Assembly (NCBI GenBank): GCA_009829735.1 | Contig: CM020620.1 | Location: 21,612,020 to 21,676,019, forward strand | Source: Pyropia yezoensis | Lineage: Eukaryota > Rhodophyta > Bangiophyceae > Bangiales > Bangiaceae | Direction: 5' to 3' | Length of the DNA stretch: 64,000 nt | Shown here: one piece after another, positions 1 to 64,000 of the stretch | Numbering within the stretch: position 1 is the first letter of the stretch | Layout of the letters: the number at the start of each line of letters is the position of its first letter | Made by a program: the position numbers and the translations under genes | The notes under the pieces: generated by a model | Told to the model about the DNA's origin: nothing | The model's database searches: none | Seen by the model: only the letters and a program-made list of their open reading frames with translations

Positions 1-387
1 CTGCAGTTGTCGTTATCTTTGCTGTTTCATGATGTTTTCTTCAACTGGTAATCCTCGTGACAACTTGGAGTTGATCTAAACGGATTATCAACGTTAGACT
101 GTAACGGTGCTCAAGCGCTGTCATTCACAGGCTGGTCGATACACTAACGGCTGTGGCCTCGTTTTCCATTATGGTTTCATCATGACGCCACGCCGAGGAC
201 TACATGCACATTGTCCCAACACTGACCAGATGCGTGATCAAACGGACTTGGCAGCAAGTGACAAGTCCGCAACGAGGTTCTGAATAGTGTTTGTTGGCAA
301 GCGCACAGGCGTAAGGTTATGCATAGCTTCGCAGCCACTCGTTTGGTGCCTAATCGCGTTTGTTCGAACATCGCCAATTTCCATCAA
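1..387. repeat. Direct repeat, left copy (387 bp or longer)
   Basis: This block is repeated in the same orientation at 1385-1771 with a constant offset of 1384. The match runs from the first base of the window to ...CCATCAA, where the two copies diverge. The left copy may continue outside the window. No protein is recognisable in it. It could be an LTR of a short non-autonomous element or a plain segmental duplication. Confidence 0.85.
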
Positions 388-1384
388 TTCGACCCCGAGT
401 TGGATTCGGCTTCAAATCAGCACTGATTCTTTTTGCTTCATCTCTGTCCGTGCAGCATGTGCATCTACGGTTCAGGAATGGACAACTAAAGGTATATCGC
501 ACATGATGAACCGTGCAACAAATGGGCCCTGGCGCAAAGAGGCCGCTGCCAATGAGTACAAATGTTGATGTAAGGCTACAGCGTCTTGATCCCGTTTGGC
601 CGGTGCAAAACACACGGGCAATACATTCCCAGATCGTGCCATGTAGCGCTTCTTGGGATGCGTGGCTTGGCGGGGGAAGCGCGGTTGCGAATCTTGTGTC
701 ACTGTGCATAAGGAATCGGAGTTTCCAAATCTTTCGATTGACATTGAATATGACATTCTCTCCGTCGTGCACACCGGGCCGACTGTCGCTTGTGTGATTG
801 CATAACGGTACAAAAGTAACGCTTCATAAACTCAATCTTTCCAGAATCAATTGGTTTGGAAGTCACTTCCCTCAATCAGATTCCGCAGCGTCCCCTGCGC
901 ATCACGAACGAGCTGCGTCCACTGGCGGATAAAAGAAGCGCGGACTGTCGACCGGCGCACTGCCTCAATGCCTTGCAAAGGTCTGTTGCGCCCAATTGCG
1001 GAAAATGGGGTGTGCGGACCACGGGAAAACTAAAGCACAGCTCTTACACTTGTCCCAAAATATGGTCTCAGAAGCAGTTGTATTTTTGTTGATAGGGTCC
1101 CAGTACGACGACAATATCGTTTGTTCCGTGTTCTTTCTCTCCAGCTCGGAAGGCTATGAGGTGCTCTTTCGTTTGGTGTCCCCATTTGCTCTGTACAATG
1201 CCTGCGTCATATGGCTGCGTCGAGTCAAAAGTCGTGGGGTGCCGAGAGGTTTTATATCGTGGGATACACCTTTAGTGCAGGAGTGCTCAAGGGCCACTTT
1301 CTGCAAGATCCGCGGTCAACATGTTTTCGATGCATAATAAGTAAACGTACGTTAGCACCGTGTTATCCGCCACCGTAAGAGTTT
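388..1384. other. Unique segment between the two direct repeats
   Basis: About 1 kb of moderate GC without a recognisable gene; the longest open frames are near 113 codons and resemble nothing I know. If the flanking repeats are LTRs this would be the interior of a non-autonomous retroelement, but I see no convincing primer-binding site just after 387 and no gag or pol motif. Confidence 0.4.
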
Positions 1385-1771
1385 CTGCAGTTGTCGTTAT
1401 CTTTGCTGTTTCATGATGTTTTCTTCAACTGGTAATCCTCGTGACAACTTGGAGTTGATCTAAACGGATTATCAACGTTAGACTGTAACGGTGCTCAAGC
1501 GCTGTCATTCACAGGCTGGTCGATACACTAACGGCTGTGGCCTCGTTTTCCATTATGGTTTCATCATGACGCCACGCCGAGGACTACATGCACATTGTCC
1601 CAACACTGACCAGATGCGTGATCAAACGGACTTGGCAGCAAGTGACAAGTCCGCAACGAGGTTCTGAATAGTGTTTGTTGGCAAGCGCACAGGCGTAAGG
1701 TTATGCATAGCTTCGCAGCCACTCGTTTGGTGCCTAATCGCGTTTGTTCGAACATCGCCAATTTCCATCAA
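1385..1771. repeat. Direct repeat, right copy
   Basis: Second copy of the 1-387 block, offset by 1384. It starts after TAAGAGTTT and diverges from the left copy after CCATCAA. The two copies look essentially identical, which suggests a recent duplication or insertion. Confidence 0.85.
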
Positions 1772-2471
1772 CTCGCGGTGCAGTGTTTCTTTTTCATTGT
1801 CTTGTCCGTGCGGTTGATATGGCATTTGATAACCTCGTGGACGGTGTCGCGGGGCGCGTTCGATGCGCGCGTTGCGGGCACCCCATTGCTGAGGTCCGCA
1901 CAGAGGACAAGCTACAGCCGGCCGCGGAGGGTGGCGGGCGACACAGCAGGGGTCAGAGGCAACCAAAGACCGAGAAAGACACGAAAGCAATGGGATGCAG
2001 ACCCGGCAGCACCGCGGTCGGCCCGACCGCGGCCCGCTCGCCGCGCGCTTTTGCAGAGCTTGCGGCGGCGTCGGCTCCCTCCTCCACCACCCCAATCCGC
2101 GCCGTCGCGACGTGGGGACACGCGCCAAGTCCGACCCCCAATTCGCGAGCAGGCCCTCCGCGCCTTTGAGGCCCCCGCGCGCCACTTGCAGTCCCCTTTG
2201 ATTCCCCTTCTCGCTTGCGCTTACCCCCACTTCTCATTTCAGTCGTGCACGTCGGTGCGCGAGCTGTTGCAAAGCCGCCCTCAGAACGTAAACAGTGCCA
2301 GTGTTGAAAGCCCGACCCTCGCGCTGAGCGGCGGGGACATAGCACGGCCACGACCGCCCCGCCGCTCATGCGCCCGCGCCTCATACCTTCGCCAGCAATC
2401 CCCGTACCCCCCCCCCCCCCCCGGCGGGCAAAAGCTGCGCCGGCACAACTGATACACTGGCGCGCTGTTGT
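1772..2471. other. Intergenic, GC-rich, no supported gene
   Basis: The region becomes GC-rich after about 1840 and carries several overlapping open frames of up to 249 codons on both strands. They are compositionally biased and mutually overlapping, and none has a recognisable domain. It contains a C-run near 2407-2420. It lies 3' of the minus-strand gene at 2472-3152. Confidence 0.5.
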
Positions 2472-3152
2472 TCACACCGGCACGTTGTACTGGTAGGCAA
2501 TCGACTCCAAAAAGTAGACCAGCGAAGCGAACGGCGACGTGCGAGCCGACGCCGACGCGGGCTCGCACCGAAAGTCTCGCAGCTGCCGCACCAGGCGGGT
2601 CATCAAGCACAGGTCGCTAATAAACTTGGCTCGGCCGTCGCCCCACGGGTCGTTGCGCACTTCGGCAACGCCAAGCTCCTTCCGCGCCGCGTCGCAGCTG
2701 CCGCCAAAACGGGCGGGCAAATTCAAGGTCCCAAACGCCGCCTCCACGTCGATCCCCGGCTTGACATTAAAGTACGGCCGCTCCCACGCTTTGCCAAATC
2801 GCAGCGCAATGACGTCGCCGGCGCACTTGCTGACGATGAACTCGTCTTCAGAGGTCATGACCAGCGCCTTGGCGCGGACACGAAAGATCAGCGGGAAGCG
2901 TGGGCGGTAGCACTCAAAGGCGCCGCTGTACGATTGGCCGATGAGGGAGGCGTCAAACGGCGCCGCTGGGGGGGCCGCCGCGCACTTCGGGGCCTTGAGC
3001 TGGGACAGGCGCAGGTCGGTAAAGTAGCGCGTCGCCGACTCGTTGCTCTTCTGCGCCGCCGCGGGCGTCACGACGGCAATTCCAACGGCGGCGGCGGCGG
3101 CAGCGACGGCGACAGCGGCGGCCGTCATGCGAACCAGGCGAAAGCCGGCCAT
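2472..3152 (-). CDS. Small secreted protein of unknown function
   Basis: I do not recognise this 226-residue protein. The start is the ATG at 3152, in the strong context ACCATGGC. An upstream in-frame start at 3242 would only add a Pro/Arg-rich stretch before what is clearly a signal peptide. Residues 1-33 (MAGFRLVRMT then an Ala/Val-rich core ending in TPAAAQ) look like a cleavable secretion signal. The mature part (about 190 residues) has six cysteines (KCAAA, ECYRP, KCAGD, SCDAA, LCLMT, RCEPA), enough for three disulfide bonds, and no further membrane segment. A TATA box lies about 185 bp upstream. It is probably extracellular or in the secretory pathway. The call as a gene rests on the start context, signal peptide, TATA box and balanced composition of the mature part. 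Confidence 0.75.
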   Translation of the reverse strand: MAGFRLVRMTAAAVAVAAAAAAVGIAVVTPAAAQKSNESATRYFTDLRLSQLKAPKCAAAPPAAPFDASLIGQSYSGAFECYRPRFPLIFRVRAKALVMTSEDEFIVSKCAGDVIALRFGKAWERPYFNVKPGIDVEAAFGTLNLPARFGGSCDAARKELGVAEVRNDPWGDGRAKFISDLCLMTRLVRQLRDFRCEPASASARTSPFASLVYFLESIAYQYNVPV

Positions 3153-3333
3153 GGTGAAGGGTGGGGGGGGGGTAGGGGGGGAGCAACGCCTCCAAGGGCG
3201 GGGCGCGGGAGCGGGGATGCGACAACGGGGACGGGCGCCCAAATCTGGGGTTTGATCTGGTTCGGGGTCGAGTCTGCTAGCGCTCGGCTCGATGACGACA
3301 ATGCCCCGCGGCGGAGGACGCGGCGCGACGCTG

Positions 3334-3340
3334 TTTTATA
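3334..3340 (-). promoter_or_regulatory. TATA box of the secreted-protein gene
   Basis: On the minus strand this reads TATAAAA, about 182 bp upstream of the ATG at 3152. The same arrangement, a TATA box roughly 180-260 bp before the start with a GC-rich leader, is seen before the genes at 8333-9310 and 20391-21308. Confidence 0.6.
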
Positions 3341-3880
3341 GGCGCAACTAGGCGTAAAATCCACGCGGCTGGCGACGGCTACCGCACGAGTGTCGGCAGG
3401 TATTGACGAGCCACCACACGCACTCACACTTACACTGTCACGCCTCGGCGGGCAGACGAGAGGGTGACGCCACGGAGGCGTCAACAGTTGTCACTATGGT
3501 CTTGGTTGAGTCACGTTGGTAGTCGTGCCGTTACGAGTGTGGTGTTTTTGGATGTGGAAGCAAGGGCATTTGCACTGTCGCTCAATGGCGGCCGAGCTAC
3601 CAGCCTGACAGTCTCTTCAGCCGCGGCCTCCTCTCTCGGACGAGTGCCAGCAATGGAGACAGACTGAATAACACGACCGGAGATCCGTTCTTCCGGGATG
3701 GCACCAGCTGCCGCCGTGGCTCTCGGTAACTACAGGCAAGACCTGTACCACTAAGTACATGTCTGGTTGGCCACGTGCCTCGCGCTGTTTTTTTTTCCTC
3801 TTCTTTTTGTTTTTTGTTTTTGTTGGTGACGTCCCGTGGACACCGGCGCGCTCCACGTGGCATGTCTCATTATACTCTGG
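3341..3880. other. Intergenic, nothing recognised
   Basis: Mixed-composition sequence upstream of the secreted-protein gene. It includes a T-rich tract at about 3787-3823 (runs of T broken by C and G). Open frames here are short and unlike known proteins. Confidence 0.4.
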
Positions 3881-3884
3881 GCTA

Positions 3885-4005
3885 TAGTGCGTCCCGAAAA
3901 TAGTAGACGTGCACGTGTCGTGATCATGTCAAATATCGGGAACTGGGCCAATCAAACCCACACTGCACGACCTGTGCACGTCCACTTTTTACGGGACGCA
4001 CAATA
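3885..4005. mobile_element. Miniature inverted-repeat element (MITE), about 120 bp
   Basis: Long imperfect terminal inverted repeats are visible. The left end reads TAGTGCGTCCCGAAAATAG followed by GACGTGCAC, and the right end, reverse-complemented, reads TTGTGCGTCCCGTAAAAAG followed by GACGTGCAC. The dinucleotide TA flanks both outer ends, as expected for a Tc1/mariner-type (Stowaway-like) target duplication. The interior is about 45 bp and non-coding. The exact boundary is uncertain by 2-3 bp because the left end sits in a TATA stretch. Confidence 0.65.
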
Positions 4006-4008
4006 GCG

Positions 4009-4425
4009 ACTAGTCTACCGCAAAAAAGGCTCAAATGAGCCGGTCCTGAGGCTCAAATAAGCCTTACGACAATCGTCGATTCTGACCCCTGAAGGCATTG
4101 TTGGACCCAATTCCTTCGCGTGGCCGTCGGCACACTTCAGCTGCGCCGGTGATCCGCCTGTCACCTTCATCCGTTGTCGCACATCCTCGTCCGCCTCGGA
4201 GGCTGCCCACCCCACCCCACCCCATACTGCTCCCCTCTCGTTCCATACGCGCACATCCCTCAGCTGGGATATTCCCGAGATGTCCCAAGAGTAAAATTTC
4301 CTGCGCTGAGTCCCCTTCTGTGGTCGAAAGGAGCCGGAGACCACAGGAAGTATGAAAAAAAAAAGACGCGAATGAGTGGCTCAATTGAGCCGAATCGGCT
4401 GAAATGAGCCGGTCAGTAGACTAGA
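4009..4425. mobile_element. Possible second MITE with GGCTCAAATGAGCC subterminal repeats
   Basis: The left end reads GACTAGTCTACCG and the right end, reverse-complemented, reads GTCTAGTCTACTG. Just inside both ends are copies of GGCTCAAATGAGCCGG or close variants (GGCTCAATTGAGCC, GGCTGAAATGAGCC). Short terminal repeats with subterminal repeats resemble hAT-type MITEs. I cannot find a matching target-site duplication, and the element abuts the MITE at 3885-4005, so this is tentative. Confidence 0.35.
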
Positions 4426-5056
4426 CAGTACGGTTGGGCTGCACGCCGGCGGCGTGACGCACCGCGTGCTCTAACGGCGTGATTTACGGCTTGAAACGTC
4501 TGCATACCAGCTGGTGACAGCGGGGCTGGCGGTGGCCCTCCGCAACCGGTAAATTTTTACAATCTCATGAGGCTAATTAAGCGGCGTGCTCGGCGTGATC
4601 AAGGTTTGGCGGCGTGCACTAGGCGCTATTTAGGCGTTTCTCGCCTGCACGCCGCCCAAAACCAGGCGTGAAGCACAACGCTACCAACGCGTGTCGAGCC
4701 GTCTGGAGTTTATAAGATTGCACGGTCAGAACGACTGCACTCCACATGAACTTGAGACGGGAATCATTAACACAAGAAGACATGACTTCTAGGTGGATAC
4801 AATTGTCGACAGCATAAATCAGACAGCGGTGACATTGGCGCCAAGTTTGTGCGCGACAAAAGATAGCAGTCCGCGACGCTATTTATAATGCCTGGACTCC
4901 GATAAAAACTTGGACCCCGTGCACATCGGCACGAGTAGTCCTGGGCGCTCAGCCATCCCTAGTGCCACTCTATACTTCTGCTTTGGCTCACCTCAAAGCC
5001 CTTGGTGCGAGCATCGTTGACTCTGGCGTACGTTCCTGTGAGCGCAGCCGATTAGC
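4426..5056. other. Intergenic, nothing recognised
   Basis: Moderate-GC sequence with several scattered GGCGTG words and TATAA-like stretches at about 4711 and 4883. No open frame shows a recognisable protein. Confidence 0.4.
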
Positions 5057-5122
5057 GTGTTTGCGGTGCTTGCGGTGTTTGCGCTGTTTGCGCTGTTTGC
5101 GCTGTTTGCCGTACTTGCCGTG
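5057..5122. repeat. Seven tandem copies of a 9-bp unit
   Basis: Units of the form GTGTTTGCG / CTGTTTGCG / GTACTTGCC follow one another with a 9-bp period. In one plus-strand frame this would encode repeated Leu-Arg-Cys, but the surrounding frame has no other sign of being a gene. Confidence 0.6.
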
Positions 5123-5979
5123 GCGGCGGAGTGCGTCCACTCGGACGAATGCTGAGTGTGCTCGGATCCAGGGTTGCCAATTGCATTGTCAGAGAAGGTG
5201 CGCCCCAGCGGTCATGTCAAATCTGCGCTCTGCGTAGTTCAGTAACTTACTTTTTCACGGGAGGAGGACGAGCCGGGCGGCGGTGCGTGGCCGCCCCCCT
5301 GCAGCCGCCTTCCAAGGCCGGCGAGTTGACCATCCGCCATGGAGAGCCAATCAACCGAGAAATCGCTTATAACAGCGCGTCGATGCTCGCAAAGCGAAAC
5401 GCCAGTGCAACCAGACTGTAGTATCCCTGGCCCTGACTTGGCGTCGACCCGGGATGGTGACCAAGGGACACCAGGTGCCTGAACACGCCCGCCGTGTGGG
5501 GATGGTTGGCGGCCGTGGCCCGTTCCTGGCACTGGGATGCGGTGGACTACGCTACCCACACGTGAGAGAGGGACTTCTGATGGGTCTTTGCATATTTGTG
5601 AGGGACTTGATTTGAGAGAATTGAATGTGAGATAAGTGAGGGAGAATAGAATTAGTAGTGATAGAGGCCCCCGACCTGACGAGGTTAGACTCGGGTCGGG
5701 GCCACTCAGGGCTAGGGGGGGGCTACCAGGTCAACGTGCTGAGGCTTCCCCAGATGCACGTTAAGAGGGAAAGCGAGGCGCCCTTGGCCCGCGCCCTGAG
5801 GGAAAAAGACAACTGCGCGTTTGCTTTCCTCTTCCCCGTGTGCACTACCGTGCGTACCTGTCGGCCTTGTCGACAGGTACGTGAGGCACCAGGCATACCA
5901 CTCTCGTAGTTCTCCTTTCTGAGTTACCTTTCCCTTTCCCCCGAGGGATACTGACACGTGTCAGAAGCGGATCGAGTTC
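5123..5979. other. Intergenic with a perfect 11-bp hairpin at 5852-5881
   Basis: At 5852-5881 CGTACCTGTCG is followed after a 7-8-base loop by its exact reverse complement CGACAGGTACG. The rest of the region has a purine-rich stretch at about 5560-5660 (GTGAGAGAGGG, TTGAGAGAATTG) and no recognisable gene. The hairpin could be a regulatory RNA structure or a remnant of a transposon end. Confidence 0.4.
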
Positions 5980-7050
5980 ATGACACACTCAAGTTCAGGG
6001 GCTCCGACGCTTGGAGGGTAGCAGCTGACGCGACCATCCACGAGATAGTGTGCTCCAACGTGATGATCATCATTTCCGACGTCAGAAGCGCCGTCGGCAA
6101 CACCAACCTGGGGTAGACCGTCCGTAGCGTGGCCCCCAAGTTGGGAGACACAGGCGTGGACGACTCTACCGCAACGCCGATCGGGATGTCCCCGTGCGGC
6201 TGGAACGGAACGGGAGCAAGAGGGGGGGGATGCCAAATAGGCGGAGCCCGAGGATAGCCGCGACCCTGAGTCGGGGCCGCCGAAGCGCCTTGTGCCATGT
6301 ACTCTTGGTACGTCGCCACGCCCATCACAGTCTCCTTGTCAGGAAGCGGCGCAGTATGGCGCTCCACCCCCAGGGCATACGGGTAGTCCCCAATGACCAA
6401 CCCCTTCTTGAGTACTACGCGGCCGTCGTGAAGTTCACGCCCGACCCAGACGAACTGGCGAAAAAAGCCGTCGGCCTTGGGCCCCCCGGGAAGATCGGCG
6501 CAACTTGTGCTTGATACTCTCCCACTCAATAAGCTTGTGGAGTCTCAGCATCTCCTCAAGTAGAGTGAGCTGGCCTGACGGGCACCCCTCAGCAACTGGC
6601 CGAGGGGTGAGCTGCTCCAAACCTTGGATCAGACGGGGCGGCAAGTGCCAGAACATCCCGCGCCGCTGCACGCAGGCCACCCAGGTCGACATGACCTCGA
6701 GGAGCCAGAGTGTAGCCAACATGGCGAACACTAGGTGGGCAGGGCTTGCCGTCAACATGACGGAGCCGAAGTGATCAACCAGCCGCGGCAGCAATGCCGG
6801 GAACCCATAAGGAGCCTCGACTTGCTTCAACAGCGCGCAGCCGCACGTTCTAAAGCGGCGCCTTGTGACTTGGTGATGAATAGTCGACGAATGTGGTCCA
6901 AAATGTGCGCTTCTGGATCTGAAATACATGCACTTGTATGACCTTCCTGAGAAAGTACAGGAGCGGAACCCCGAGCGGCCGCAGATCTGCGCGCGCCCTA
7001 TTAAGATGGGCTCCTTGCAGAGTTCTGGCTGACCAGCCCGAGAAGTAGCG
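5980..7050 (-). pseudogene. Degraded or spliced coding sequence, unrecognised
   Basis: On the minus strand, two frames read in succession have balanced protein-like composition. About 7050-6480 includes segments such as LVDHFGSVMLTASP and LLEEMLRLHKLIEW. About 6500-5980 includes VVLKKGLVIGDYPYALGV and HTISWMVASAATL. The first frame hands over to the second near 6500 without one shared ATG-initiated frame, so this is either two exons or a frameshifted relic. I recognise no domain. It could be a relic of a mobile-element protein or an expressed spliced gene. Confidence 0.3.
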
Positions 7051-8332
7051 TGAAGCACCTGAGATAAAAGAAGGAAAAAATGCGCTTAGACAAGAGTAGC
7101 TCACAGCGCTTCTGGTGGTGTATGGCTGTCGATCATCCCCTCTGCCAGTCTGTGCCCAGGTGCCTGTATGTTTCACTGTCCTGCGTCTTTCCGGCTCTGT
7201 TTGCGCGTGTTCCAGGGGGTTTTCATTCACTAAGATGCACCCGTCTGATCCAGAAGTCCGCTCTTAACTGGGCCTGAGCTCGCTGCTAGCAGCCAGCTTG
7301 CCAGATGGCTGCGGCGGCTGCATCTGCCGGTGTCTGTGTCCTGCCCCCAGAGACTCACAGCGTCCTCCGGGTCCACGCAGATGGCCGCCATGCAGCAGCG
7401 GTGCGCACTTGTGCTGGCGCGTTCCGGACTCACTATGATGTTGGCGTGCAGAGGGGCTGCGTGCACGACCGCCCGCGTGCTCGTTCCCGAGGTGGCGGCG
7501 CAGCACGCGGCCGCGCGTTCACGTTTCAGCCACACCCCCCCGCTTCCCGTCTCCCTCCTCCGCAATCCCTCTCCTTACGTGCCGCGCCGACGTGTGCCCC
7601 TTGCAACGCGACGCATCCGGCTGTTCTTCCGGCGGTGTTCTGCCGGAAAGGAACAGGGCTGGGGAAGGGCTTGGCGGGAGGGGCAACAGGGCCAGGGGAG
7701 CCATAGTGGAGGAGGTCTGAACGTTCAACCTCTGATCCGAAATAGCTTCGCTATTAGCCCCCCTCGCGCTTGGCTGGGGGCTACATTGATCTTACATCAG
7801 GTCCGGGGCGTGATAAATACCCAAGCCTGCACGCCAGCAACGTCGGGAGCCAAACGGGTTAAAACGGACCTGATCGTCTCTGATTTGGGCGATGGAAGTA
7901 CAAACCAACACGGCGGAGAAGAACGGATAACGACGATTTTTGGCGGATAAGGGGCCTTTCAATGGCTCGAGCCATACCGCGAGCCAAGCTGAGCGTGTTT
8001 GGTCAACGGTATTTCTGCGTCGAGCCATACGAGATTGCTGAAAATCTCGACGATTGGCTGCGCGCATCCCACGTTGCACGCCAACACACACATGCGACCT
8101 CCGAAACCGACCATGAAGTGGTCGCCTGTAGCCCCTGGCACCGCATCAAGTACAATCGTCACTGTTTTCGCGTATGGGTCACGGATGGCTCGACTCCCTC
8201 CGCCAACCGCAGGGGGCCACGATGTCTTACGCGGCATCCTGAAATGACCAGTTCACAGCTCTGGGTTCGACTCTGTTAGACGTTCTCTTAGAGTTTAGTT
8301 TTCATTCTGGCCCCCCCACTTTCCCTCATTGC
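7051..8332. other. Intergenic, nothing firm
   Basis: Open frames of 60-206 codons overlap on both strands and show no recognisable domain. A small hairpin AATAGC-TTC-GCTATT lies near 7741-7755. The sequence lies 3' of the minus-strand sterol desaturase-like gene. Confidence 0.4.
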
Positions 8333-9310
8333 TCAATTCGTCTTGGCCTCCCGCCTCCTTGGCGGCTCCCCCCCCTCCCGCGCGAGCGTGCCACACGCCC
8401 AGTCCCACGCCATGGTAAACTGCCCATAGTTCCCCCCCCCCCCGTGGTGCCGCGCGTGGGCCCCCCCCCCCATCAGCCCCCACGCCCCCCCGCTCTCCCC
8501 CACCCCGTCGTGGACGAGGATAGACCAGACGCTGAGGGCGGCCATGAACGCCGCGTACGCCCCCCGGTGGACGGGCACGACAAACGGGAAGGCGTGAAAG
8601 TAGAGGCCCTGCGCGTAACCGTCGAGGGGGTGAAAAGCAAACGCCGCAAACGGGGTGGGCGCCCCCACCGCGTGGTGGGTGGCGTGCAGGCGCGCCAGCG
8701 CGGGCACCCTGTGGAGGGCCCGGTGCACCCAGTATGAGTAGGTCTCGCCGACGGCGAGAAAAGCGACGGCCGTGGCCACCGCGTACGCGGCGCCCCCCGG
8801 GTGGTCGCCCACCGCCGCGTACCGCCGGTCGGCGCCCGCGGCGGCGGCCACGTCCCACGGCGCCGCCAGCAGGGACATGACGCCCAGGGACCACACCGAC
8901 GACGCGGCGTGGCGGCGGAGCGTCGCCGCCGCCGCCGCGTCGAGGGTGTAGCCCGGGTGGCACCGCCGGCGGCAGAGGTGGAAGGTCACGGTGTAGTCGG
9001 CCGTCGCCAGCACCCCAAACAGCACCAGCGCGATCGCATAGTTGGCCACCCACACCCGCGCCGTGCGGCCGGCAACGTCGGCAGTCGCCGCGCACGCGGC
9101 CGACTGGCCGCACGCGGCGGCGGCGGCGCCGAACGCGCGGGCCACCGCGCCGACGAGGGCGGCGGCGCCCCCGCCGCCGCCGCCGCCGCCGGCGCTACCG
9201 GGGGGGGGAAGGCCGACAAACACCCGCCGTGCGGCGGACAGGGCCGCGCCGGCGGGCGCGGTCGCGGCCACTACCGGCCTCAGAGAGTCGGCAATGCAGA
9301 GCAGATCCAT
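8333..9310 (-). CDS. Sterol C5-desaturase-like membrane hydroxylase (ERG3/SC5D family)
   Basis: A 325-residue member of the fatty acid hydroxylase superfamily. It carries the three histidine clusters that bind the di-iron centre: HRALH (196-200), HATHH (209-213) and HARHH (285-289). The stretch FHPLDGYAQGLYFH (226-239) and the NYGQFTMAWDWACGT tail after the last cluster match the C5-sterol desaturase (lathosterol oxidase) layout, where a sterol gains its C5-C6 double bond in the ER membrane. Hydrophobic segments lie at about 88-104, 135-152 and 176-190. The first 80 residues are Ala/Gly-rich and unlike the family. The start is the ATG at 9310; longer upstream frames run through the TATA box and are not used. 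There is no intron. A related C4-methyl oxidase or other hydroxylase cannot be excluded without alignment. Confidence 0.85.
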   Translation of the reverse strand: MDLLCIADSLRPVVAATAPAGAALSAARRVFVGLPPPGSAGGGGGGGGAAALVGAVARAFGAAAAACGQSAACAATADVAGRTARVWVANYAIALVLFGVLATADYTVTFHLCRRRCHPGYTLDAAAAATLRRHAASSVWSLGVMSLLAAPWDVAAAAGADRRYAAVGDHPGGAAYAVATAVAFLAVGETYSYWVHRALHRVPALARLHATHHAVGAPTPFAAFAFHPLDGYAQGLYFHAFPFVVPVHRGAYAAFMAALSVWSILVHDGVGESGGAWGLMGGGAHARHHGGGGNYGQFTMAWDWACGTLAREGGEPPRRREAKTN

Positions 9311-9568
9311 GGGGGGAGGGGGTGCCAAGAAACTGTCAGGGAAAGTGTAGCGGGAGAGTTGGGGGTTGCGCAAACAAGTGGTAGACCTGTTGTGAAGACG
9401 GGAAGCACGAGAGGGGGTCGTCGGTACCCTAATAAAGCGGTTCCTGGTGGAGGGGCGGGGGGTGGCGACGAGGGGCGGCTTGGAAGGGTGGGGGGTCGGG
9501 AAGGAGAGGGATGTTGGCTGCTGCGGTTGCCGAGGCGTCTTGTCCCCCCCCGTGCTTCCGCCCCTAAC

Positions 9569-9574
9569 TTTATA
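9569..9574 (-). promoter_or_regulatory. TATA box of the sterol desaturase-like gene
   Basis: Reads TATAAA on the minus strand, about 260 bp upstream of the ATG at 9310, in otherwise very GC-rich DNA. Confidence 0.55.
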
Positions 9575-9597
9575 CCCGCCTCGCGGCCCGCCGCAGG

Positions 9598-9698
9598 CGT
9601 CCATTGACGGGCGGCCGGCGCGGCGGGGCCGCCGGAGGGCGCCGCGCGCGCGCCGCCGCCGCCGCCGCCACCACAACCGCGCGAGCGTCCATTGACGG
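9598..9698. promoter_or_regulatory. Two copies of CGTCCATTGACGG upstream of the TATA box
   Basis: CGTCCATTGACGG occurs at 9598-9610 and 9686-9698, each followed by (G/A)CGGCCG. They lie about 25 and 115 bp upstream of the TATA box at 9574-9569. Two identical 13-mers so close in a promoter suggest a binding site for a regulator. Looser matches (GTCGACGG, GTTGACGG) recur between 11.8 and 12.4 kb. Confidence 0.4.
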
Positions 9699-9709
9699 AC
9701 GGCCGCCGC

Positions 9710-10232
9710 CGCGGGTGCGCGTGCCGCCGGCGGGGCGCGCGTGCGGTGTGCAGCCTGCCTGGCGGCCGCGCAACCCCAATGCAAGTGGGAAGAGAGGGGG
9801 TGACGGGGGCGCACCTCGCAGCGCCGCCGCCGCACCCGCACAGAACCGTCCATTCCCTTTCCCTACCGCGGGGAGGGGGCGAGCAATGGGCGGACCGTTC
9901 TTTGCAGTGACAGTCGCTGACGTTGCCCACCCCCGTCTTCTTTCCCCGCCCGACGCGTGTGTGGGGAAGGGGGGGGGGGGGGCACGGTGCCTCTGGCGGC
10001 CGCGTGCCCTCTGACACTTGCCCACCCCTCCTCCCCCATGAGCCGGGGACCCCACCGCCGTGGCGCAGACCGCTACGCGGCGGGTGGGTGTGGCGTGCGT
10101 GGCCGCCCGCGGGTGGGTGGACGCGCGCGCGCTGCGTCGCGTACACTGGCGGCGACCGCCGTCGGCGGGCGACACGGTGTCGTGCGACAGGCCAATGCGG
10201 ATCCTGTCAAGCCCGCCGCCCTTCCCGCCCCC

Positions 10233-10270
<38 letters not shown>

Positions 10271-13200
10271 TGCAGCTGCTCTCCTCCCCGCTCGGGTCGA
10301 CCTGGACGGGTCCGCGCGCGTGACGCCGCCGCGCGGTCGCGGACTGACGGGTGAGGGCGGGTGTGGGATCAGCACGGGTTGCGCACCCGTTGCCGCCTCA
10401 CCCTCCCCGCCCCACCACCAACCACCTCCCCCCCCCTTTCCAAGCTCCACCACGCCACCATAGCCCTCTGCTCCCAAAAACGCACCCCGCCTCAACCACG
10501 CGGTGGCCACGCACGTCGACGGCCGCGTGACGAGGCGGCGGTGCGGGTGAAAGGCGGGGGGAAGGGTGGAGAGCACCGGGAGCGCCGGGAGGTGTGTTTT
10601 TCGCGCGCGCCCGCCCTCCCTCTCCGCCCCTCTGCCCTCCTCTCACCAGAGGGTAGGGGCGGCGCCAGAGCGAGCGCACGCCACCGTGTGCTGTCGTCAT
10701 TGCAACGGGCCGCGCGGGGGGAGGGGCGGCAGGGGGCAGGGAAGACACACCACCGCCGCCGGTGCCGACACCCCGAGCAAGCGGGAGGGAGGGAATGAGC
10801 GGGATGATCCCCCTACCCCCGAGCCGCGACAAAGGGCACAGTGTCGGGGGGTGCGCGCGAGGTGGCAGCGGGGGGGGGGGAGGGGTTGCCCTCAGCCGCC
10901 GGCACGCGGCTGCTGCTTTTTTTCCTTTTTTTTGTGCGGCTGGCGGCGGTCCGGCGGCGGGCTGCCGCCGCCGCCGCCGCGTGCTCCGCCGCCGGTGGCC
11001 AAGGCGGGGGGCCAACGGCGGGGGCCCCCGCGTCGTCGCCGCCGCCGCCGCTGCTGCCGCCACCGCCGCCGCCGCTGCCACTGCCGCCGCTGCCACCGCG
11101 GCCGCCGCGTCCGCCGCTGCTGCTGCCGCGGCGGTCGCGCACGCCCGCACTGGCGGCGCCCCGTGGCCACCCCCCCGACCTGGGAGTGCGCCCGCCCACG
11201 CCCTTCCACGACGCGGCGGCACGAAAAAAGGCTGGCCGGTCCCGGCCGGCCGCGGCCAGCCGCCGCCGCCACCGTCGCCGCCGCGTGGCCCAATGGGCGG
11301 GCGGGGCGGGTGGGGTGGGCTGGCGGCGGTCCCGTGGGTGTCAGCCGCTTGCCCCGCCCCAGCATGGCCGGGCGGCGGCGGACGGTGGCGGCCGGCGGCA
11401 CCCGCCACCGCCACCGCCCCGTTGCAGTGGAGGCCGCGGTGACCACAGGGAGGGGGCCCCCGCCCTGTGGTAGCACCGCCTTTGGGTTGAGGGGGCGGGG
11501 GTGGAGGGCCGCCTCACCACCGTGGTGCAGATTTTTTTTTTTTTTTTGAGGAGGTCAGGGGGAGGCGCCAGTTCGCCCTGCCCGTGTCACCACCGCCCCT
11601 CCCCCCCCCCTCCCCAGCACCAAAAGTCTTGGCACCGCCCGCCGCCAGCTGGCAGCGGCCCGCCGCCGCCGCCCGCGTCGCGAGCGCCGCTGCGGCGACG
11701 GTCACCGGCAGACGCACTGGGGCACGGCACGTACTGTACAGCACAGTCCCAAGGGGGGAGGCTAACGCGGCAGCCGCGCCCCAACCCCCAACCACATCCC
11801 CCTCCCGCCGTCGACGGGTGGCTCGCGGGGTAGTAGACAAATTGTCCACCGCCCCTTGGCCAGCGGGTCGGGAAGCGGGGGGAAGGACGAACGGGGAAGG
11901 GCGTGCGCGGGCGGGGGACGGACCCCCACCCCGTTGACGGCAGACGGCACAGAGGCGCCGGGGCAGTGGAAGCGGGGGAGAATCGGCACGCGCACGCCGC
12001 CGTGCGCCTCACCGGCACGCGCCGCCCCGCGCTGACACCCCGCCCCGCTACTGGCAGCCGCCGCCGCACGCGACGCCGGGATGGGCAGGAGGGGCGGGGG
12101 GGGGAGGGGGAGTCCCCTGCGGGTGCACGACGGGCGAGCCGCCGTCTGCCCTCGTCGGCTATCCTCCACAGGCCGACGGTGGAACGCAGACTGCCCCTGC
12201 CACACCACACCTTGCTCGTGGTGGGCACGCGCCGACGGCGGCGGCCGCGACGGCGGCGGGGACGGCGGGGTGGCGCTATGCACCTGCCTCTCCATCCCTG
12301 CCGCCCGGCGGGCGGCGGCCAAAGCATTCCAGTCGACGGCAGACGGCCGACGAGGCCACCCGGGCCGCCGTGCTGATGGTGCGCACTACCAGCCCTCCCG
12401 AGCCCCTCCCTCTTACCCTCCGCCCTTCCACCTCCTTCCAGCGCGGGCGTCGTCAGGCAACTTAGCAGGCACGCACGCCACCTGTCCTGCCAGCGGGGCG
12501 ACGTGCGCTGGTAGCCACTAGCGCCGAACGGCACGCGGCGGAGGGGGGAAGGAGCGGCGGCGGCGGCGGTCCGGGTCGTGCCGCTGGCGTTCATCTTGCA
12601 TGGGGAGGGCGGGAAACGGGCGGCCTGCGCCACTCTTCGTGTCGCATCGCGGGAGAGACCGCGTGGCAGGACGCAGACCGCCGGCGGACCTCATTTTTGT
12701 ATGCTTGGCACGAGGTGGCTGCGTCTCGTGCCAGCGGAGGTCCTCTCCCGTCCTGGCCGCCTGGCCGGCAGCGCAAAGACCAGCGGGTGCCCAAACGCGG
12801 CGGCGCCACACCCCCATGGTGGAACGGCGTGTGCCAACGTAAGAAAGCCTAGTGGCCCCGCCGAGGGTGGGTGGCGGTCCGCTGTACCGGCTGCTGTAGC
12901 CACCACGGCGGGGTGGCGGCGGGGCGGGTAGGAGACGCGCCGGGACGCGAGCACGCCCACCGTGACGGGTGGGCAGCCCGGTATTCACCTTTCCCCCCCC
13001 ACCCCCGCGCGCACTCACCAAAACCCGCCGCCACCACTGACGCAGCCCCCATCCGGCCGGCTGCCGGACGCAGCTGCGCCAGTGGCGGCCGGCCACCCGC
13101 AGGGCGGGTCTGCGCGCGGCAGGCGCCGGCACTTTGGGCACGCTCCGGTGGCTCGCGCGCGTGCGCGAGCGCGCCGCCGCCCCTGCGCCACGCGCCCTGT

Positions 13201-14144
13201 GTCCCCCGCCGCGGATGCCTTGCCACCTGGGGGTAGTGCCCGTGCCTCCGCCCGCCCCACCCCCCGCCGCTCCTGTCCCCCCCCCAACCGCCAACCCCCC
13301 GCCGAGGACGGTCCGCCGCTGCCCCCTCTCCCCAACCCCCCATCTGGAGGGTATTTCCCCCCGCCCCCCTCCCCCCCCCCCCCCCACCGCCATGTACTGT
13401 ACAGGTGACCCGAACAGTGGTGTACAGGTGGCGTACAGTGATGAACCTCAGTGGGCTACTTGTACACATGGACCTGTCATATAACCGCGTACACACAGTA
13501 GCTGCCCGGCTGCGCCCCCGCGGTGGTCCACCCCCCCCCCCCCCCGCCCCGGCGCCTCATGTCCACTCTTGATTCCGCGCAGCCCATGCGTTGGCGGGGA
13601 GTAGGGGGGTGGGGGGGCGGGGGGGGCGTGAGGGAGGGGGGTGCAGCACGGGGTGGCTGCGCGCCCACCGGCTGGGGGCCAGCGGGCAGGTACATGGCCG
13701 CCCCCGCCGCGTGGTGACCTGCCGTCGTGGCCGGCGTTTGGGTGGCGGCTGGCCGCTTTTCGCCATTGGCGGCGACCGCCGCGGGGAAGAGGGAGGGCGG
13801 CCGGCGGTGGGAAGGGTGTCGGCGGCTTCTGGCGCTTGCACCACGGCCGCTGACGGTGGGGGTGGAACGGCAACTGACCGTGGTGATGGCACCGCAGCTG
13901 ACAACGCTATGTAGTGTCACTGCGGCGGGCCGTGAGGGTGGCACGACCGACGGCAGCGGGTCACTGGAAAATCGGGACCAGATGAGTGCTCAGCAAACAA
14001 GTGGCCATCCCGCAGGACGCGCAGGGACGTGTGCGCCGCACAACCTTCCCAAACCCCTCCCTCCTGTCCAGTCACGCCGGCAGGTATCCCATGCGAACGC
14101 TTGCCAGTATGTTGTTACAAAGCGTCGAGCTTGCTCAGTTCACT
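9710..14144. other. Very GC-rich low-complexity region without a supported gene
   Basis: About 4.4 kb dominated by GCC/GGC triplets, C-runs (about 10230-10270) and G-runs. Open frames of 300-350 codons occur on both strands at the same positions, as expected where stop codons are rare. None starts in a good context with a recognisable domain. A lower-GC stretch at 13390-13500 carries several TGTACAG-like words (GTACTGTACAGG, GTGTACAGG, GTACAGTG). It may hold the promoter of the sterol gene and the 3' end of ALG9. Confidence 0.5.
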
Positions 14145-16052
14145 TCACCCTTCTAGCGGCAGGGCGGCCAGATTCCGCACCACCTGCGCCTCTGTCCACA
14201 CAATGTGCTTGTCGTGGTCGGGGGTCCAAAACGCGCGCCACGGGCTGGGACTCCGCGCCGCGTCCATGACCCTCTCGCCAGCCACCACCATCCGGTCCAC
14301 CTCGTCGACGGGCACCTCTGTCGACCGGTCCTCCGCGGCGGTCGTGACAAAGTAGTGGCACGCCGCCACGTTGTCCCACCACTGGTCGTCTACCCCCTCG
14401 TTGCGGCCATTGACCGCGGCGGGCGCGGCAGCGGCTGTGCCCGCCCGCACCGACGGCACCGGGGGGGCGTAGTAAAGGGGCATGGCGGGGGAGCCCATCG
14501 GGGGGCGGAGGAAGCGCAGGCGGGTAGTGGCGGGAAGGAACCAGTGCGACGGGAACCGGTGCCACTGGGAGGCGACGCACAGGTTGAGCGGGTGGCTCTC
14601 GTTGGGCACAAACGACGAGTGCCGCGGCGACCCGTCTAGCTGCAGCTCTGTGTGGGTAAATGACTCGAAAACCGCGTGATGGCCAGTATACCCGAGGTGG
14701 AGCGCCGTCTCCCGCGACGCAAACAGCGCGGCTGAGAGGGCGACGGCGGCCAGGGAGACGAGGGCGCTGAGGATGGCCCCTAAAGAGAAGCCGGTGGGTG
14801 GACCCACCGGCGCAGGCGTCCCCGAGCTGGGGGGGGCAACGGGCACCCGAGGGCGGAAGAGGATAGACTGCCAGTCCCCCAGCGACACCGCCCCTGACAG
14901 CGCCAGCAACGGGTAAATGGGTGCCAGGAATCGCTCCTCCTTGTGAGGCTGCGGCCAAAACACCCCGAGCCACACCCACAGCGGGGAGAGAAAGATCACG
15001 CGCGTGAGCATGTCCGACATGCGAGGCCACACGGGCGTCACGTAGCCGTGAATGTGCCACAGGAGCACACCGGCGGCCACACACGCCGTCGCCACCGTCC
15101 CATTCAGCACCAGGCTCGACGCGTAATACGTCCAGGGCGCAACGCCAAACACATTGGGGCCCCCCTCCCCGTTGATCACGTTGTAGAGCAGCAGATTGAG
15201 GGGCGGGATGACCAGCCGCCCATAGTGCAAGCTCTCCACCGCCACCAGCGGCACGGCAAGCAACGCCCCTGCCGTGACCGCCACGCGAAGGACAAATAGC
15301 ACCCCCCGTCGGTAGCTGGCGTGAATGGCGAGCGGGACCCCCAGGGCGGCCGCAAAAGGCCAGCCCACCACGGCCGCCACCGCCACACCCACGATGGCTC
15401 TGCCAAATTCGCCCACCATCCACCACCCCACCGCGGCGGTGGTGGCAATCATGGCAAACGAGCTGGGCAGCAGCTCCCCACCGGCCCGGAAGAGGCCCGG
15501 AGAGGTGATCAGGAAGGCCAGGCAAAGACGGGCGGTGGGCTTACCAAACCGCCATACCGTCGAGTCGTACAGGAGGGCCTCTGCGGCGGCGGCGGCCAAG
15601 CCGAGGGCCACCTTGACGGCCGTCAGGGCGTGGCGCTTATCCGAACCGGCCGCCGCCGCAATCCGTGCCACCACCGCAGCCGGGTACAGAAAGGAGTAGC
15701 TGCGAAGCGCAAACGCCGGCGCGTGCTCCCACGTGCGCAGGCCGGTGCCGTGGACGAGGTAGTGGAGCGGCTCCCAGTAGTTCATCGTCTCATCACAGTC
15801 GGCGGGGAAGGGCGACAGCAGCGCCCCCGCAATGTGAAAGACCGCCAGGAGGAGGAACGCGGACGCGGGGTTGGGCGTCCACCCGGGCAGCCGCGCGTCC
15901 CGGTAGCGGGAGAAGGAGAGGCTAACAAAGCGGCGGGTGGCTGTGCCCAGCCGGGAGCGCCGGGGGGGGGGGGCATTCTTGGCGGCTGACGCAGGGGACA
16001 ACCGCGGCGGTTGGCCGGGCGGGCGCGTCCGCCGCCGCTGGCGGAGAGCCAT
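14145..16052 (-). CDS. ALG9: ALG9 alpha-1,2-mannosyltransferase (GT22 family)
   Basis: A 635-residue multi-pass ER membrane enzyme of N-glycan assembly. ALG9 adds alpha-1,2-linked mannoses to the lumenal dolichol-PP oligosaccharide using dolichyl-P-mannose. Family signatures are clear: ADCDETMNYWEPLHYLVHG (84-102), with the acidic residues of the first lumenal loop, then LRTWEHAPAFALRSYSFLYP just after it. Further on are LLYNVINGEGGPNVFGVAPW (289-307) and the conserved HKEERFLAPIYPLLAL beginning at residue 370. About ten hydrophobic segments fill residues 65-400. The C-terminal third carries an Ala/Pro linker and a lumenal tail. The start is the ATG at 16052 (ATGGC context); the longer frame opens only with GTG. 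There is no intron. The YIPF5 gene lies 316 bp upstream on the same strand. Confidence 0.93.
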   Translation of the reverse strand: MALRQRRRTRPPGQPPRLSPASAAKNAPPPRRSRLGTATRRFVSLSFSRYRDARLPGWTPNPASAFLLLAVFHIAGALLSPFPADCDETMNYWEPLHYLVHGTGLRTWEHAPAFALRSYSFLYPAAVVARIAAAAGSDKRHALTAVKVALGLAAAAAEALLYDSTVWRFGKPTARLCLAFLITSPGLFRAGGELLPSSFAMIATTAAVGWWMVGEFGRAIVGVAVAAVVGWPFAAALGVPLAIHASYRRGVLFVLRVAVTAGALLAVPLVAVESLHYGRLVIPPLNLLLYNVINGEGGPNVFGVAPWTYYASSLVLNGTVATACVAAGVLLWHIHGYVTPVWPRMSDMLTRVIFLSPLWVWLGVFWPQPHKEERFLAPIYPLLALSGAVSLGDWQSILFRPRVPVAPPSSGTPAPVGPPTGFSLGAILSALVSLAAVALSAALFASRETALHLGYTGHHAVFESFTHTELQLDGSPRHSSFVPNESHPLNLCVASQWHRFPSHWFLPATTRLRFLRPPMGSPAMPLYYAPPVPSVRAGTAAAAPAAVNGRNEGVDDQWWDNVAACHYFVTTAAEDRSTEVPVDEVDRMVVAGERVMDAARSPSPWRAFWTPDHDKHIVWTEAQVVRNLAALPLEG

Positions 16053-16368
16053 CGTGGATGCTCCTGCCTCCCCGCCCGCGGCCAACGCGGGAGCTCGATG
16101 CCTTGGCGTTGCGTGACAGGCGCGGACGGCCACGCCGACGCAGATCCTTGACCACGCCCAGTCGAGCTGATGCTTGAGCGCGGGCTGTCAGCGCATCCGG
16201 TTGGTCACACCGGATTTACAGAGCTTGAGCGCACAACGCTGCACTTCGCCACACGCGGTGAACCGCCCCGCGGCTACGAGACAGACACGGAAAAGCAAAA
16301 GAAAAGCTGTATTGCAATGTTTTCTGTACACACCCCGAGCAAAAGTATACAATGGGATGCAGCTAGCC
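16053..16368. other. Short intergenic region between YIPF5 (3' end) and ALG9 (5' end)
   Basis: Holds the 3' end of the YIPF5 transcript and the ALG9 promoter. No obvious TATA box. TGTACA at about 16326-16331, some 40 bp beyond the YIPF5 stop, may belong to its 3' end signal. Confidence 0.4.
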
Positions 16369-18175
16369 TCAAAAGATGGTGATGAGAGCAAAAGAAGTGT
16401 AGAGCAGCGCAAGCGGGTACGCCACGAGCCACATTTGGTCCTGTGCCGCTCATGTGCCATACGACAGAGAACACAGCAAGGAGGTGATAGCCGCCAGGAG
16501 CCCTCAGCAACAGGCAAAGGACGCAACCAGGATGCGAGTCAGAGGTCTGCGAAAATATCCAGAACACGCCTCACTCAGCAACGCCGCAACGAGCCCAAGA
16601 ACGGTGGCGCACCATGGCGAGACACAGGACAGTGCACTACATACCTGCATCGACAGCACGGCCACAAAAATCTTGGTGGCCGTCGCCGTAGACCATGTGA
16701 TGGCCAAGGCACCCACAATGTAGCCCAGAAACAAGATCTTTCTACGCACCCAGCAGCAGGCAACAGGAGAAGCAGACAGCCAGCCATAAAAGAACGTCAG
16801 AATGTGGGCTCTCTCACACGGGCGCGGCACAAGAATAAACATCTCACCGCGGTCACACAAGAATACGACCAAGAAAGGCACAAGCTTGAACGCACTTGAC
16901 AGGAAGCACGAGCATGGAGATGGAGAGCACGACCATTGGGAGCAGTGCGTAACCCACGACCGATGTGCATCGATACAAGTCAATGCCGCCCTCCGACATT
17001 AGGTTCAACACGATGTAAATCGACACGCAGCCAGTGATGGCTTGACCGTAGATGACGCCAAACTGGAACTTCCCAGAGAGCGACAGGAAGAAGCCAAGCG
17101 CCAAGCAAAACGCAACGGGCCCGCTCATATCAGCCTCTTCCGCAAACGTCGGGGCAATGGAGGCAAAGGGGTTCATCACCAGCTTGGCTTTCGTGACGAT
17201 GTGCTCCACGTTGATGCCCAGCTCTGCGGTCATCGACACAAATGGCCACGACCGAACACAAGACCAAGAACATCATTCGGTTAGCTGCTGACCGTACCGC
17301 AGACATCCCGCAGACGCCCAGGGACCCAGCGAGCCACAGCGAAGACAGTGCTAACAAATACATAAGCGACCAAGACCAGCTGCAAAAACGGGTGTCACGA
17401 CCAAGACCAGCTGCAAATACGGGTGTCACACAACAGTCCACATACCTTCCAATAAGGGTGGTTCATTCTCAAAGTCATCCGTAGATGGCGCAGGAGCGGC
17501 GGGCATGTAGTAGTCTGGCACCTGGGTTGAGAAAAAGCACATGCGCGCAGAAGTTTAACCAAAAAAAAACAGGAAAGTGGTGACCAGGAACACGAACAGA
17601 GCCATCACACCTGTCAGCGTTCGCTTGTCAACGTGAGAACGAAGGCCCTCACATTCGACGCAAGCAGGCTCCCTTGGAAACCCAAGCATGTCACACTCCC
17701 ACCTGGCTCCCACCAGTCTCCACGCTCACGGTGCAACCCCAGCACCAACGTCCTGCACTGCCTTTCGGACCCGATGCGGCAAGCGGAACGAGCGTACACC
17801 GGCAGGCTGACCGAAACTAGTTTGGTAGAAGCTGCCCCCACCTCCGCCACCACCGCCGCCTCCATTCCCGCCCTGCATGAAGCCCCCGCCAGCCTGCACA
17901 GACAATCGCAAGGAACACAAGCGAGCGTGTCCCAGATACCGATAAGGAGGCAGTAAACCAAATCAAAGTAGACAACGCCCATACGACCAGACACAGCGGT
18001 TAGATCAGGATACAAAAAATAAAGCCACCACATTGGTAGCCCTGCGTGAAACAAAAGCAGCTCAGGCAGCCCTGCATGGAACAGAAGCTGTGGTGACGGT
18101 CACGCCTCCTCGACCAGGAGCCATAAGCGGATATGCACGTACCGGCTGCTGGGGGAAGACAATGTTGGCAGACAT
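16369..18175 (-). CDS. YIPF5: YIPF5/YIP1 family Golgi-ER membrane protein, six exons
   Basis: The exons can be joined by eye in one frame. Exon 1 is 18175-18143 (MSANIVFPQQP), exon 2 is 17893-17800, exon 3 is 17514-17446, exon 4 is 17223-16896, exon 5 is 16741-16645 and exon 6 is 16440-16369. Every junction has GT-AG ends (donors GTACGT, GTGTAC, GTATGT, GTGCGT, GTATGT) and phases agree. An alternative acceptor for exon 3 at 17521 would break the phase. The product is about 230 residues: a Gly/Gln-rich N-terminus with SFYQTSFGQP, then ENEPPLLEELGINVEHI, ADMSGPVAFCLALGFFLSL, a run of five hydrophobic segments and the ending LVAYPLALLYTSFALITIF. This is the YIP1 layout. Such proteins bind Ypt/Rab GTPases in ER-to-Golgi transport. 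Introns are 154-285 nt. Confidence 0.9.
17367..17429. repeat. 31-bp tandem duplication inside YIPF5 intron 3
   Basis: CGACCAAGACCAGCTGCAAA followed by (A/T)ACGGGTGTCA occurs twice in direct succession (starts at 17367 and 17398) within the intron between exons 3 and 4. It differs by a single base and does not touch splice sites. Confidence 0.7.
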
Positions 18176-18668
18176 GGTGCAGGCTGCGAAGACCAACGCT
18201 CTTTCAGGAATCCAAGAAAAACAAGGTCCAAGCAGAGAGCAAGTGACCAAGCTCGACAACCGCCAGCCGACGTTGCAGAGGACAAGTCGATAGAGGGTGC
18301 ATCCGCGGGCTGACAATACTGTACAGTTCTACGGTAAAATGACACTTTCTTCGCGGGTAATGACGATGCCACGCACAATGGGCGAGCCAGATAGTAAATA
18401 CATATATACTCTTTCGTCGCTTCCATTGAGGTCGGTGTTAGTCATACCAAATACACCTGTCCTGATACTCCATTGAATCAACTGCGGTTCGTGTATGTAC
18501 TGTAGTACCACGCCGGCAGATGGGGGGCGTACATGGGAAAGGTGTCGCCATCAACACACACACACTTCCCCGTCCGCTCGTGGCGAGGCAGCCCGGGCCG
18601 CAGCGGTCTGATTGTTGAACTGAGAACCTCCTTGCTGACCAAGGACTGCTCTTCTTCTTGGCCTGAAG
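18176..18668. promoter_or_regulatory. Shared promoter region between YIPF5 (minus) and NAA10 (plus)
   Basis: The two start codons face away from each other 493 bp apart. The stretch is less GC-rich than the surroundings and contains ACATATATAC at about 18399 and GTATGTACTGTAGTACC near 18493, either of which could serve as core promoter elements. A divergent pair of housekeeping genes of this spacing is likely to share a bidirectional promoter; this is inference. Confidence 0.45.
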
Positions 18669-19457
18669 ATGGTCAACATTCGGCGAGCCAAGGTATGTCC
18701 TTCTCCTCTGATAGCTTCCGCGAATGCCGTCGTACTCCGCTGCATGAACGCCCTGCGTTTTGCGCTTTGACGTTGCGTATTTCTTTTCTCTTTTCATGTT
18801 CTGTGGCAGAGTGTCGCACGAGGACACTCATATGTTTTTTGTTGTGCTTTGATGACTGATATCTTCCGTGCGTTCATTTCATCGTCGTGTGCCCTGTACC
18901 GCTTCCGCCTTTTATCCCTGCGACCTGCTGTGTGCCTGTACCAGCCAGAGGACCTGCTGGCCATTCAGTCATGCAACCTTTCGTGCTTACCTGAGAACTA
19001 CCAGATGAAGTACTACTTTTATCACATCCTCTCTTGGCCTCAGCTGATGTACGTAGCAGAGGACTCGGCATCGACGCCTCCGAAAATCGTCGGCTATGTC
19101 CTGGCCAAGATGGAGGAGGAGGACAACCCGGCTGACATTCACGGCCACATTACCTCTCTTGCAGTGCTGCGGTCTCACCGGAAGCTCGGCATCGCTGACC
19201 GGCTCATGACGGCCGCGCACTTTGCGATGCGGGAGAGCTTCCGCGCCGGCTACGCCAGCCTTCACGTTCGCAAGAGCAACGCTGCCGCCAAGCACTTGTA
19301 TGTAGAGAGCCTCGGTTACAAGATCCATGACATTGAGGCCAAGTACTATGCCGACGCCGAGGACGCCTTTGACATGCGGAAAAGGTTTGTGGAGGCCGCT
19401 GAGAGCTTGAGCAGCAGGGCGAGCAGTAGTAAGCGCTTGACGGGACCAGCACTTTGA
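18669..19457 (+). CDS. NAA10: NAA10/ARD1, catalytic subunit of N-terminal acetyltransferase A, two exons
   Basis: Exon 1 (18669-18692) encodes MVNIRRAK and ends at the donor GTATGT. Exon 2 starts after TACCAG at 18945 and continues [20 protein letters not shown] to the stop at 19455-19457, giving 178 residues. The fold is a GNAT acetyltransferase. Conserved ARD1 features are [17 protein letters not shown] (substrate side), [20 protein letters not shown] with the acetyl-CoA-binding R-x-x-G/A-like loop, and [20 protein letters not shown] and [12 protein letters not shown] near the C-terminus. NAA10 works with NAA15 at the ribosome and acetylates the N-termini of nascent proteins that begin with small residues. 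The open frame before 18945 is intron and should not be used as the start. The tail after residue 155 is Ser-rich and variable in the family. Confidence 0.95.
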
Positions 19458-20390
19458 CCTGTGTTCCATGCTGGCGTATGGTGCGTGTAAATTTTGACGT
19501 TGTTGTCTCTGGTCCCAATGAAGGACATGGTGGCTTCCCGTTCGCGGCTCACGCATTTTTGCAGAGCTCTCCCGTAGTGTCATGTCACACGCCGAAGCGG
19601 CGGTGGCCGACCGCCGGAGCCGCCGCCGCCGCGGCCCCATTGCGCAGGCGGGCGCGCTCCGCGGCTGTGCCTCGACGGCAGCCGAGGCGCCCCCTCGGAC
19701 GCTGCGCCGGCTTGTCCGATGGGCACGGCGGCGCACATCCCCGCGGGGGTCGCTGTGAGAAGGGTCACCCGGCGGGGGGACGGGGCATGCGTGGCGGCTG
19801 CCCTGGGCGCCTGCTCAACGACCCTTCCGCTACTCATCGTTGCACGTTGGGCGGACGCGGGCGCCCTCAAAGTGAGGTGTGCGGGAACTATATAAGCGTC
19901 CATCCGCGTCTTGGCGGGGTGACGTGTTTCTTCCCCCCTGCCCGGCGGGGGGTGATTGTGGCTGGAGCATGTGGTGGCCACCGCCGCAGCTGGTCACCCC
20001 CCACCCCCCATTCCTGTGTTCCCCCTGACGAGGTTGCCGTGGCGCCGTCGTTGAGGTACCCTTTTCTGCACTCCCGCCACCTCCCCGAGAACAGCAGACG
20101 CGTTGATTTCAACAAGGGCTTCTCGCTTTGCTTTGGAGCGACCTCACCCAGTGCCTACTCACAAAATGGGGTACAGGCCCGTGCGCGCGGCGGCGGCGGA
20201 CATCGAACCATTTGCCATCCCCTTCCCACCAGTGGTGCCGCTCCCCACTGCTCACGCGCGGAAACAACGCAAACTACACGCCCACGCCCGATTGCTGATG
20301 CTGCTGGAGAGGGGGGGTACCCCCTCCCCCACCCCCCCGTCCACCTTCCACAACCCCCCCCCTCCCCCTTCGTGCCTACCGTTTTGCACT
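19458..20390. other. Intergenic GC-rich region, no supported gene
   Basis: A long plus-strand open frame runs from NAA10 into the next gene's antisense but has no domain. TATATAAG at about 19889-19896 on the plus strand could be a TATA box, yet no convincing plus-strand gene follows it. The region between the 3' ends of two convergent genes is expected to hold their terminators. Confidence 0.4.
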
Positions 20391-21308
20391 CTACATGTGC
20401 ACCCCCGCGGTGGCAATCGCCTTGCGGCCATGCTCCACCACCGACAGCAGCTTGCGGCCGCCCCGGGCCGCCGCCGCGCGGACGGCCGCCACCTCCCGCG
20501 CGGAGCGGGCGACAAAGCGGCTCGTCACGCAGTCCGCCTCAAACAGTCCCGACACGCGGTAGTCGGCGTCGACGCCCTCAATGGCAAAGTTGTCGGCCGC
20601 CGCGTCCTCGTCCACCGCCGACCGCGAGACGGCGGCCGACGTGAGGTGGCGGGCGGTCTGGCCCAGCACCCCGTGGGGGTCGGTGGGGTAGCCGAGCAGC
20701 TCGGCAGCAATGTCCAGGTGGGGAGTGTCCTCGGCACCCCCCTTCCACACCGTGTCGGCAATGGGCGACGACACCTTGAGCCGGTACGTCGCGTCCTCAA
20801 ACTCCACCGTCGCGTTCTCCCCGCGCGTCAGCAGCAGCCGCGCGCCCGACGGCGTCACCGTCTCCTTGTCGGCGACCAGCGCGGCGCCATTGACGGTCGC
20901 CTCAATGCAGCTGTACCCGCAGTGGGCAATGGACACCCGGTCCACACCACCGCCGGCCTGGATGCCGACCTCGCCCATAAACGTCTGGCCCACCTTTGGC
21001 CCCCCGATAAACGCCGCGTTGACATGCACGGCCGCGTCAGAAATGAGGTTGAACACCTGGTCGCGAGCGCCCGTGAAGTCAAACCACGCGTGGTTGAAGC
21101 CGTAAAAGTGGGGGTCCCCGGTGCCGTACCCGTAGGGCGAGTAGTACTGGCGGTTGGTCACCGACGGGTCCTCCACCTTGAATGACAGGGGGAGGTGCGA
21201 CTCGCCCGCCCCGCGCGACGCGAACCGCACATCCTCACCCGCCACCGACGAGGTGGTGGTGGCAACCACCGCGGCGGCGGCGGCCAGGACCAGCTTGGTG
21301 ACGGCCAT
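20391..21308 (-). CDS. Secreted root-cap/LEA-related (vWD-like) protein
   Basis: A 305-residue protein starting at the ATG at 21308 (ACCATGGC context). The far longer open frame to 22145 runs through the promoter and is not coding. Residues 1-23 (MAVTKLVLAA then AAAVVATTTSSVAG) form a signal peptide. The core YGTGDPHFYGFNHAWFDFTG (about 55-75), then VFNLISDAAVHVNAAFIGG and, further on, GVLGQTARHL follow the pattern of the plant root-cap/late-embryogenesis-related domain, itself similar to von Willebrand D domains. The C-terminal 70 residues are Ala/Arg-rich. It is likely extracellular or wall-associated; its substrate is unknown. A TATA box lies about 185 bp upstream. Confidence 0.8.
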   Translation of the reverse strand: MAVTKLVLAAAAAVVATTTSSVAGEDVRFASRGAGESHLPLSFKVEDPSVTNRQYYSPYGYGTGDPHFYGFNHAWFDFTGARDQVFNLISDAAVHVNAAFIGGPKVGQTFMGEVGIQAGGGVDRVSIAHCGYSCIEATVNGAALVADKETVTPSGARLLLTRGENATVEFEDATYRLKVSSPIADTVWKGGAEDTPHLDIAAELLGYPTDPHGVLGQTARHLTSAAVSRSAVDEDAAADNFAIEGVDADYRVSGLFEADCVTSRFVARSAREVAAVRAAAARGGRKLLSVVEHGRKAIATAGVHM

Positions 21309-21490
21309 GGTTTGGAAGGGGGGGGGGGGGGGGAGGATGGCAGTGCCAACGGGAAGGGTCGATGGAAGGTGGAAGAGGGAGGGGGAAGGTGGCGGTGGTG
21401 AGAACGGCGGCGGTGTGTCGGCTCTCGTCTGCGGGTTGTGTAGCGGATGGGTGGCCAAAGAGACTGCCCAACTCGTCCGCGGGGGCACCC

Positions 21491-21497
21491 TTATAAA
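21491..21497 (-). promoter_or_regulatory. TATA box of the root-cap-like gene
   Basis: Minus strand reads CCCTTTATAAGGG, about 185 bp upstream of the ATG at 21308, matching the spacing seen for the gene at 2472-3152. Confidence 0.55.
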
Positions 21498-22127
21498 GGG
21501 ACCCCCAGCCGCAGCCACCCCCCTGCGGCGACCCTGCTGTGGCCAACCCGCTGCGGCCACTCCACCCGGCTGCTGAGGCGGCGGCGGCATCCACCCAGCG
21601 GACGCCCGTCCGCAGCCGCCGAGCAGGCAGAGGCGGCAGCCCCCCCCCCCCGCGACAGACGCGCGAGATTCCCCGCCTCCCAGCCCGCCCGCGCAGCGTC
21701 GCCGCACACACACCCGCCAGCCGCTGTCCGCCTGCCGTCCACACACACCCCTCCCCCCCTCCCTCTCTGCCAAGCATCGCGGCCCCGTGAGTGACCCCCC
21801 CCTCCGCAAGCCCCCTCTCCTCCCTCGCGGCCTACCGGCCTGTTGCCTGCGCGCGGGCGACGACGGCAGCGGCGGCGGCAGCGGCGGCGGCGGCAGCGGT
21901 GGCAGCGGCAGCGGCGGCCGCTGCGGGGCCAGGGTGGGCACCCGCGCCGGGCTCACCAGGTCCTCCGCGGCCACCACCCACCCCTGTCTGTCCAGCGCGT
22001 AGCCGGCGGTACCGCAGCTGGCAACGAGCAAGTCAAAGTCGCCGGTGAAGCGCTGCAAAGACCAGCCGCTGCGCCCGTGGGGGTGACGGTCCATTCGAGC
22101 TCCGCACCACCGCGGGGGGGGGGGGGG

Positions 22128-22209
22128 CCTACGCGTAGGGCCCACGCGTAGGGCCCTGCGTAGGGCCTACGCGTAGGGCCTACGCGTAGGGCCTACGCGT
22201 AGGGCCTGC
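22128..22209. repeat. Tandem array of palindromic CCTACGCGTAGGG units
   Basis: Six units of 12-14 bp in a row, most reading CCTACGCGTAGGG and two variants (CCCACGCGTAGGG, CCCTGCGTAGGG). The unit is its own reverse complement around the MluI-like core ACGCGT. It lies about 630 bp upstream of the TATA box of the root-cap-like gene. It could be an array of binding sites for a dimeric regulator, or a simple expanded repeat. CCCTACGC recurs once at about 22727. Confidence 0.7.
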
Positions 22210-23308
22210 GGCGGCGGCGCACCGCCGGGGTGGGGGAGGGCGCAGGGACACGTGGCCGCCCCCACATGCTCCCTCTACCGCCGCAGCCTCCCCCCACCCC
22301 CCCTCCTGCCCTCCCACAACGGGCCGAGGGGTAGTCAGAGGCGGGGCCACCGGACCGACCCCCACCTCCCCGTCGGCCGCGACCCAGCGTGCCAGCAGTG
22401 ACGCCGCCTGCGGGTGGTGAAGGCAGGAGGGGGGGCGCGCGCCGCCAGCCTCAGCGTCCCAGTGAGCGCCATAGCTACCCCCCTAGAGGAAGGGGGTGAG
22501 CCGCAGCAAGCGGTAAATGAAGGCCGAGTGGGGGGGGCATACGGGGTGTGGAGAGCGGGGGGGCGGTGAGGTGGGGGGAGGACTACGAGGGAGGGTGCCG
22601 TGGGGTGGGGTGGCATATGCTACCACGTCGCATTCCGCGGCTCTATGTTCTTGCGCGCGATTTGGGAGCAGGGCCGCCTCGAAGAAAAAAAAAATGGGGG
22701 TCCCTCGTGGCGACTGCGCGTTGGGGCCCTACGCACCGCCAGAAGAGCGGTCAGGATGTGTCGAAGCGTTGAGCTGCACGCCTCGCACACGTGAGGCGTC
22801 AGCGATCGCTCGATGGCCGATGATCAATGCACAGCTGATCTACTGTTAGTCGGCTGCCAATTTTAGATTTTAAATGATGACTTAAGCTTGACTAAAGTAC
22901 ATGGGTGGACGAGTGCGACACTGGTGCCGAAGTCAAGCAGCGGAGCAATGATTCAGTGGTTCCGCACCTGCGGAGGACGCCTTGGTCCCTCGCGCCTCAG
23001 AAGCCACCAGTGCGGCGGGAGGGGGCGCGGAGGGGATTGTCACCAGGGTGGCCACCGTCTCTGCCGGCGCATTTGCTGCGTGCGCATTGGCGGAGGCCTT
23101 TGTTTTGCGGCGGGCCGCGTCTGAAGCTACCAAGGCGGACATCTGCCGCTGCCGCCACGTCGGGGGCACGCGTTTCTTGAGCTGCAGCCAGCGTTGGCAG
23201 CCACCCGCCTCGATGGGAGCGGCCGCGACAGAGCCGACCACGGCGGCGCACTCGTCTGCGGCCTTAGAGGCTGGGGCGTGACCAACGTCAGATGAGCGAA
23301 AAGAAAGC
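22210..23308. other. Intergenic, one possible minus-strand exon
   Basis: The minus strand at about 23250-22933 has an open frame with balanced composition (segments GGCQRWLQLKKRVPPTW and AARRKTKASANAHAAN). It has no ATG in good context and no known domain, so it could be an exon of an unrecognised gene or chance. The rest holds G-runs, an A-run at about 22684-22693 and lower-GC sequence at 22780-22900. Confidence 0.3.
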
Positions 23309-23541
23309 AATGGAACACACCGACGACAGACAGAACTATTTTATGTATCGACTTGCCAGTAGCGGAGGGAAGGAGCGAGGCCCAAAAACTGAAGCAGAAG
23401 TGCATTGTTGACTGCCCTGGCGGTGAGAACCAATGTGGCTGACGGAAGACAGGCACAGTTCATCTTCAATGTCAAGTTGTATATATGAGTCTATAGAGCT
23501 GTTGTGGTTTGCGGTTGCCAAGGAACTGTCAATTCGGAGAT
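23309..23541 (+). repeat. 5' flank of the left tRNA-Gly, inverted copy at 56339-56590
   Basis: This flank matches, in inverted orientation, the flank of the right-hand tRNA. The matching region includes AGCTCTATA, CTCATATATACAACTTGAC and the CTACTGGCAAGTCGATAC stretch. Several substitutions and a few indels separate the copies, so they are clearly more diverged than the E2 arms. Together with the tRNAs it shows that the two tRNA loci are inverted duplicates. Confidence 0.85.
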
Positions 23542-23613
23542 ACGCCGGTAGTGTAGTGGTAATCATCATCGCTTCCCATGCGATGGACCGGGGTTCGATT
23601 CCCCGCCGGCGTA
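23542..23613 (+). tRNA. tRNA-Gly (anticodon CCC), left copy
   Basis: 72 nt that fold as a cloverleaf. The acceptor stem pairs ACGCCGG with CCGGCGT, followed by discriminator A. The D arm contains AGTGTAGTGG (A box), the anticodon arm is ATCGC-TTCCCAT-GCGAT with anticodon CCC, and the T arm contains GGTTCGATTCC (B box). There is no intron and CCA is not encoded. Retroelement E1 starts directly after the last base. T-runs belonging to E1 follow 9 and 17 nt downstream and could end Pol III transcription. Confidence 0.93.
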
Positions 23614-23704
23614 GGGACTTGTTTTTGCGTTTTTTTGACTGTGGACGTGTGCGGGGGGCCGGGAGGCACCCCCTGACGGTCTTGGTTTGGTCTGCGGGGG
23701 CGGG
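23614..23704 (+). promoter_or_regulatory. E1 5' UTR with T-runs and a conserved hairpin
   Basis: T5 at 23622-23626 and T7 at 23630-23636 follow the tRNA and match Pol III terminators. Further on, GCGGGGGG-CCGGGAGGCA-CCCCCT can form a G:C stem. The related E2 element has the same arrangement (T4, T4, then GCGGGGG-CCGTGAGACA-CCCCCT). Conservation between otherwise diverged elements suggests a functional RNA structure such as a 5' processing or translation signal. Confidence 0.5.
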
Positions 23705-26700
23705 ATGGAGCCGGATCGGGACATAGTTGACCGGTTGGTGCGGGATGTCGACGCCGTGGTCGTGGGGATTCTCGGAACGGTTCCGAATAGTGATATTCGG
23801 GGCCGTTCCGATATTTTACGGGGGGTGTTGACGAGGGTCTGGGCCAATCAGATGACGGGATTGACCGAAATCCCTCACATTGGCCCAGATTCGCCTGTGC
23901 GTAACGGTTCTATGTTGCGTTCGTTGTGCGGCGGCGCTTGCACCCTGGGGGGGGGTGAAGCGCAGGTGTTTGGCGGCACCCCGGGGGCGAACCCGGGGTG
24001 CTCAAGTGACAGCGGTGGGTGCGTTGGCTTCGCCGCACCTTCCTCTTCGTTTTGTGGGGTCGCGGCCGCGGTGGGCGGCTCTGGTTCGGGCTCTGGGTCT
24101 GCGGTTGTGCCTTTGTGTCTGTCTGTCTCTGCTCCCCTTTCTTCTGTTCCCCCTGCCCCCCCCTCTTCCCCCTCTCTGGCGGTCCCTGCGCCTGTGGTGG
24201 CGTCTGGCGGTGCCCCTGCGGGGTCTGTGGGTGCGGTTGGCGGGGGGCTGGCGGCGGGCGGTGGCGGTGCTGGTGGCCTGTCTTCCCTCGGCCGCGGTGC
24301 TCCGGCGGTTGGCGTCGGCCCTTCCTCGGCGGTCGGTGCGCGTGCGGCGGTGGGCGGGGCGGTCTCTGGCGGGTCCTGCGCGTCCCCTGGCGGTGCTCGC
24401 GTGGGTGCTGCTGCTTGTGGGCCGGGGGGGGCTGCTGTGGGTGGTTCTTCCCTGGGGGGGGGTGTTGCTGCTGGTCCCTCTGGGGGTGCTGTTCGTGTTG
24501 CTGGTCGGGGCGGCGGCGGTGCGGCTGCTGTCTCCGGTGCGCCTGTTCTGGCGTCTGGGGGGGGGCCGACTGCTCCCCCCCGCGGTGCTGCTGGCGTCCT
24601 TTGTGCGGGTGGTGCGGCGGGGGGGGCTGCCGGAGGGGGTGGTGTTGCTGCTCCTGGTGGTGCTGGTGCGGCGGTCGGCCGTGGTGGCGGCGGTGCGGCT
24701 GGCTCTCCCTCGCTGTCGGGTGTCGCTGGTGGGGGGGGGGTGCTGACTGCCCCCCCTGGCGCAGATGTTGGCGGCCGTGGTGCGGGTGGTGCGGGGGGCG
24801 GTGCTGCTTGTTTGGGCGGCGGTGCGGGTGGTGCGGGGGGCGGTGCTGCTGGTTTGGGCGTCGGTGCGGGTGGGGGCTGCGTTGGTGCGGCTGTCGGTGC
24901 GGGCTCTGCCCCCGCCCCTGCCCATGACGGGTCTGCCCTGGTGGGGGGGGGGATGCTGCTGGACCCCCCCTGCCCTGCCAACTCTTCCGTCGGTGTCCGC
25001 GCCGGTGGGGGGGCGGTTGGCGCTGCCCCGGGTGCTGCTGTGGGGGCTGGTGGTGGTGCGGTTGGCGGCGGCGATGCTGCTGCGGCTGCCCCCTCCCCTG
25101 CCGGTGTTCTGCTGCCGGGGGGGGGAGCTGCCCCTCCTGGTGGGCCTGCTGGTGGCCGCGGTGCCGTTGCGGCGGCGGGGGCTCCTGCTGGCGGGCGTGT
25201 CGGTGCGGTCGGTGGTGCTGGTGGTGCGGCTGGTGGTGCTGGTCTGGCCCCCTCTGGCGCTCCTGGTGTGTGTGGTGGGGGGGGCCCTGTGGCGCCCTCT
25301 CTCCTTTTTCGCGGTGCGGTTTCGGGTGGTGCGGCTGTCTGCGGGGGGGGGGCAGCGACTGTCGCTGGGTCTGTTGGTGTGGTGGGCGCTGGTGGCGGTG
25401 CGGCTGGCGGCCGTGTCGCTGCGGCTGGGGCTCCCCCCTCACCCATGGACCTGACGGGCGGGGGGGGGGCGGCTGCCACCTCTTGCGGTGCTGGCCGTGG
25501 CCGTGGCCCTGTGGTGCCGCCTGTGGGCGGTGTGCGTCGGGGCGCCGGTGCGGCTGGCGGTGCTGGCGGCGTGGCTTCTGGCGGGGCGGTTTTTGCCCCT
25601 GGTGCTCGTGGTGCGGTCGTTCGGGGGGGGGCTGCTGGACCTGTGTCGCTGTTTGAACGTGCGGGGGGGGAGGACGCTGCTGTAGCTGGACTCGGTGGCT
25701 GTGTTCAAGGTGTGAGCTGTCCCGCCCACCACGGTGGCCGATGCCAGGGTGGGCGCGGTGTGGGGGGGGGGGGGGTAGCACGGGCTCCCGGGATGGGAGG
25801 CGGCGCCGCGCCCGGCGGCCCTCATTCCCTCCACGCTGGGGGGGATGGGGGTAGCTGGGTCGAGGTGGTGCGGCGCCGCACCCGGTCGCGCAGGGGGGCC
25901 GCTTCGGCCGCCACCCCTGCGCGGGACGACGATGGGGCTTCGGCCCCCGTCCCACCAGCCTACCGCCTGGCGTCACCCCCCTCTCCCACCCGCGCTCGAC
26001 GCCCTGAGGAAGCGGGTCCCTGCGTAGCTGCTCAAGGGTTTTCGGGCGCTGTGTCGCCGGCCCTCGTCGGCCGTGCGGGTGCGGTGCCTGTGTGTGGGGG
26101 GGCTGCTGGGGGTGCTGCGCGTGGGGTGAGAGGTGTGCGCGGGTCGGCCGGACGGGCTGTGCCGCTGAGTGGCGCGGCTGCGGGTGCGGGTGTTGTGGGT
26201 GCTGGTGTGGCTGCGCGGGTGGGCGGTGTGTGCGGCGGTCTGGCTGGCGCGCGCGGTGGCCGTGCTGGCGCACCGGCGGGGGTGTCGCGGGAGGGGGTGG
26301 GTGCTGTGTCACCCCCTACCGTCGACGCCGCCGCTCGCGTCGCCGCGGCTGCCGCGGAGCTGACGCGCTGCCGGCCGCGTCGGGCGGCGGTGACACCCCT
26401 GGAGACGGTGTATGTCTCCGGGGTGTCCCGCGACGCCCGTGCGCACCGTCTGCGAGCGGCGGTGGCCGACCTCACCGGGGTCGACGTTCGCCTGGTGGCG
26501 GACGTCGACCGCTTCGGCACTACTGCCGCGGTGACGGTGGTGGCCACCGCCGCGGACGCCCTGCGCGCCGCGGTGCGGTCCGGCCCCGCCGCGTCGGTGC
26601 TGCGCCTCCTCCCTGGCGCCGACCCGTGGAGCGCTAAGCTCCTCGGGTCGCGCCGCCGAGAGGGGCTGTCCGCGGCCGACGCGGCGGGTGTGGCGGCGGA

Positions 26701-28368
26701 CTTTTGCCGCCGCCGCCTCACCGCCAAGCTGGAGCAGCTGGCGGTGAGGTCGGCCATGCCCCCCCTCCTGCGTGCGTCGCTGCGCGCCCACATCGAGGGC
26801 GCGCTTGCGGCGCGCGGTGGGGGGGCACCCGCGCCTACGGTGGGGGCCACTGCGGCCCCCAGACTGCCACTGCTGGCGGCGGCGGCGACGGCCTCGTCGG
26901 CCGTCGCTGCGCCTGCTGCCGCCACGCCGTCGGGGGCTCGTGCGGCCCCCGACCTGCACCCTGGGAGGGTGCCAGCGGCTGCCCCACCGGCGGCCGCGGC
27001 ACCTGCTCCCCCCTCCGCGCCGGCGACGACGCCGGCGGCGGCCGCCGACGACGCGGCTGCGGTGGCCGCCTTTGCTGCTGCCCCGGCTACTGGGGCAGCA
27101 CCAGCGGCTGCCACCGCCGCCCGTCGTCGGCGTCGCCGCCGTCGCGCCGCCACCCGCGCTGCCCCCCTGACCGGTGGGTCTGGGGCGGCGGCACCCGTTG
27201 TGCCCACCCCTGCGGCGCCCGCCGCACCCCGTGTGCCCCCCGCCCAGCCGGACGGGGCCGAGGCACGGGTTGCGGTGGCTGCGTCGCCGGCTGCCACCCC
27301 CGCTGGTGCTGGCGGGGGTGCTGGCGAGGGGGACGGCCGCGGCGCCGACGGCGGTGGTGCGGCCGCGACGGCTGCCGCCTGTCCGCCGCCGGGGGGGGCT
27401 GCTGCACCTGCCCCAATGGATGGGGTGGTGCCAGCTGACTTCCCCGGCGGTGCCAGAGGTGCGACCGCGGCTGGCGCGGACCCGCCGCCGCCGGGGGATA
27501 CGGCCCCGCCGGCGGCTACGGCCGGCACTGTGCCTGCGCCCCCCGTGGCGTCCGACGACGCCATGGAGGGGGTGCAGCCTGCCGTGCCGGCCCCTACCGC
27601 CACGCCACTGGGCACGGCCGTGCCGGTGGTGGCGGAGGGTGGTGCTGGCGGCCCCTGTCGGGCTGCTCCTGCACCCCCTCCGCCCCGGCCGACGCCGATC
27701 CCTCCCCGCCTGGCCGCCGCCACCGCGGCGGCGGCGCGCACGCCGCTGCCGCCCGACACCACGCGAACGGCGCTGGTGACGCCCACCGCCACCGACCCGA
27801 CGCGGCCGGCGCGAAAGCGCCGGCGCACGGAGGCCGGGTCGGTGGCGGTGCTGCCGCCGCCTGCGCATCGCCGCGGGCGCGCGCGGCCGTTGCGGCCGGC
27901 TCTGCGGGGGGGATCGCGATCCCCTTCCGCGCCTGCGATGCCGCTTGCCGCTGTCGGCCGCCCTGTGGGCGCCGACAGCGAGATGTCGGCGCCCGCCCCG
28001 CCAACCGTAGCGACGGCGCCGTGGCCGACGGCGGCCCCCACGCTTCCCGCTGCCGCCCCCGCAGCCACGACTGCCGCGGACGGCGACGCCGCCTTGTCGG
28101 CAGCGTCGCCGCCCGTAGCGGCTGTGGCTGCGGCTGCGGCCGCGCCTCCTGCCGGCGCCGACGCTGCCACGCCTTGCGCCCCTCTCGCCGCACCGGCGGC
28201 GCCTGGGGCCGCCGCCACGCCCACCGCCGCCGCCGATCCGCCTGTTGCCCCCCCCCCACCGCCCCATCGTCGACAGATGGGGTGGAGGGGGCTGCGGCTA
28301 CGGCGGAGGGTGCGGCTGGCGGTGCGGCCGCCACCACCAACGCCAGCGACGGGTGTCACCATGAGTGA
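23705..28368 (+). CDS. E1 copy 1 ORF1, Ala/Gly-rich protein with an RRM-like domain
   Basis: Starts at the ATG at 23705 (MEPDRDIVDRLV); E2 has a similar start (MAGHRAHFVVLTKAVV). A Gly/Ala-rich segment runs to about 26300. A conserved domain at 26395-26800 reads TVYVSGVSRDARAHRLRAAV, then VRLVADVDRFG, then AAVTVVATAADALRAAV. Its beta-alpha-beta-beta-alpha pattern suggests an RRM-like RNA-binding fold, as found in ORF1 of many LINEs. E2 shares it (TIYVAGVSRDVRQHRLRGLL). A Pro/Ala-rich tail follows. The stop TGA at 28366-28368 overlaps the ORF2 start. A run of 10 C at 28248-28257 (11 in copy 2) puts the last 37 codons out of frame and fuses ORF1 to ORF2 here. Probable role: binding the element RNA. 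Confidence 0.7.
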
Positions 28369-31300
28369 CACCCGTCGCGGAGCCGCCGCTGGGCGCGACG
28401 AGGCCACTGCGGCCTCGCGCTCGGCGGCGGCGTCGGGTCCGACCTCCCGCTCGCCGCAGGGCGGCGGGCCGGACCCTGGCGGGCCCCCTGCCGTGCGGGG
28501 GGCCTCTTCCGCTCCCCCGGCGGCTGGTGTCGGGGGTGCTGTGGGGGGTGCCGTCGGCGGTGGCGCTGCTGCCACCGCCGTCCCGTGTCCCGTCCCCGGC
28601 TGCGGAGTTCTGCTGTCGGGGGGGGTGGGCGCACCTGCTGGGCTCCAGCACCTCCGGCAGGCGCACGTCGCCCCGGAGGTGCCGCCGGAGGTGCTGGCAG
28701 CCCTCGGCGCCGCCGGCTGCCGGTGGTGCGAGCGGCCGTTTCCGGCGTCTCGTGGCAGGAGGGGGAACTCCTCCCTGTCCTGCCACGAGACGCTCTGCCG
28801 GCTCAACCCCCGGCGACAGCGCGCCCGCCCCCCGTTGGCGACGGCGGCGCGGACCGTGCGCGCCCTGGGCGCGCCGCGGGCAGCGGCCCGGGCGACCACC
28901 ACGGCGGCGGCTGGCGGCGCGGAGGCGCAACCGGCGACGGCGGCGACGGCGGCGACGGCGGCGGCGTCGGCGACGGCGGACACGGCGGCGGCAACGGCGA
29001 CGGCGGTGACGGCGGCGGCAACGGCGACGGCGGCGACGGCGGCGGCAACGGCGACGGCGGCGACGGCGACGGCCGCGGCGGCGACGGCGGCGGCGACGGC
29101 TACGGCGGACGCTCTTCGCGCGGAGGCGGCGCCCGCGACGGCGCCGCCCGCGACCCTAGCGGCTGTGGGGGGCGGGCGCCCCGACGCCACGCTTTTTGCG
29201 GCGGACCACGCCGCATGGGCGCGGGCGCGCGGCGCATTTCTGCGCGCGTCCGCGCCCACCGACGCGGCGTGGCCGTCGCTGGTGGCGTCCGGCGCCCGCA
29301 CGTCGGTGCACGTGCCCGCGGCGCTGCTGGGCGCGTGGCGTCGGCTTTTCGCCGATGCCCTGGACTGGGTGTGGCGCGAGCCCACCCAGCGCCACGCCTG
29401 GCTCTGGCTGCTGCTTCTCCCGTCCCTCGCCCTCCACTCCCCCACGCCCGCGGTCCCTCAGCGCGCCGACGCGGACCCTACCGCAGCGCTGTCGCACGCT
29501 GCTCGTGCGACGGCGTTGCTGGACGGGGATTTCGCCGGCGCGCTGGGCGACCGCAACGCCGGCATCTGGCGGCCGCCGGTGGGGAGGGGGGCACGCCCAG
29601 CCGGGGCGGTGCGGGAGGGGGACGCACTCTCGCCTGCCCGCCCTGCGCGCCCCACCGCCGCGCAGCGCCGCGCACTGCGGCAGGTGCGGAGCGGCCGCCT
29701 GAGCGCGGCCGCCCGCTCCCTGCTTGCCGCGCCGGCGGCAGCAAAAACGCCGGCGGTGTGGGCCAAGGCCTGCCGCCTCTTCCCGCCGGCGGCGCCGGAG
29801 CTGACCGCTGCCGCGTCGGTGGCGGCCGCCTTTCCCGCCGAGCTGGTGGCGGCGGAGGCGGCCGCCACCGACGCGCCCGCACCCGCCACGCTGTCGCGCG
29901 CGGCGGTGGAGACGGCGATCCGCTCCGCCGCCGCCGGCAAGGCGCCGGGGCCGTCCGGCCTGAGGACGGAGCACCTCTGGGCCCTGGCGCCGGACGGCCA
30001 GGACGTCCTGGTCGAGGTGCTCCTCCTGCTGGCCGGCGACCACGCCGCAGTGCGCGTGCCCGCGGTGGCGGCCCGCGCGCTGGCGGGCGCCGACTTGGTC
30101 CTGCTGACCAAGTCGGGCGGCCTGCAGGCGGACGGGCTTCCCGGTCTCCGGCCGATAGGCATGCCGGAGACCCTGAGGAAGCTCGTCGCCTCTGCGCTGG
30201 CGCGCGCCGTGCGGGGGGCCGCGGCGGCGCTTTTTGCGCCGCTGCAGCAGGGGGTGGGGGTCTCCAGCGCGTGTGAGCGTATGCTTCACGAGCTGGAGGC
30301 CCACCTCGCCCTCCACCCCCGCCACGCCCTCCTCCAGCTGGACTACAAGAATGCATTCAATCTTGTGTCCCGGAGGGGGGCGTGGGCCGTCCTCTCCCGC
30401 GCCTTCCCCCTCCTCCGCCCATACCTGACGTGGGTATACGGGGGGGAGGAGGGGAAGGCCGCGCCGCCGGTCTACGGCTGGGCGCCTGGAGGCGCCGCCG
30501 ACGACCCGTGCGGCGCCCGCAGCGGTGGGGCCGCGCCCGGCGGCGGCGGCGGCCACGGCGACGGCGACGGCGGGCCCGCCGGGCCTGGGGGGGGTGTGTG
30601 TGGCGCGGGTGGGGGTGCGGCCTTGGCGGTGGCGGCGGCGTGCGGTGCGGGCGGCGGGGGTGGCGGCGACGGCTGTGCGTGCGGCGGCGGCCGCGGCGAG
30701 TGCGCCGGGCCCGCGCGGTGCGAGCGTGACGGCGACGACGCGGCGGCGCGGGCGGCTGGCGGCGACGGTGGGGGTGGCGGTACGGCGGGTGAGGAGAGCG
30801 ACGCCGGCCGGCGGGTGCCGGCCCCACCGCGGCGGCTGGTGCTGCGGGCCGAGAGGGGCGCCCAGCAGGGCGACCCCCTAGGCCCGCTGCTCCACGCCGC
30901 CGCGCTGTGGCTGGTGCTCCGCCGGCTGGAGGCGGAGCACCCCCGCCTCCTGGTGCGGGCCTTCCACGACGATGTCGTCGTGGTTGGCCCGCCCGCAGCG
31001 CTCCCCCCCGCCCTCGCCGATGCCGACCGGCTCGGCCGGTGCATCGACGCCCAGCTGGCGCCAGCCAAGTGTGTCGGCTGGTCGCCAGCTGGGCTGCCGG
31101 CGCCGGAGGGGTGGCCGGCCACGTGGGCGCCCGCGGGGGTGACGCAGTTCTCCGTCCCCCTCGGCAGCGACGCCCACGTGGCCGCGGGGGTGGACGCCCT
31201 TGCGGAGGAGCAAGGGCGTCTGAGCGCCGCCATTGCGGCGCTCCCCCCCGCGGAGCTACAGGCGCAGCTTTTGCTGCTGCGCCTGTGCTCCGGCCCCCGG

Positions 31301-33335
31301 CCCAACTACTGGCTGCGCGCGCTCCCCCTGCAGTGGGGAGCGCGCCTTGCCGCCGCCGTCGACCGCGACGCGCGTGCGGCGGTGCTGTCCGTGCTGTGTG
31401 ACGCACGCGACGGCACCGCCACGCGCGACGCGGTCGGCGACCGCGCAGCGCTCCCCCCCGCGATGGGGGGGCTGGGAATCGGGGGGCGGGCGCGTGTGCT
31501 GCCGGCGGCGGCGCTGGCGTCGTGGGTCGACGCCCTGCGCGCCGGCGCCGCCTACTCCCCCGCCCTAGCGGCCATCCGGGACCGTCTGGAGGCGGTCCCG
31601 GTGGCGGCTGCCGACGGCGGCGTTGTGCCGCCGCCGCCGCGCCCCCACCCGCGCCCCCCACCCCCTGTGCCACCTTCGCGGCCCCGCCCGCGCCCTCCAC
31701 CCCCTGGGCCGTCCCGCCCGACCCCGCGGCGTGCTGGCCCTGCGGCTGGGGGGGTGCAGAAGCGGCGCCCCGCCGCGCGGCCTACGCGCGGCCGAGGGGG
31801 GGGCTTTTCGGGGGTCGACACTTGTTCGACCCCCCTGCCCGCCCCCCCCCTCGCCAACCGCCGACTCCCGCGTCCCCCCCGCGCGCCGCCACGCCCCCTG
31901 CCTCCTCCACGCCGTCGCCGTCTGTTGCCGCCGGCCCGCGTCCGGCCGCGGCGGGCGTCGCTGCGCCTACCGCCGCCTACGCCCTGTGGCGCCCACGGCG
32001 GCCGCGGCGCCCTGCCCGCGCACGGGGTGGGTGACGGGGGGGCCCGACGGGGAGGGACGTCGAGTTCCACTTCGTCACCCCCTCGCCCCCCCCTCCCCTC
32101 TCGACCCCCCCGCCCCTGGTGGGCGGGGCGCCGCGGCCGTGCACGGCCGAGGCCGCCAGCCTGTGCGCGGGCCTGCTGGAGCTGCTTGCAGCCCAGCAGG
32201 CCCACTGCACCGCCCCAGACCGTGGGCTGCTGTGGGTGCGGCGCCGCCCCGCGGCGCCTGCGCGCCCTCGCGGCCGCCCCGACCCGCTGGCTCCCCCCCC
32301 CTCGTCCTTCCCGCCCCCCGCCCGTGCCCCCCCCCCCCCTGCCCCCTCGTGCGGCGCCGGGACCATCCCTGGTACCCTGGCCGACGGCCTACCCGGCCCG
32401 GCGCCGCACACGCCACTGTCGTGGCGGGGTCTTCTGGGGGGGAGGAGGTGCAGGCCAGCCAGCGGGACTTCTCCCTCCCGGCGCACGCCGCCGCCCGCGC
32501 GCGCATCTACGCCGAGCTATCGCTCTGGCAGCGCGCGGGCCCTGGCGGCGTGCCAGGGGCACGGCGCCGCCGCCTGGCTGTCCGCGCTGCCCTCCCCCGG
32601 GGTTGGCGGCGCTGCCATCCCGGGGGTGGCGATGCGCACGGCGGTGCGGCTGTGGCTGGGCGTGGCGCCGCGGTCGGTGCCGCCGGCCGCCCGCTGCCGC
32701 TGCGGCGCGGCGGCTGACGCCGCCGGGCGCCACTTTCTGGCGGCCTGCCCGGAGCAGCGCCCCCGCCACGCACGGCTGCACCACCATGTGGTGCACCTGG
32801 TGGCTGAGGCGCTGCGCCGGGCAGAGGGGTGGGGGAGGTGGCGGTGGAGGTGGGGCTCGACACCGCCCCTGCCTCCCTCCGCCCTGACTTCCGCGCCACC
32901 AGGGAGGGGACGGGGGAGGTGACCTGGGCGGACGTGTCCGTCGCCTCCCCCTTCTCCTCCCTGCTGGCTCCAATGGCGGCAGATGCCCCATTGGAGCCGG
33001 TGGCTGCCGCGACGCGGGAGGGTGACAAGGTGCGTCGATACGCCCGCGCCCTCCCCGTCGGCCCGCCCTCCCACACCTTCACCCCGCTGGTGTGGGAGGT
33101 TTACGGGCGGCTGGGGCCTGCCTCCGCCGCCTGGCTGCGGGAGGCACTGGGCGGCCCCCGACTTGCCACGGCGCGGGCACGACTCCTCACTGCCATTTCG
33201 GTGGCACTGTGGAAGTCGAACGCCCGCGCCGTGGCGGATGGGTACGCTCGGTGTTTTGGGGTGGAGGACCCAATTGGGGGTGGAATTGTGGGTCCGTTGG
33301 GTAGTTCTCGAAGTGTGGCCCGAATTGGTGATTAG
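28361..33335 (+). pseudogene. E1 copy 1 ORF2 (RT and restriction-like endonuclease), frame-broken
   Basis: The same protein as the copy 2 ORF2. Zinc fingers (CPVPGC...HLRQAH and CRWC...CHETLC) at about 28580-28800, reverse transcriptase at about 29900-31080 with FHDDVVVVG at about 30961, and the endonuclease core RPDF...WADVSV at about 32880-32945. RT and endonuclease are not in one frame: the frame changes in G/C runs between about 31790 and 32830, several times in this copy. Since copy 2 has fewer breaks and differs mainly in homopolymer lengths, sequencing error is the likely cause; true decay remains possible. Confidence 0.75.
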
Positions 33336-33403
33336 GGGGAGTAGCCCCCCTCAGGTAGTTTTAGTCGGGAGGAGTGGATCCTCAGTAGCAAAGAGGAAAC
33401 AAT
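33336..33403 (+). other. E1 copy 1 3' UTR
   Basis: About 67 nt after the ORF2 stop, with the hairpin GGGGG-AGTA-GCCCCCC and the terminal words GGATCCTCAGTAGC and AGAGGAAACAA. It matches copy 2 and runs up to the N gap, where the tRNA 3' half would be expected. Confidence 0.6.
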
Positions 33404-33903
33404 NNNNNNNNNNNNNNNNNNNNNNNNNNNNNNNNNNNNNNNNNNNNNNNNNNNNNNNNNNNNNNNNNNNNNNNNNNNNNNNNNNNNNNNNNNNNNNNNN
33501 NNNNNNNNNNNNNNNNNNNNNNNNNNNNNNNNNNNNNNNNNNNNNNNNNNNNNNNNNNNNNNNNNNNNNNNNNNNNNNNNNNNNNNNNNNNNNNNNNNNN
33601 NNNNNNNNNNNNNNNNNNNNNNNNNNNNNNNNNNNNNNNNNNNNNNNNNNNNNNNNNNNNNNNNNNNNNNNNNNNNNNNNNNNNNNNNNNNNNNNNNNNN
33701 NNNNNNNNNNNNNNNNNNNNNNNNNNNNNNNNNNNNNNNNNNNNNNNNNNNNNNNNNNNNNNNNNNNNNNNNNNNNNNNNNNNNNNNNNNNNNNNNNNNN
33801 NNNNNNNNNNNNNNNNNNNNNNNNNNNNNNNNNNNNNNNNNNNNNNNNNNNNNNNNNNNNNNNNNNNNNNNNNNNNNNNNNNNNNNNNNNNNNNNNNNNN
33901 NNN
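33404..33903. other. Assembly gap of exactly 500 N
   Basis: The left side ends exactly at an E1 3' end. The right side resumes inside E1 ORF1 at a point equivalent to 25656. A tandem arrangement would need about 2.07 kb here (tRNA 3' half plus the first 2 kb of E1), so 500 is a placeholder and not a measured size. Confidence 0.95.
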
Positions 33904-36614
33904 AACGTGCGGGGGGGGAGGACGCTGCTGGTAGCTGGACTCGGTGGCTGTGTTCAAGGTGTGAGCTGTCCCGCCCACCACGGTGGCCGATGCCAGGGTG
34001 GGCGCGGTGTGGGGGGGGGGGGTAGCACGGGCTCCCGGGATGGGAGGCGGCGCCGCGCCCGGCGGCCCTCATTCCCTCCACGCTGGGGGGATGGGGTAGC
34101 TGGGTCGAGGGTGGTGCGGCGCCGCACCCGGTCGCGCAGGGGGGGCCGCTTCGGCCGCCACCCCGCGCGGGACGACGATGGGGCTTCGGCCCCCGTCCCA
34201 CCAGCCTACCGCCTGGCGTCACCCCCCTCTCCCACCGCGCTCGACGCCCTGAGGAAGCGGGTCCCTGCGTGGCTGCTCAAGGGTTTCGGGCGCTGTGTCG
34301 CCGGCCCTCGTCGGCCGTGCGGGTGCGGTGCCTGTGTGTGGGGGGGCTGCTGGGGGTGCTGCGCGTGGGGTGAGAGGTGTGCGCGGGTCGGCCGGACGGG
34401 CTGTGCCGCTGAGTGGCGCGGCTGCGGGTGCGGGTGTTGTGGGTGCTGGTGTGGCTGCGCGCGGGTGGCGGTGTGTGCGGCGGTCTGGCTGGCGCGCGCG
34501 GTGGCCGTGCTGGCGCACCGGGCGGGGGTGTCGCGGGAGGGGGTGGGTGCTGTGTCACCCCTACCGTCGACGCCGCCGCTCGCGTCGCCGCGGCTGCCGC
34601 GGAGCTGACGCGCTGCCGGCCGCGTCGGGCGGCGGTGACACCCCTGGAGACGGTGTATGTCTCCGGGGTGTCCCGCGACGCCCGTGCGCACCGTCTGCGA
34701 GCGGCGGTGGCCGACCTCACCGGGGTCGACGTTCGCCTGGTGGCGGACGTCGACCGCTTCGGCACTACTGCCGCGGTGACGGTGGTGGCCACCGCCGCGG
34801 ACGCCCTGCGCGCCGCGGTGCGGTCCGGCCCCGCCGCGTCGGTGCTGCGCCTCCTCCCTGGCGCCGACCCGTGGAGCGCTAAGCTCCTCGGGTCGCGCCG
34901 CCGAGAGGGGCTGTCCGCGGCCGACGCGGCGGGTGTGGCGGCGGACTTTTGCCGCCGCCGCCTCACCGCCAAGCTGGAGCAGCTGGCGGTGAGGTCGGCC
35001 ATGCCCCCCCTCCTGCGTGCGTCGCTGCGCGCCCACATCGAGGGCGCGCTTGCGGCGCGCGGTGGGGGGGCACCCGCGCCTACGGTGGGGGCCACTGCGG
35101 CCCCCAGACTGCCACTGCTGGCGGCGGCGGCGACGGCCTCGTCGGCCGTCGCTGCGCCTGCTGCCGCCACGCCGTCGGGGGCTCGTGCGGCCCCCGACCT
35201 GCACCCTGGGAGGGTGCCAGCGGCTGCCCCACCGGCGGCCGCGGCACCTGCTCCCCCCTCCGCGCCGGCGACGACGCCGGCGGCGGCCGCCGACGACGCG
35301 GCTGCGGTGGCCGCCTTTGCTGCTGCCCCGGCTACTGGGGCAGCACCAGCGGCTGCCACCGCCGCCCGTCGTCGGCGTCGCCGCCGTCGCGCCGCCACCC
35401 GCGCTGCCCCCCTGACCGGTGGGTCTGGGGCGGCGGCACCCGTTGTGCCCACCCCTGCGGCGCCCGCCGCACCCCGTGTGCCCCCCGCCCAGCCGGACGG
35501 GGCCGAGGCACGGGTTGCGGTGGCTGCGTCGCCGGCTGCCACCCCCGCTGGTGCTGGCGGGGGTGCTGGCGAGGGGGACGGCCGCGGCGCCGACGGCGGT
35601 GGTGCGGCCGCGACGGCTGCCGCCTGTCCGCCGCCGGGGGGGGCTGCTGCACCTGCCCCAATGGATGGGGTGGTGCCAGCTGACTTCCCCGGCGGTGCCA
35701 GAGGTGCGACCGCGGCTGGCGCGGACCCGCCGCCGCCGGGGGATACGGCCCCGCCGGCGGCTACGGCCGGCACTGTGCCTGCGCCCCCCGTGGCGTCCGA
35801 CGACGCCATGGAGGGGGTGCAGCCTGCCGTGCCGGCCCCTACCGCCACGCCACTGGGCACGGCCGTGCCGGTGGTGGCGGAGGGTGGTGCTGGCGGCCCC
35901 TGTCGGGCTGCTCCTGCACCCCCTCCGCCCCGGCCGACGCCGATCCCTCCCCGCCTGGCCGCCGCCACCGCGGCGGCGGCGCGCACGCCGCTGCCGCCCG
36001 ACACCACGCGAACGGCGCTGGTGACGCCCACCGCCACCGACCCGACGCGGCCGGCGCGAAAGCGCCGGCGCACGGAGGCCGGGTCGGTGGCGGTGCTGCC
36101 GCCGCCTGCGCATCGCCGCGGGCGCGCGCGGCCGTTGCGGCCGGCTCTGCGGGGGGGATCGCGATCCCCTTCCGCGCCTGCGATGCCGCTTGCCGCTGTC
36201 GGCCGCCCTGTGGGCGCCGACAGCGAGATGTCGGCGCCCGCCCCGCCAACCGTAGCGACGGCGCCGTGGCCGACGGCGGCCCCCACGCTTCCCGCTGCCG
36301 CCCCCGCAGCCACGACTGCCGCGGACGGCGACGCCGCCTTGTCGGCAGCGTCGCCGCCCGTAGCGGCTGTGGCTGCGGCTGCGGCCGCGCCTCCTGCCGG
36401 CGCCGACGCTGCCACGCCTTGCGCCCCTCTCGCCGCACCGGCGGCGCCTGGGGCCGCCGCCACGCCCACCGCCGCCGCCGATCCGCCTGTTGCCCCCCCC
36501 CCCACCGCCCCATCGTCGACAGATGGGGTGGAGGGGGCTGCGGCTACGGCGGAGGGTGCGGCTGGCGGTGCGGCCGCCACCACCAACGCCAGCGACGGGT
36601 GTCACCATGAGTGA
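33904..36614 (+). CDS. E1 copy 2 ORF1, partial (5' end in gap)
   Basis: In the frame open from 34413 the RRM-like domain (TVYVSGVSRDARAHRL at about 34650) runs through the Ala/Pro-rich tail to DGCHHE and the TGA at 36612-36614. This is the frame expected from E2, whose ORF1 ends DGRHNE. Unlike copy 1, the C-run at 36493-36503 has 11 C and leaves ORF1 and ORF2 as separate overlapping frames. Upstream of 34413 the frame is disturbed by G-run differences near the gap. The N-terminus is missing. Confidence 0.65.
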
Positions 36615-39600
36615 CACCCGTCGCGGAGCCGCCGCTGGGCGCGACGAGGCCACTGCGGCCTCGCGCTCGGCGGCGGCGTCGGGTCCGACCTCCCGCTCGC
36701 CGCAGGGCGGCGGGCCGGACCCTGGCGGGCCCCCTGCCGTGCGGGGGGCCTCTTCCGCTCCCCCGGCGGCTGGTGTCGGGGGTGCTGTGGGGGGTGCCGT
36801 CGGCGGTGGCGCTGCTGCCACCGCCGTCCCGTGTCCCGTCCCCGGCTGCGGAGTTCTGCTGTCGGGGGGGGTGGGCGCACCTGCTGGGCTCCAGCACCTC
36901 CGGCAGGCGCACGTCGCCCCGGAGGTGCCGCCGGAGGTGCTGGCAGCCCTCGGCGCCGCCGGCTGCCGGTGGTGCGAGCGGCCGTTTCCGGCGTCTCGTG
37001 GCAGGAGGGGGAACTCCTCCCTGTCCTGCCACGAGACGCTCTGCCGGCTCAACCCCCGGCGACAGCGCGCCCGCCCCCCGTTGGCGACGGCGGCGCGGAC
37101 CGTGCGCGCCCTGGGCGCGCCGCGGGCAGCGGCCCGGGCGACCACCACGGCGGCGGCTGGCGGCGCGGAGGCGCAACCGGCGACGGCGGCGACGGCGGCG
37201 ACGGCGGCGGCGTCGGCGACGGCGGACACGGCGGCGGCAACGGCGACGGCGGTGACGGCGGCGGCAACGGCGACGGCGGCGACGGCGGCGGCAACGGCGA
37301 CGGCGGCGACGGCGACGGCCGCGGCGGCGACGGCGGCGGCGACGGCTACGGCGGACGCTCTTCGCGCGGAGGCGGCGCCCGCGACGGCGCCGCCCGCGAC
37401 CCTAGCGGCTGTGGGGGGCGGGCGCCCCGACGCCACGCTTTTTGCGGCGGACCACGCCGCATGGGCGCGGGCGCGCGGCGCATTTCTGCGCGCGTCCGCG
37501 CCCACCGACGCGGCGTGGCCGTCGCTGGTGGCGTCCGGCGCCCGCACGTCGGTGCACGTGCCCGCGGCGCTGCTGGGCGCGTGGCGTCGGCTTTTCGCCG
37601 ATGCCCTGGACTGGGTGTGGCGCGAGCCCACCCAGCGCCACGCCTGGCTCTGGCTGCTGCTTCTCCCGTCCCTCGCCCTCCACTCCCCCACGCCCGCGGT
37701 CCCTCAGCGCGCCGACGCGGACCCTACCGCAGCGCTGTCGCACGCTGCTCGTGCGACGGCGTTGCTGGACGGGGATTTCGCCGGCGCGCTGGGCGACCGC
37801 AACGCCGGCATCTGGCGGCCGCCGGTGGGGAGGGGGGCACGCCCAGCCGGGGCGGTGCGGGAGGGGGACGCACTCTCGCCTGCCCGCCCTGCGCGCCCCA
37901 CCGCCGCGCAGCGCCGCGCACTGCGGCAGGTGCGGAGCGGCCGCCTGAGCGCGGCCGCCCGCTCCCTGCTTGCCGCGCCGGCGGCAGCAAAAACGCCGGC
38001 GGTGTGGGCCAAGGCCTGCCGCCTCTTCCCGCCGGCGGCGCCGGAGCTGACCGCTGCCGCGTCGGTGGCGGCCGCCTTTCCCGCCGAGCTGGTGGCGGCG
38101 GAGGCGGCCGCCACCGACGCGCCCGCACCCGCCACGCTGTCGCGCGCGGCGGTGGAGACGGCGATCCGCTCCGCCGCCGCCGGCAAGGCGCCGGGGCCGT
38201 CCGGCCTGAGGACGGAGCACCTCTGGGCCCTGGCGCCGGACGGCCAGGACGTCCTGGTCGAGGTGCTCCTCCTGCTGGCCGGCGACCACGCCGCAGTGCG
38301 CGTGCCCGCGGTGGCGGCCCGCGCGCTGGCGGGCGCCGACTTGGTCCTGCTGACCAAGTCGGGCGGCCTGCAGGCGGACGGGCTTCCCGGTCTCCGGCCG
38401 ATAGGCATGCCGGAGACCCTGAGGAAGCTCGTCGCCTCTGCGCTGGCGCGCGCCGTGCGGGGGGCCGCGGCGGCGCTTTTTGCGCCGCTGCAGCAGGGGG
38501 TGGGGGTCTCCAGCGCGTGTGAGCGTATGCTTCACGAGCTGGAGGCCCACCTCGCCCTCCACCCCCGCCACGCCCTCCTCCAGCTGGACTACAAGAATGC
38601 ATTCAATCTTGTGTCCCGGAGGGGGGCGTGGGCCGTCCTCTCCCGCGCCTTCCCCCTCCTCCGCCCATACCTGACGTGGGTATACGGGGGGGAGGAGGGG
38701 AAGGCCGCGCCGCCGGTCTACGGCTGGGCGCCTGGAGGCGCCGCCGACGACCCGTGCGGCGCCCGCAGCGGTGGGGCCGCGCCCGGCGGCGGCGGCGGCC
38801 ACGGCGACGGCGACGGCGGGCCCGCCGGGCCTGGGGGGGGTGTGTGTGGCGCGGGTGGGGGTGCGGCCTTGGCGGTGGCGGCGGCGTGCGGTGCGGGCGG
38901 CGGGGGTGGCGGCGACGGCTGTGCGTGCGGCGGCGGCCGCGGCGAGTGCGCCGGGCCCGCGCGGTGCGAGCGTGACGGCGACGACGCGGCGGCGCGGGCG
39001 GCTGGCGGCGACGGTGGGGGTGGCGGTACGGCGGGTGAGGAGAGCGACGCCGGCCGGCGGGTGCCGGCCCCACCGCGGCGGCTGGTGCTGCGGGCCGAGA
39101 GGGGCGCCCAGCAGGGCGACCCCCTAGGCCCGCTGCTCCACGCCGCCGCGCTGTGGCTGGTGCTCCGCCGGCTGGAGGCGGAGCACCCCCGCCTCCTGGT
39201 GCGGGCCTTCCACGACGATGTCGTCGTGGTTGGCCCGCCCGCAGCGCTCCCCCCCGCCCTCGCCGATGCCGACCGGCTCGGCCGGTGCATCGACGCCCAG
39301 CTGGCGCCAGCCAAGTGTGTCGGCTGGTCGCCAGCTGGGCTGCCGGCGCCGGAGGGGTGGCCGGCCACGTGGGCGCCCGCGGGGGTGACGCAGTTCTCCG
39401 TCCCCCTCGGCAGCGACGCCCACGTGGCCGCGGGGGTGGACGCCCTTGCGGAGGAGCAAGGGCGTCTGAGCGCCGCCATTGCGGCGCTCCCCCCCGCGGA
39501 GCTACAGGCGCAGCTTTTGCTGCTGCGCCTGTGCTCCGGCCCCCGGCCCAACTACTGGCTGCGCGCGCTCCCCCTGCAGTGGGGAGCGCGCCTTGCCGCC

Positions 39601-41581
39601 GCCGTCGACCGCGACGCGCGTGCGGCGGTGCTGTCCGTGCTGTGTGACGCACGCGACGGCACCGCCACGCGCGACGCGGTCGGCGACCGCGCAGCGCTCC
39701 CCCCCGCGATGGGGGGGCTGGGAATCGGGGGGCGGGCGCGTGTGCTGCCGGCGGCGGCGCTGGCGTCGTGGGTCGACGCCCTGCGCGCCGGCGCCGCCTA
39801 CTCCCCCGCCCTAGCGGCCATCCGGGACCGTCTGGAGGCGGTCCCGGTGGCGGCTGCCGACGGCGGCGTTGTGCCGCCGCCGCCGCGCCCCCACCCGCGC
39901 CCCCCACCCCCTGTGCCACCTTCGCGGCCCCGCCCGCGCCCTCCACCCCCTGGGCCGTCCCGCCCGACCCCGCGGCGTGCTGGCCCTGCGGCTGGGGGGG
40001 TGCAGAAGCGGCGCCCCGCCGCGCGGCCTACGCGCGGCCGAGGGGGGGGGCTTTTCGGGGGTCGACACTTGTTCGACCCCCCTGCCCGCCCCCCCCCTCG
40101 CCAACCGCCGACTCCCGCGTCCCCCCCGCGCGCCGCCACGCCCCCTGCCTCCTCCACGCCGTCGCCGTCTGTTGCCGCCGGCCCGCGTCCGGCCGCGGCG
40201 GGCGTCGCTGCGCCTACCGCCGCCTACGCCCCTGTGGCGCCCACGGCGGCCGCGGCGCCCTGCCCGCGCACGGGGTGGGTGACGGGGGGGCCCGACGGGG
40301 AGGACGTCGAGTTCCACTTCGTCACCCCCTCGCCCCCCCCTCCCCTCTCGACCCCCCCGCCCCTGGTGGGCGGGGCGCCGCGGCCGTGCACGGCCGAGGC
40401 CGCCAGCCTGTGCGCGGGCCTGCTGGAGCTGCTTGCAGCCCAGCAGGCCCACTGCACCGCCCCAGACCGTGGGCTGCTGTGGGTGCGGCGCCGCCCCGCG
40501 GCGCCTGCGCGCCCTCGCGGCCGCCCCGACCCGCTGGCTCCCCCCCCTCGTCCTTCCCGCCCCCCGCCCGTGCCCCCCCCCCCCTGCCCCCTCGTGCGGC
40601 GCCGGGACCATCCCTGGTACCCTGGCCGACGGCCTACCCGGCCCGGCGCCGCACACGCCACTGTCGTGGCGGGGTCTTCTGGGGGGGGAGGAGGTGCAGG
40701 CCAGCCAGCGGGACTTCTCCCTCCCGGCGCACGCCGCCGCCCGCGCGCGCATCTACGCCGAGCTATCGCTCTGGCAGCGCGCGGGCCTGGCGGCGTGCCA
40801 GGGGCACGGCGCCGCCGCCTGGCTGTCCGCGCTGCCCTCCCCCGGGGTTGGCGGCGCTGCCATCCCGGGGGTGGCGATGCGCACGGCGGTGCGGCTGTGG
40901 CTGGGCGTGGCGCCGCGGTCGGTGCCGCCGGCCGCCCGCTGCCGCTGCGGCGCGGCGGCTGACGCCGCCGGGCGCCACTTTCTGGCGGCCTGCCCGGAGC
41001 AGCGCCCCCGCCACGCACGGCTGCACCACCATGTGGTGCACCTGGTGGCTGAGGCGCTGCGCCGGGCAGAGGGGTGGGGGGAGGTGGCGGTGGAGGTGGG
41101 GCTCGACACCGCCCCTGCCTCCCTCCGCCCTGACTTCCGCGCCACCAGGGAGGGGACGGGGGAGGTGACCTGGGCGGACGTGTCCGTCGCCTCCCCCTTC
41201 TCCTCCCTGCTGGCTCCAATGGCGGCAGATGCCCCATTGGAGCCGGTGGCTGCCGCGACGCGGGAGGGTGACAAGGTGCGTCGATACGCCCGCGCCCTCC
41301 CCGTCGGCCCGCCCTCCCACACCTTCACCCCGCTGGTGTGGGAGGTTTACGGGCGGCTGGGGCCTGCCTCCGCCGCCTGGCTGCGGGAGGCACTGGGCGG
41401 CCCCCGACTTGCCACGGCGCGGGCACGACTCCTCACTGCCATTTCGGTGGCACTGTGGAAGTCGAACGCCCGCGCCGTGGCGGATGGGTACGCTCGGTGT
41501 TTTGGGGTGGAGGACCCAATTGGGGGTGGAATTGTGGGTCCGTTGGGTAGTTCTCGAAGTGTGGCCCGAATTGGTGATTAG
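36607..41581 (+). CDS. E1 copy 2 ORF2: zinc fingers, reverse transcriptase, restriction-like endonuclease
   Basis: Starts at the ATG in ATGAGTGA (MSDTRRGAAAG), overlapping the ORF1 stop by 8 nt. Residues about 75-95: C2H2 finger CPVPGC...HLRQAH; about 120-150: CRWC...CHETLC. Reverse transcriptase at about 515-900: GKAPGPSGLRTEHLW, GLRPIGMPETLRKL, LLQLDYKNAFNLVSRRG, AERGAQQGDPLGPLLHA and the catalytic box FHDDVVVVG (usually F/YADD). A Pro-rich linker follows, then a Cys/His cluster (CRCG...HFLAAC, near 40940) and the PD-(D/E)XK endonuclease: RPDF at 41126, WADVSV at 41171, DKVRRY at 41268. One frame change, in C-runs at about 40540-40585, separates RT from the nuclease part. The protein should nick the tRNA gene and prime reverse transcription of the element RNA there. 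Confidence 0.85.
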
Positions 41582-41648
41582 GGGGGAGTAGCCCCCCTCA
41601 GGTAGTTTTAGTCGGGAGGAGTGGATCCTCAGTAGCAAAGAGGAAACA
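41582..41648 (+). other. E1 3' UTR with hairpin
   Basis: 67 nt from the ORF2 stop to the junction with the tRNA. GGGGGGAGTAGCCCCCC forms a 6-bp stem with an AGTA loop close to the stop codon. There is no poly(A); the end is ...AGAGGAAACAA. In target-primed reverse transcription the 3' UTR is normally what the enzyme recognises, so this short structured tail is the likely recognition element. Confidence 0.55.
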
Positions 41649-41679
41649 ATGGACCGGGGTTCGATTCCCCGCCGGCGTA
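41649..41679 (+). pseudogene. tRNA-Gly 3' half (target-site duplication)
   Basis: ATGGACCGGGGTTCGATTCC and the following 11 bases repeat the last 31 nt of the tRNA at 23542-23613, from the end of the anticodon stem through the discriminator base. With four more shared bases (GGGA) the duplication is 35 bp. It lacks the D arm and anticodon and cannot be a tRNA. It marks where E1 was joined by its 3' end. Confidence 0.9.
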
Positions 41680-41769
41680 GGGATAGTTTTCGCGACTTTT
41701 CTGGCCGTGGGTGGGTGCGGGGGCCGTGAGACACCCCCTCATCGTTTTTGTTTGGTCCCGGGGGGTGGG

Positions 41770-44716
41770 ATGGCGGGGCATCGCGCCCATTTTGTTGTTT
41801 TGACGAAGGCGGTGGTGTCGGTGATGGACGCCTCGGGCGTAATCCCGACGACGGCGGCCCGGTTGGGGGTGCTGACAGCGATGTGCGCCGACCTCCGGGC
41901 CAATCAGGGCCCGGATTCGGCGCTGTCAGCTGATTCGGTCGCCCCCATCGCGGTTTTTGCTCCCCGTTCTTCGCCTTGCGCTTCGTTGCCCCGCCCCTTT
42001 GCGCCGGTTTGTCCCTTTCCGGCGCCCTTGGCGGCGGGGACTGGCGCCGCGGGGGCCGAGGCGGGCACTGGCGAGTCCGCCTCGGCCCCCTCTATCCGAG
42101 GAGGTGCTTTGTCCCGCCCGGGGGCGACGAACCCGGGTGTGGGACGCCTTTTGGGGTTTCCCTGCCCCCCCCCTCTGCTCCCCTTTGCCCCCCTGCTCCT
42201 GTGGCGGCTGCCCCCGCCACCGAGGCGGCCGGGGGCGGCGCTGGGGGTTTCCTGGGGGCTGGTGGGCTGCCTCTCCCCGGCGGTGGGGGTGCTGCTGTGG
42301 CTGTGGGGGGGCTGTTGCCCCGGCCGTGGCCGGCCGCGGCGGAGCGGGTCTCGGTGGCGGTGTTCAAGGTGGACCTGCCGGTGCTGGTGCGGCGGCTGGG
42401 GCGGGCCGTGGGGGAGCGGGTCTCGGTGGCGGCGGACAAGGTGAACGTGTGCGTGCTGGTGCGGCGGCTGGTGCTGGCCGTGGGGGGGCGGGTCTCGGTG
42501 GCAGCGACCAAGGCGGAGCCGGTCAAGGTGTTGGTGGGGTCCGGGGCGACCCGGACGGCGCTCGGCGGGCGAGGGGCGGTGTGCGTGGGGGTGCTGCGGG
42601 TGGTGCCTGGGGTGCGGCGGGTGGCCGTGCTGGCGCCACCCCCTTGCCGCCCCGAGTGACCCCTCGCTGGCCGCCCCGCTCGCACATGGGGCGGCCGCCG
42701 CCGGGGGGGCGACGGGCGGCTGGGTGCAGGTGGTGCGGCGCGGCCGCCGTCGCCGCCGCGCCCAGACCGCCCCCTCCCCTACCCCCTTTGCGGGGGACGG
42801 CCCAGGCGGGGCGGCGACGACGACGGCGGTGCGTGTCGGCCTGGCCGCCGGCGCTGGCCGTGCCGCGGTGCGCGCGGCGACCGCGCTGCCGCGCGGCGCC
42901 GCCGCCGCGCTGGTAGGGGGGGTGCCTCCGGGGGGTGCTGCTGGGGGGGGTCGTGGGGTTGTGGGGCAGCGGGATGCCGCCACGCCCCCCCCCCCCCCGA
43001 CCCGTTTGAGTTCTGCTGGGGCCCTCCCCCTCCCCTCGGCGGCCGCCACGGCCGCGGAGCGTGCTGCGGCCGCCGGCGGCAGAGCTGGGTCGGGTCCGCC
43101 CCCGCGCCGCCGACACCCCCGCCCTCACGACGATCTACGTCGCGGGGGTGTCGCGCGACGTCCGCCAGCACCGCCTGCGCGGGCTGCTGGCGGACGTCAC
43201 CGGCGTCCACGCCCACGCCGTCGTCGACGCCGACCGCTTTGGCGCCACCACCTCCGTGACGGTGGTGGCTGCAGAGGCCGACGCGTTTCGTGCGGCGGTG
43301 GGGAGGGGGCGCGCAGCCACTGTGCTGCTCCTCCTCCCCGACGCCGACCCGTGGGCGCCGGCGCTGCTGGGTGCCGCCCGCCGGCGCGGGCTGGGCGACG
43401 CGGCGGCCGCCGCGGCGGCGGAGGCTTTTTGCTGCCGCCGCCTCGAGGCCAAGCTGGCCCAGCTGCCGGCGCGCGCGGCCATGCCTCCCCACCTGCGTGC
43501 GGCCCTGCATGCCCACATTCAGGGCATGCTGGCGTCGCACGCCGGCGGGGAGGCGGCCACCGCCGCGCCGCCTGGCGCCACGCCACGGCTGGAGGGGTCC
43601 CGCAGCCGGCGCGCGCCCCGCCGCGCTGCTGCCGCGGCGCCGCCGCTGGGGGCCGCGACGACGACGGCGCTGCCGGCCACCGCCACGCCTGTCCCCCCCC
43701 CGGCTGAGGCCGCGGCGCCCACCCCGGCGGCTGCTGCTGGGGTGGTGGCGGCCGCCCCGCCCAGTGAGGGCAGCGCCTCCGCGCGCGGCCACGCGCCCCA
43801 TGCGCCTGCCCCCCCCCTCTCCGACCCCCCGCGGGCCGTGTCGGCGCGCGCCGCCGCCGTGGCTGTCCCCACCCCCCCGCCATCGGCTAATGCCATGGAG
43901 GGGGTGGTGCCTGCCGTGGCGGCGGCCACGGGCGAGCGGCCAGCTGCCGCCGCGCCGCCGGGGGGGGAGCCTGGCGGGACGGCTGCCGCTGTGCCTGGCC
44001 CCGTCCCCCTGCCGCCCCTCCCCGCGCCGATCCCCCCCGTTCTCGCCGCCGCCACGGCGGTGGCGGCGCGGGCCTCGCTGCCGCCGACGGCTGGCCCCGC
44101 CGAGGCCCCGCGGCGGGCGGCACCAGCGACGGGGGCCACCCCCGACGCGCAGGCGCCGGCGCGCAAGCGCCGGCGCACTGCGAGGGGTGCTGTGGCCGGG
44201 GGGTCGCCGCGCGCCCCTCGCCGCGGGTGGGCGCGCCCTGTGCGGGCTGGCGGCAGCGGCGTGCGGCCGCTGCCGCCCATGGGCACCACGGGGGCCCGCC
44301 CGGGTGCTGACCGCGTGGCCACCAAGCCGTGGCCCTCCCTGCCGCCCGACGGGGACGCGTCGCCCGCGCGTGCGCCCACCCCCGCCGACGACGCCGCCGT
44401 CGACTCGGCGGCGACGCCTCGTCCCGCCGTTCCGCCGCCCACCGCCGGCTCGTCCGCGGCCGCGGTCGCCGCAGGGGCTTCCGCCCCCCCGGACGGCGAC
44501 CCCGCCCCGTCGGGGCCCAACCCCCTCTGGCCGGCCGACGCCCCCACGCCTCCGCCTGCCCCGCCCACGCCCCCCGCTGCTGCGGCACCCCCCGCCGCCG
44601 CCTCCCCCACGCCGCAGCCCATCGCTGCGGCTGGGGAGGCGACGGAGGAGGGTGACCCCGCCGCGGGCACGGCTGTGCCCACTCCCAACGTCAGCGACGG
44701 GCGTCACAATGAGTGA
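41770..44716 (+). pseudogene. E2 left ORF1 (frame-broken)
   Basis: From the ATG at 41770 (MAGHRAHFVVLTKAVV) the frame is disturbed at a run of 7 G near 42303; the right arm has 8 G and reads on to a stop equivalent to 42657-42659. Within 42340-42550 are about two and a half 72-bp repeats encoding a 24-residue unit with RVSVA...KV...VLVRRL...AVG. The RRM-like domain TIYVAGVSRDVRQHRLRGLL lies at about 43130-43380 in another frame, which runs on to GRHNE and the TGA at 44714-44716. The break between the two halves is present in both arms, so E2 ORF1 is either dead or two separate proteins. Confidence 0.6.
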
Positions 44717-45603
44717 CGCCCGTCGCGGTGCCGCCGCCGAGCGCGAGGACGCCGTTCCGGCCCTCCCCTCGGCGGCGGCGGCGGGTCCGCCCGCTTGCCC
44801 TTCGCAGGGCAGCGGACCGGACCCTGGCGGCCCCCTGCCTCCGCCGAGGCTGCCCTCCGCCGCCTCGGCCGATGCTGCTGGGGCGGTGGGGGGGGGGATG
44901 GTGCGCGCGGCGGCGATGCGGCCGCATCGCCGTGCCCGGTGCCCGGCTGTGGGGCGCTGCTGGTGGGGGGGGTGGGTGCGCCGGCTGGGCTGCTGCACCT
45001 CCGCCGGGCGCATGTGGCCCCGGAGGTGCCGGCGGAGGTGCTAGCCACCGTCGGCGCTGCGGGCTGCCGCTGGTGCGAGCGGCCGTTCACGGTGGCTCGT
45101 GGCCGGACAGGGAAGTCCTCCCTGTCCTGCCACGAGACACTGTGTCGGCTCAACCCCCGGCGGCAGCGCGGCCTGCGGCGGCGCACGGCCCGCGCGGCCT
45201 GCGCACTGCGGCGGCGGCCACGGCGGTCGCGCCGACGGCGGCGCGGCCGACGACAACGGCGGGGACGGCGAGTGGGGCGGCGCCCCCGCCGTCGACGGCA
45301 AGGGTGGCGGTGGCCTTGGCGCCCCCCACGGCGGCGAGCGGGCGGCTGGCGGGCGCTCCGCCGCCGACAACGGCGACGGCAACGGCGACGGCGGCGGCGA
45401 CGACCGCCGCGGCGGCGACGGCGGCGGCGACGGCCACGGCGGGCGCTCTGCGCGCGGGGGCGGCGCCCGCGACGGCGCCGCCCGCGACTCTGGCGGCTTT
45501 GGGGGGCGGGCGCCCGGACGCCACGCTGTTCGCGGCCGACCACGCCGCGTGGGCGCGGGCGCGGGGCGCGTTCCTGCGAGCCTCTGCGCCCACCGACGCG
45601 GCA
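44709..45603 (+). pseudogene. E2 left ORF2, truncated
   Basis: Starts MSDARRGAAAEREDAV at ATGAGTGA, overlapping the end of ORF1. The zinc-finger part (CPVPGCGALLVGGVGAP...HLRRAH, then CRWCERPFTVARG...CHETLC) is in a different frame from the start because of a G-run near 44887. It ends at SAPTDAA where the element is truncated; the reverse transcriptase and endonuclease are absent. Confidence 0.7.
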
Positions 45604-46236
45604 AAGCAGTTTTTGTGTACCTGCAAGCTCGCAGGGACACAGAGGTTTAGTTTGGGCCATGCTACTGCCCGGTTGCTGTCCTTCTCTTGGCGATGAGGGG
45701 GGGGGCTCAAAAACTACAGTTTTTAGTTGCTTCGTCGTGAAGAAGTGCTCCACAGGGCAACATACAATCGATACCCACCGTTTTTTTTTTTTACGAACAG
45801 AAGCAGGATAGGTAGAGGGAGGTATCGTGGTGCGTGGTGTTGCTGTTCGGTGCCTGGTGGTGCGGAGATCATGGGGCGGGCGACGGACATGAGCGTACTT
45901 CTGCTTCTGTATGGATGATGGCCATACGTGGCCAATGACCAATCTTTTTCCAGAAAAAAACACATGGGCACAGAGCGCAAGGTCTGAGGAGCACAGCGGT
46001 GTGACCCACGTCCCACAGGGTGCACTTCTTCATGGTCGACAGGGGTCGTAGGACTCGACGGGGGGGGGGGACGGGTGGTGAGATCAAATGTCATTCTGCG
46101 TGCAAACTTGTCACTTTGCGCATCTGCCTCCCTCTCCGTCCGCGCCCACGACGGCGCCTACCACTATCACCACCACCACCACCACCACGGCGGCGGCGGC
46201 GATGAGAGAGGGGGGGGGAGCGTGTACGGCCCTCCC
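45604..46236 (+). other. Non-E2 tail included in the left arm
   Basis: Sequence after the E2 breakpoint, of lower GC, with a T-run (45781-45792), TATTTT-free AT-rich stretches and a CAC-repeat encoding poly-His (46164-46190). In the plus frame at 46147-46236 it reads HDGAYHYHHHHHHH then GGGSVYGPP, which continues beyond the arm on this side but not on the right. The left side may therefore be the original context of this piece, possibly part of a host gene. Confidence 0.45.
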
Positions 46237-46238
46237 CC

Positions 46239-46520
46239 GCTGCTCCCCCCACCCCCCCCGCTGTCGGCCATGATGCCGGGGGGGGGCAGCTTCGCCAATG
46301 GCCCAATGGTGGCTGGCTATGGCGCCCCAGCCGGTGCCGCCGCCGCCGCCGCCGCCGCCGCCACCCCCAGGATGACGGGCCGTCGCTCGCTGGCCGCAAG
46401 CACCCCCGTCACTGCGCCAGGCCGGCGGTATGGGGGGGACGGCGACGGGGGTGGCGGCGCCGTGCCGGGCACCCCCCCCACCGCCGCGCATCGTCGTGGC
46501 GGCAGCAGCGTCAGCCGAGG
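46239..46520 (+). other. Possible host-gene fragment rich in Gly, Pro and Ala
   Basis: The plus frame open from 46075 continues as SAMMPGGGSFANGPMVAG then an Ala-run and TPRMTGRRSLAASTPV. The composition is like that of intrinsically disordered host proteins, with no domain. It is cut by the 116-bp repeats that follow. Confidence 0.3.
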
Positions 46521-46868
46521 GCGGTGGCGCCCGCAGGGCCACCCAGCGACGCCGGCGCCATCCCGGTGACCACGTGCGGGGCGGTCGCAACCGATGCGGC
46601 GGTGCCGGCCACCTCTGCGCCGGTGAAGGCGTCGCTGCGGTGGCGCCCGCAGGGCCACCCAGCGACGCCGGCGCCATCCCGGTGACCACGTGCGGGGCGG
46701 TCGCAACCGATGCGGCGGTGCCGGCCACCTCTGCGCCGGTGAAGGCGTCGCTGCGGTGGCGCCCGCAGGGCCACCCAGCGACGCCGGCGCCATCCCGGTG
46801 ACCACGTGCGGGGCGGTCGCAACCGATGCGGCGGTGCCGGCCACCTCTGCGCCGGTGAAGGCGTCGCT
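46521..46868 (+). repeat. Three tandem copies of a 116-bp unit
   Basis: The unit begins GCGGTGGCGCCCGCAGGGCC and recurs at 46521, 46637 and 46753 with virtually no change. Because 116 is not a multiple of three, each copy shifts the reading frame, so the array is unlikely to be coding. Confidence 0.8.
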
Positions 46869-47525
46869 GGAGAAGGACGGCCGGCATCCCCCTCCCCGCA
46901 TCCCGCCTGCTCGGCCGGCCAACCGGCCGTCAGCCACCGCCGCCGGCAGCCTCCGCGCCACCCGCCTTCCCTCGGGGAGTGGGGCCACCCCACCGCGCTC
47001 TGCCGGTCGCCCGCATGGCTGTTGCCCCCCCGGGCGGGATTGCAACGGTGGCGCCGTCGCGTGCGTGCTGGCCCAGCCGTCGCAACCACCAGTTCGCCAT
47101 CCAGTCCCCTCCGGCCATTTCCGCGGCGGGGCTGACGCCGACTGTCCCCCGGCGCTGCCCCCCACTCCCCCCCCGGCCCGCCAGGGCAGCCGCTCTCACT
47201 CGGTCACGACCGCCCCGCGGCCGGCCGCACCGCTGCCCGTACTCCCTGCGCCGCACCCCCCGCTCCAGCCTGGCCGCCACGGCTGGCAACAGCGATACCC
47301 GCCAGCGTTTCAATGCTTGTTTTCGCCGTCACCACCGCTGCCGCCGCCGCCGAGCTCCCCGCCGCGTGGCATGTTGAGGTCTGCCTGCCAAAGCGGCCAC
47401 CGCCGAGTGCCTATGGTCACCAGCCGCTGTGCACAAGCGACTGGGGCCCAGCGACGCAAAACGGCGACAAGCCCAAACAGACTGCCATTGTGCGCTACTG
47501 CAAGCGGCGCATCCTATCAGCAGCT
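46869..47525. other. GC-rich spacer sequence, nothing recognised
   Basis: Overlapping Pro/Arg/Ala-rich open frames on both strands, no domain. Lies 3' of the NTPase-nuclease gene on the minus strand and may contain its 3' UTR. Confidence 0.4.
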
Positions 47526-49715
47526 CTAGCCGGTACTGCCGCCGACGAAGACCGAAGAAAACGCGGTGTAGGGACTGGCAGTGAACCAGTAGTCAGACGC
47601 ACCCATCAGGCCCCCCAGCGACGGTCCAAGCAGGTCCATTAGGTCCGAGCGGTTGAGCACGATGGCCTGGGGCGACCAGTCCTCCACGGAAAGTTCAGAA
47701 GCTCTCTCCCCTTCGTCGTGGTCATGAACAACGCCCCCGGTGTCCGTCAGGCCACCAGCTGACCCCCCTTCCTCGTGCTCGTCAGTACCACCCTCGGCGT
47801 CGGTCGCTCTATCAGCGTCCACTTGGGCGACAGTGATGGAAGCGTCCGCAGACGAAACACCGCCCGTGCGTCGCGCAGCGACTAGGAACACAACGCGGTC
47901 GCGCCAGGATGGCCAAGAGTCCTTAAACGCCTTGATCGCTTTTCCCCAGGCGACGCCAACGGCCACAGGGCCCAGCTTCGTCTTGGCCGCGTCCACGCTG
48001 TACTTCAGCTGCACAGCGACGGCAATCAGGTCACCCTTCTTGTACTGGGAACAATCTTGGACGCAATCGTAGAACATGATGGCGTCCACGCCGCAGGCAC
48101 CATCGCGTAGCACGTACAAGGTGTGCAACACCTCCCGACGTCGAGCAGGGTCTCCCGCAAGCCGGAGCACCTGGTCCAGGTCAATGTCCGACACGACCTC
48201 CTCCCGGAAGAGCGAGGCGTCGAGCAGCACGTCGGTCAATAGAACGCTGCACCCAACATAGCACGACTGCGCCCTCGTCTGGTACATCTTCTTCAAAGTG
48301 GTAGCCCCGTAATCCTCCGCGTGCAGGCAGCGAGCCAAGGACAATGCGCGCTCATACGAGACATAGAAAGACTCAAACACCGACCACCGCAATGCAGGAT
48401 GGCCTGTGAGGATGTCGTTGACAAGCGCCTGAAGAGTAGGAAGCACGCGTCGCCCCTTCTTCAACCCAAAGAGCGCCGGGGGCGGCACAAAAAGTGTGGC
48501 CGACTGGTTGAGGACCCCCGAGGGATCAGACGTCAGGCCCACCGGGGAGCTGGTAGACACCTCGTCGTAGTCGTAGAATAGGGCCGCGCTCAACTTGTCC
48601 TCTCGCGGCACGAGGTTGACGTGCACTTCGCCGTTGCGTTGCAGACGCCTGCACGCGACGGCGTCGAAGTAGCGCCGTGACTTGTGCAGGAGCACGTCCA
48701 GAAGCACTGCCTCCGTAAAGTCGGCCGAGCGACCTAGGGACGGGATGGTCTTCTTGTCCTGGAGCAGGGAGGACCCAGCTTTGGTCAGCAGCGTCTTGAC
48801 AGACGACTTGGGCGACAGGGTGCTCATGCCAATGTAATCGCTCAGGTTGCACACGAGTCGAGGATGACCGCCGCACACCGACACCAGCGACTCCAGCAGT
48901 AGCTTGAACTGGGGCGTGTTGAGCCCATAGCCTGCTCCAGCACGAACGACCTCCCCAACTGAATTGAATTCAAGCCCCCGCGCGTGCAGCGCCTGCATAC
49001 CGTCACGCAAAATGAAAGAGCTCACGTCGCGATCCAGGGGGCGCAAAACGGCGGCGGGCAGCAGGTCACGCGGCGAGGCGCGGAGCTCGTTCACAATGAA
49101 CTGCTGGCTCACGGAGGTTGTGCCCACGATCCCTCCGCAGATATCCACCAGACGGCATAGTACCGACCGATACGCGTCGTCGGCAGAGTCGTAGCCGCGA
49201 CCATAGAGCCCAGCAGGGAGAGAATCTTTGCACTGCGCGAGCTCGTCAACGATGATGACGAGCGGTGCACCCGGACGACCACGCCGTGCACGAAGCATCG
49301 CCTCAACCTCGTCCTCGACAACATGAGGATGTAGCTGCCCACTTATCAGCGCGGACATGGCCATCGAGAGGAAGGTATTCCACCGCATCTTCTTGAAGAT
49401 CGCCAGCTCTTGGTAGATCAGACGTAGCCACATTGGCAAGAAGGCACCTCCTGCCTTCAGTACAATGGAACTGTCCGTCGGGAGCAGTCCGCACAGCGAG
49501 TTGAACGTCAGGAGGAAAACGACAGCATCTTCCCCGTGCTTGATGACGTCAGGGTCCTCGCAACCCAGTCCGACCAGCTTCGCCTTACGCTCGACCACCT
49601 CCCGCGCCAAAAACGTCTTTCCGCTGCCCCAGCCACCACGGATGTAGACCAAAGCCCCTCGAGGCACCTCATCGGTCGAGTTGTCGTCGTCATCTTCATC
49701 GCTGGACTCATCCAT
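47526..49715 (-). CDS. Crinkler-RHS-type protein: P-loop NTPase with C-terminal PD-(D/E)XK nuclease
   Basis: 729 residues from the ATG at 49715; the frame stays open a further 99 codons upstream without an ATG, so an upstream exon may supply the real N-terminus. After an acidic stretch (ESSDEDDDD) comes a Walker A motif GGWGSGKT (27-34), Walker B PLVIIVDELAQ (about 151-161, DE at 157-158) and a sensor-like segment GGIVGTTSVSQQF. Near the C-terminus, AIMFYD...LIAVAVQLKYS (about 546-573) fits the D...QxK core of restriction-like nucleases. This NTPase-plus-nuclease layout is that of Crinkler-RHS (CR) effectors, proposed to derive from transposon proteins and to act on host DNA in the nucleus. 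Composition is balanced and GC lower than the surroundings, which suggests a real gene, possibly acquired. Family identity rests on motifs only. Confidence 0.7.
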   Translation of the reverse strand: MDESSDEDDDDNSTDEVPRGALVYIRGGWGSGKTFLAREVVERKAKLVGLGCEDPDVIKHGEDAVVFLLTFNSLCGLLPTDSSIVLKAGGAFLPMWLRLIYQELAIFKKMRWNTFLSMAMSALISGQLHPHVVEDEVEAMLRARRGRPGAPLVIIVDELAQCKDSLPAGLYGRGYDSADDAYRSVLCRLVDICGGIVGTTSVSQQFIVNELRASPRDLLPAAVLRPLDRDVSSFILRDGMQALHARGLEFNSVGEVVRAGAGYGLNTPQFKLLLESLVSVCGGHPRLVCNLSDYIGMSTLSPKSSVKTLLTKAGSSLLQDKKTIPSLGRSADFTEAVLLDVLLHKSRRYFDAVACRRLQRNGEVHVNLVPREDKLSAALFYDYDEVSTSSPVGLTSDPSGVLNQSATLFVPPPALFGLKKGRRVLPTLQALVNDILTGHPALRWSVFESFYVSYERALSLARCLHAEDYGATTLKKMYQTRAQSCYVGCSVLLTDVLLDASLFREEVVSDIDLDQVLRLAGDPARRREVLHTLYVLRDGACGVDAIMFYDCVQDCSQYKKGDLIAVAVQLKYSVDAAKTKLGPVAVGVAWGKAIKAFKDSWPSWRDRVVFLVAARRTGGVSSADASITVAQVDADRATDAEGGTDEHEEGGSAGGLTDTGGVVHDHDEGERASELSVEDWSPQAIVLNRSDLMDLLGPSLGGLMGASDYWFTASPYTAFSSVFVGGSTG

Positions 49716-50012
49716 GGAGGAAGCGGCGTTGCACTCGTCGTCGCCATCCTCGCCTCCACGCGCGACACCTTGCGCGCCGAGGCTTTGCGCACGTACCCAG
49801 GCCTGGTACAAGACAGTCCAGGAGCTCACCACCTGCGCCTGAACATGCGCTGCGTTTCTGCGGCGCTTACTCGGGGGAACCACAGCCAATATGGTCGCCG
49901 CCTTCGGGCCATGCCGCGATTGACGCAGGGCCCCAGCAGCCTTCAGCAAACGGATTACTCCATGAGGGCCTGAGGAAGAGCAAATGCGTACATGTGACAC
50001 CAGTGGAGCCAA
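49716..50012 (-). other. In-frame extension upstream of the NTPase-nuclease ATG
   Basis: 99 codons without ATG in frame with the gene, including SKRRRNAAHVQAQVV and SSWTVLYQAWVRAQ. AG sites such as TTGTACCAG and CATGTTCAG could be splice acceptors. The segment may be coding as part of a longer second exon; the first exon, expected to hold a header domain, was not identified. Confidence 0.35.
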
Positions 50013-51708
50013 GAATAGGCGTGGAGTGGATCCAGCTCAAAACTCCCAACAGTTAGTGTCGCGCCGCGGCAGCGTGAGCGTCATCGTGCAGAAGAACGTG
50101 AGGTCAACAGATCATTCAACTTTGATACAGGAGCCGTCTCGTACCCACAGCAAGCGGAAAGAAGCCTCTATATGACGCCGCGAAGCTCCACGCGGCAGAG
50201 AAGAGGAAAAACGTACTTGGCGCCCCCGAGTCGACCATGGACAATAAAGCGGAAGACCCGTGCTTCTTTCCCATGGGCACATGACATGCAGGTACCGGCA
50301 GAGTGGAGCGGCCACGGTACCCGCAGGCCGCCGTCGCCTGGCGCCCAACACACACAGCGGCGCCGCTAAAGGTGGAAGAACACAGAGGTGTGGAAGGGGT
50401 AAACAAAAGCCGCTTCGTACCCATGGTCCTGCCAAGAGTGTAGTCCGTTGGATGGAAGCCGACAGCAAGTGGCAGTCCGGGCAGCGAGGGGGGGGGCAGA
50501 GTGGAAGGCGGGGCCTCGGAGGCGGGGCGGGCGGGGGCCGTGTTGACAGCGGTGACGCCACAGACGAGACGAGCGACGCCCGCAGAGCAACGGCACACCG
50601 GGCCGGCCGTGGAGTCGTGTGTCTGCCAGCCTGTGTCTGACCTCGTGGGCATCGTAAGCGGTCCACTCTGAGCATTTGCACTGGCTCTCAAATCCGAAAT
50701 AGCTATTTGGGCTTTGGGACACCATCAAAGCTGGATTTCGGGAGGTCTTTGTGTGGGCTTTGGCTGCTCCGCCAAAGCCTCCCCTGCAGTGCCCCAGTTA
50801 TTCGAAATCGGGCGCCTCGCGTCTTGTTTTAGTTACGACCATTCGAGTTGATCGGCGCGCTTTCGCTTGTCAGCTACTGCGGTTGGGACCGTGTGCACCT
50901 GGAATTTACTACGGCGACCGCACGGTAGCGGGGTTGAGCGGAGGCGTCTGCCCTCCCGCTCGCTTTCGCCTTGCCCGACAGCGCCCGCCCACCACTTGAG
51001 GTCTCGGCGGACGTTCAGTCCGCAGCGGGGGGGCGGGCCACTGCGCGACCCACAAACGAGGCCTGTTGAGGAGGGCGAGGGTCACAGAGGCAGACGCGGC
51101 TTTGCCTCCCCCTACCACCTGCCTCCCTTCTCTCCTCCCCAAGGCCAGCGCCTTGCGGTGGTGGCACTCTCGTCGCCACCGTTGCCGTCATCCTCAGCTC
51201 GCCGCCGTGCCCGACCCATGCCTGCTGGCTGCTCTCGTCCGGCCGCCCGGCGTGCCGATGACCGCTCCCGCTTTCCTCCTCCCCGTCGCAGCCGCCGCCG
51301 CCTCCCCGACCGGTTGCGGCCACTGCCGTCGTGGCCTTTGCAGACGAGGCGACCATCGCTGCACGGAGCAGCATCTTGCGTGACGTGCCAAGGCTGTCGC
51401 TTGGCGGAGGTCCCGCATCGACGGTGCAGACGGGGAGGGGGAGGAGGGTGAGGGAGAGGATCGAGGGCTTGCCGGCGTTGCCAGCCGCGCTGGCGTCCAC
51501 TGGTGTTCTGCGAATTGCGGAGGGGGGGGAAGGGGATTGTTGGGGCGCCCGGCGGACACCTCTTTCACTGTGGACCTTGGCGGGCTGCCTCGTCCCCCCG
51601 GGGTCGCTGAAGGTAAGCACGGGCTGTCTACTCGGCAGATGTTGGCGTTGCGCTGCGCAACTGGTACCGTCGATGTTCTGCACTATTTGGCGTCGCCGCT
51701 GCAGCAGG
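50013..51708. other. Spacer sequence with possible plus-strand exons cut at the arm
   Basis: The plus strand at about 51331-51613 reads protein-like sequence (EATIAARSSILRDVPRLSL, LPALPAALASTGVLRIAEGG) up to AAG followed by a GTAAGC donor. Further words TVDVLHYLASPLQQ lie just before the arm. This could be the remains of a host gene interrupted by the right arm. The 50.1-50.7 kb part is expected to contain the promoter or first exon of the NTPase-nuclease gene. No domain is recognised. Confidence 0.25.
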
Positions 51709-52341
51709 TGGGGGAGGGCCGTACACGCTCCCCCCCCCTCCCCCATCGCCGCCGCCGCCGTGGTGGTGGTGGTGGTGATAGTGGTAGGCGCCGTCGTGGG
51801 CGCGGACGGAGAGGGAGGCAGATGCGCAAAGTGACAAGTTTGCACGCAGAATGACATTTGATCTCACCACCCGTCCCCCCCCCCCGTCGAGTCCTACGAC
51901 CCCTGTCGACCATGAAGAAGTGCACCCTGTGGGACGTGGGTCACACCGCTGTGCTCCTCAGACCTTGCGCTCTGTGCCCATGTGTTTTTTTCTGGAAAAA
52001 GATTGGTCATTGGCCACGTATGGCCATCATCCATACAGAAGCAGAAGTACGCTCATGTCCGTCGCCCGCCCCATGATCTCTGCACCACCAGGCACCGAAC
52101 AGCAACACCACGCACCACGATACCTCCCTCTACCTATCCTGCTTCTGTTCGTAAAAAAAAAAAACGGTGGGTATCGATTGTATGTTGCCCTGTGGAGCAC
52201 TTCTTCACGACGAAGCAACTAAAAACTGTAGTTTTTGAGCCCCCCCCCTCATCGCCAAGAGAAGGACAGCAACCGGGCAGTAGCATGGCCCAAACTAAAC
52301 CTCTGTGTCCCTGCGAGCTTGCAGGTACACAAAAACTGCTT
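51709..52341 (-). other. Non-E2 tail included in the right arm
   Basis: Mirror of 45604-46236, with one substitution (near 52078) and small changes at the inner end. Beyond 51709 the sequence differs from the left side. Confidence 0.5.
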
Positions 52342-53236
52342 TGCCGCGTCGGTGGGCGCAGAGGCTCGCAGGAACGCGCCCCGCGCCCGCGCCCACGCGG
52401 CGTGGTCGGCCGCGAACAGCGTGGCGTCCGGGCGCCCGCCCCCCAAAGCCGCCAGAGTCGCGGGCGGCGCCGTCGCGGGCGCCGCCCCCGCGCGCAGAGC
52501 GCCCGCCGTGGCCGTCGCCGCCGCCGTCGCCGCCGCGGCGGTCGTCGCCGCCGCCGTCGCCGTTGCCGTCGCCGTTGTCGGCGGCGGAGCGCCCGCCAGC
52601 CGCCCGCTCGCCGCCGTGGGGGGCGCCAAGGCCACCGCCACCCTTGCCGTCGACGGCGGGGGCGCCGCCCCACTCGCCGTCCCCGCCGTTGTCGTCGGCC
52701 GCGCCGCCGTCGGCGCGACCGCCGTGGCCGCCGCCGCAGTGCGCAGGCCGCGCGGGCCGTGCGCCGCCGCAGGCCGCGCTGCCGCCGGGGGTTGAGCCGA
52801 CACAGTGTCTCGTGGCAGGACAGGGAGGACTTCCCTGTCCGGCCACGAGCCACCGTGAACGGCCGCTCGCACCAGCGGCAGCCCGCAGCGCCGACGGTGG
52901 CTAGCACCTCCGCCGGCACCTCCGGGGCCACATGCGCCCGGCGGAGGTGCAGCAGCCCAGCCGGCGCACCCACCCCCCCCACCAGCAGCGCCCCACAGCC
53001 GGGCACCGGGCACGGCGATGCGGCCGCATCGCCGCCGCGCGCACCATCCCCCCCCCCACCGCCCCAGCAGCATCGGCCGAGGCGGCGGAGGGCAGCCTCG
53101 GCGGAGGCAGGGGGCCGCCAGGGTCCGGTCCGCTGCCCTGCGAAGGGCAAGCGGGCGGACCCGCCGCCGCCGCCGAGGGGAGGGCCGGAACGGCGTCCTC
53201 GCGCTCGGCGGCGGCACCGCGACGGGCGTCACTCAT
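52342..53236 (-). pseudogene. E2 right ORF2, truncated
   Basis: Mirror of 44709-45603: start MSDARRG at ATGAGTGA, zinc-finger region out of frame, truncation at SAPTDAA. Confidence 0.7.
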
Positions 53237-56176
53237 TGTGACGCCCGTCGCTGACGTTGGGAGTGGGCACAGCCGTGCCCGCGGCGGGGTCACCCTCCTC
53301 CGTCGCCTCCCCAGCCGCAGCGATGGGCTGCGGCGTGGGGGAGGCGGCGGCGGGGGGTGCCGCAGCAGCGGGGGGCGTGGGCGGGGCAGGCGGAGGCGTG
53401 GGGGCGTCGGCCGGCCAGAGGGGGTTGGGCCCCGACGGGGCGGGGTCGCCGTCCGGGGGGGCGGAAGCCCCTGCGGCGACCGCGGCCGCGGACGAGCCGG
53501 CGGTGGGCGGCGGAACGGCGGGACGAGGCGTCGCCGCCGAGTCGACGGCGGCGTCGTCGGCGGGGGTGGGCGCACGCGCGGGCGACGCGTCCCCGTCGGG
53601 CGGCAGGGAGGGCCACGGCTTGGTGGCCACGCGGTCAGCACCCGGGCGGGCCCCCGTGGTGCCCATGGGCGGCAGCGGCCGCACGCCGCTGCCGCCAGCC
53701 CGCACAGGGCGCGCCCACCCGCGGCGAGGGGCGCGCGGCGACCCCCCGGCCACAGCACCCCTCGCAGTGCGCCGGCGCTTGCGCGCCGGCGCCTGCGCGT
53801 CGGGGGTGGCCCCCGTCGCTGGTGCCGCCCGCCGCGGGGCCTCGGCGGGGCCAGCCGTCGGCGGCAGCGAGGCCCGCGCCGCCACCGCCGTGGCGGCGGC
53901 GAGAACGGGGGGGATCGGCGCGGGGAGGGGCGGCAGGGGGACGGGGCCAGGCACAGCGGCAGCCGTCCCGCCAGGCTCCCCCCCCGGCGGCGCGGCGGCA
54001 GCTGGCCGCTCGCCCGTGGCCGCCGCCACGGCAGGCACCACCCCCTCCATGGCATTAGCCGATGGCGGGGGGGTGGGGACAGCCACGGCGGCGGCGCGCG
54101 CCGACACGGCCCGCGGGGGGTCGGAGAGGGGGGGGGCAGGCGCATGGGGCGCGTGGCCGCGCGCGGAGGCGCTGCCCTCACTGGGCGGGGCGGCCGCCAC
54201 CACCCCAGCAGCAGCCGCCGGGGTGGGCGCCGCGGCCTCAGCCGGGGGGGGGACAGGCGTGGCGGTGGCCGGCAGCGCCGTCGTCGTCGCGGCCCCCAGC
54301 GGCGGCGCCGCGGCAGCAGCGCGGCGGGGCGCGCGCCGGCTGCGGGACCCCTCCAGCCGTGGCGTGGCGCCAGGCGGCGCGGCGGTGGCCGCCTCCCCGC
54401 CGGCGTGCGACGCCAGCATGCCCTGAATGTGGGCATGCAGGGCCGCACGCAGGTGGGGAGGCATGGCCGCGCGCGCCGGCAGCTGGGCCAGCTTGGCCTC
54501 GAGGCGGCGGCAGCAAAAAGCCTCCGCCGCCGCGGCGGCCGCCGCGTCGCCCAGCCCGCGCCGGCGGGCGGCACCCAGCAGCGCCGGCGCCCACGGGTCG
54601 GCGTCGGGGAGGAGGAGCAGCACAGTGGCTGCGCGCCCCCTCCCCACCGCCGCACGAAACGCGTCGGCCTCTGCAGCCACCACCGTCACGGAGGTGGTGG
54701 CGCCAAAGCGGTCGGCGTCGACGACGGCGTGGGCGTGGACGCCGGTGACGTCCGCCAGCAGCCCGCGCAGGCGGTGCTGGCGGACGTCGCGCGACACCCC
54801 CGCGACGTAGATCGTCGTGAGGGCGGGGGTGTCGGCGGCGCGGGGGCGGACCCGACCCAGCTCTGCCGCCGGCGGCCGCAGCACGCTCCGCGGCCGTGGC
54901 GGCCGCCGAGGGGAGGGGGAGGGCCCCAGCAGAACTCAAACGGGTCGGGGGGGGGGGGGGCGTGGCGGCATCCCGCTGCCCCACAACCCCACGACCCCCC
55001 CCAGCAGCACCCCCCGGAGGCACCCCCCCTACCAGCGCGGCGGCGGCGCCGCGCGGCAGCGCGGTCGCCGCGCGCACCGCGGCACGGCCAGCGCCGGCGG
55101 CCAGGCCGACACGCACCGCCGTCGTCGTCGCCGCCCCGCCTGGGCCGTCCCCCGCAAAGGGGGTAGGGGAGGGGGCGGTCTGGGCGCGGCGGCGACGGCG
55201 GCCGCGCCGCACCACCTGCACCCAGCCGCCCGTCGCCCCCCCGGCGGCGGCCGCCCCATGTGCGAGCGGGGCGGCCAGCGAGGGGTCACTCGGGGCGGCA
55301 AGGGGGTGGCGCCAGCACGGCCACCCGCCGCACCCCAGGCACCACCCGCAGCACCCCCACGCACACCGCCCCTCGCCCGCCGAGCGCCGTCCGGGTCGCC
55401 CCGGACCCCACCAACACCTTGACCGGCTCCGCCTTGGTCGCTGCCACCGAGACCCGCCCCCCCACGGCCAGCACCAGCCGCCGCACCAGCACGCACACGT
55501 TCACCTTGTCCGCCGCCACCGAGACCCGCTCCCCCACGGCCCGCCCCAGCCGCCGCACCAGCACCGGCAGGTCCACCTTGAACACCGCCACCGAGACCCG
55601 CTCCGCCGCGGCCGGCCACGGCCGGGGCAACAGCCCCCCCCACAGCCACAGCAGCACCCCCACCGCCGGGGAGAGGCAGCCCACCAGCCCCCAGGAAACC
55701 CCCAGCGCCGCCCCCGGCCGCCTCGGTGGCGGGGGCAGCCGCCACAGGAGCAGGGGGGCAAAGGGGAGCAGAGGGGGGGGGCAGGGAAACCCCAAAAGGC
55801 GTCCCACACCCGGGTTCGTCGCCCCCGGGCGGGACAAAGCACCTCCTCGGATAGAGGGGGCCGAGGCGGACTCGCCAGTGCCCGCCTCGGCCCCCGCGGC
55901 GCCAGTCCCCGCCGCCAAGGGCGCCGGAAAGGGACAAACCGGCGCAAAGGGGCGGGGCAACGAAGCGCAAGGCGAAGAACGGGGAGCAAAAACCGCGATG
56001 GGGGCGACCGAATCAGCTGACAGCGCCGAATCCGGGCCCTGATTGGCCCGGAGGTCGGCGCACATCGCTGTCAGCACCCCCAACCGGGCCGCCGTCGTCG
56101 GGATTACGCCCGAGGCGTCCATCACCGACACCACCGCCTTCGTCAAAACAACAAAATGGGCGCGATGCCCCGCCAT
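53229..56176 (-). pseudogene. E2 right ORF1
   Basis: Starts at the ATG at 56176 (MAGHRAHFVV). With 8 G in the run near 55643 the first frame reads 296 codons to a stop at 55286 and includes the 24-residue RVSVA...VLVRRL repeats. The RRM-like half (TIYVAGVSRDVRQH) is in another frame and ends at 53229. It is the better-preserved of the two E2 ORF1 copies at its N-terminal end. Confidence 0.6.
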
Positions 56177-56266
56177 CCCACCCCCCGGGACCAAACAAAA
56201 ACGATGAGGGGGTGTCTCACGGCCCCCGCACCCACCCACGGCCAGAAAAGTCGCGAAAACTATCCC

Positions 56267-56338
56267 TACGCCGGCGGGGAATCGAACCCCGGTCCATCGC
56301 ATGGGAAGCGATGATGATTACCACTACACTACCGGCGT
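56267..56338 (-). tRNA. tRNA-Gly (anticodon CCC), right copy
   Basis: Identical in sequence to the tRNA at 23542-23613 but on the minus strand, so the two tRNA genes converge on the retroelements between them. Cloverleaf stems, A box, B box and anticodon CCC are all intact. E2 starts directly after its 3' end. Confidence 0.93.
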
Positions 56339-56590
56339 ATCTCCGAATTGACAGTTCCTTGGCAACCGCAAAGCACAACAGCTCTATACACTCATATATA
56401 CAACTTGACATTGAAGATGAACTGTGCCTGTCTTCCGTCAGCCACATTTGGTTTACCGCCAGGGCAGTCAACAAAGCACTTCCGCTTCAGTTTTTGGGTC
56501 TCGCTCCTTCCCTCCGCTACTGGCAAGTCGATACCTAAAAAGTGTATATGTGCATTCATAGTTCTGTCTGTCGTCGGTGTGTTCCATTCC
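56339..56590 (-). repeat. 5' flank of the right tRNA-Gly, inverted copy of 23309-23541
   Basis: Matches the left flank with scattered substitutions and small indels (for example a GTATATGTGCATTC insertion near 56543 relative to the left). Homology ends near TTCCATTCCTTT. Confidence 0.85.
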
Positions 56591-57257
56591 TTTTGTTGGG
56601 AGGCTCAGCAGTCTTAGTCTTGACGCGCGACTCGCAAAACGAATGCCCATAGTTCTACAGTATCCGTTCAGTCGTGGACCGGACTTCAGAGCGATTTCGA
56701 GCTCGCCGTCGCGCACCCCTCAGTCAAGCAGCGGACAGGCTCCCCGTGAACGCGGTTGCCGCGAGGGCGGGGAGAACTTTCTGATGTGAGTATACGGCAG
56801 TGACGATGCCGTTGTCGTCTGCGACAGCACCCGTGATGGGCACCACAGAGGGGAGGACCAGAGCACAGGGCACGACTGAATACCCCGTCAGGATCGCCGC
56901 TGCGGGGGGCTGGGGAGAGCTTATCACAATTGAGGACTCCACGGACGCGTCTCCTCCAAGTGATGAACAGCAGAGCGTGTGACCAAGTCTCACAGGTACA
57001 CCCAGAGCGGCGTTGCCACGCGCCACCTCCTCGACGATTTAGTCCCTAGTCCAAGACAGTGTACTGTACAGTGTACAAAAAAAGGAGAGATTGTGAAAAG
57101 ATTCCCGAGAACTGACCCAAATTAACAATCCAAAACAGAGAGACAATCCAACAAGAACAAAGAAGAAACGCAACAAAAAACACTGTACAGATAGCAAAAA
57201 AAGCAAGCGTCCCGCACCCTCCAACCCTATAGCCCACGCGCGCGCGCGCGGGTTGCG
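56591..57257. other. Intergenic, nothing firm
   Basis: A minus-strand open frame of about 100 codons (57026-56724, no ATG) has balanced composition but no known domain. GTACTGTACAGTGTAC at 57061-57076 and CACTGTACAG at 57181-57190 lie 70-200 bp beyond the stop of the enolase-phosphatase gene and may be part of its 3' end. A (CG)n run lies at 57238-57250. Confidence 0.35.
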
Positions 57258-60200
57258 TCATAAGGACATGGGCGGAAACAGGTGGCGGAGGCTCGTCACC
57301 AGCTTGTGCTTGGTGGTCCGCGGCAGCGGCTCGTTGCCCTTGCGCACCGAGATGGCCGCCGACAGCCCAGCCGCAACGGCCGCGTCCGCTTCGGCGTGCA
57401 CGTCCGTGATGAAGAGGGTGTCGGCGGCGGTAAAGCCCGCTGCCGCCACAATGGCCGTGTAGCTGCCGGGCTCGCTCTTGCACCCCACGTTGGTGTCGTA
57501 GTGGCCCGCGAGGAGGGGCGTCAGGTCCCCCGCCACCGAGTGACGAAACAGCAGCCGTTGCGCCTCGACGCTTCCCGACGAATACACCGCCACGCGCACG
57601 CCCCGCGCCTTCCATCCTCGCAAGGCGACGTGGACGTCGGGGAAAAGCTCCCCCCTCAACTCCCCCGACGCGTAGCCGCCCGCCCAGATGAGGCCCTGCA
57701 GCCGTTTGAGGGCTGTGCTCTTGCGGCCGCCATCCATCTGCCACAGCACGTTGGCCACCACCGTTGACTGGACCGCCGAGGAGGAGGTGCCGCTGACGGC
57801 CACGGCGGGGGTGTCAACGAGCCCCGACTCGAGGTCCGCGTCGGCCTGTGCGCGGAGGGCGGCAACGACGGCGCTGACAGCCGGCTCAGTCCAGTGGTCG
57901 GCCAGCCACCGCTCCAAACGCACGCGCACATAGGGGATGAGCGTTTTTCGCCCGTACGAGAGCGGCGTGGTGGTGCCCTCAATGTCCAGCAGCACCGCCT
58001 TGTAGCCGAGGTCCACCTGTGCTCGGCACGGGGCGACGGCAGGCAACAATGTCGCCGCCTGTCGGTCCCGTTTGAGCCGCTTGGCCGCCGGCTGCACGCC
58101 CCGGCTGCTGCCGCCGGTGGAGGAGGATGACGCGGACGTGGGGCCGCCGCCGCGGCCCGCCGCCGCGGCCGCCGCGGTGGCCGCCGCTGCCGCCGTGGCC
58201 GCCGCCGCCGTGGCCGCGGCGGTGGCCGCGGCGGTGGCCGCAGCCGCCCGCGCGGCCGCCAGCTCATTGCTCTTGCGCACCGCCGTGGCGGCGGCGGCTG
58301 CCGCAGCGGTGGCTGCTGCCGCCGCCGCCACCGACGCGGGGCTGGGTGACCCCGCGGCGGTGGCGGCGGCCGCTGCGGACCTCCCCACGGCCGCCGGGGG
58401 GGGGGCCTTGACCAGGTTGACGCCCGTTGGGTGCGCCACCGCGGGCGGGCGGGAGGCGGCGGTCAGCAGCTGCCGCTGCGCAGCAGTCACTGCTGCGGCG
58501 GCCGCCACGGCCGCGGGGGACGGTCCCGTCGCCGCGACTGCCGACCGGGTGGGGACGGTGGGGGGGCGGGGACCGCAGCCGCCGCCCGCCCCGGCCGCCG
58601 CCGCAGCCGCGGGTACCCCCGGCCGCGCCACTGCCGCCGGCCTTCCCGGAGTGGCGGCGGCGGCTGCAGGCGTGGTCGGCCGCTGAGCGCTCAGCGGCGC
58701 GCCCGCAAGCACCACCGGGGAGGTGGCAAGACCAACGGGCGTACGGTGCACGAGGTGGGGGCCTGGCGGCAAGGACGTGGCCGCCGCGCCCGCCACAGCA
58801 GTCCCAGGCGGCCGTACGGCCGGGGGCACCACCCGTGCTGCCACCGACGACACCACCGCTGGTCCGCCCGGTGCTGCCCCCGCCGCTGTCGTGCCCGCCC
58901 GCCGCACCAGCACGGGCAACGGCGGCACAGGCGCTGCCGCCCCTGCCGGCAACACCCCCCGGGTGGTACCCGTTGAAGTAGACGCCGCGGCTGCTGTGGA
59001 CGCCCCCGATGTCTGGGCTTTGATGGCGGCGAGGCGGGCGGAAAAGGGCACCGTCGCGCTGACCACCGCCGGCGGACGCGCCGCCGATGGTGGCAGAGCG
59101 CCTGCCGGTCGGGGAGGCCCCGCGACGGGAGCGGCGACAGGGACCCGCGGGGGCACCCCCCCGACCCCCACCCTGGCAGGTGACCCGGCCGCGGCGGTGG
59201 CGGCGGCGGCGGCGGCGGCGGCGGTGGGGCGCGCCACCGCCGCCGCCGCCCCCCCTAACGCACCCTCACGGGCGCCGACAGCGGGTGGGGGCACGGGCAC
59301 CGCCTTGGGCACCGCATTGACCGCCGGCGTCGGCCGCGCCACGCCCGCCACGGGCGTCACCGCCGGCCGGCCCGACGGCAGCGGCGTCGGGGTGGCCGAC
59401 CCGACCGCCACGGGGGGGGTGCGCACCGGCTGCGCCACGCGGGGGGGGCCGCCGGCGGTGGGCGCAAGCAGGGCGGCGGCCGCCAGCCGCGGAGACCCCG
59501 CCCGGGCGGCCGCCGCATCTCCCGCCGCCGCGGACGCGGCGCGGGCCGCCGCGGCGGCGGCCGCCACCGCCGCCACGTGCCGGGCGGTCGCCGCCGCCGC
59601 CACCGCCCGCGCGGCCAGCACCGACGCGGCCGTCGCCGACTGCAGCGCCCCGGCCGCTGCCGGCCACCGCGGCGCCGCGCCAACGCCCGCCGCCGCCGCC
59701 GCCGCTGCCGCCAACGGGGCGGCATGGGGCGGCACGCCGACGGCCAGCCCCCGTCCGGCGCCCCCCACCACCGGCGGCGGAGGCGTCACGCCCGCCTGGC
59801 TGGCAGCCGCCAGCGCCGCCGCCGCCGCCGCGGCGCCCGGGCGGCTGGCAACTAGCGGGAAGCCCGCCGGGGAACGGTAGACTGGCACGGGGAGCGCCCC
59901 TCCCCTACCCCCCCCGCCGCCGCCGCCGCCGCCGCCCGGCGGCCGCTCCGCGGCGGTGGCGGCAGCAATCGCCGCGGCCGCCGCGGCAGTCGCCGCGCCC
60001 AGCGGCGTGCCTGGCCCAGGCGGGGGGGGCAGCCGCGACGCCGCCGCCGCGTTGGCCGCCACCGCCGCCGCCGCCGGGCTGCCCGCGTAATCGGCAGGCG
60101 GGTGGCCGGGCAAGCCCACTCCACACAGTCCCCTCCGAGGGGCGGTGGACGGGCTGCCACCCGTGGCGGGCAGCGGTATCCGCGGAAGCCCCGCCAAGAG

Positions 60201-63200
60201 GGATGGCGCCGGCGTGTCCCGCGCCGTCACCTTGTCCCGCGCCGTCACCGCCGCCACAGTGCCCACCGCCGCCGCGGCGGCGGCGGCCATAGCGCTCTCC
60301 CCCTTTGCCCCCCCCAACGACCGACCCTCTGCTTCGAGCGCCGCCGCCGTCGCCGCCGCCCGTGCGCGGTCGGCCTGCCCTGGCCGTGGCAGTCGGTGGC
60401 GTGCCCGCCGCCCTGACGAGCGGCCGCTGCGGCTGCTGCGGCCGCCCCGTTTGGCGATAGGGGGCATGTCCAGGGTGGCGGCAGGGAGCGAGAGCAGCCG
60501 CTTGGAGCCGGGCCCGCTGGCAGGGGGGGGGGGCGGGATGCCGTACGACAGCGCCGCCGCGGCGGCCGACGCGGGGCCAATACGGGCGGCTGCCGCGACC
60601 GCCGACCGCGCCGCGGTGGCCGCCGCGTACACATCACTGGCCGAAGCGATGCCGGGGGGGGGGGAGGTGGCGCCAAAGAGCACCGACACGAGCGACGCAA
60701 CACCACCGGGCGGCAGGGGAGGGCGCACCTTGGGCACGACCCGGCTCCCACGGCCACCGGCAGTTGCTGCTGCGGCGGCAGCAGCAACGACGGCGGCAAC
60801 GGAGGCGGGGGCGGCAGCGGGCGCGGCGGCGGGCGCGGCGGCGGGCGCGCGGGCAACGGCTGGCGGGTTTCCCCCGCCGGACGGGCGCGGCAGCGGCGTC
60901 ACCGCACCCACAACGGGCCGTAGATCCGCCCTCCCCCCCCCCTGGCGGCCGCCGGCCGCCGGCGCGGCGGCAGGCGCACGCGGCTGCGTCGCCGCGACGG
61001 CCAGCAGCAGCGATGGGGGAGCGGTCTTTGACGGCGGCGGCGGGGGCATGGGAGGAGGGGGAACCGCCGCTGTCGCCGACGCCGGGGGTGGGCGCGCGTG
61101 TGCGCCTGCCGCCGCCGCCGCCGCCGCTGCCGCTTTTGAAACCGCAACTGGGAGCTGCGGAGGGCGCGCGGCTGTCGCTGCAGCCGCCGTTGGCGCCAGT
61201 GCCGCCGCCACTGGAGACGCCGCCGCCGTCGGTGACGGCGCGGAGAGGGTCGTTGTCGATGGCGCCGGCGGCGCGGGCACTGGCGGCGGGGGCACTGCTG
61301 TCGCCACAGTAGGCGCCAATAATGTTGCCGATGACGATGGCGGCGCGGGCACTGGCGGCGGGGTCACTGCCGTCGAGACGACAGGCACCAACGGTGTCGC
61401 CGCCGGCAATGGCGGCGCGGGCACTGGCGGCGGGGGCCCCGCCGACGCGACAGCAGGCGCCGACGACGGTAACGATTGCGGTGGCGGCGCGGGCACTGGC
61501 AGCGAGGGCCCCGCCGTCGGCACAGCAGGCGCCGACGGTGTCGCCGTAGGCAATGGCGGCGCAGGTACTGGCGGCGGGGGCCCCGCCGTCAGCACAGCAG
61601 GCGCCAACAATGTTGCCGATGGCGCCGGCGGCGCGGGCACTGGCGCCGGGGGCACTGCCGTCGCGACAGCAGGCGCCGACGGTGTCGCCGTTGGCGATGG
61701 CGGCGCGGGCACTGGCGGCGGGGGCACTGCTGTCGCCACAGCAGGCGCCAATATTGTTGCCGATGGCGATGGTGGCGCGAGCACTGGCGGCGGGGTCACT
61801 GCCGTCGAGACGACAGGTACCGACGGTGTCGCCGCCGGCAATGGCGGCGCGGGCACTGGCGGCGGGGGCCCCGCCGTCGGCACAGCAGGCGCCAACAATG
61901 TTGCCGATAACGATGGCGGCGCGAGCACTGGCGGTAGGGGCCCCGCCGTCGTGACAGCAGGCGCCAATGACGTTGCCGTTGGCAATGGCGGCGCAGGTAC
62001 TGGCGGCGGGGGCCCCGCCGTCGGCACAGCAGGCGCCAACAATGTTGCCGATGACGATGGCGGCGCGAGCACTGGCGGTAGGGGCCCCGCCGTCGTGACA
62101 GCAGGCGCCAATGACGTTGCCGATGGCGATGGCGGCGCGGGCACTGGCGGCGGGGGCACTGCTGTCGCCACAGTAGGCGCCAATAATGTTGCCGATGGCG
62201 ATGGCGGCGCGAGCACTGGCGTCGGGGGCACTGCCGTCGTGACAACAGGCGCCAATAATGTTGCCGATGACGATGGCGGCACGGGCACTGGCGGCGGGGT
62301 CACTGCCGTCGAGACGACAAGCACCAACGGTGTCGCCGCCGGCAATGGCGGCGCAGGCACTGACGGCGGAAGCCCCACCGACGCGACAGCAGGCGCCGAC
62401 GACGGTAACGATGGCGGTGGCGGCGCGGGCACTGGCAGCGAGGGCCCCGCCGTCGGCACAGCAGGCGCCGACGGTGTCGCCGTTGGCAATGGCGGCGCAG
62501 GTACTGGCGGCGGGGGCCTCGCCGTTGGCACAGCAGGCGCCAACAATGTTGTCGATGGCGCCGGCGGCGCGAGCACTGGCGGTAGGGGCCCCGCCGTCGC
62601 GGCAGCAGGCGCCGACGGTGTCGCCGTTGGCAATGGCGGCGCAGGTACTGGCGGCGGGGGCCCCGCCGTCGGCACAGCAGGCGCCAACAATGTTGCCGAT
62701 AACGATGGCGGCGCGAGCACTGGCGGTAGGGGCCCCGCCGTCGCGACAACAGGCGCCGAAGACGTTGCCGTTGGCAATGGCGGCGCAGGTACTGGCGGCG
62801 GGGGCCCCGCCGTCGGCACAGCAGGCGCCAACAATGTTGCCGATGACGATGGCGGCGCGAGCACTGGCGGTAGGGGCCCCGCCGTCGTGACAGCAGGCGC
62901 CAATGACGTTGCCGATGGCGATGGCGGCGCGGGCACTGGCGGCGGGGGCACTGCTGTCGCCACAGTAGGCGCCAATAATGTTGCCGATGACGATGGCGGC
63001 GCGGGCACTGGCGGCGGGGTCACTGCCGTCGAGACGACAGGTACCGACGGTGTCGCCGCCGGCAATGGCGGCGCGGGCACTGGCAGCGGGGGCCCCGCCG
63101 TCGCGACAGCAGGCGCCGACGACGGTAACGATGGCGGTGGCGGCGCGGGCACTGGCAGCGAGGGCCCCGCCGTCGGCACAACAGGCGCCGACGGTGTCGC

Positions 63201-63854
63201 CGATGGCGGTAGCGGTGCGGGCACTGGCGGAGGAGGTCCCGCCGTCGGCACAGCAGTCGCTGACGGTGTCGCCGATGGCGATGGCGACGCAGGTACTGGC
63301 GGCGGGGGCACCGCCGTCGCGACTGCAGGCGCCGACGCCCCAGGCGCCTCAGCCACCATCACCGCTGCTGTTGGTTGGCCCGTCCCTATCGCCAGAGCGG
63401 CCACCACCGCGGATGCCGCCGCCACCGATGCCACAGGTACCGCCGCCGTCGGTGCCGCCGCTGCCGGTGGCGACGGCGGGGGTGCTGTCGCTGACAACGG
63501 CGGAGGCGGCGGGGACACTGGCGGTGGTGGCACCGCAGCCGGCGCCGCGACCGCCGCCACGGCGGGCGCTGCCGCGGGTGGGTGCGCGCGCGCGTCTGCC
63601 GCCTCAACCGCTGTTAGCGCCACTGCCTCCACCGCCGCCGACGGTGCCTCCACCGCGGCCGCCGTCGTCGTCGTCGCTGCCGCTGTTGTCGTCGCCACCG
63701 TCGCAGCTGTCGCCGGTGGGGATGCCGCCGCCACCGCCGCAGCCAGCGCGGGCCCCGGCGTCAGCGGCAGCGCCGCAGACGACGGCGGCGGCGGCGCCCC
63801 CGCCGAGACAGCCGTCGACGATGTCGCCGCCGAGCTCATGGCCAGGCTGGCCAT
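57258..63854 (-). CDS. ENOPH1: Enolase-phosphatase E1 (acireductone synthase) with a giant Ala/Pro-rich N-terminal extension
   Basis: The last 250 codons (about 58010-57258) are a HAD-superfamily enolase-phosphatase: KAVLLDIEGTTTPLSYG with the catalytic Asp, LQGLIWAGGYASGELRGELF, VRVAVYSSGSVEAQRLLF, then DTNVGCKSEPGSY and LFITDVHAEADAA. The enzyme converts 2,3-diketo-5-methylthiopentyl phosphate to acireductone in the methionine salvage pathway. Normal enzymes are about 230-260 residues. Here the same frame stays open back to an ATG at 63854 (MASLAMSSAATSS), giving 2198 residues with 24-residue Pro-rich repeats and Ala-rich tracts. No Met lies near the domain boundary. A basic PAAKRLKRDRQ just before the domain resembles a nuclear localisation signal. 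CTTTCTGTGGGCGGCAG upstream of 63854 could be a splice acceptor. The domain call is firm; the extension may instead be a separate gene or contain introns. Confidence 0.75.
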   Translation of the reverse strand: MASLAMSSAATSSTAVSAGAPPPPSSAALPLTPGPALAAAVAAASPPATAATVATTTAAATTTTAAAVEAPSAAVEAVALTAVEAADARAHPPAAAPAVAAVAAPAAVPPPPVSPPPPPLSATAPPPSPPAAAAPTAAVPVASVAAASAVVAALAIGTGQPTAAVMVAEAPGASAPAVATAVPPPPVPASPSPSATPSATAVPTAGPPPPVPAPLPPSATPSAPVVPTAGPSLPVPAPPPPSLPSSAPAVATAGPPLPVPAPPLPAATPSVPVVSTAVTPPPVPAPPSSSATLLAPTVATAVPPPPVPAPPSPSATSLAPAVTTAGPLPPVLAPPSSSATLLAPAVPTAGPPPPVPAPPLPTATSSAPVVATAGPLPPVLAPPSLSATLLAPAVPTAGPPPPVPAPPLPTATPSAPAAATAGPLPPVLAPPAPSTTLLAPAVPTARPPPPVPAPPLPTATPSAPAVPTAGPSLPVPAPPPPSLPSSAPAVASVGLPPSVPAPPLPAATPLVLVVSTAVTPPPVPVPPSSSATLLAPVVTTAVPPTPVLAPPSPSATLLAPTVATAVPPPPVPAPPSPSATSLAPAVTTAGPLPPVLAPPSSSATLLAPAVPTAGPPPPVPAPPLPTATSLAPAVTTAGPLPPVLAPPSLSATLLAPAVPTAGPPPPVPAPPLPAATPSVPVVSTAVTPPPVLAPPSPSATILAPAVATAVPPPPVPAPPSPTATPSAPAVATAVPPAPVPAPPAPSATLLAPAVLTAGPPPPVPAPPLPTATPSAPAVPTAGPSLPVPAPPPQSLPSSAPAVASAGPPPPVPAPPLPAATPLVPVVSTAVTPPPVPAPPSSSATLLAPTVATAVPPPPVPAPPAPSTTTLSAPSPTAAASPVAAALAPTAAAATAARPPQLPVAVSKAAAAAAAAAGAHARPPPASATAAVPPPPMPPPPPSKTAPPSLLLAVAATQPRAPAAAPAAGGRQGGGRADLRPVVGAVTPLPRPSGGGNPPAVARAPAAAPAAAPAAAPASVAAVVAAAAAAATAGGRGSRVVPKVRPPLPPGGVASLVSVLFGATSPPPGIASASDVYAAATAARSAVAAAARIGPASAAAAALSYGIPPPPPASGPGSKRLLSLPAATLDMPPIAKRGGRSSRSGRSSGRRARHRLPRPGQADRARAAATAAALEAEGRSLGGAKGESAMAAAAAAAVGTVAAVTARDKVTARDTPAPSLLAGLPRIPLPATGGSPSTAPRRGLCGVGLPGHPPADYAGSPAAAAVAANAAAASRLPPPPGPGTPLGAATAAAAAAIAAATAAERPPGGGGGGGGGGRGGALPVPVYRSPAGFPLVASRPGAAAAAAALAAASQAGVTPPPPVVGGAGRGLAVGVPPHAAPLAAAAAAAAGVGAAPRWPAAAGALQSATAASVLAARAVAAAATARHVAAVAAAAAAARAASAAAGDAAAARAGSPRLAAAALLAPTAGGPPRVAQPVRTPPVAVGSATPTPLPSGRPAVTPVAGVARPTPAVNAVPKAVPVPPPAVGAREGALGGAAAAVARPTAAAAAAAATAAAGSPARVGVGGVPPRVPVAAPVAGPPRPAGALPPSAARPPAVVSATVPFSARLAAIKAQTSGASTAAAASTSTGTTRGVLPAGAAAPVPPLPVLVRRAGTTAAGAAPGGPAVVSSVAARVVPPAVRPPGTAVAGAAATSLPPGPHLVHRTPVGLATSPVVLAGAPLSAQRPTTPAAAAATPGRPAAVARPGVPAAAAAAGAGGGCGPRPPTVPTRSAVAATGPSPAAVAAAAAVTAAQRQLLTAASRPPAVAHPTGVNLVKAPPPAAVGRSAAAAATAAGSPSPASVAAAAAATAAAAAAATAVRKSNELAAARAAAATAAATAAATAAAATAAAAATAAAAAAGRGGGPTSASSSSTGGSSRGVQPAAKRLKRDRQAATLLPAVAPCRAQVDLGYKAVLLDIEGTTTPLSYGRKTLIPYVRVRLERWLADHWTEPAVSAVVAALRAQADADLESGLVDTPAVAVSGTSSSAVQSTVVANVLWQMDGGRKSTALKRLQGLIWAGGYASGELRGELFPDVHVALRGWKARGVRVAVYSSGSVEAQRLLFRHSVAGDLTPLLAGHYDTNVGCKSEPGSYTAIVAAAGFTAADTLFITDVHAEADAAVAAGLSAAISVRKGNEPLPRTTKHKLVTSLRHLFPPMSL
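61260..63350 (-). repeat. 72-bp minisatellite, about 29 copies
   Basis: Units such as ATGGCGGCGCGGGCACTGGC (plus strand) recur every 72 bp, for example at 61337 and 61409. On the minus strand each unit encodes 24 residues of the type APPSPSATLLAPAV followed by TAGPPPPVP. A period divisible by three keeps every frame open, so the plus-strand frames here are by-products. Units differ by a few bases, with higher-order blocks repeated (for example 61.74-62.0 and 62.9-63.1 kb). Confidence 0.85.
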
Positions 63855-64000
63855 CCCGTGGCAGCCGCGCGGGGGGCAGGGGTGGATGCAGACGCCGGCA
63901 GCGGCGATAGTGACAGGCTGGGGGGGGGGCCCTGCCGCCCACAGAAAGAGGCAAACAATGAAAGAGAACAAAAAAAAAAAAACTGTGGAAGAAGAAAGGT
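63855..64000 (-). other. Upstream end of the window, possible splice acceptor
   Basis: On the minus strand there is a T-run (63968-63980), then pyrimidine-rich sequence ending in GGCGGCAG near 63927, followed by the open frame. This may be the 3' end of an intron whose upstream exon lies outside the window, or the 5' UTR. Confidence 0.3.

Follow-up and report, generated by a model that had tools for sequence, protein, structure and literature searches.

A putative tRNA-Gly(CCC)-specific RLE non-LTR retrotransposon and related families at other RNA genes in Pyropia yezoensis

Target-specific retrotransposons at RNA genes

RLE-bearing non-LTR retrotransposons include several that are specific for tRNA genes. 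Among those related to NeSL, NeSL-1_TV is directed to tRNA-Pro, LIN15_SM to tRNA-Arg and LIN25_SM to tRNA-Glu (PMC4640811). A sequence-only reading of the DNA considered here had given rRNA, spliced-leader and U2 genes as the typical targets of site-specific RLE elements, to which these published tRNA-specific elements are to be added. In Dictyostelium, the non-LTR element TRE5-A is also tied to tRNA genes (PMC5391098).

The element described below, termed E1, lies in a stretch of 64,000 nucleotides from the red alga Pyropia yezoensis (the window, meaning the whole stretch analysed), directly behind a complete tRNA-Gly(CCC) gene. With a probability of about 0.8, judged from DNA sequence, E1 is a recently active, target-specific RLE non-LTR retrotransposon; this estimate covers its identity, target and anatomy jointly with target-primed reverse transcription.

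Layout of E1 in the window

The E1 region consists of the following features, in order of position.

23542..23613, plus strand: complete tRNA-Gly(CCC), the E1 target, directly upstream of E1 (Rfam RF00005, 58.5 bits)
23614..33402, plus strand: E1 copy a (E1a), 5' to 3' end, stopping at an assembly gap
23622..23636, plus strand: T-runs T5 and T7, within the first 23 nt of E1
23639..32884, plus strand: stop-to-stop open frame of E1a, 3082 codons, first in-frame ATG at 23705
28586..28798, plus strand: zinc-finger-like region, CxxxxC..HxxxxH then CxxC..HxxxxC (position from tblastn; zinc finger assigned by eye)
29939..31093, plus strand: reverse transcriptase (RT) core of E1a, with the motifs DYKNAFN, GAQQGDPLGP and FHDD
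30416-30832, plus strand: insert rich in Gly, ~139 aa long, separating two RT motifs of E1a
32551..33332, plus strand: region of the E1a RLE domain, its frame interrupted by indels
33364..33385, plus strand: 3'-terminal hairpin GAGGA-GTGGA-TCCTC of E1a
33404..33903, no strand: assembly gap, 500 N
33904..41648, plus strand: E1 copy b (E1b), 99.7% identical to E1a, without the first 2 kb
40796-41578, plus strand: RLE of E1b, in a single open frame
41649..41679, plus strand: 3' part of tRNA-Gly (last 31 nt of the tRNA), between E1b and E2

Both junctions that had been read from the sequence are borne out. The tRNA, which ARAGORN places at 23541-23614, ends at 23613 by the Rfam match and E1 begins on the next base; at the other end, E1 stops at 41648 and is fused to the 3' part of the tRNA. 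The last base of E1a has a 1-nt ambiguity with the tRNA part. The T5 and T7 runs are a possible Pol III terminator for a rebuilt tRNA.

The same reading had treated 23542..41679 as one 18-kb element. Its junctions and domains stand, but the single unit is ruled out by the 500-N gap and by the 99.7% repeat between E1a and E1b, which matches E1a from E1a base 2043 onward. Given the gap, and given that a gapless copy elsewhere (copy C, below) measures only 9.2 kb, the window may hold one or two copies of E1.

Protein domains and class of E1

The N-terminal half of the 3082-codon frame is rich in Gly and Ala. At the C-terminus of E1, a CCHC knuckle is followed by a PD-(D/E)XK-like core with its catalytic lysine in a helix (KX2KY), and this C-terminal domain folds like the R2 endonuclease. 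E1 thus encodes both of the domains claimed for it, RT and RLE, the latter in a broken frame in E1a and in an open one in E1b. Pfam returned only RVT_1 for the 3082-aa frame, as a weak match (E 0.0025) below cut-off. No Ulp1-like protease was matched by Pfam in this frame, and some members of the NeSL clade do without one (PMC4640811). Protein relatives of E1 occur in Pyropia vietnamensis and Porphyra umbilicalis, and a Gly-rich stretch similar to that of E1 is seen in relatives such as P0005.

The affinity of the RT was assessed with profiles searched against PDB, where the R2 structures available for comparison are 9nl3, 9nl2, 9dou, 8gh6 and 8ibw. The widest profile, A3 (34 rows, with RT columns taken from relatives in the wider protein family), matched R2 at 2.8e-37 (131.6 bits), LINE-1 ORF2 at 2.4e-13 (52.4 bits) and retron-type/group II RT at 3.8e-06. 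A nearer profile, A2, gave 58.7 bits for R2 against 11.8 for LINE-1. With profile A1, R2 scored 34.3 bits and LINE-1 was absent among matches at E up to 1. A single relative used alone as query gave no RT match. By these scores, the RT of E1 is nearer to RLE elements than to APE elements. An APE-type LINE, a placement that would have contradicted the original reading, is ruled out by the scores together with the R2-like endonuclease domain. A clade for E1 within the RLE elements is at present a putative assignment.

An HDV-like ribozyme at the 5' end was also looked for: Rfam gave no match in the window, nor at five 5'-end loci at E up to 5, a search that diverged ribozymes may escape.

E1 copies and target specificity

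The genome searched totals 107.5 Mb, and three of its 11 contigs are large. A pattern for the tRNA-Gly(CCC) core, allowing up to 2 mismatches, finds six genes, all of them complete. E1 follows four of them (in the window and at C3:1.597M, C1:38.737M and C1:12.934M), whose flanks differ from one to the next; a fifth is followed by E2, and the gene at C3:28.072M is free of both. All four E1 5' ends found lie directly after a complete tRNA-Gly(CCC). The tRNA 3' part borders four of the five 3' ends found, and an N gap cuts off the fifth. None of these ends borders unrelated sequence. Chance junctions are ruled out, as both junctions recur at three places outside the window with different flanks. 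In addition, a diverged fragment at C2:12.579M (92%) begins inside the element and has no visible ends.

As far as these ends go, E1 appears to insert only at tRNA-Gly(CCC). The proposal of a family specific for this gene therefore holds for the E1 ends found; it needs correction in that further families, with targets of their own, exist beside E1.

The copies differ mostly by indels. In the best pieces compared with E1a, copy A has 1 mismatch in 11.3 kb, copy C has 5 in 9.2 kb and copy B has 16 in 10 kb; two more pieces of copy B show 5 mismatches over 3.7 kb and 12 over 3.5 kb. So few mismatches suggest that E1 moved recently. Copy C is gapless and holds RT and RLE in one open stretch of 1655 codons. 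Frames are broken by indels in several copies, no fully coding copy is demonstrated in this assembly, and the breaks may be sequencing errors.

E2 and the second tRNA-Gly(CCC)

The window contains a second, diverged element, E2, in two stretches, with a second complete tRNA-Gly(CCC).

41680..46244, plus strand: E2 copy a, 5' end present
44933-45145, plus strand: zinc-finger region of E2 copy a
51703..56266, minus strand: E2 copy b, 99.8% identical to E2 copy a and in inverted orientation
56267..56338, minus strand: second complete tRNA-Gly(CCC), with E2 copy b starting right after it (Rfam 58.5 bits)

E2 had been placed at the same position of this second gene as E1 at the first, and it does start directly after it on the minus strand. 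Neither E2 stretch has an RT match; only the zinc-finger region is recognised. The last ~640 nt of E2 copy a do not resemble E1 and could be flanking sequence. In the whole window the tRNA-Gly 3' core is present three times, never behind E2, and E2 is therefore probably a remnant. The 5' flanks of the two tRNA-Gly genes are 95% alike, which makes an inverted duplication likely. The order of tRNA, E1, tRNA part and E2 fits an insertion of E1 into a gene that E2 had left complete.

Other repeats are present in the window. An exact tandem repeat with a period of ~116-117 bp lies just past the E2 arm (46521-46869), a tandem array with a period of ~72/144 bp lies inside long open frames on both strands (61251-63337), and a direct repeat of 391 bp, 99.7% identical, occupies 1-391 and 1385-1775.

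Related families with other targets

Searches with the E1 3' end and RT identified four related families in the same genome.

fam2: target tRNA-Ile(AAT), C1:7559431; ~31 nt of the gene 3' part after the element
fam3: target tRNA-Asp(GTC); ~75-80 nt of the gene 3' part, including a T-arm intron
fam4: target U6 snRNA, C2:30352624, with an array behind; 35 nt of the gene 3' part
fam5: inside a dispersed repeat matched at at least 40 places; 3' junction only

The 3' end of E1 is 68-82% identical in DNA to those of fam2, fam3 and fam4, and RT protein identity is mostly 60-79%. In the tRNA-Gly, tRNA-Ile, tRNA-Asp and U6 families, the element begins directly after the 3' end of the gene, and its own 3' end is followed by 31 to about 80 nt of the gene 3' part. 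Nested and tandem copies are present, and the first copy has a complete gene upstream of it. For fam5, two of six places that were cut out carry the element and the other four are the same repeat without it.

Two short features recur at the element ends. A T-run of at least TTTT is found in the first 20 nt in 5/5 cases (E1, E2, fam2, fam3 and fam4) against 0-10% of 20-nt element windows. The five families in this comparison share ancestry, and for fam2, fam3 and fam4 it draws on small backgrounds of 253 to 1386 windows. In the U6 family, the first T8 may be the terminator of the gene itself, and the 5' T-run of the element could end Pol III transcription of the RNA gene. At the other end, the 3' hairpin is common to all five families with mapped 3' ends (E1 and fam2-fam5). 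Its five pairs are kept in 11/11 distinct sequences, with changes from A-U to G-C and from G-U to A-U, though this is supportive only, because the search patterns fixed part of the sequence. Among 14 loci of other RT relatives, the hairpin is present in five (fam5) and was not recognised in nine (L039, L040, L045-L051).

An rDNA target was considered for a fam2 copy at C3:10.526M that lies beside LSU rRNA, and was rejected, since a tRNA-Ile 3' part that includes the intron forms its 3' flank and the target is hence read as tRNA-Ile. At C3:10.525-10.526M (L028, L066) the fam2 3' end runs into this intron-bearing 3' part, next to sequence that resembles LSU rRNA (394 bits); no 5' end was found for the copy. 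A second mobile-looking sequence lies close to fam3 and fam4 5' ends (L031, L036, L096), and C1:20125394-20134226 holds tandem 1207-bp repeats, each of which includes a broken fragment of a related RT. Searches of the open-licence PMC literature gave no report of these families; subscription papers and Repbase, which lay mostly outside that scope, may describe them.

Intron markers of the gene 3' part

In the red alga Cyanidioschyzon merolae, tRNA genes are documented with introns at unusual positions and with a stretch of T that is their probable terminator (PMC3978253). In P. yezoensis, tRNA-Asp and tRNA-Ile genes have T-arm introns of 12-15 nt (L087-L095, L067, L068); ARAGORN, which has no model for a T-arm intron, missed most tRNA-Asp genes and the intron-bearing tRNA-Ile genes. 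Two more element-free tRNA-Asp-like genes, L094 and L095, have no T-arm intron and resemble a form of tRNA-Asp with a D-arm insertion in its place.

Such introns can mark where a gene 3' part came from, as plain target-site duplication predicts the same intron on both sides of an element. In the tRNA-Asp family, all 15 element 5' ends read (from 23 of 24 matching places) follow one 15-nt intron type. They include four complete upstream genes at the 5' ends of arrays, with three distinct flanks, two of the genes sharing one; array copies may be homogenised, so that the 15 junctions are not independent. The genomic 3' flanks read (n=3) all carry other intron types, of 12-13 nt. At one of them, C2:23.174M, the intron and the bases downstream are identical to two element-free genes 22-27 kb away; the 5' end of this copy was not found within the 800 bp read. 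Both ends could be compared in two arrays, read at their ends.

In the tRNA-Ile family, the intron is lacking from 11/11 exact tRNA 3' parts that stand before an element 5' end, and a twelfth, variant part (L029) lacks it too. The intron is present in the single genomic 3' flank read (n=1, C3:10.526M) and in two element-free genes (C3:25.20M). This contrast comes from a single complete gene and a single 3' flank, together with the two empty genes, which are an inverted pair and have the same flanks. At C3:12.728M (L097, C3:12728501-12728820) a U6-family element is preceded by ~55 nt of U6 3' part, and no U6 5' half can be recognised there.

The difference between 5' and 3' introns makes the tRNA-Asp 3' part beside the element look carried in, not simply duplicated. 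Carriage of the gene 3' part with the element RNA, taken as a step of its own, is thus regarded as probable from these markers. For E1 itself, carriage and duplication look the same because all of its tRNA-Gly(CCC) parts are identical.

Proposed mechanism and alternatives

The following route would account for these structures. The element protein would nick the antisense strand inside the RNA gene, and the element RNA would be copied by target-primed reverse transcription starting from its 3' hairpin end. Because of the intron markers and the U6 junction at C3:12.728M, the mobile RNA is proposed to start inside the RNA gene, carrying the tRNA or U6 3' part of the donor gene. Reverse transcription would then run through the 5' end of the element RNA into this carried part, and the 5' junction would form when the end of the new DNA strand pairs with the upstream half of the target gene, which it matches. 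A 5' junction formed by such pairing has been shown for R2 templates carrying upstream rRNA (PMC11331408). The upstream gene would be rebuilt as a hybrid, with its 5' part from the target and its 3' part from the donor, and the T-run of the element may end its Pol III transcription, if the rebuilt gene is expressed. Since the rebuilt gene would remain a target, serial insertion would make head-to-tail arrays.

A wider proposal, offered tentatively and at somewhat less than even odds, joins these points. In red algae of the Bangiales, RLE retrotransposons may have radiated so that they divide the Pol III genes of a single genome among them, each family with a mobile RNA that would start in the target gene, carry the gene 3' part and a Pol III terminator, and rebuild a working hybrid gene. 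The carried tRNA-Ile part would have lost its T-arm intron as if spliced by host tRNA splicing before reverse transcription.

Plain target-site duplication, with staggered cuts 31-80 bp apart in the RNA gene that are filled in while nothing is carried, would leave the identity and target of E1 unchanged and alter only the 5' step. The E1, E2 and U6-family junctions fit it equally well, and duplications of 20 bp are known within the RLE group from the Utopia families of reptiles (PMC4640811). It has more difficulty with the tRNA-Asp arrays, as both of those with both ends read have different introns upstream and in the 3' flank, and the introns shared among upstream junctions would have to be ascribed to later gene conversion between arrays. 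The U6-family element at C3:12.728M, which lacks a recognisable U6 5' half, also speaks against it. Duplication is therefore considered the less likely account, though the strongest of the alternatives.

The exact junction at tRNA genes could instead be set by host tRNase Z, if this enzyme cut a read-through transcript after the discriminator base and so made the 5' end of the element RNA. Elements at three tRNA targets do start exactly after that base, and the failure of Rfam to match an HDV-like ribozyme agrees with such processing. A carried tRNA-Asp intron, however, needs an RNA from which the tRNA 3' part has not been removed, and the U6 family is not known to have a tRNase Z site. This explanation is improbable. 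Far less probable still is an artefact of assembly or recombination in which collapsed repeats joined tRNA-Gly genes to one element. An N gap does lie inside the element region at three of the four E1 loci (W, A and B), and copy B has extra E1 pieces, but copy C is gapless, the four loci have different flanks and the related families have the same architecture.

Implications

If the carriage reading holds, the differing tRNA introns are sequence evidence for a target gene 3' part that travels with an element, and the 5'-junction step becomes testable in a natural system. The families also place related enzymes with different, precisely mapped DNA targets in one genome, a natural set for questions of how RLE elements change target. 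Selfish elements occupy five of the six genes for one tRNA and each gene is left complete, which shows a way for parasites to persist in essential genes with no obvious damage to them.

Comparison with known systems

Bacterial integrative elements and phages at tRNA 3' ends also carry the tRNA 3' end and restore the gene on insertion. They do so by DNA recombination with an integrase and not by reverse transcription, and the resemblance to the families described here is one of outcome only. Like TRE5-A, E1 is a non-LTR element tied to tRNA genes. TRE5-A has an APE-type endonuclease and inserts at a distance from the gene, whereas E1 lies at its exact end.

In contrast to R2, which inserts into 28S rDNA, E1 is found at tRNA-Gly(CCC) at 4/4 5' ends and 4/4 readable 3' ends. 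It also differs from R2 in its long Gly/Ala-rich N-terminal part, in the insert inside its RT and in having no Rfam match to an HDV-like ribozyme, with the reservation on diverged ribozymes given above. Utopia uses the gene of a spliceosomal RNA, U2 snRNA (PMC4640811), and is matched in this respect by fam4 with U6; U2 is not among the targets mapped here (tRNA-Gly, tRNA-Ile, tRNA-Asp, U6 and a dispersed repeat), and the target of E1 is a tRNA.

The closest counterparts are the tRNA-specific NeSL-related elements. The hosts and the tRNAs are different, as NeSL-1_TV is from Trichomonas and LIN15_SM and LIN25_SM are from planaria, and the accessible part of the source describes no carried gene 3' part, 5' T-run or U6 target for them (PMC4640811). 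E1 and its relatives have in common with these three elements that they are RLE non-LTR retrotransposons, that tRNA genes serve as targets, and that several targets are used within one related group.
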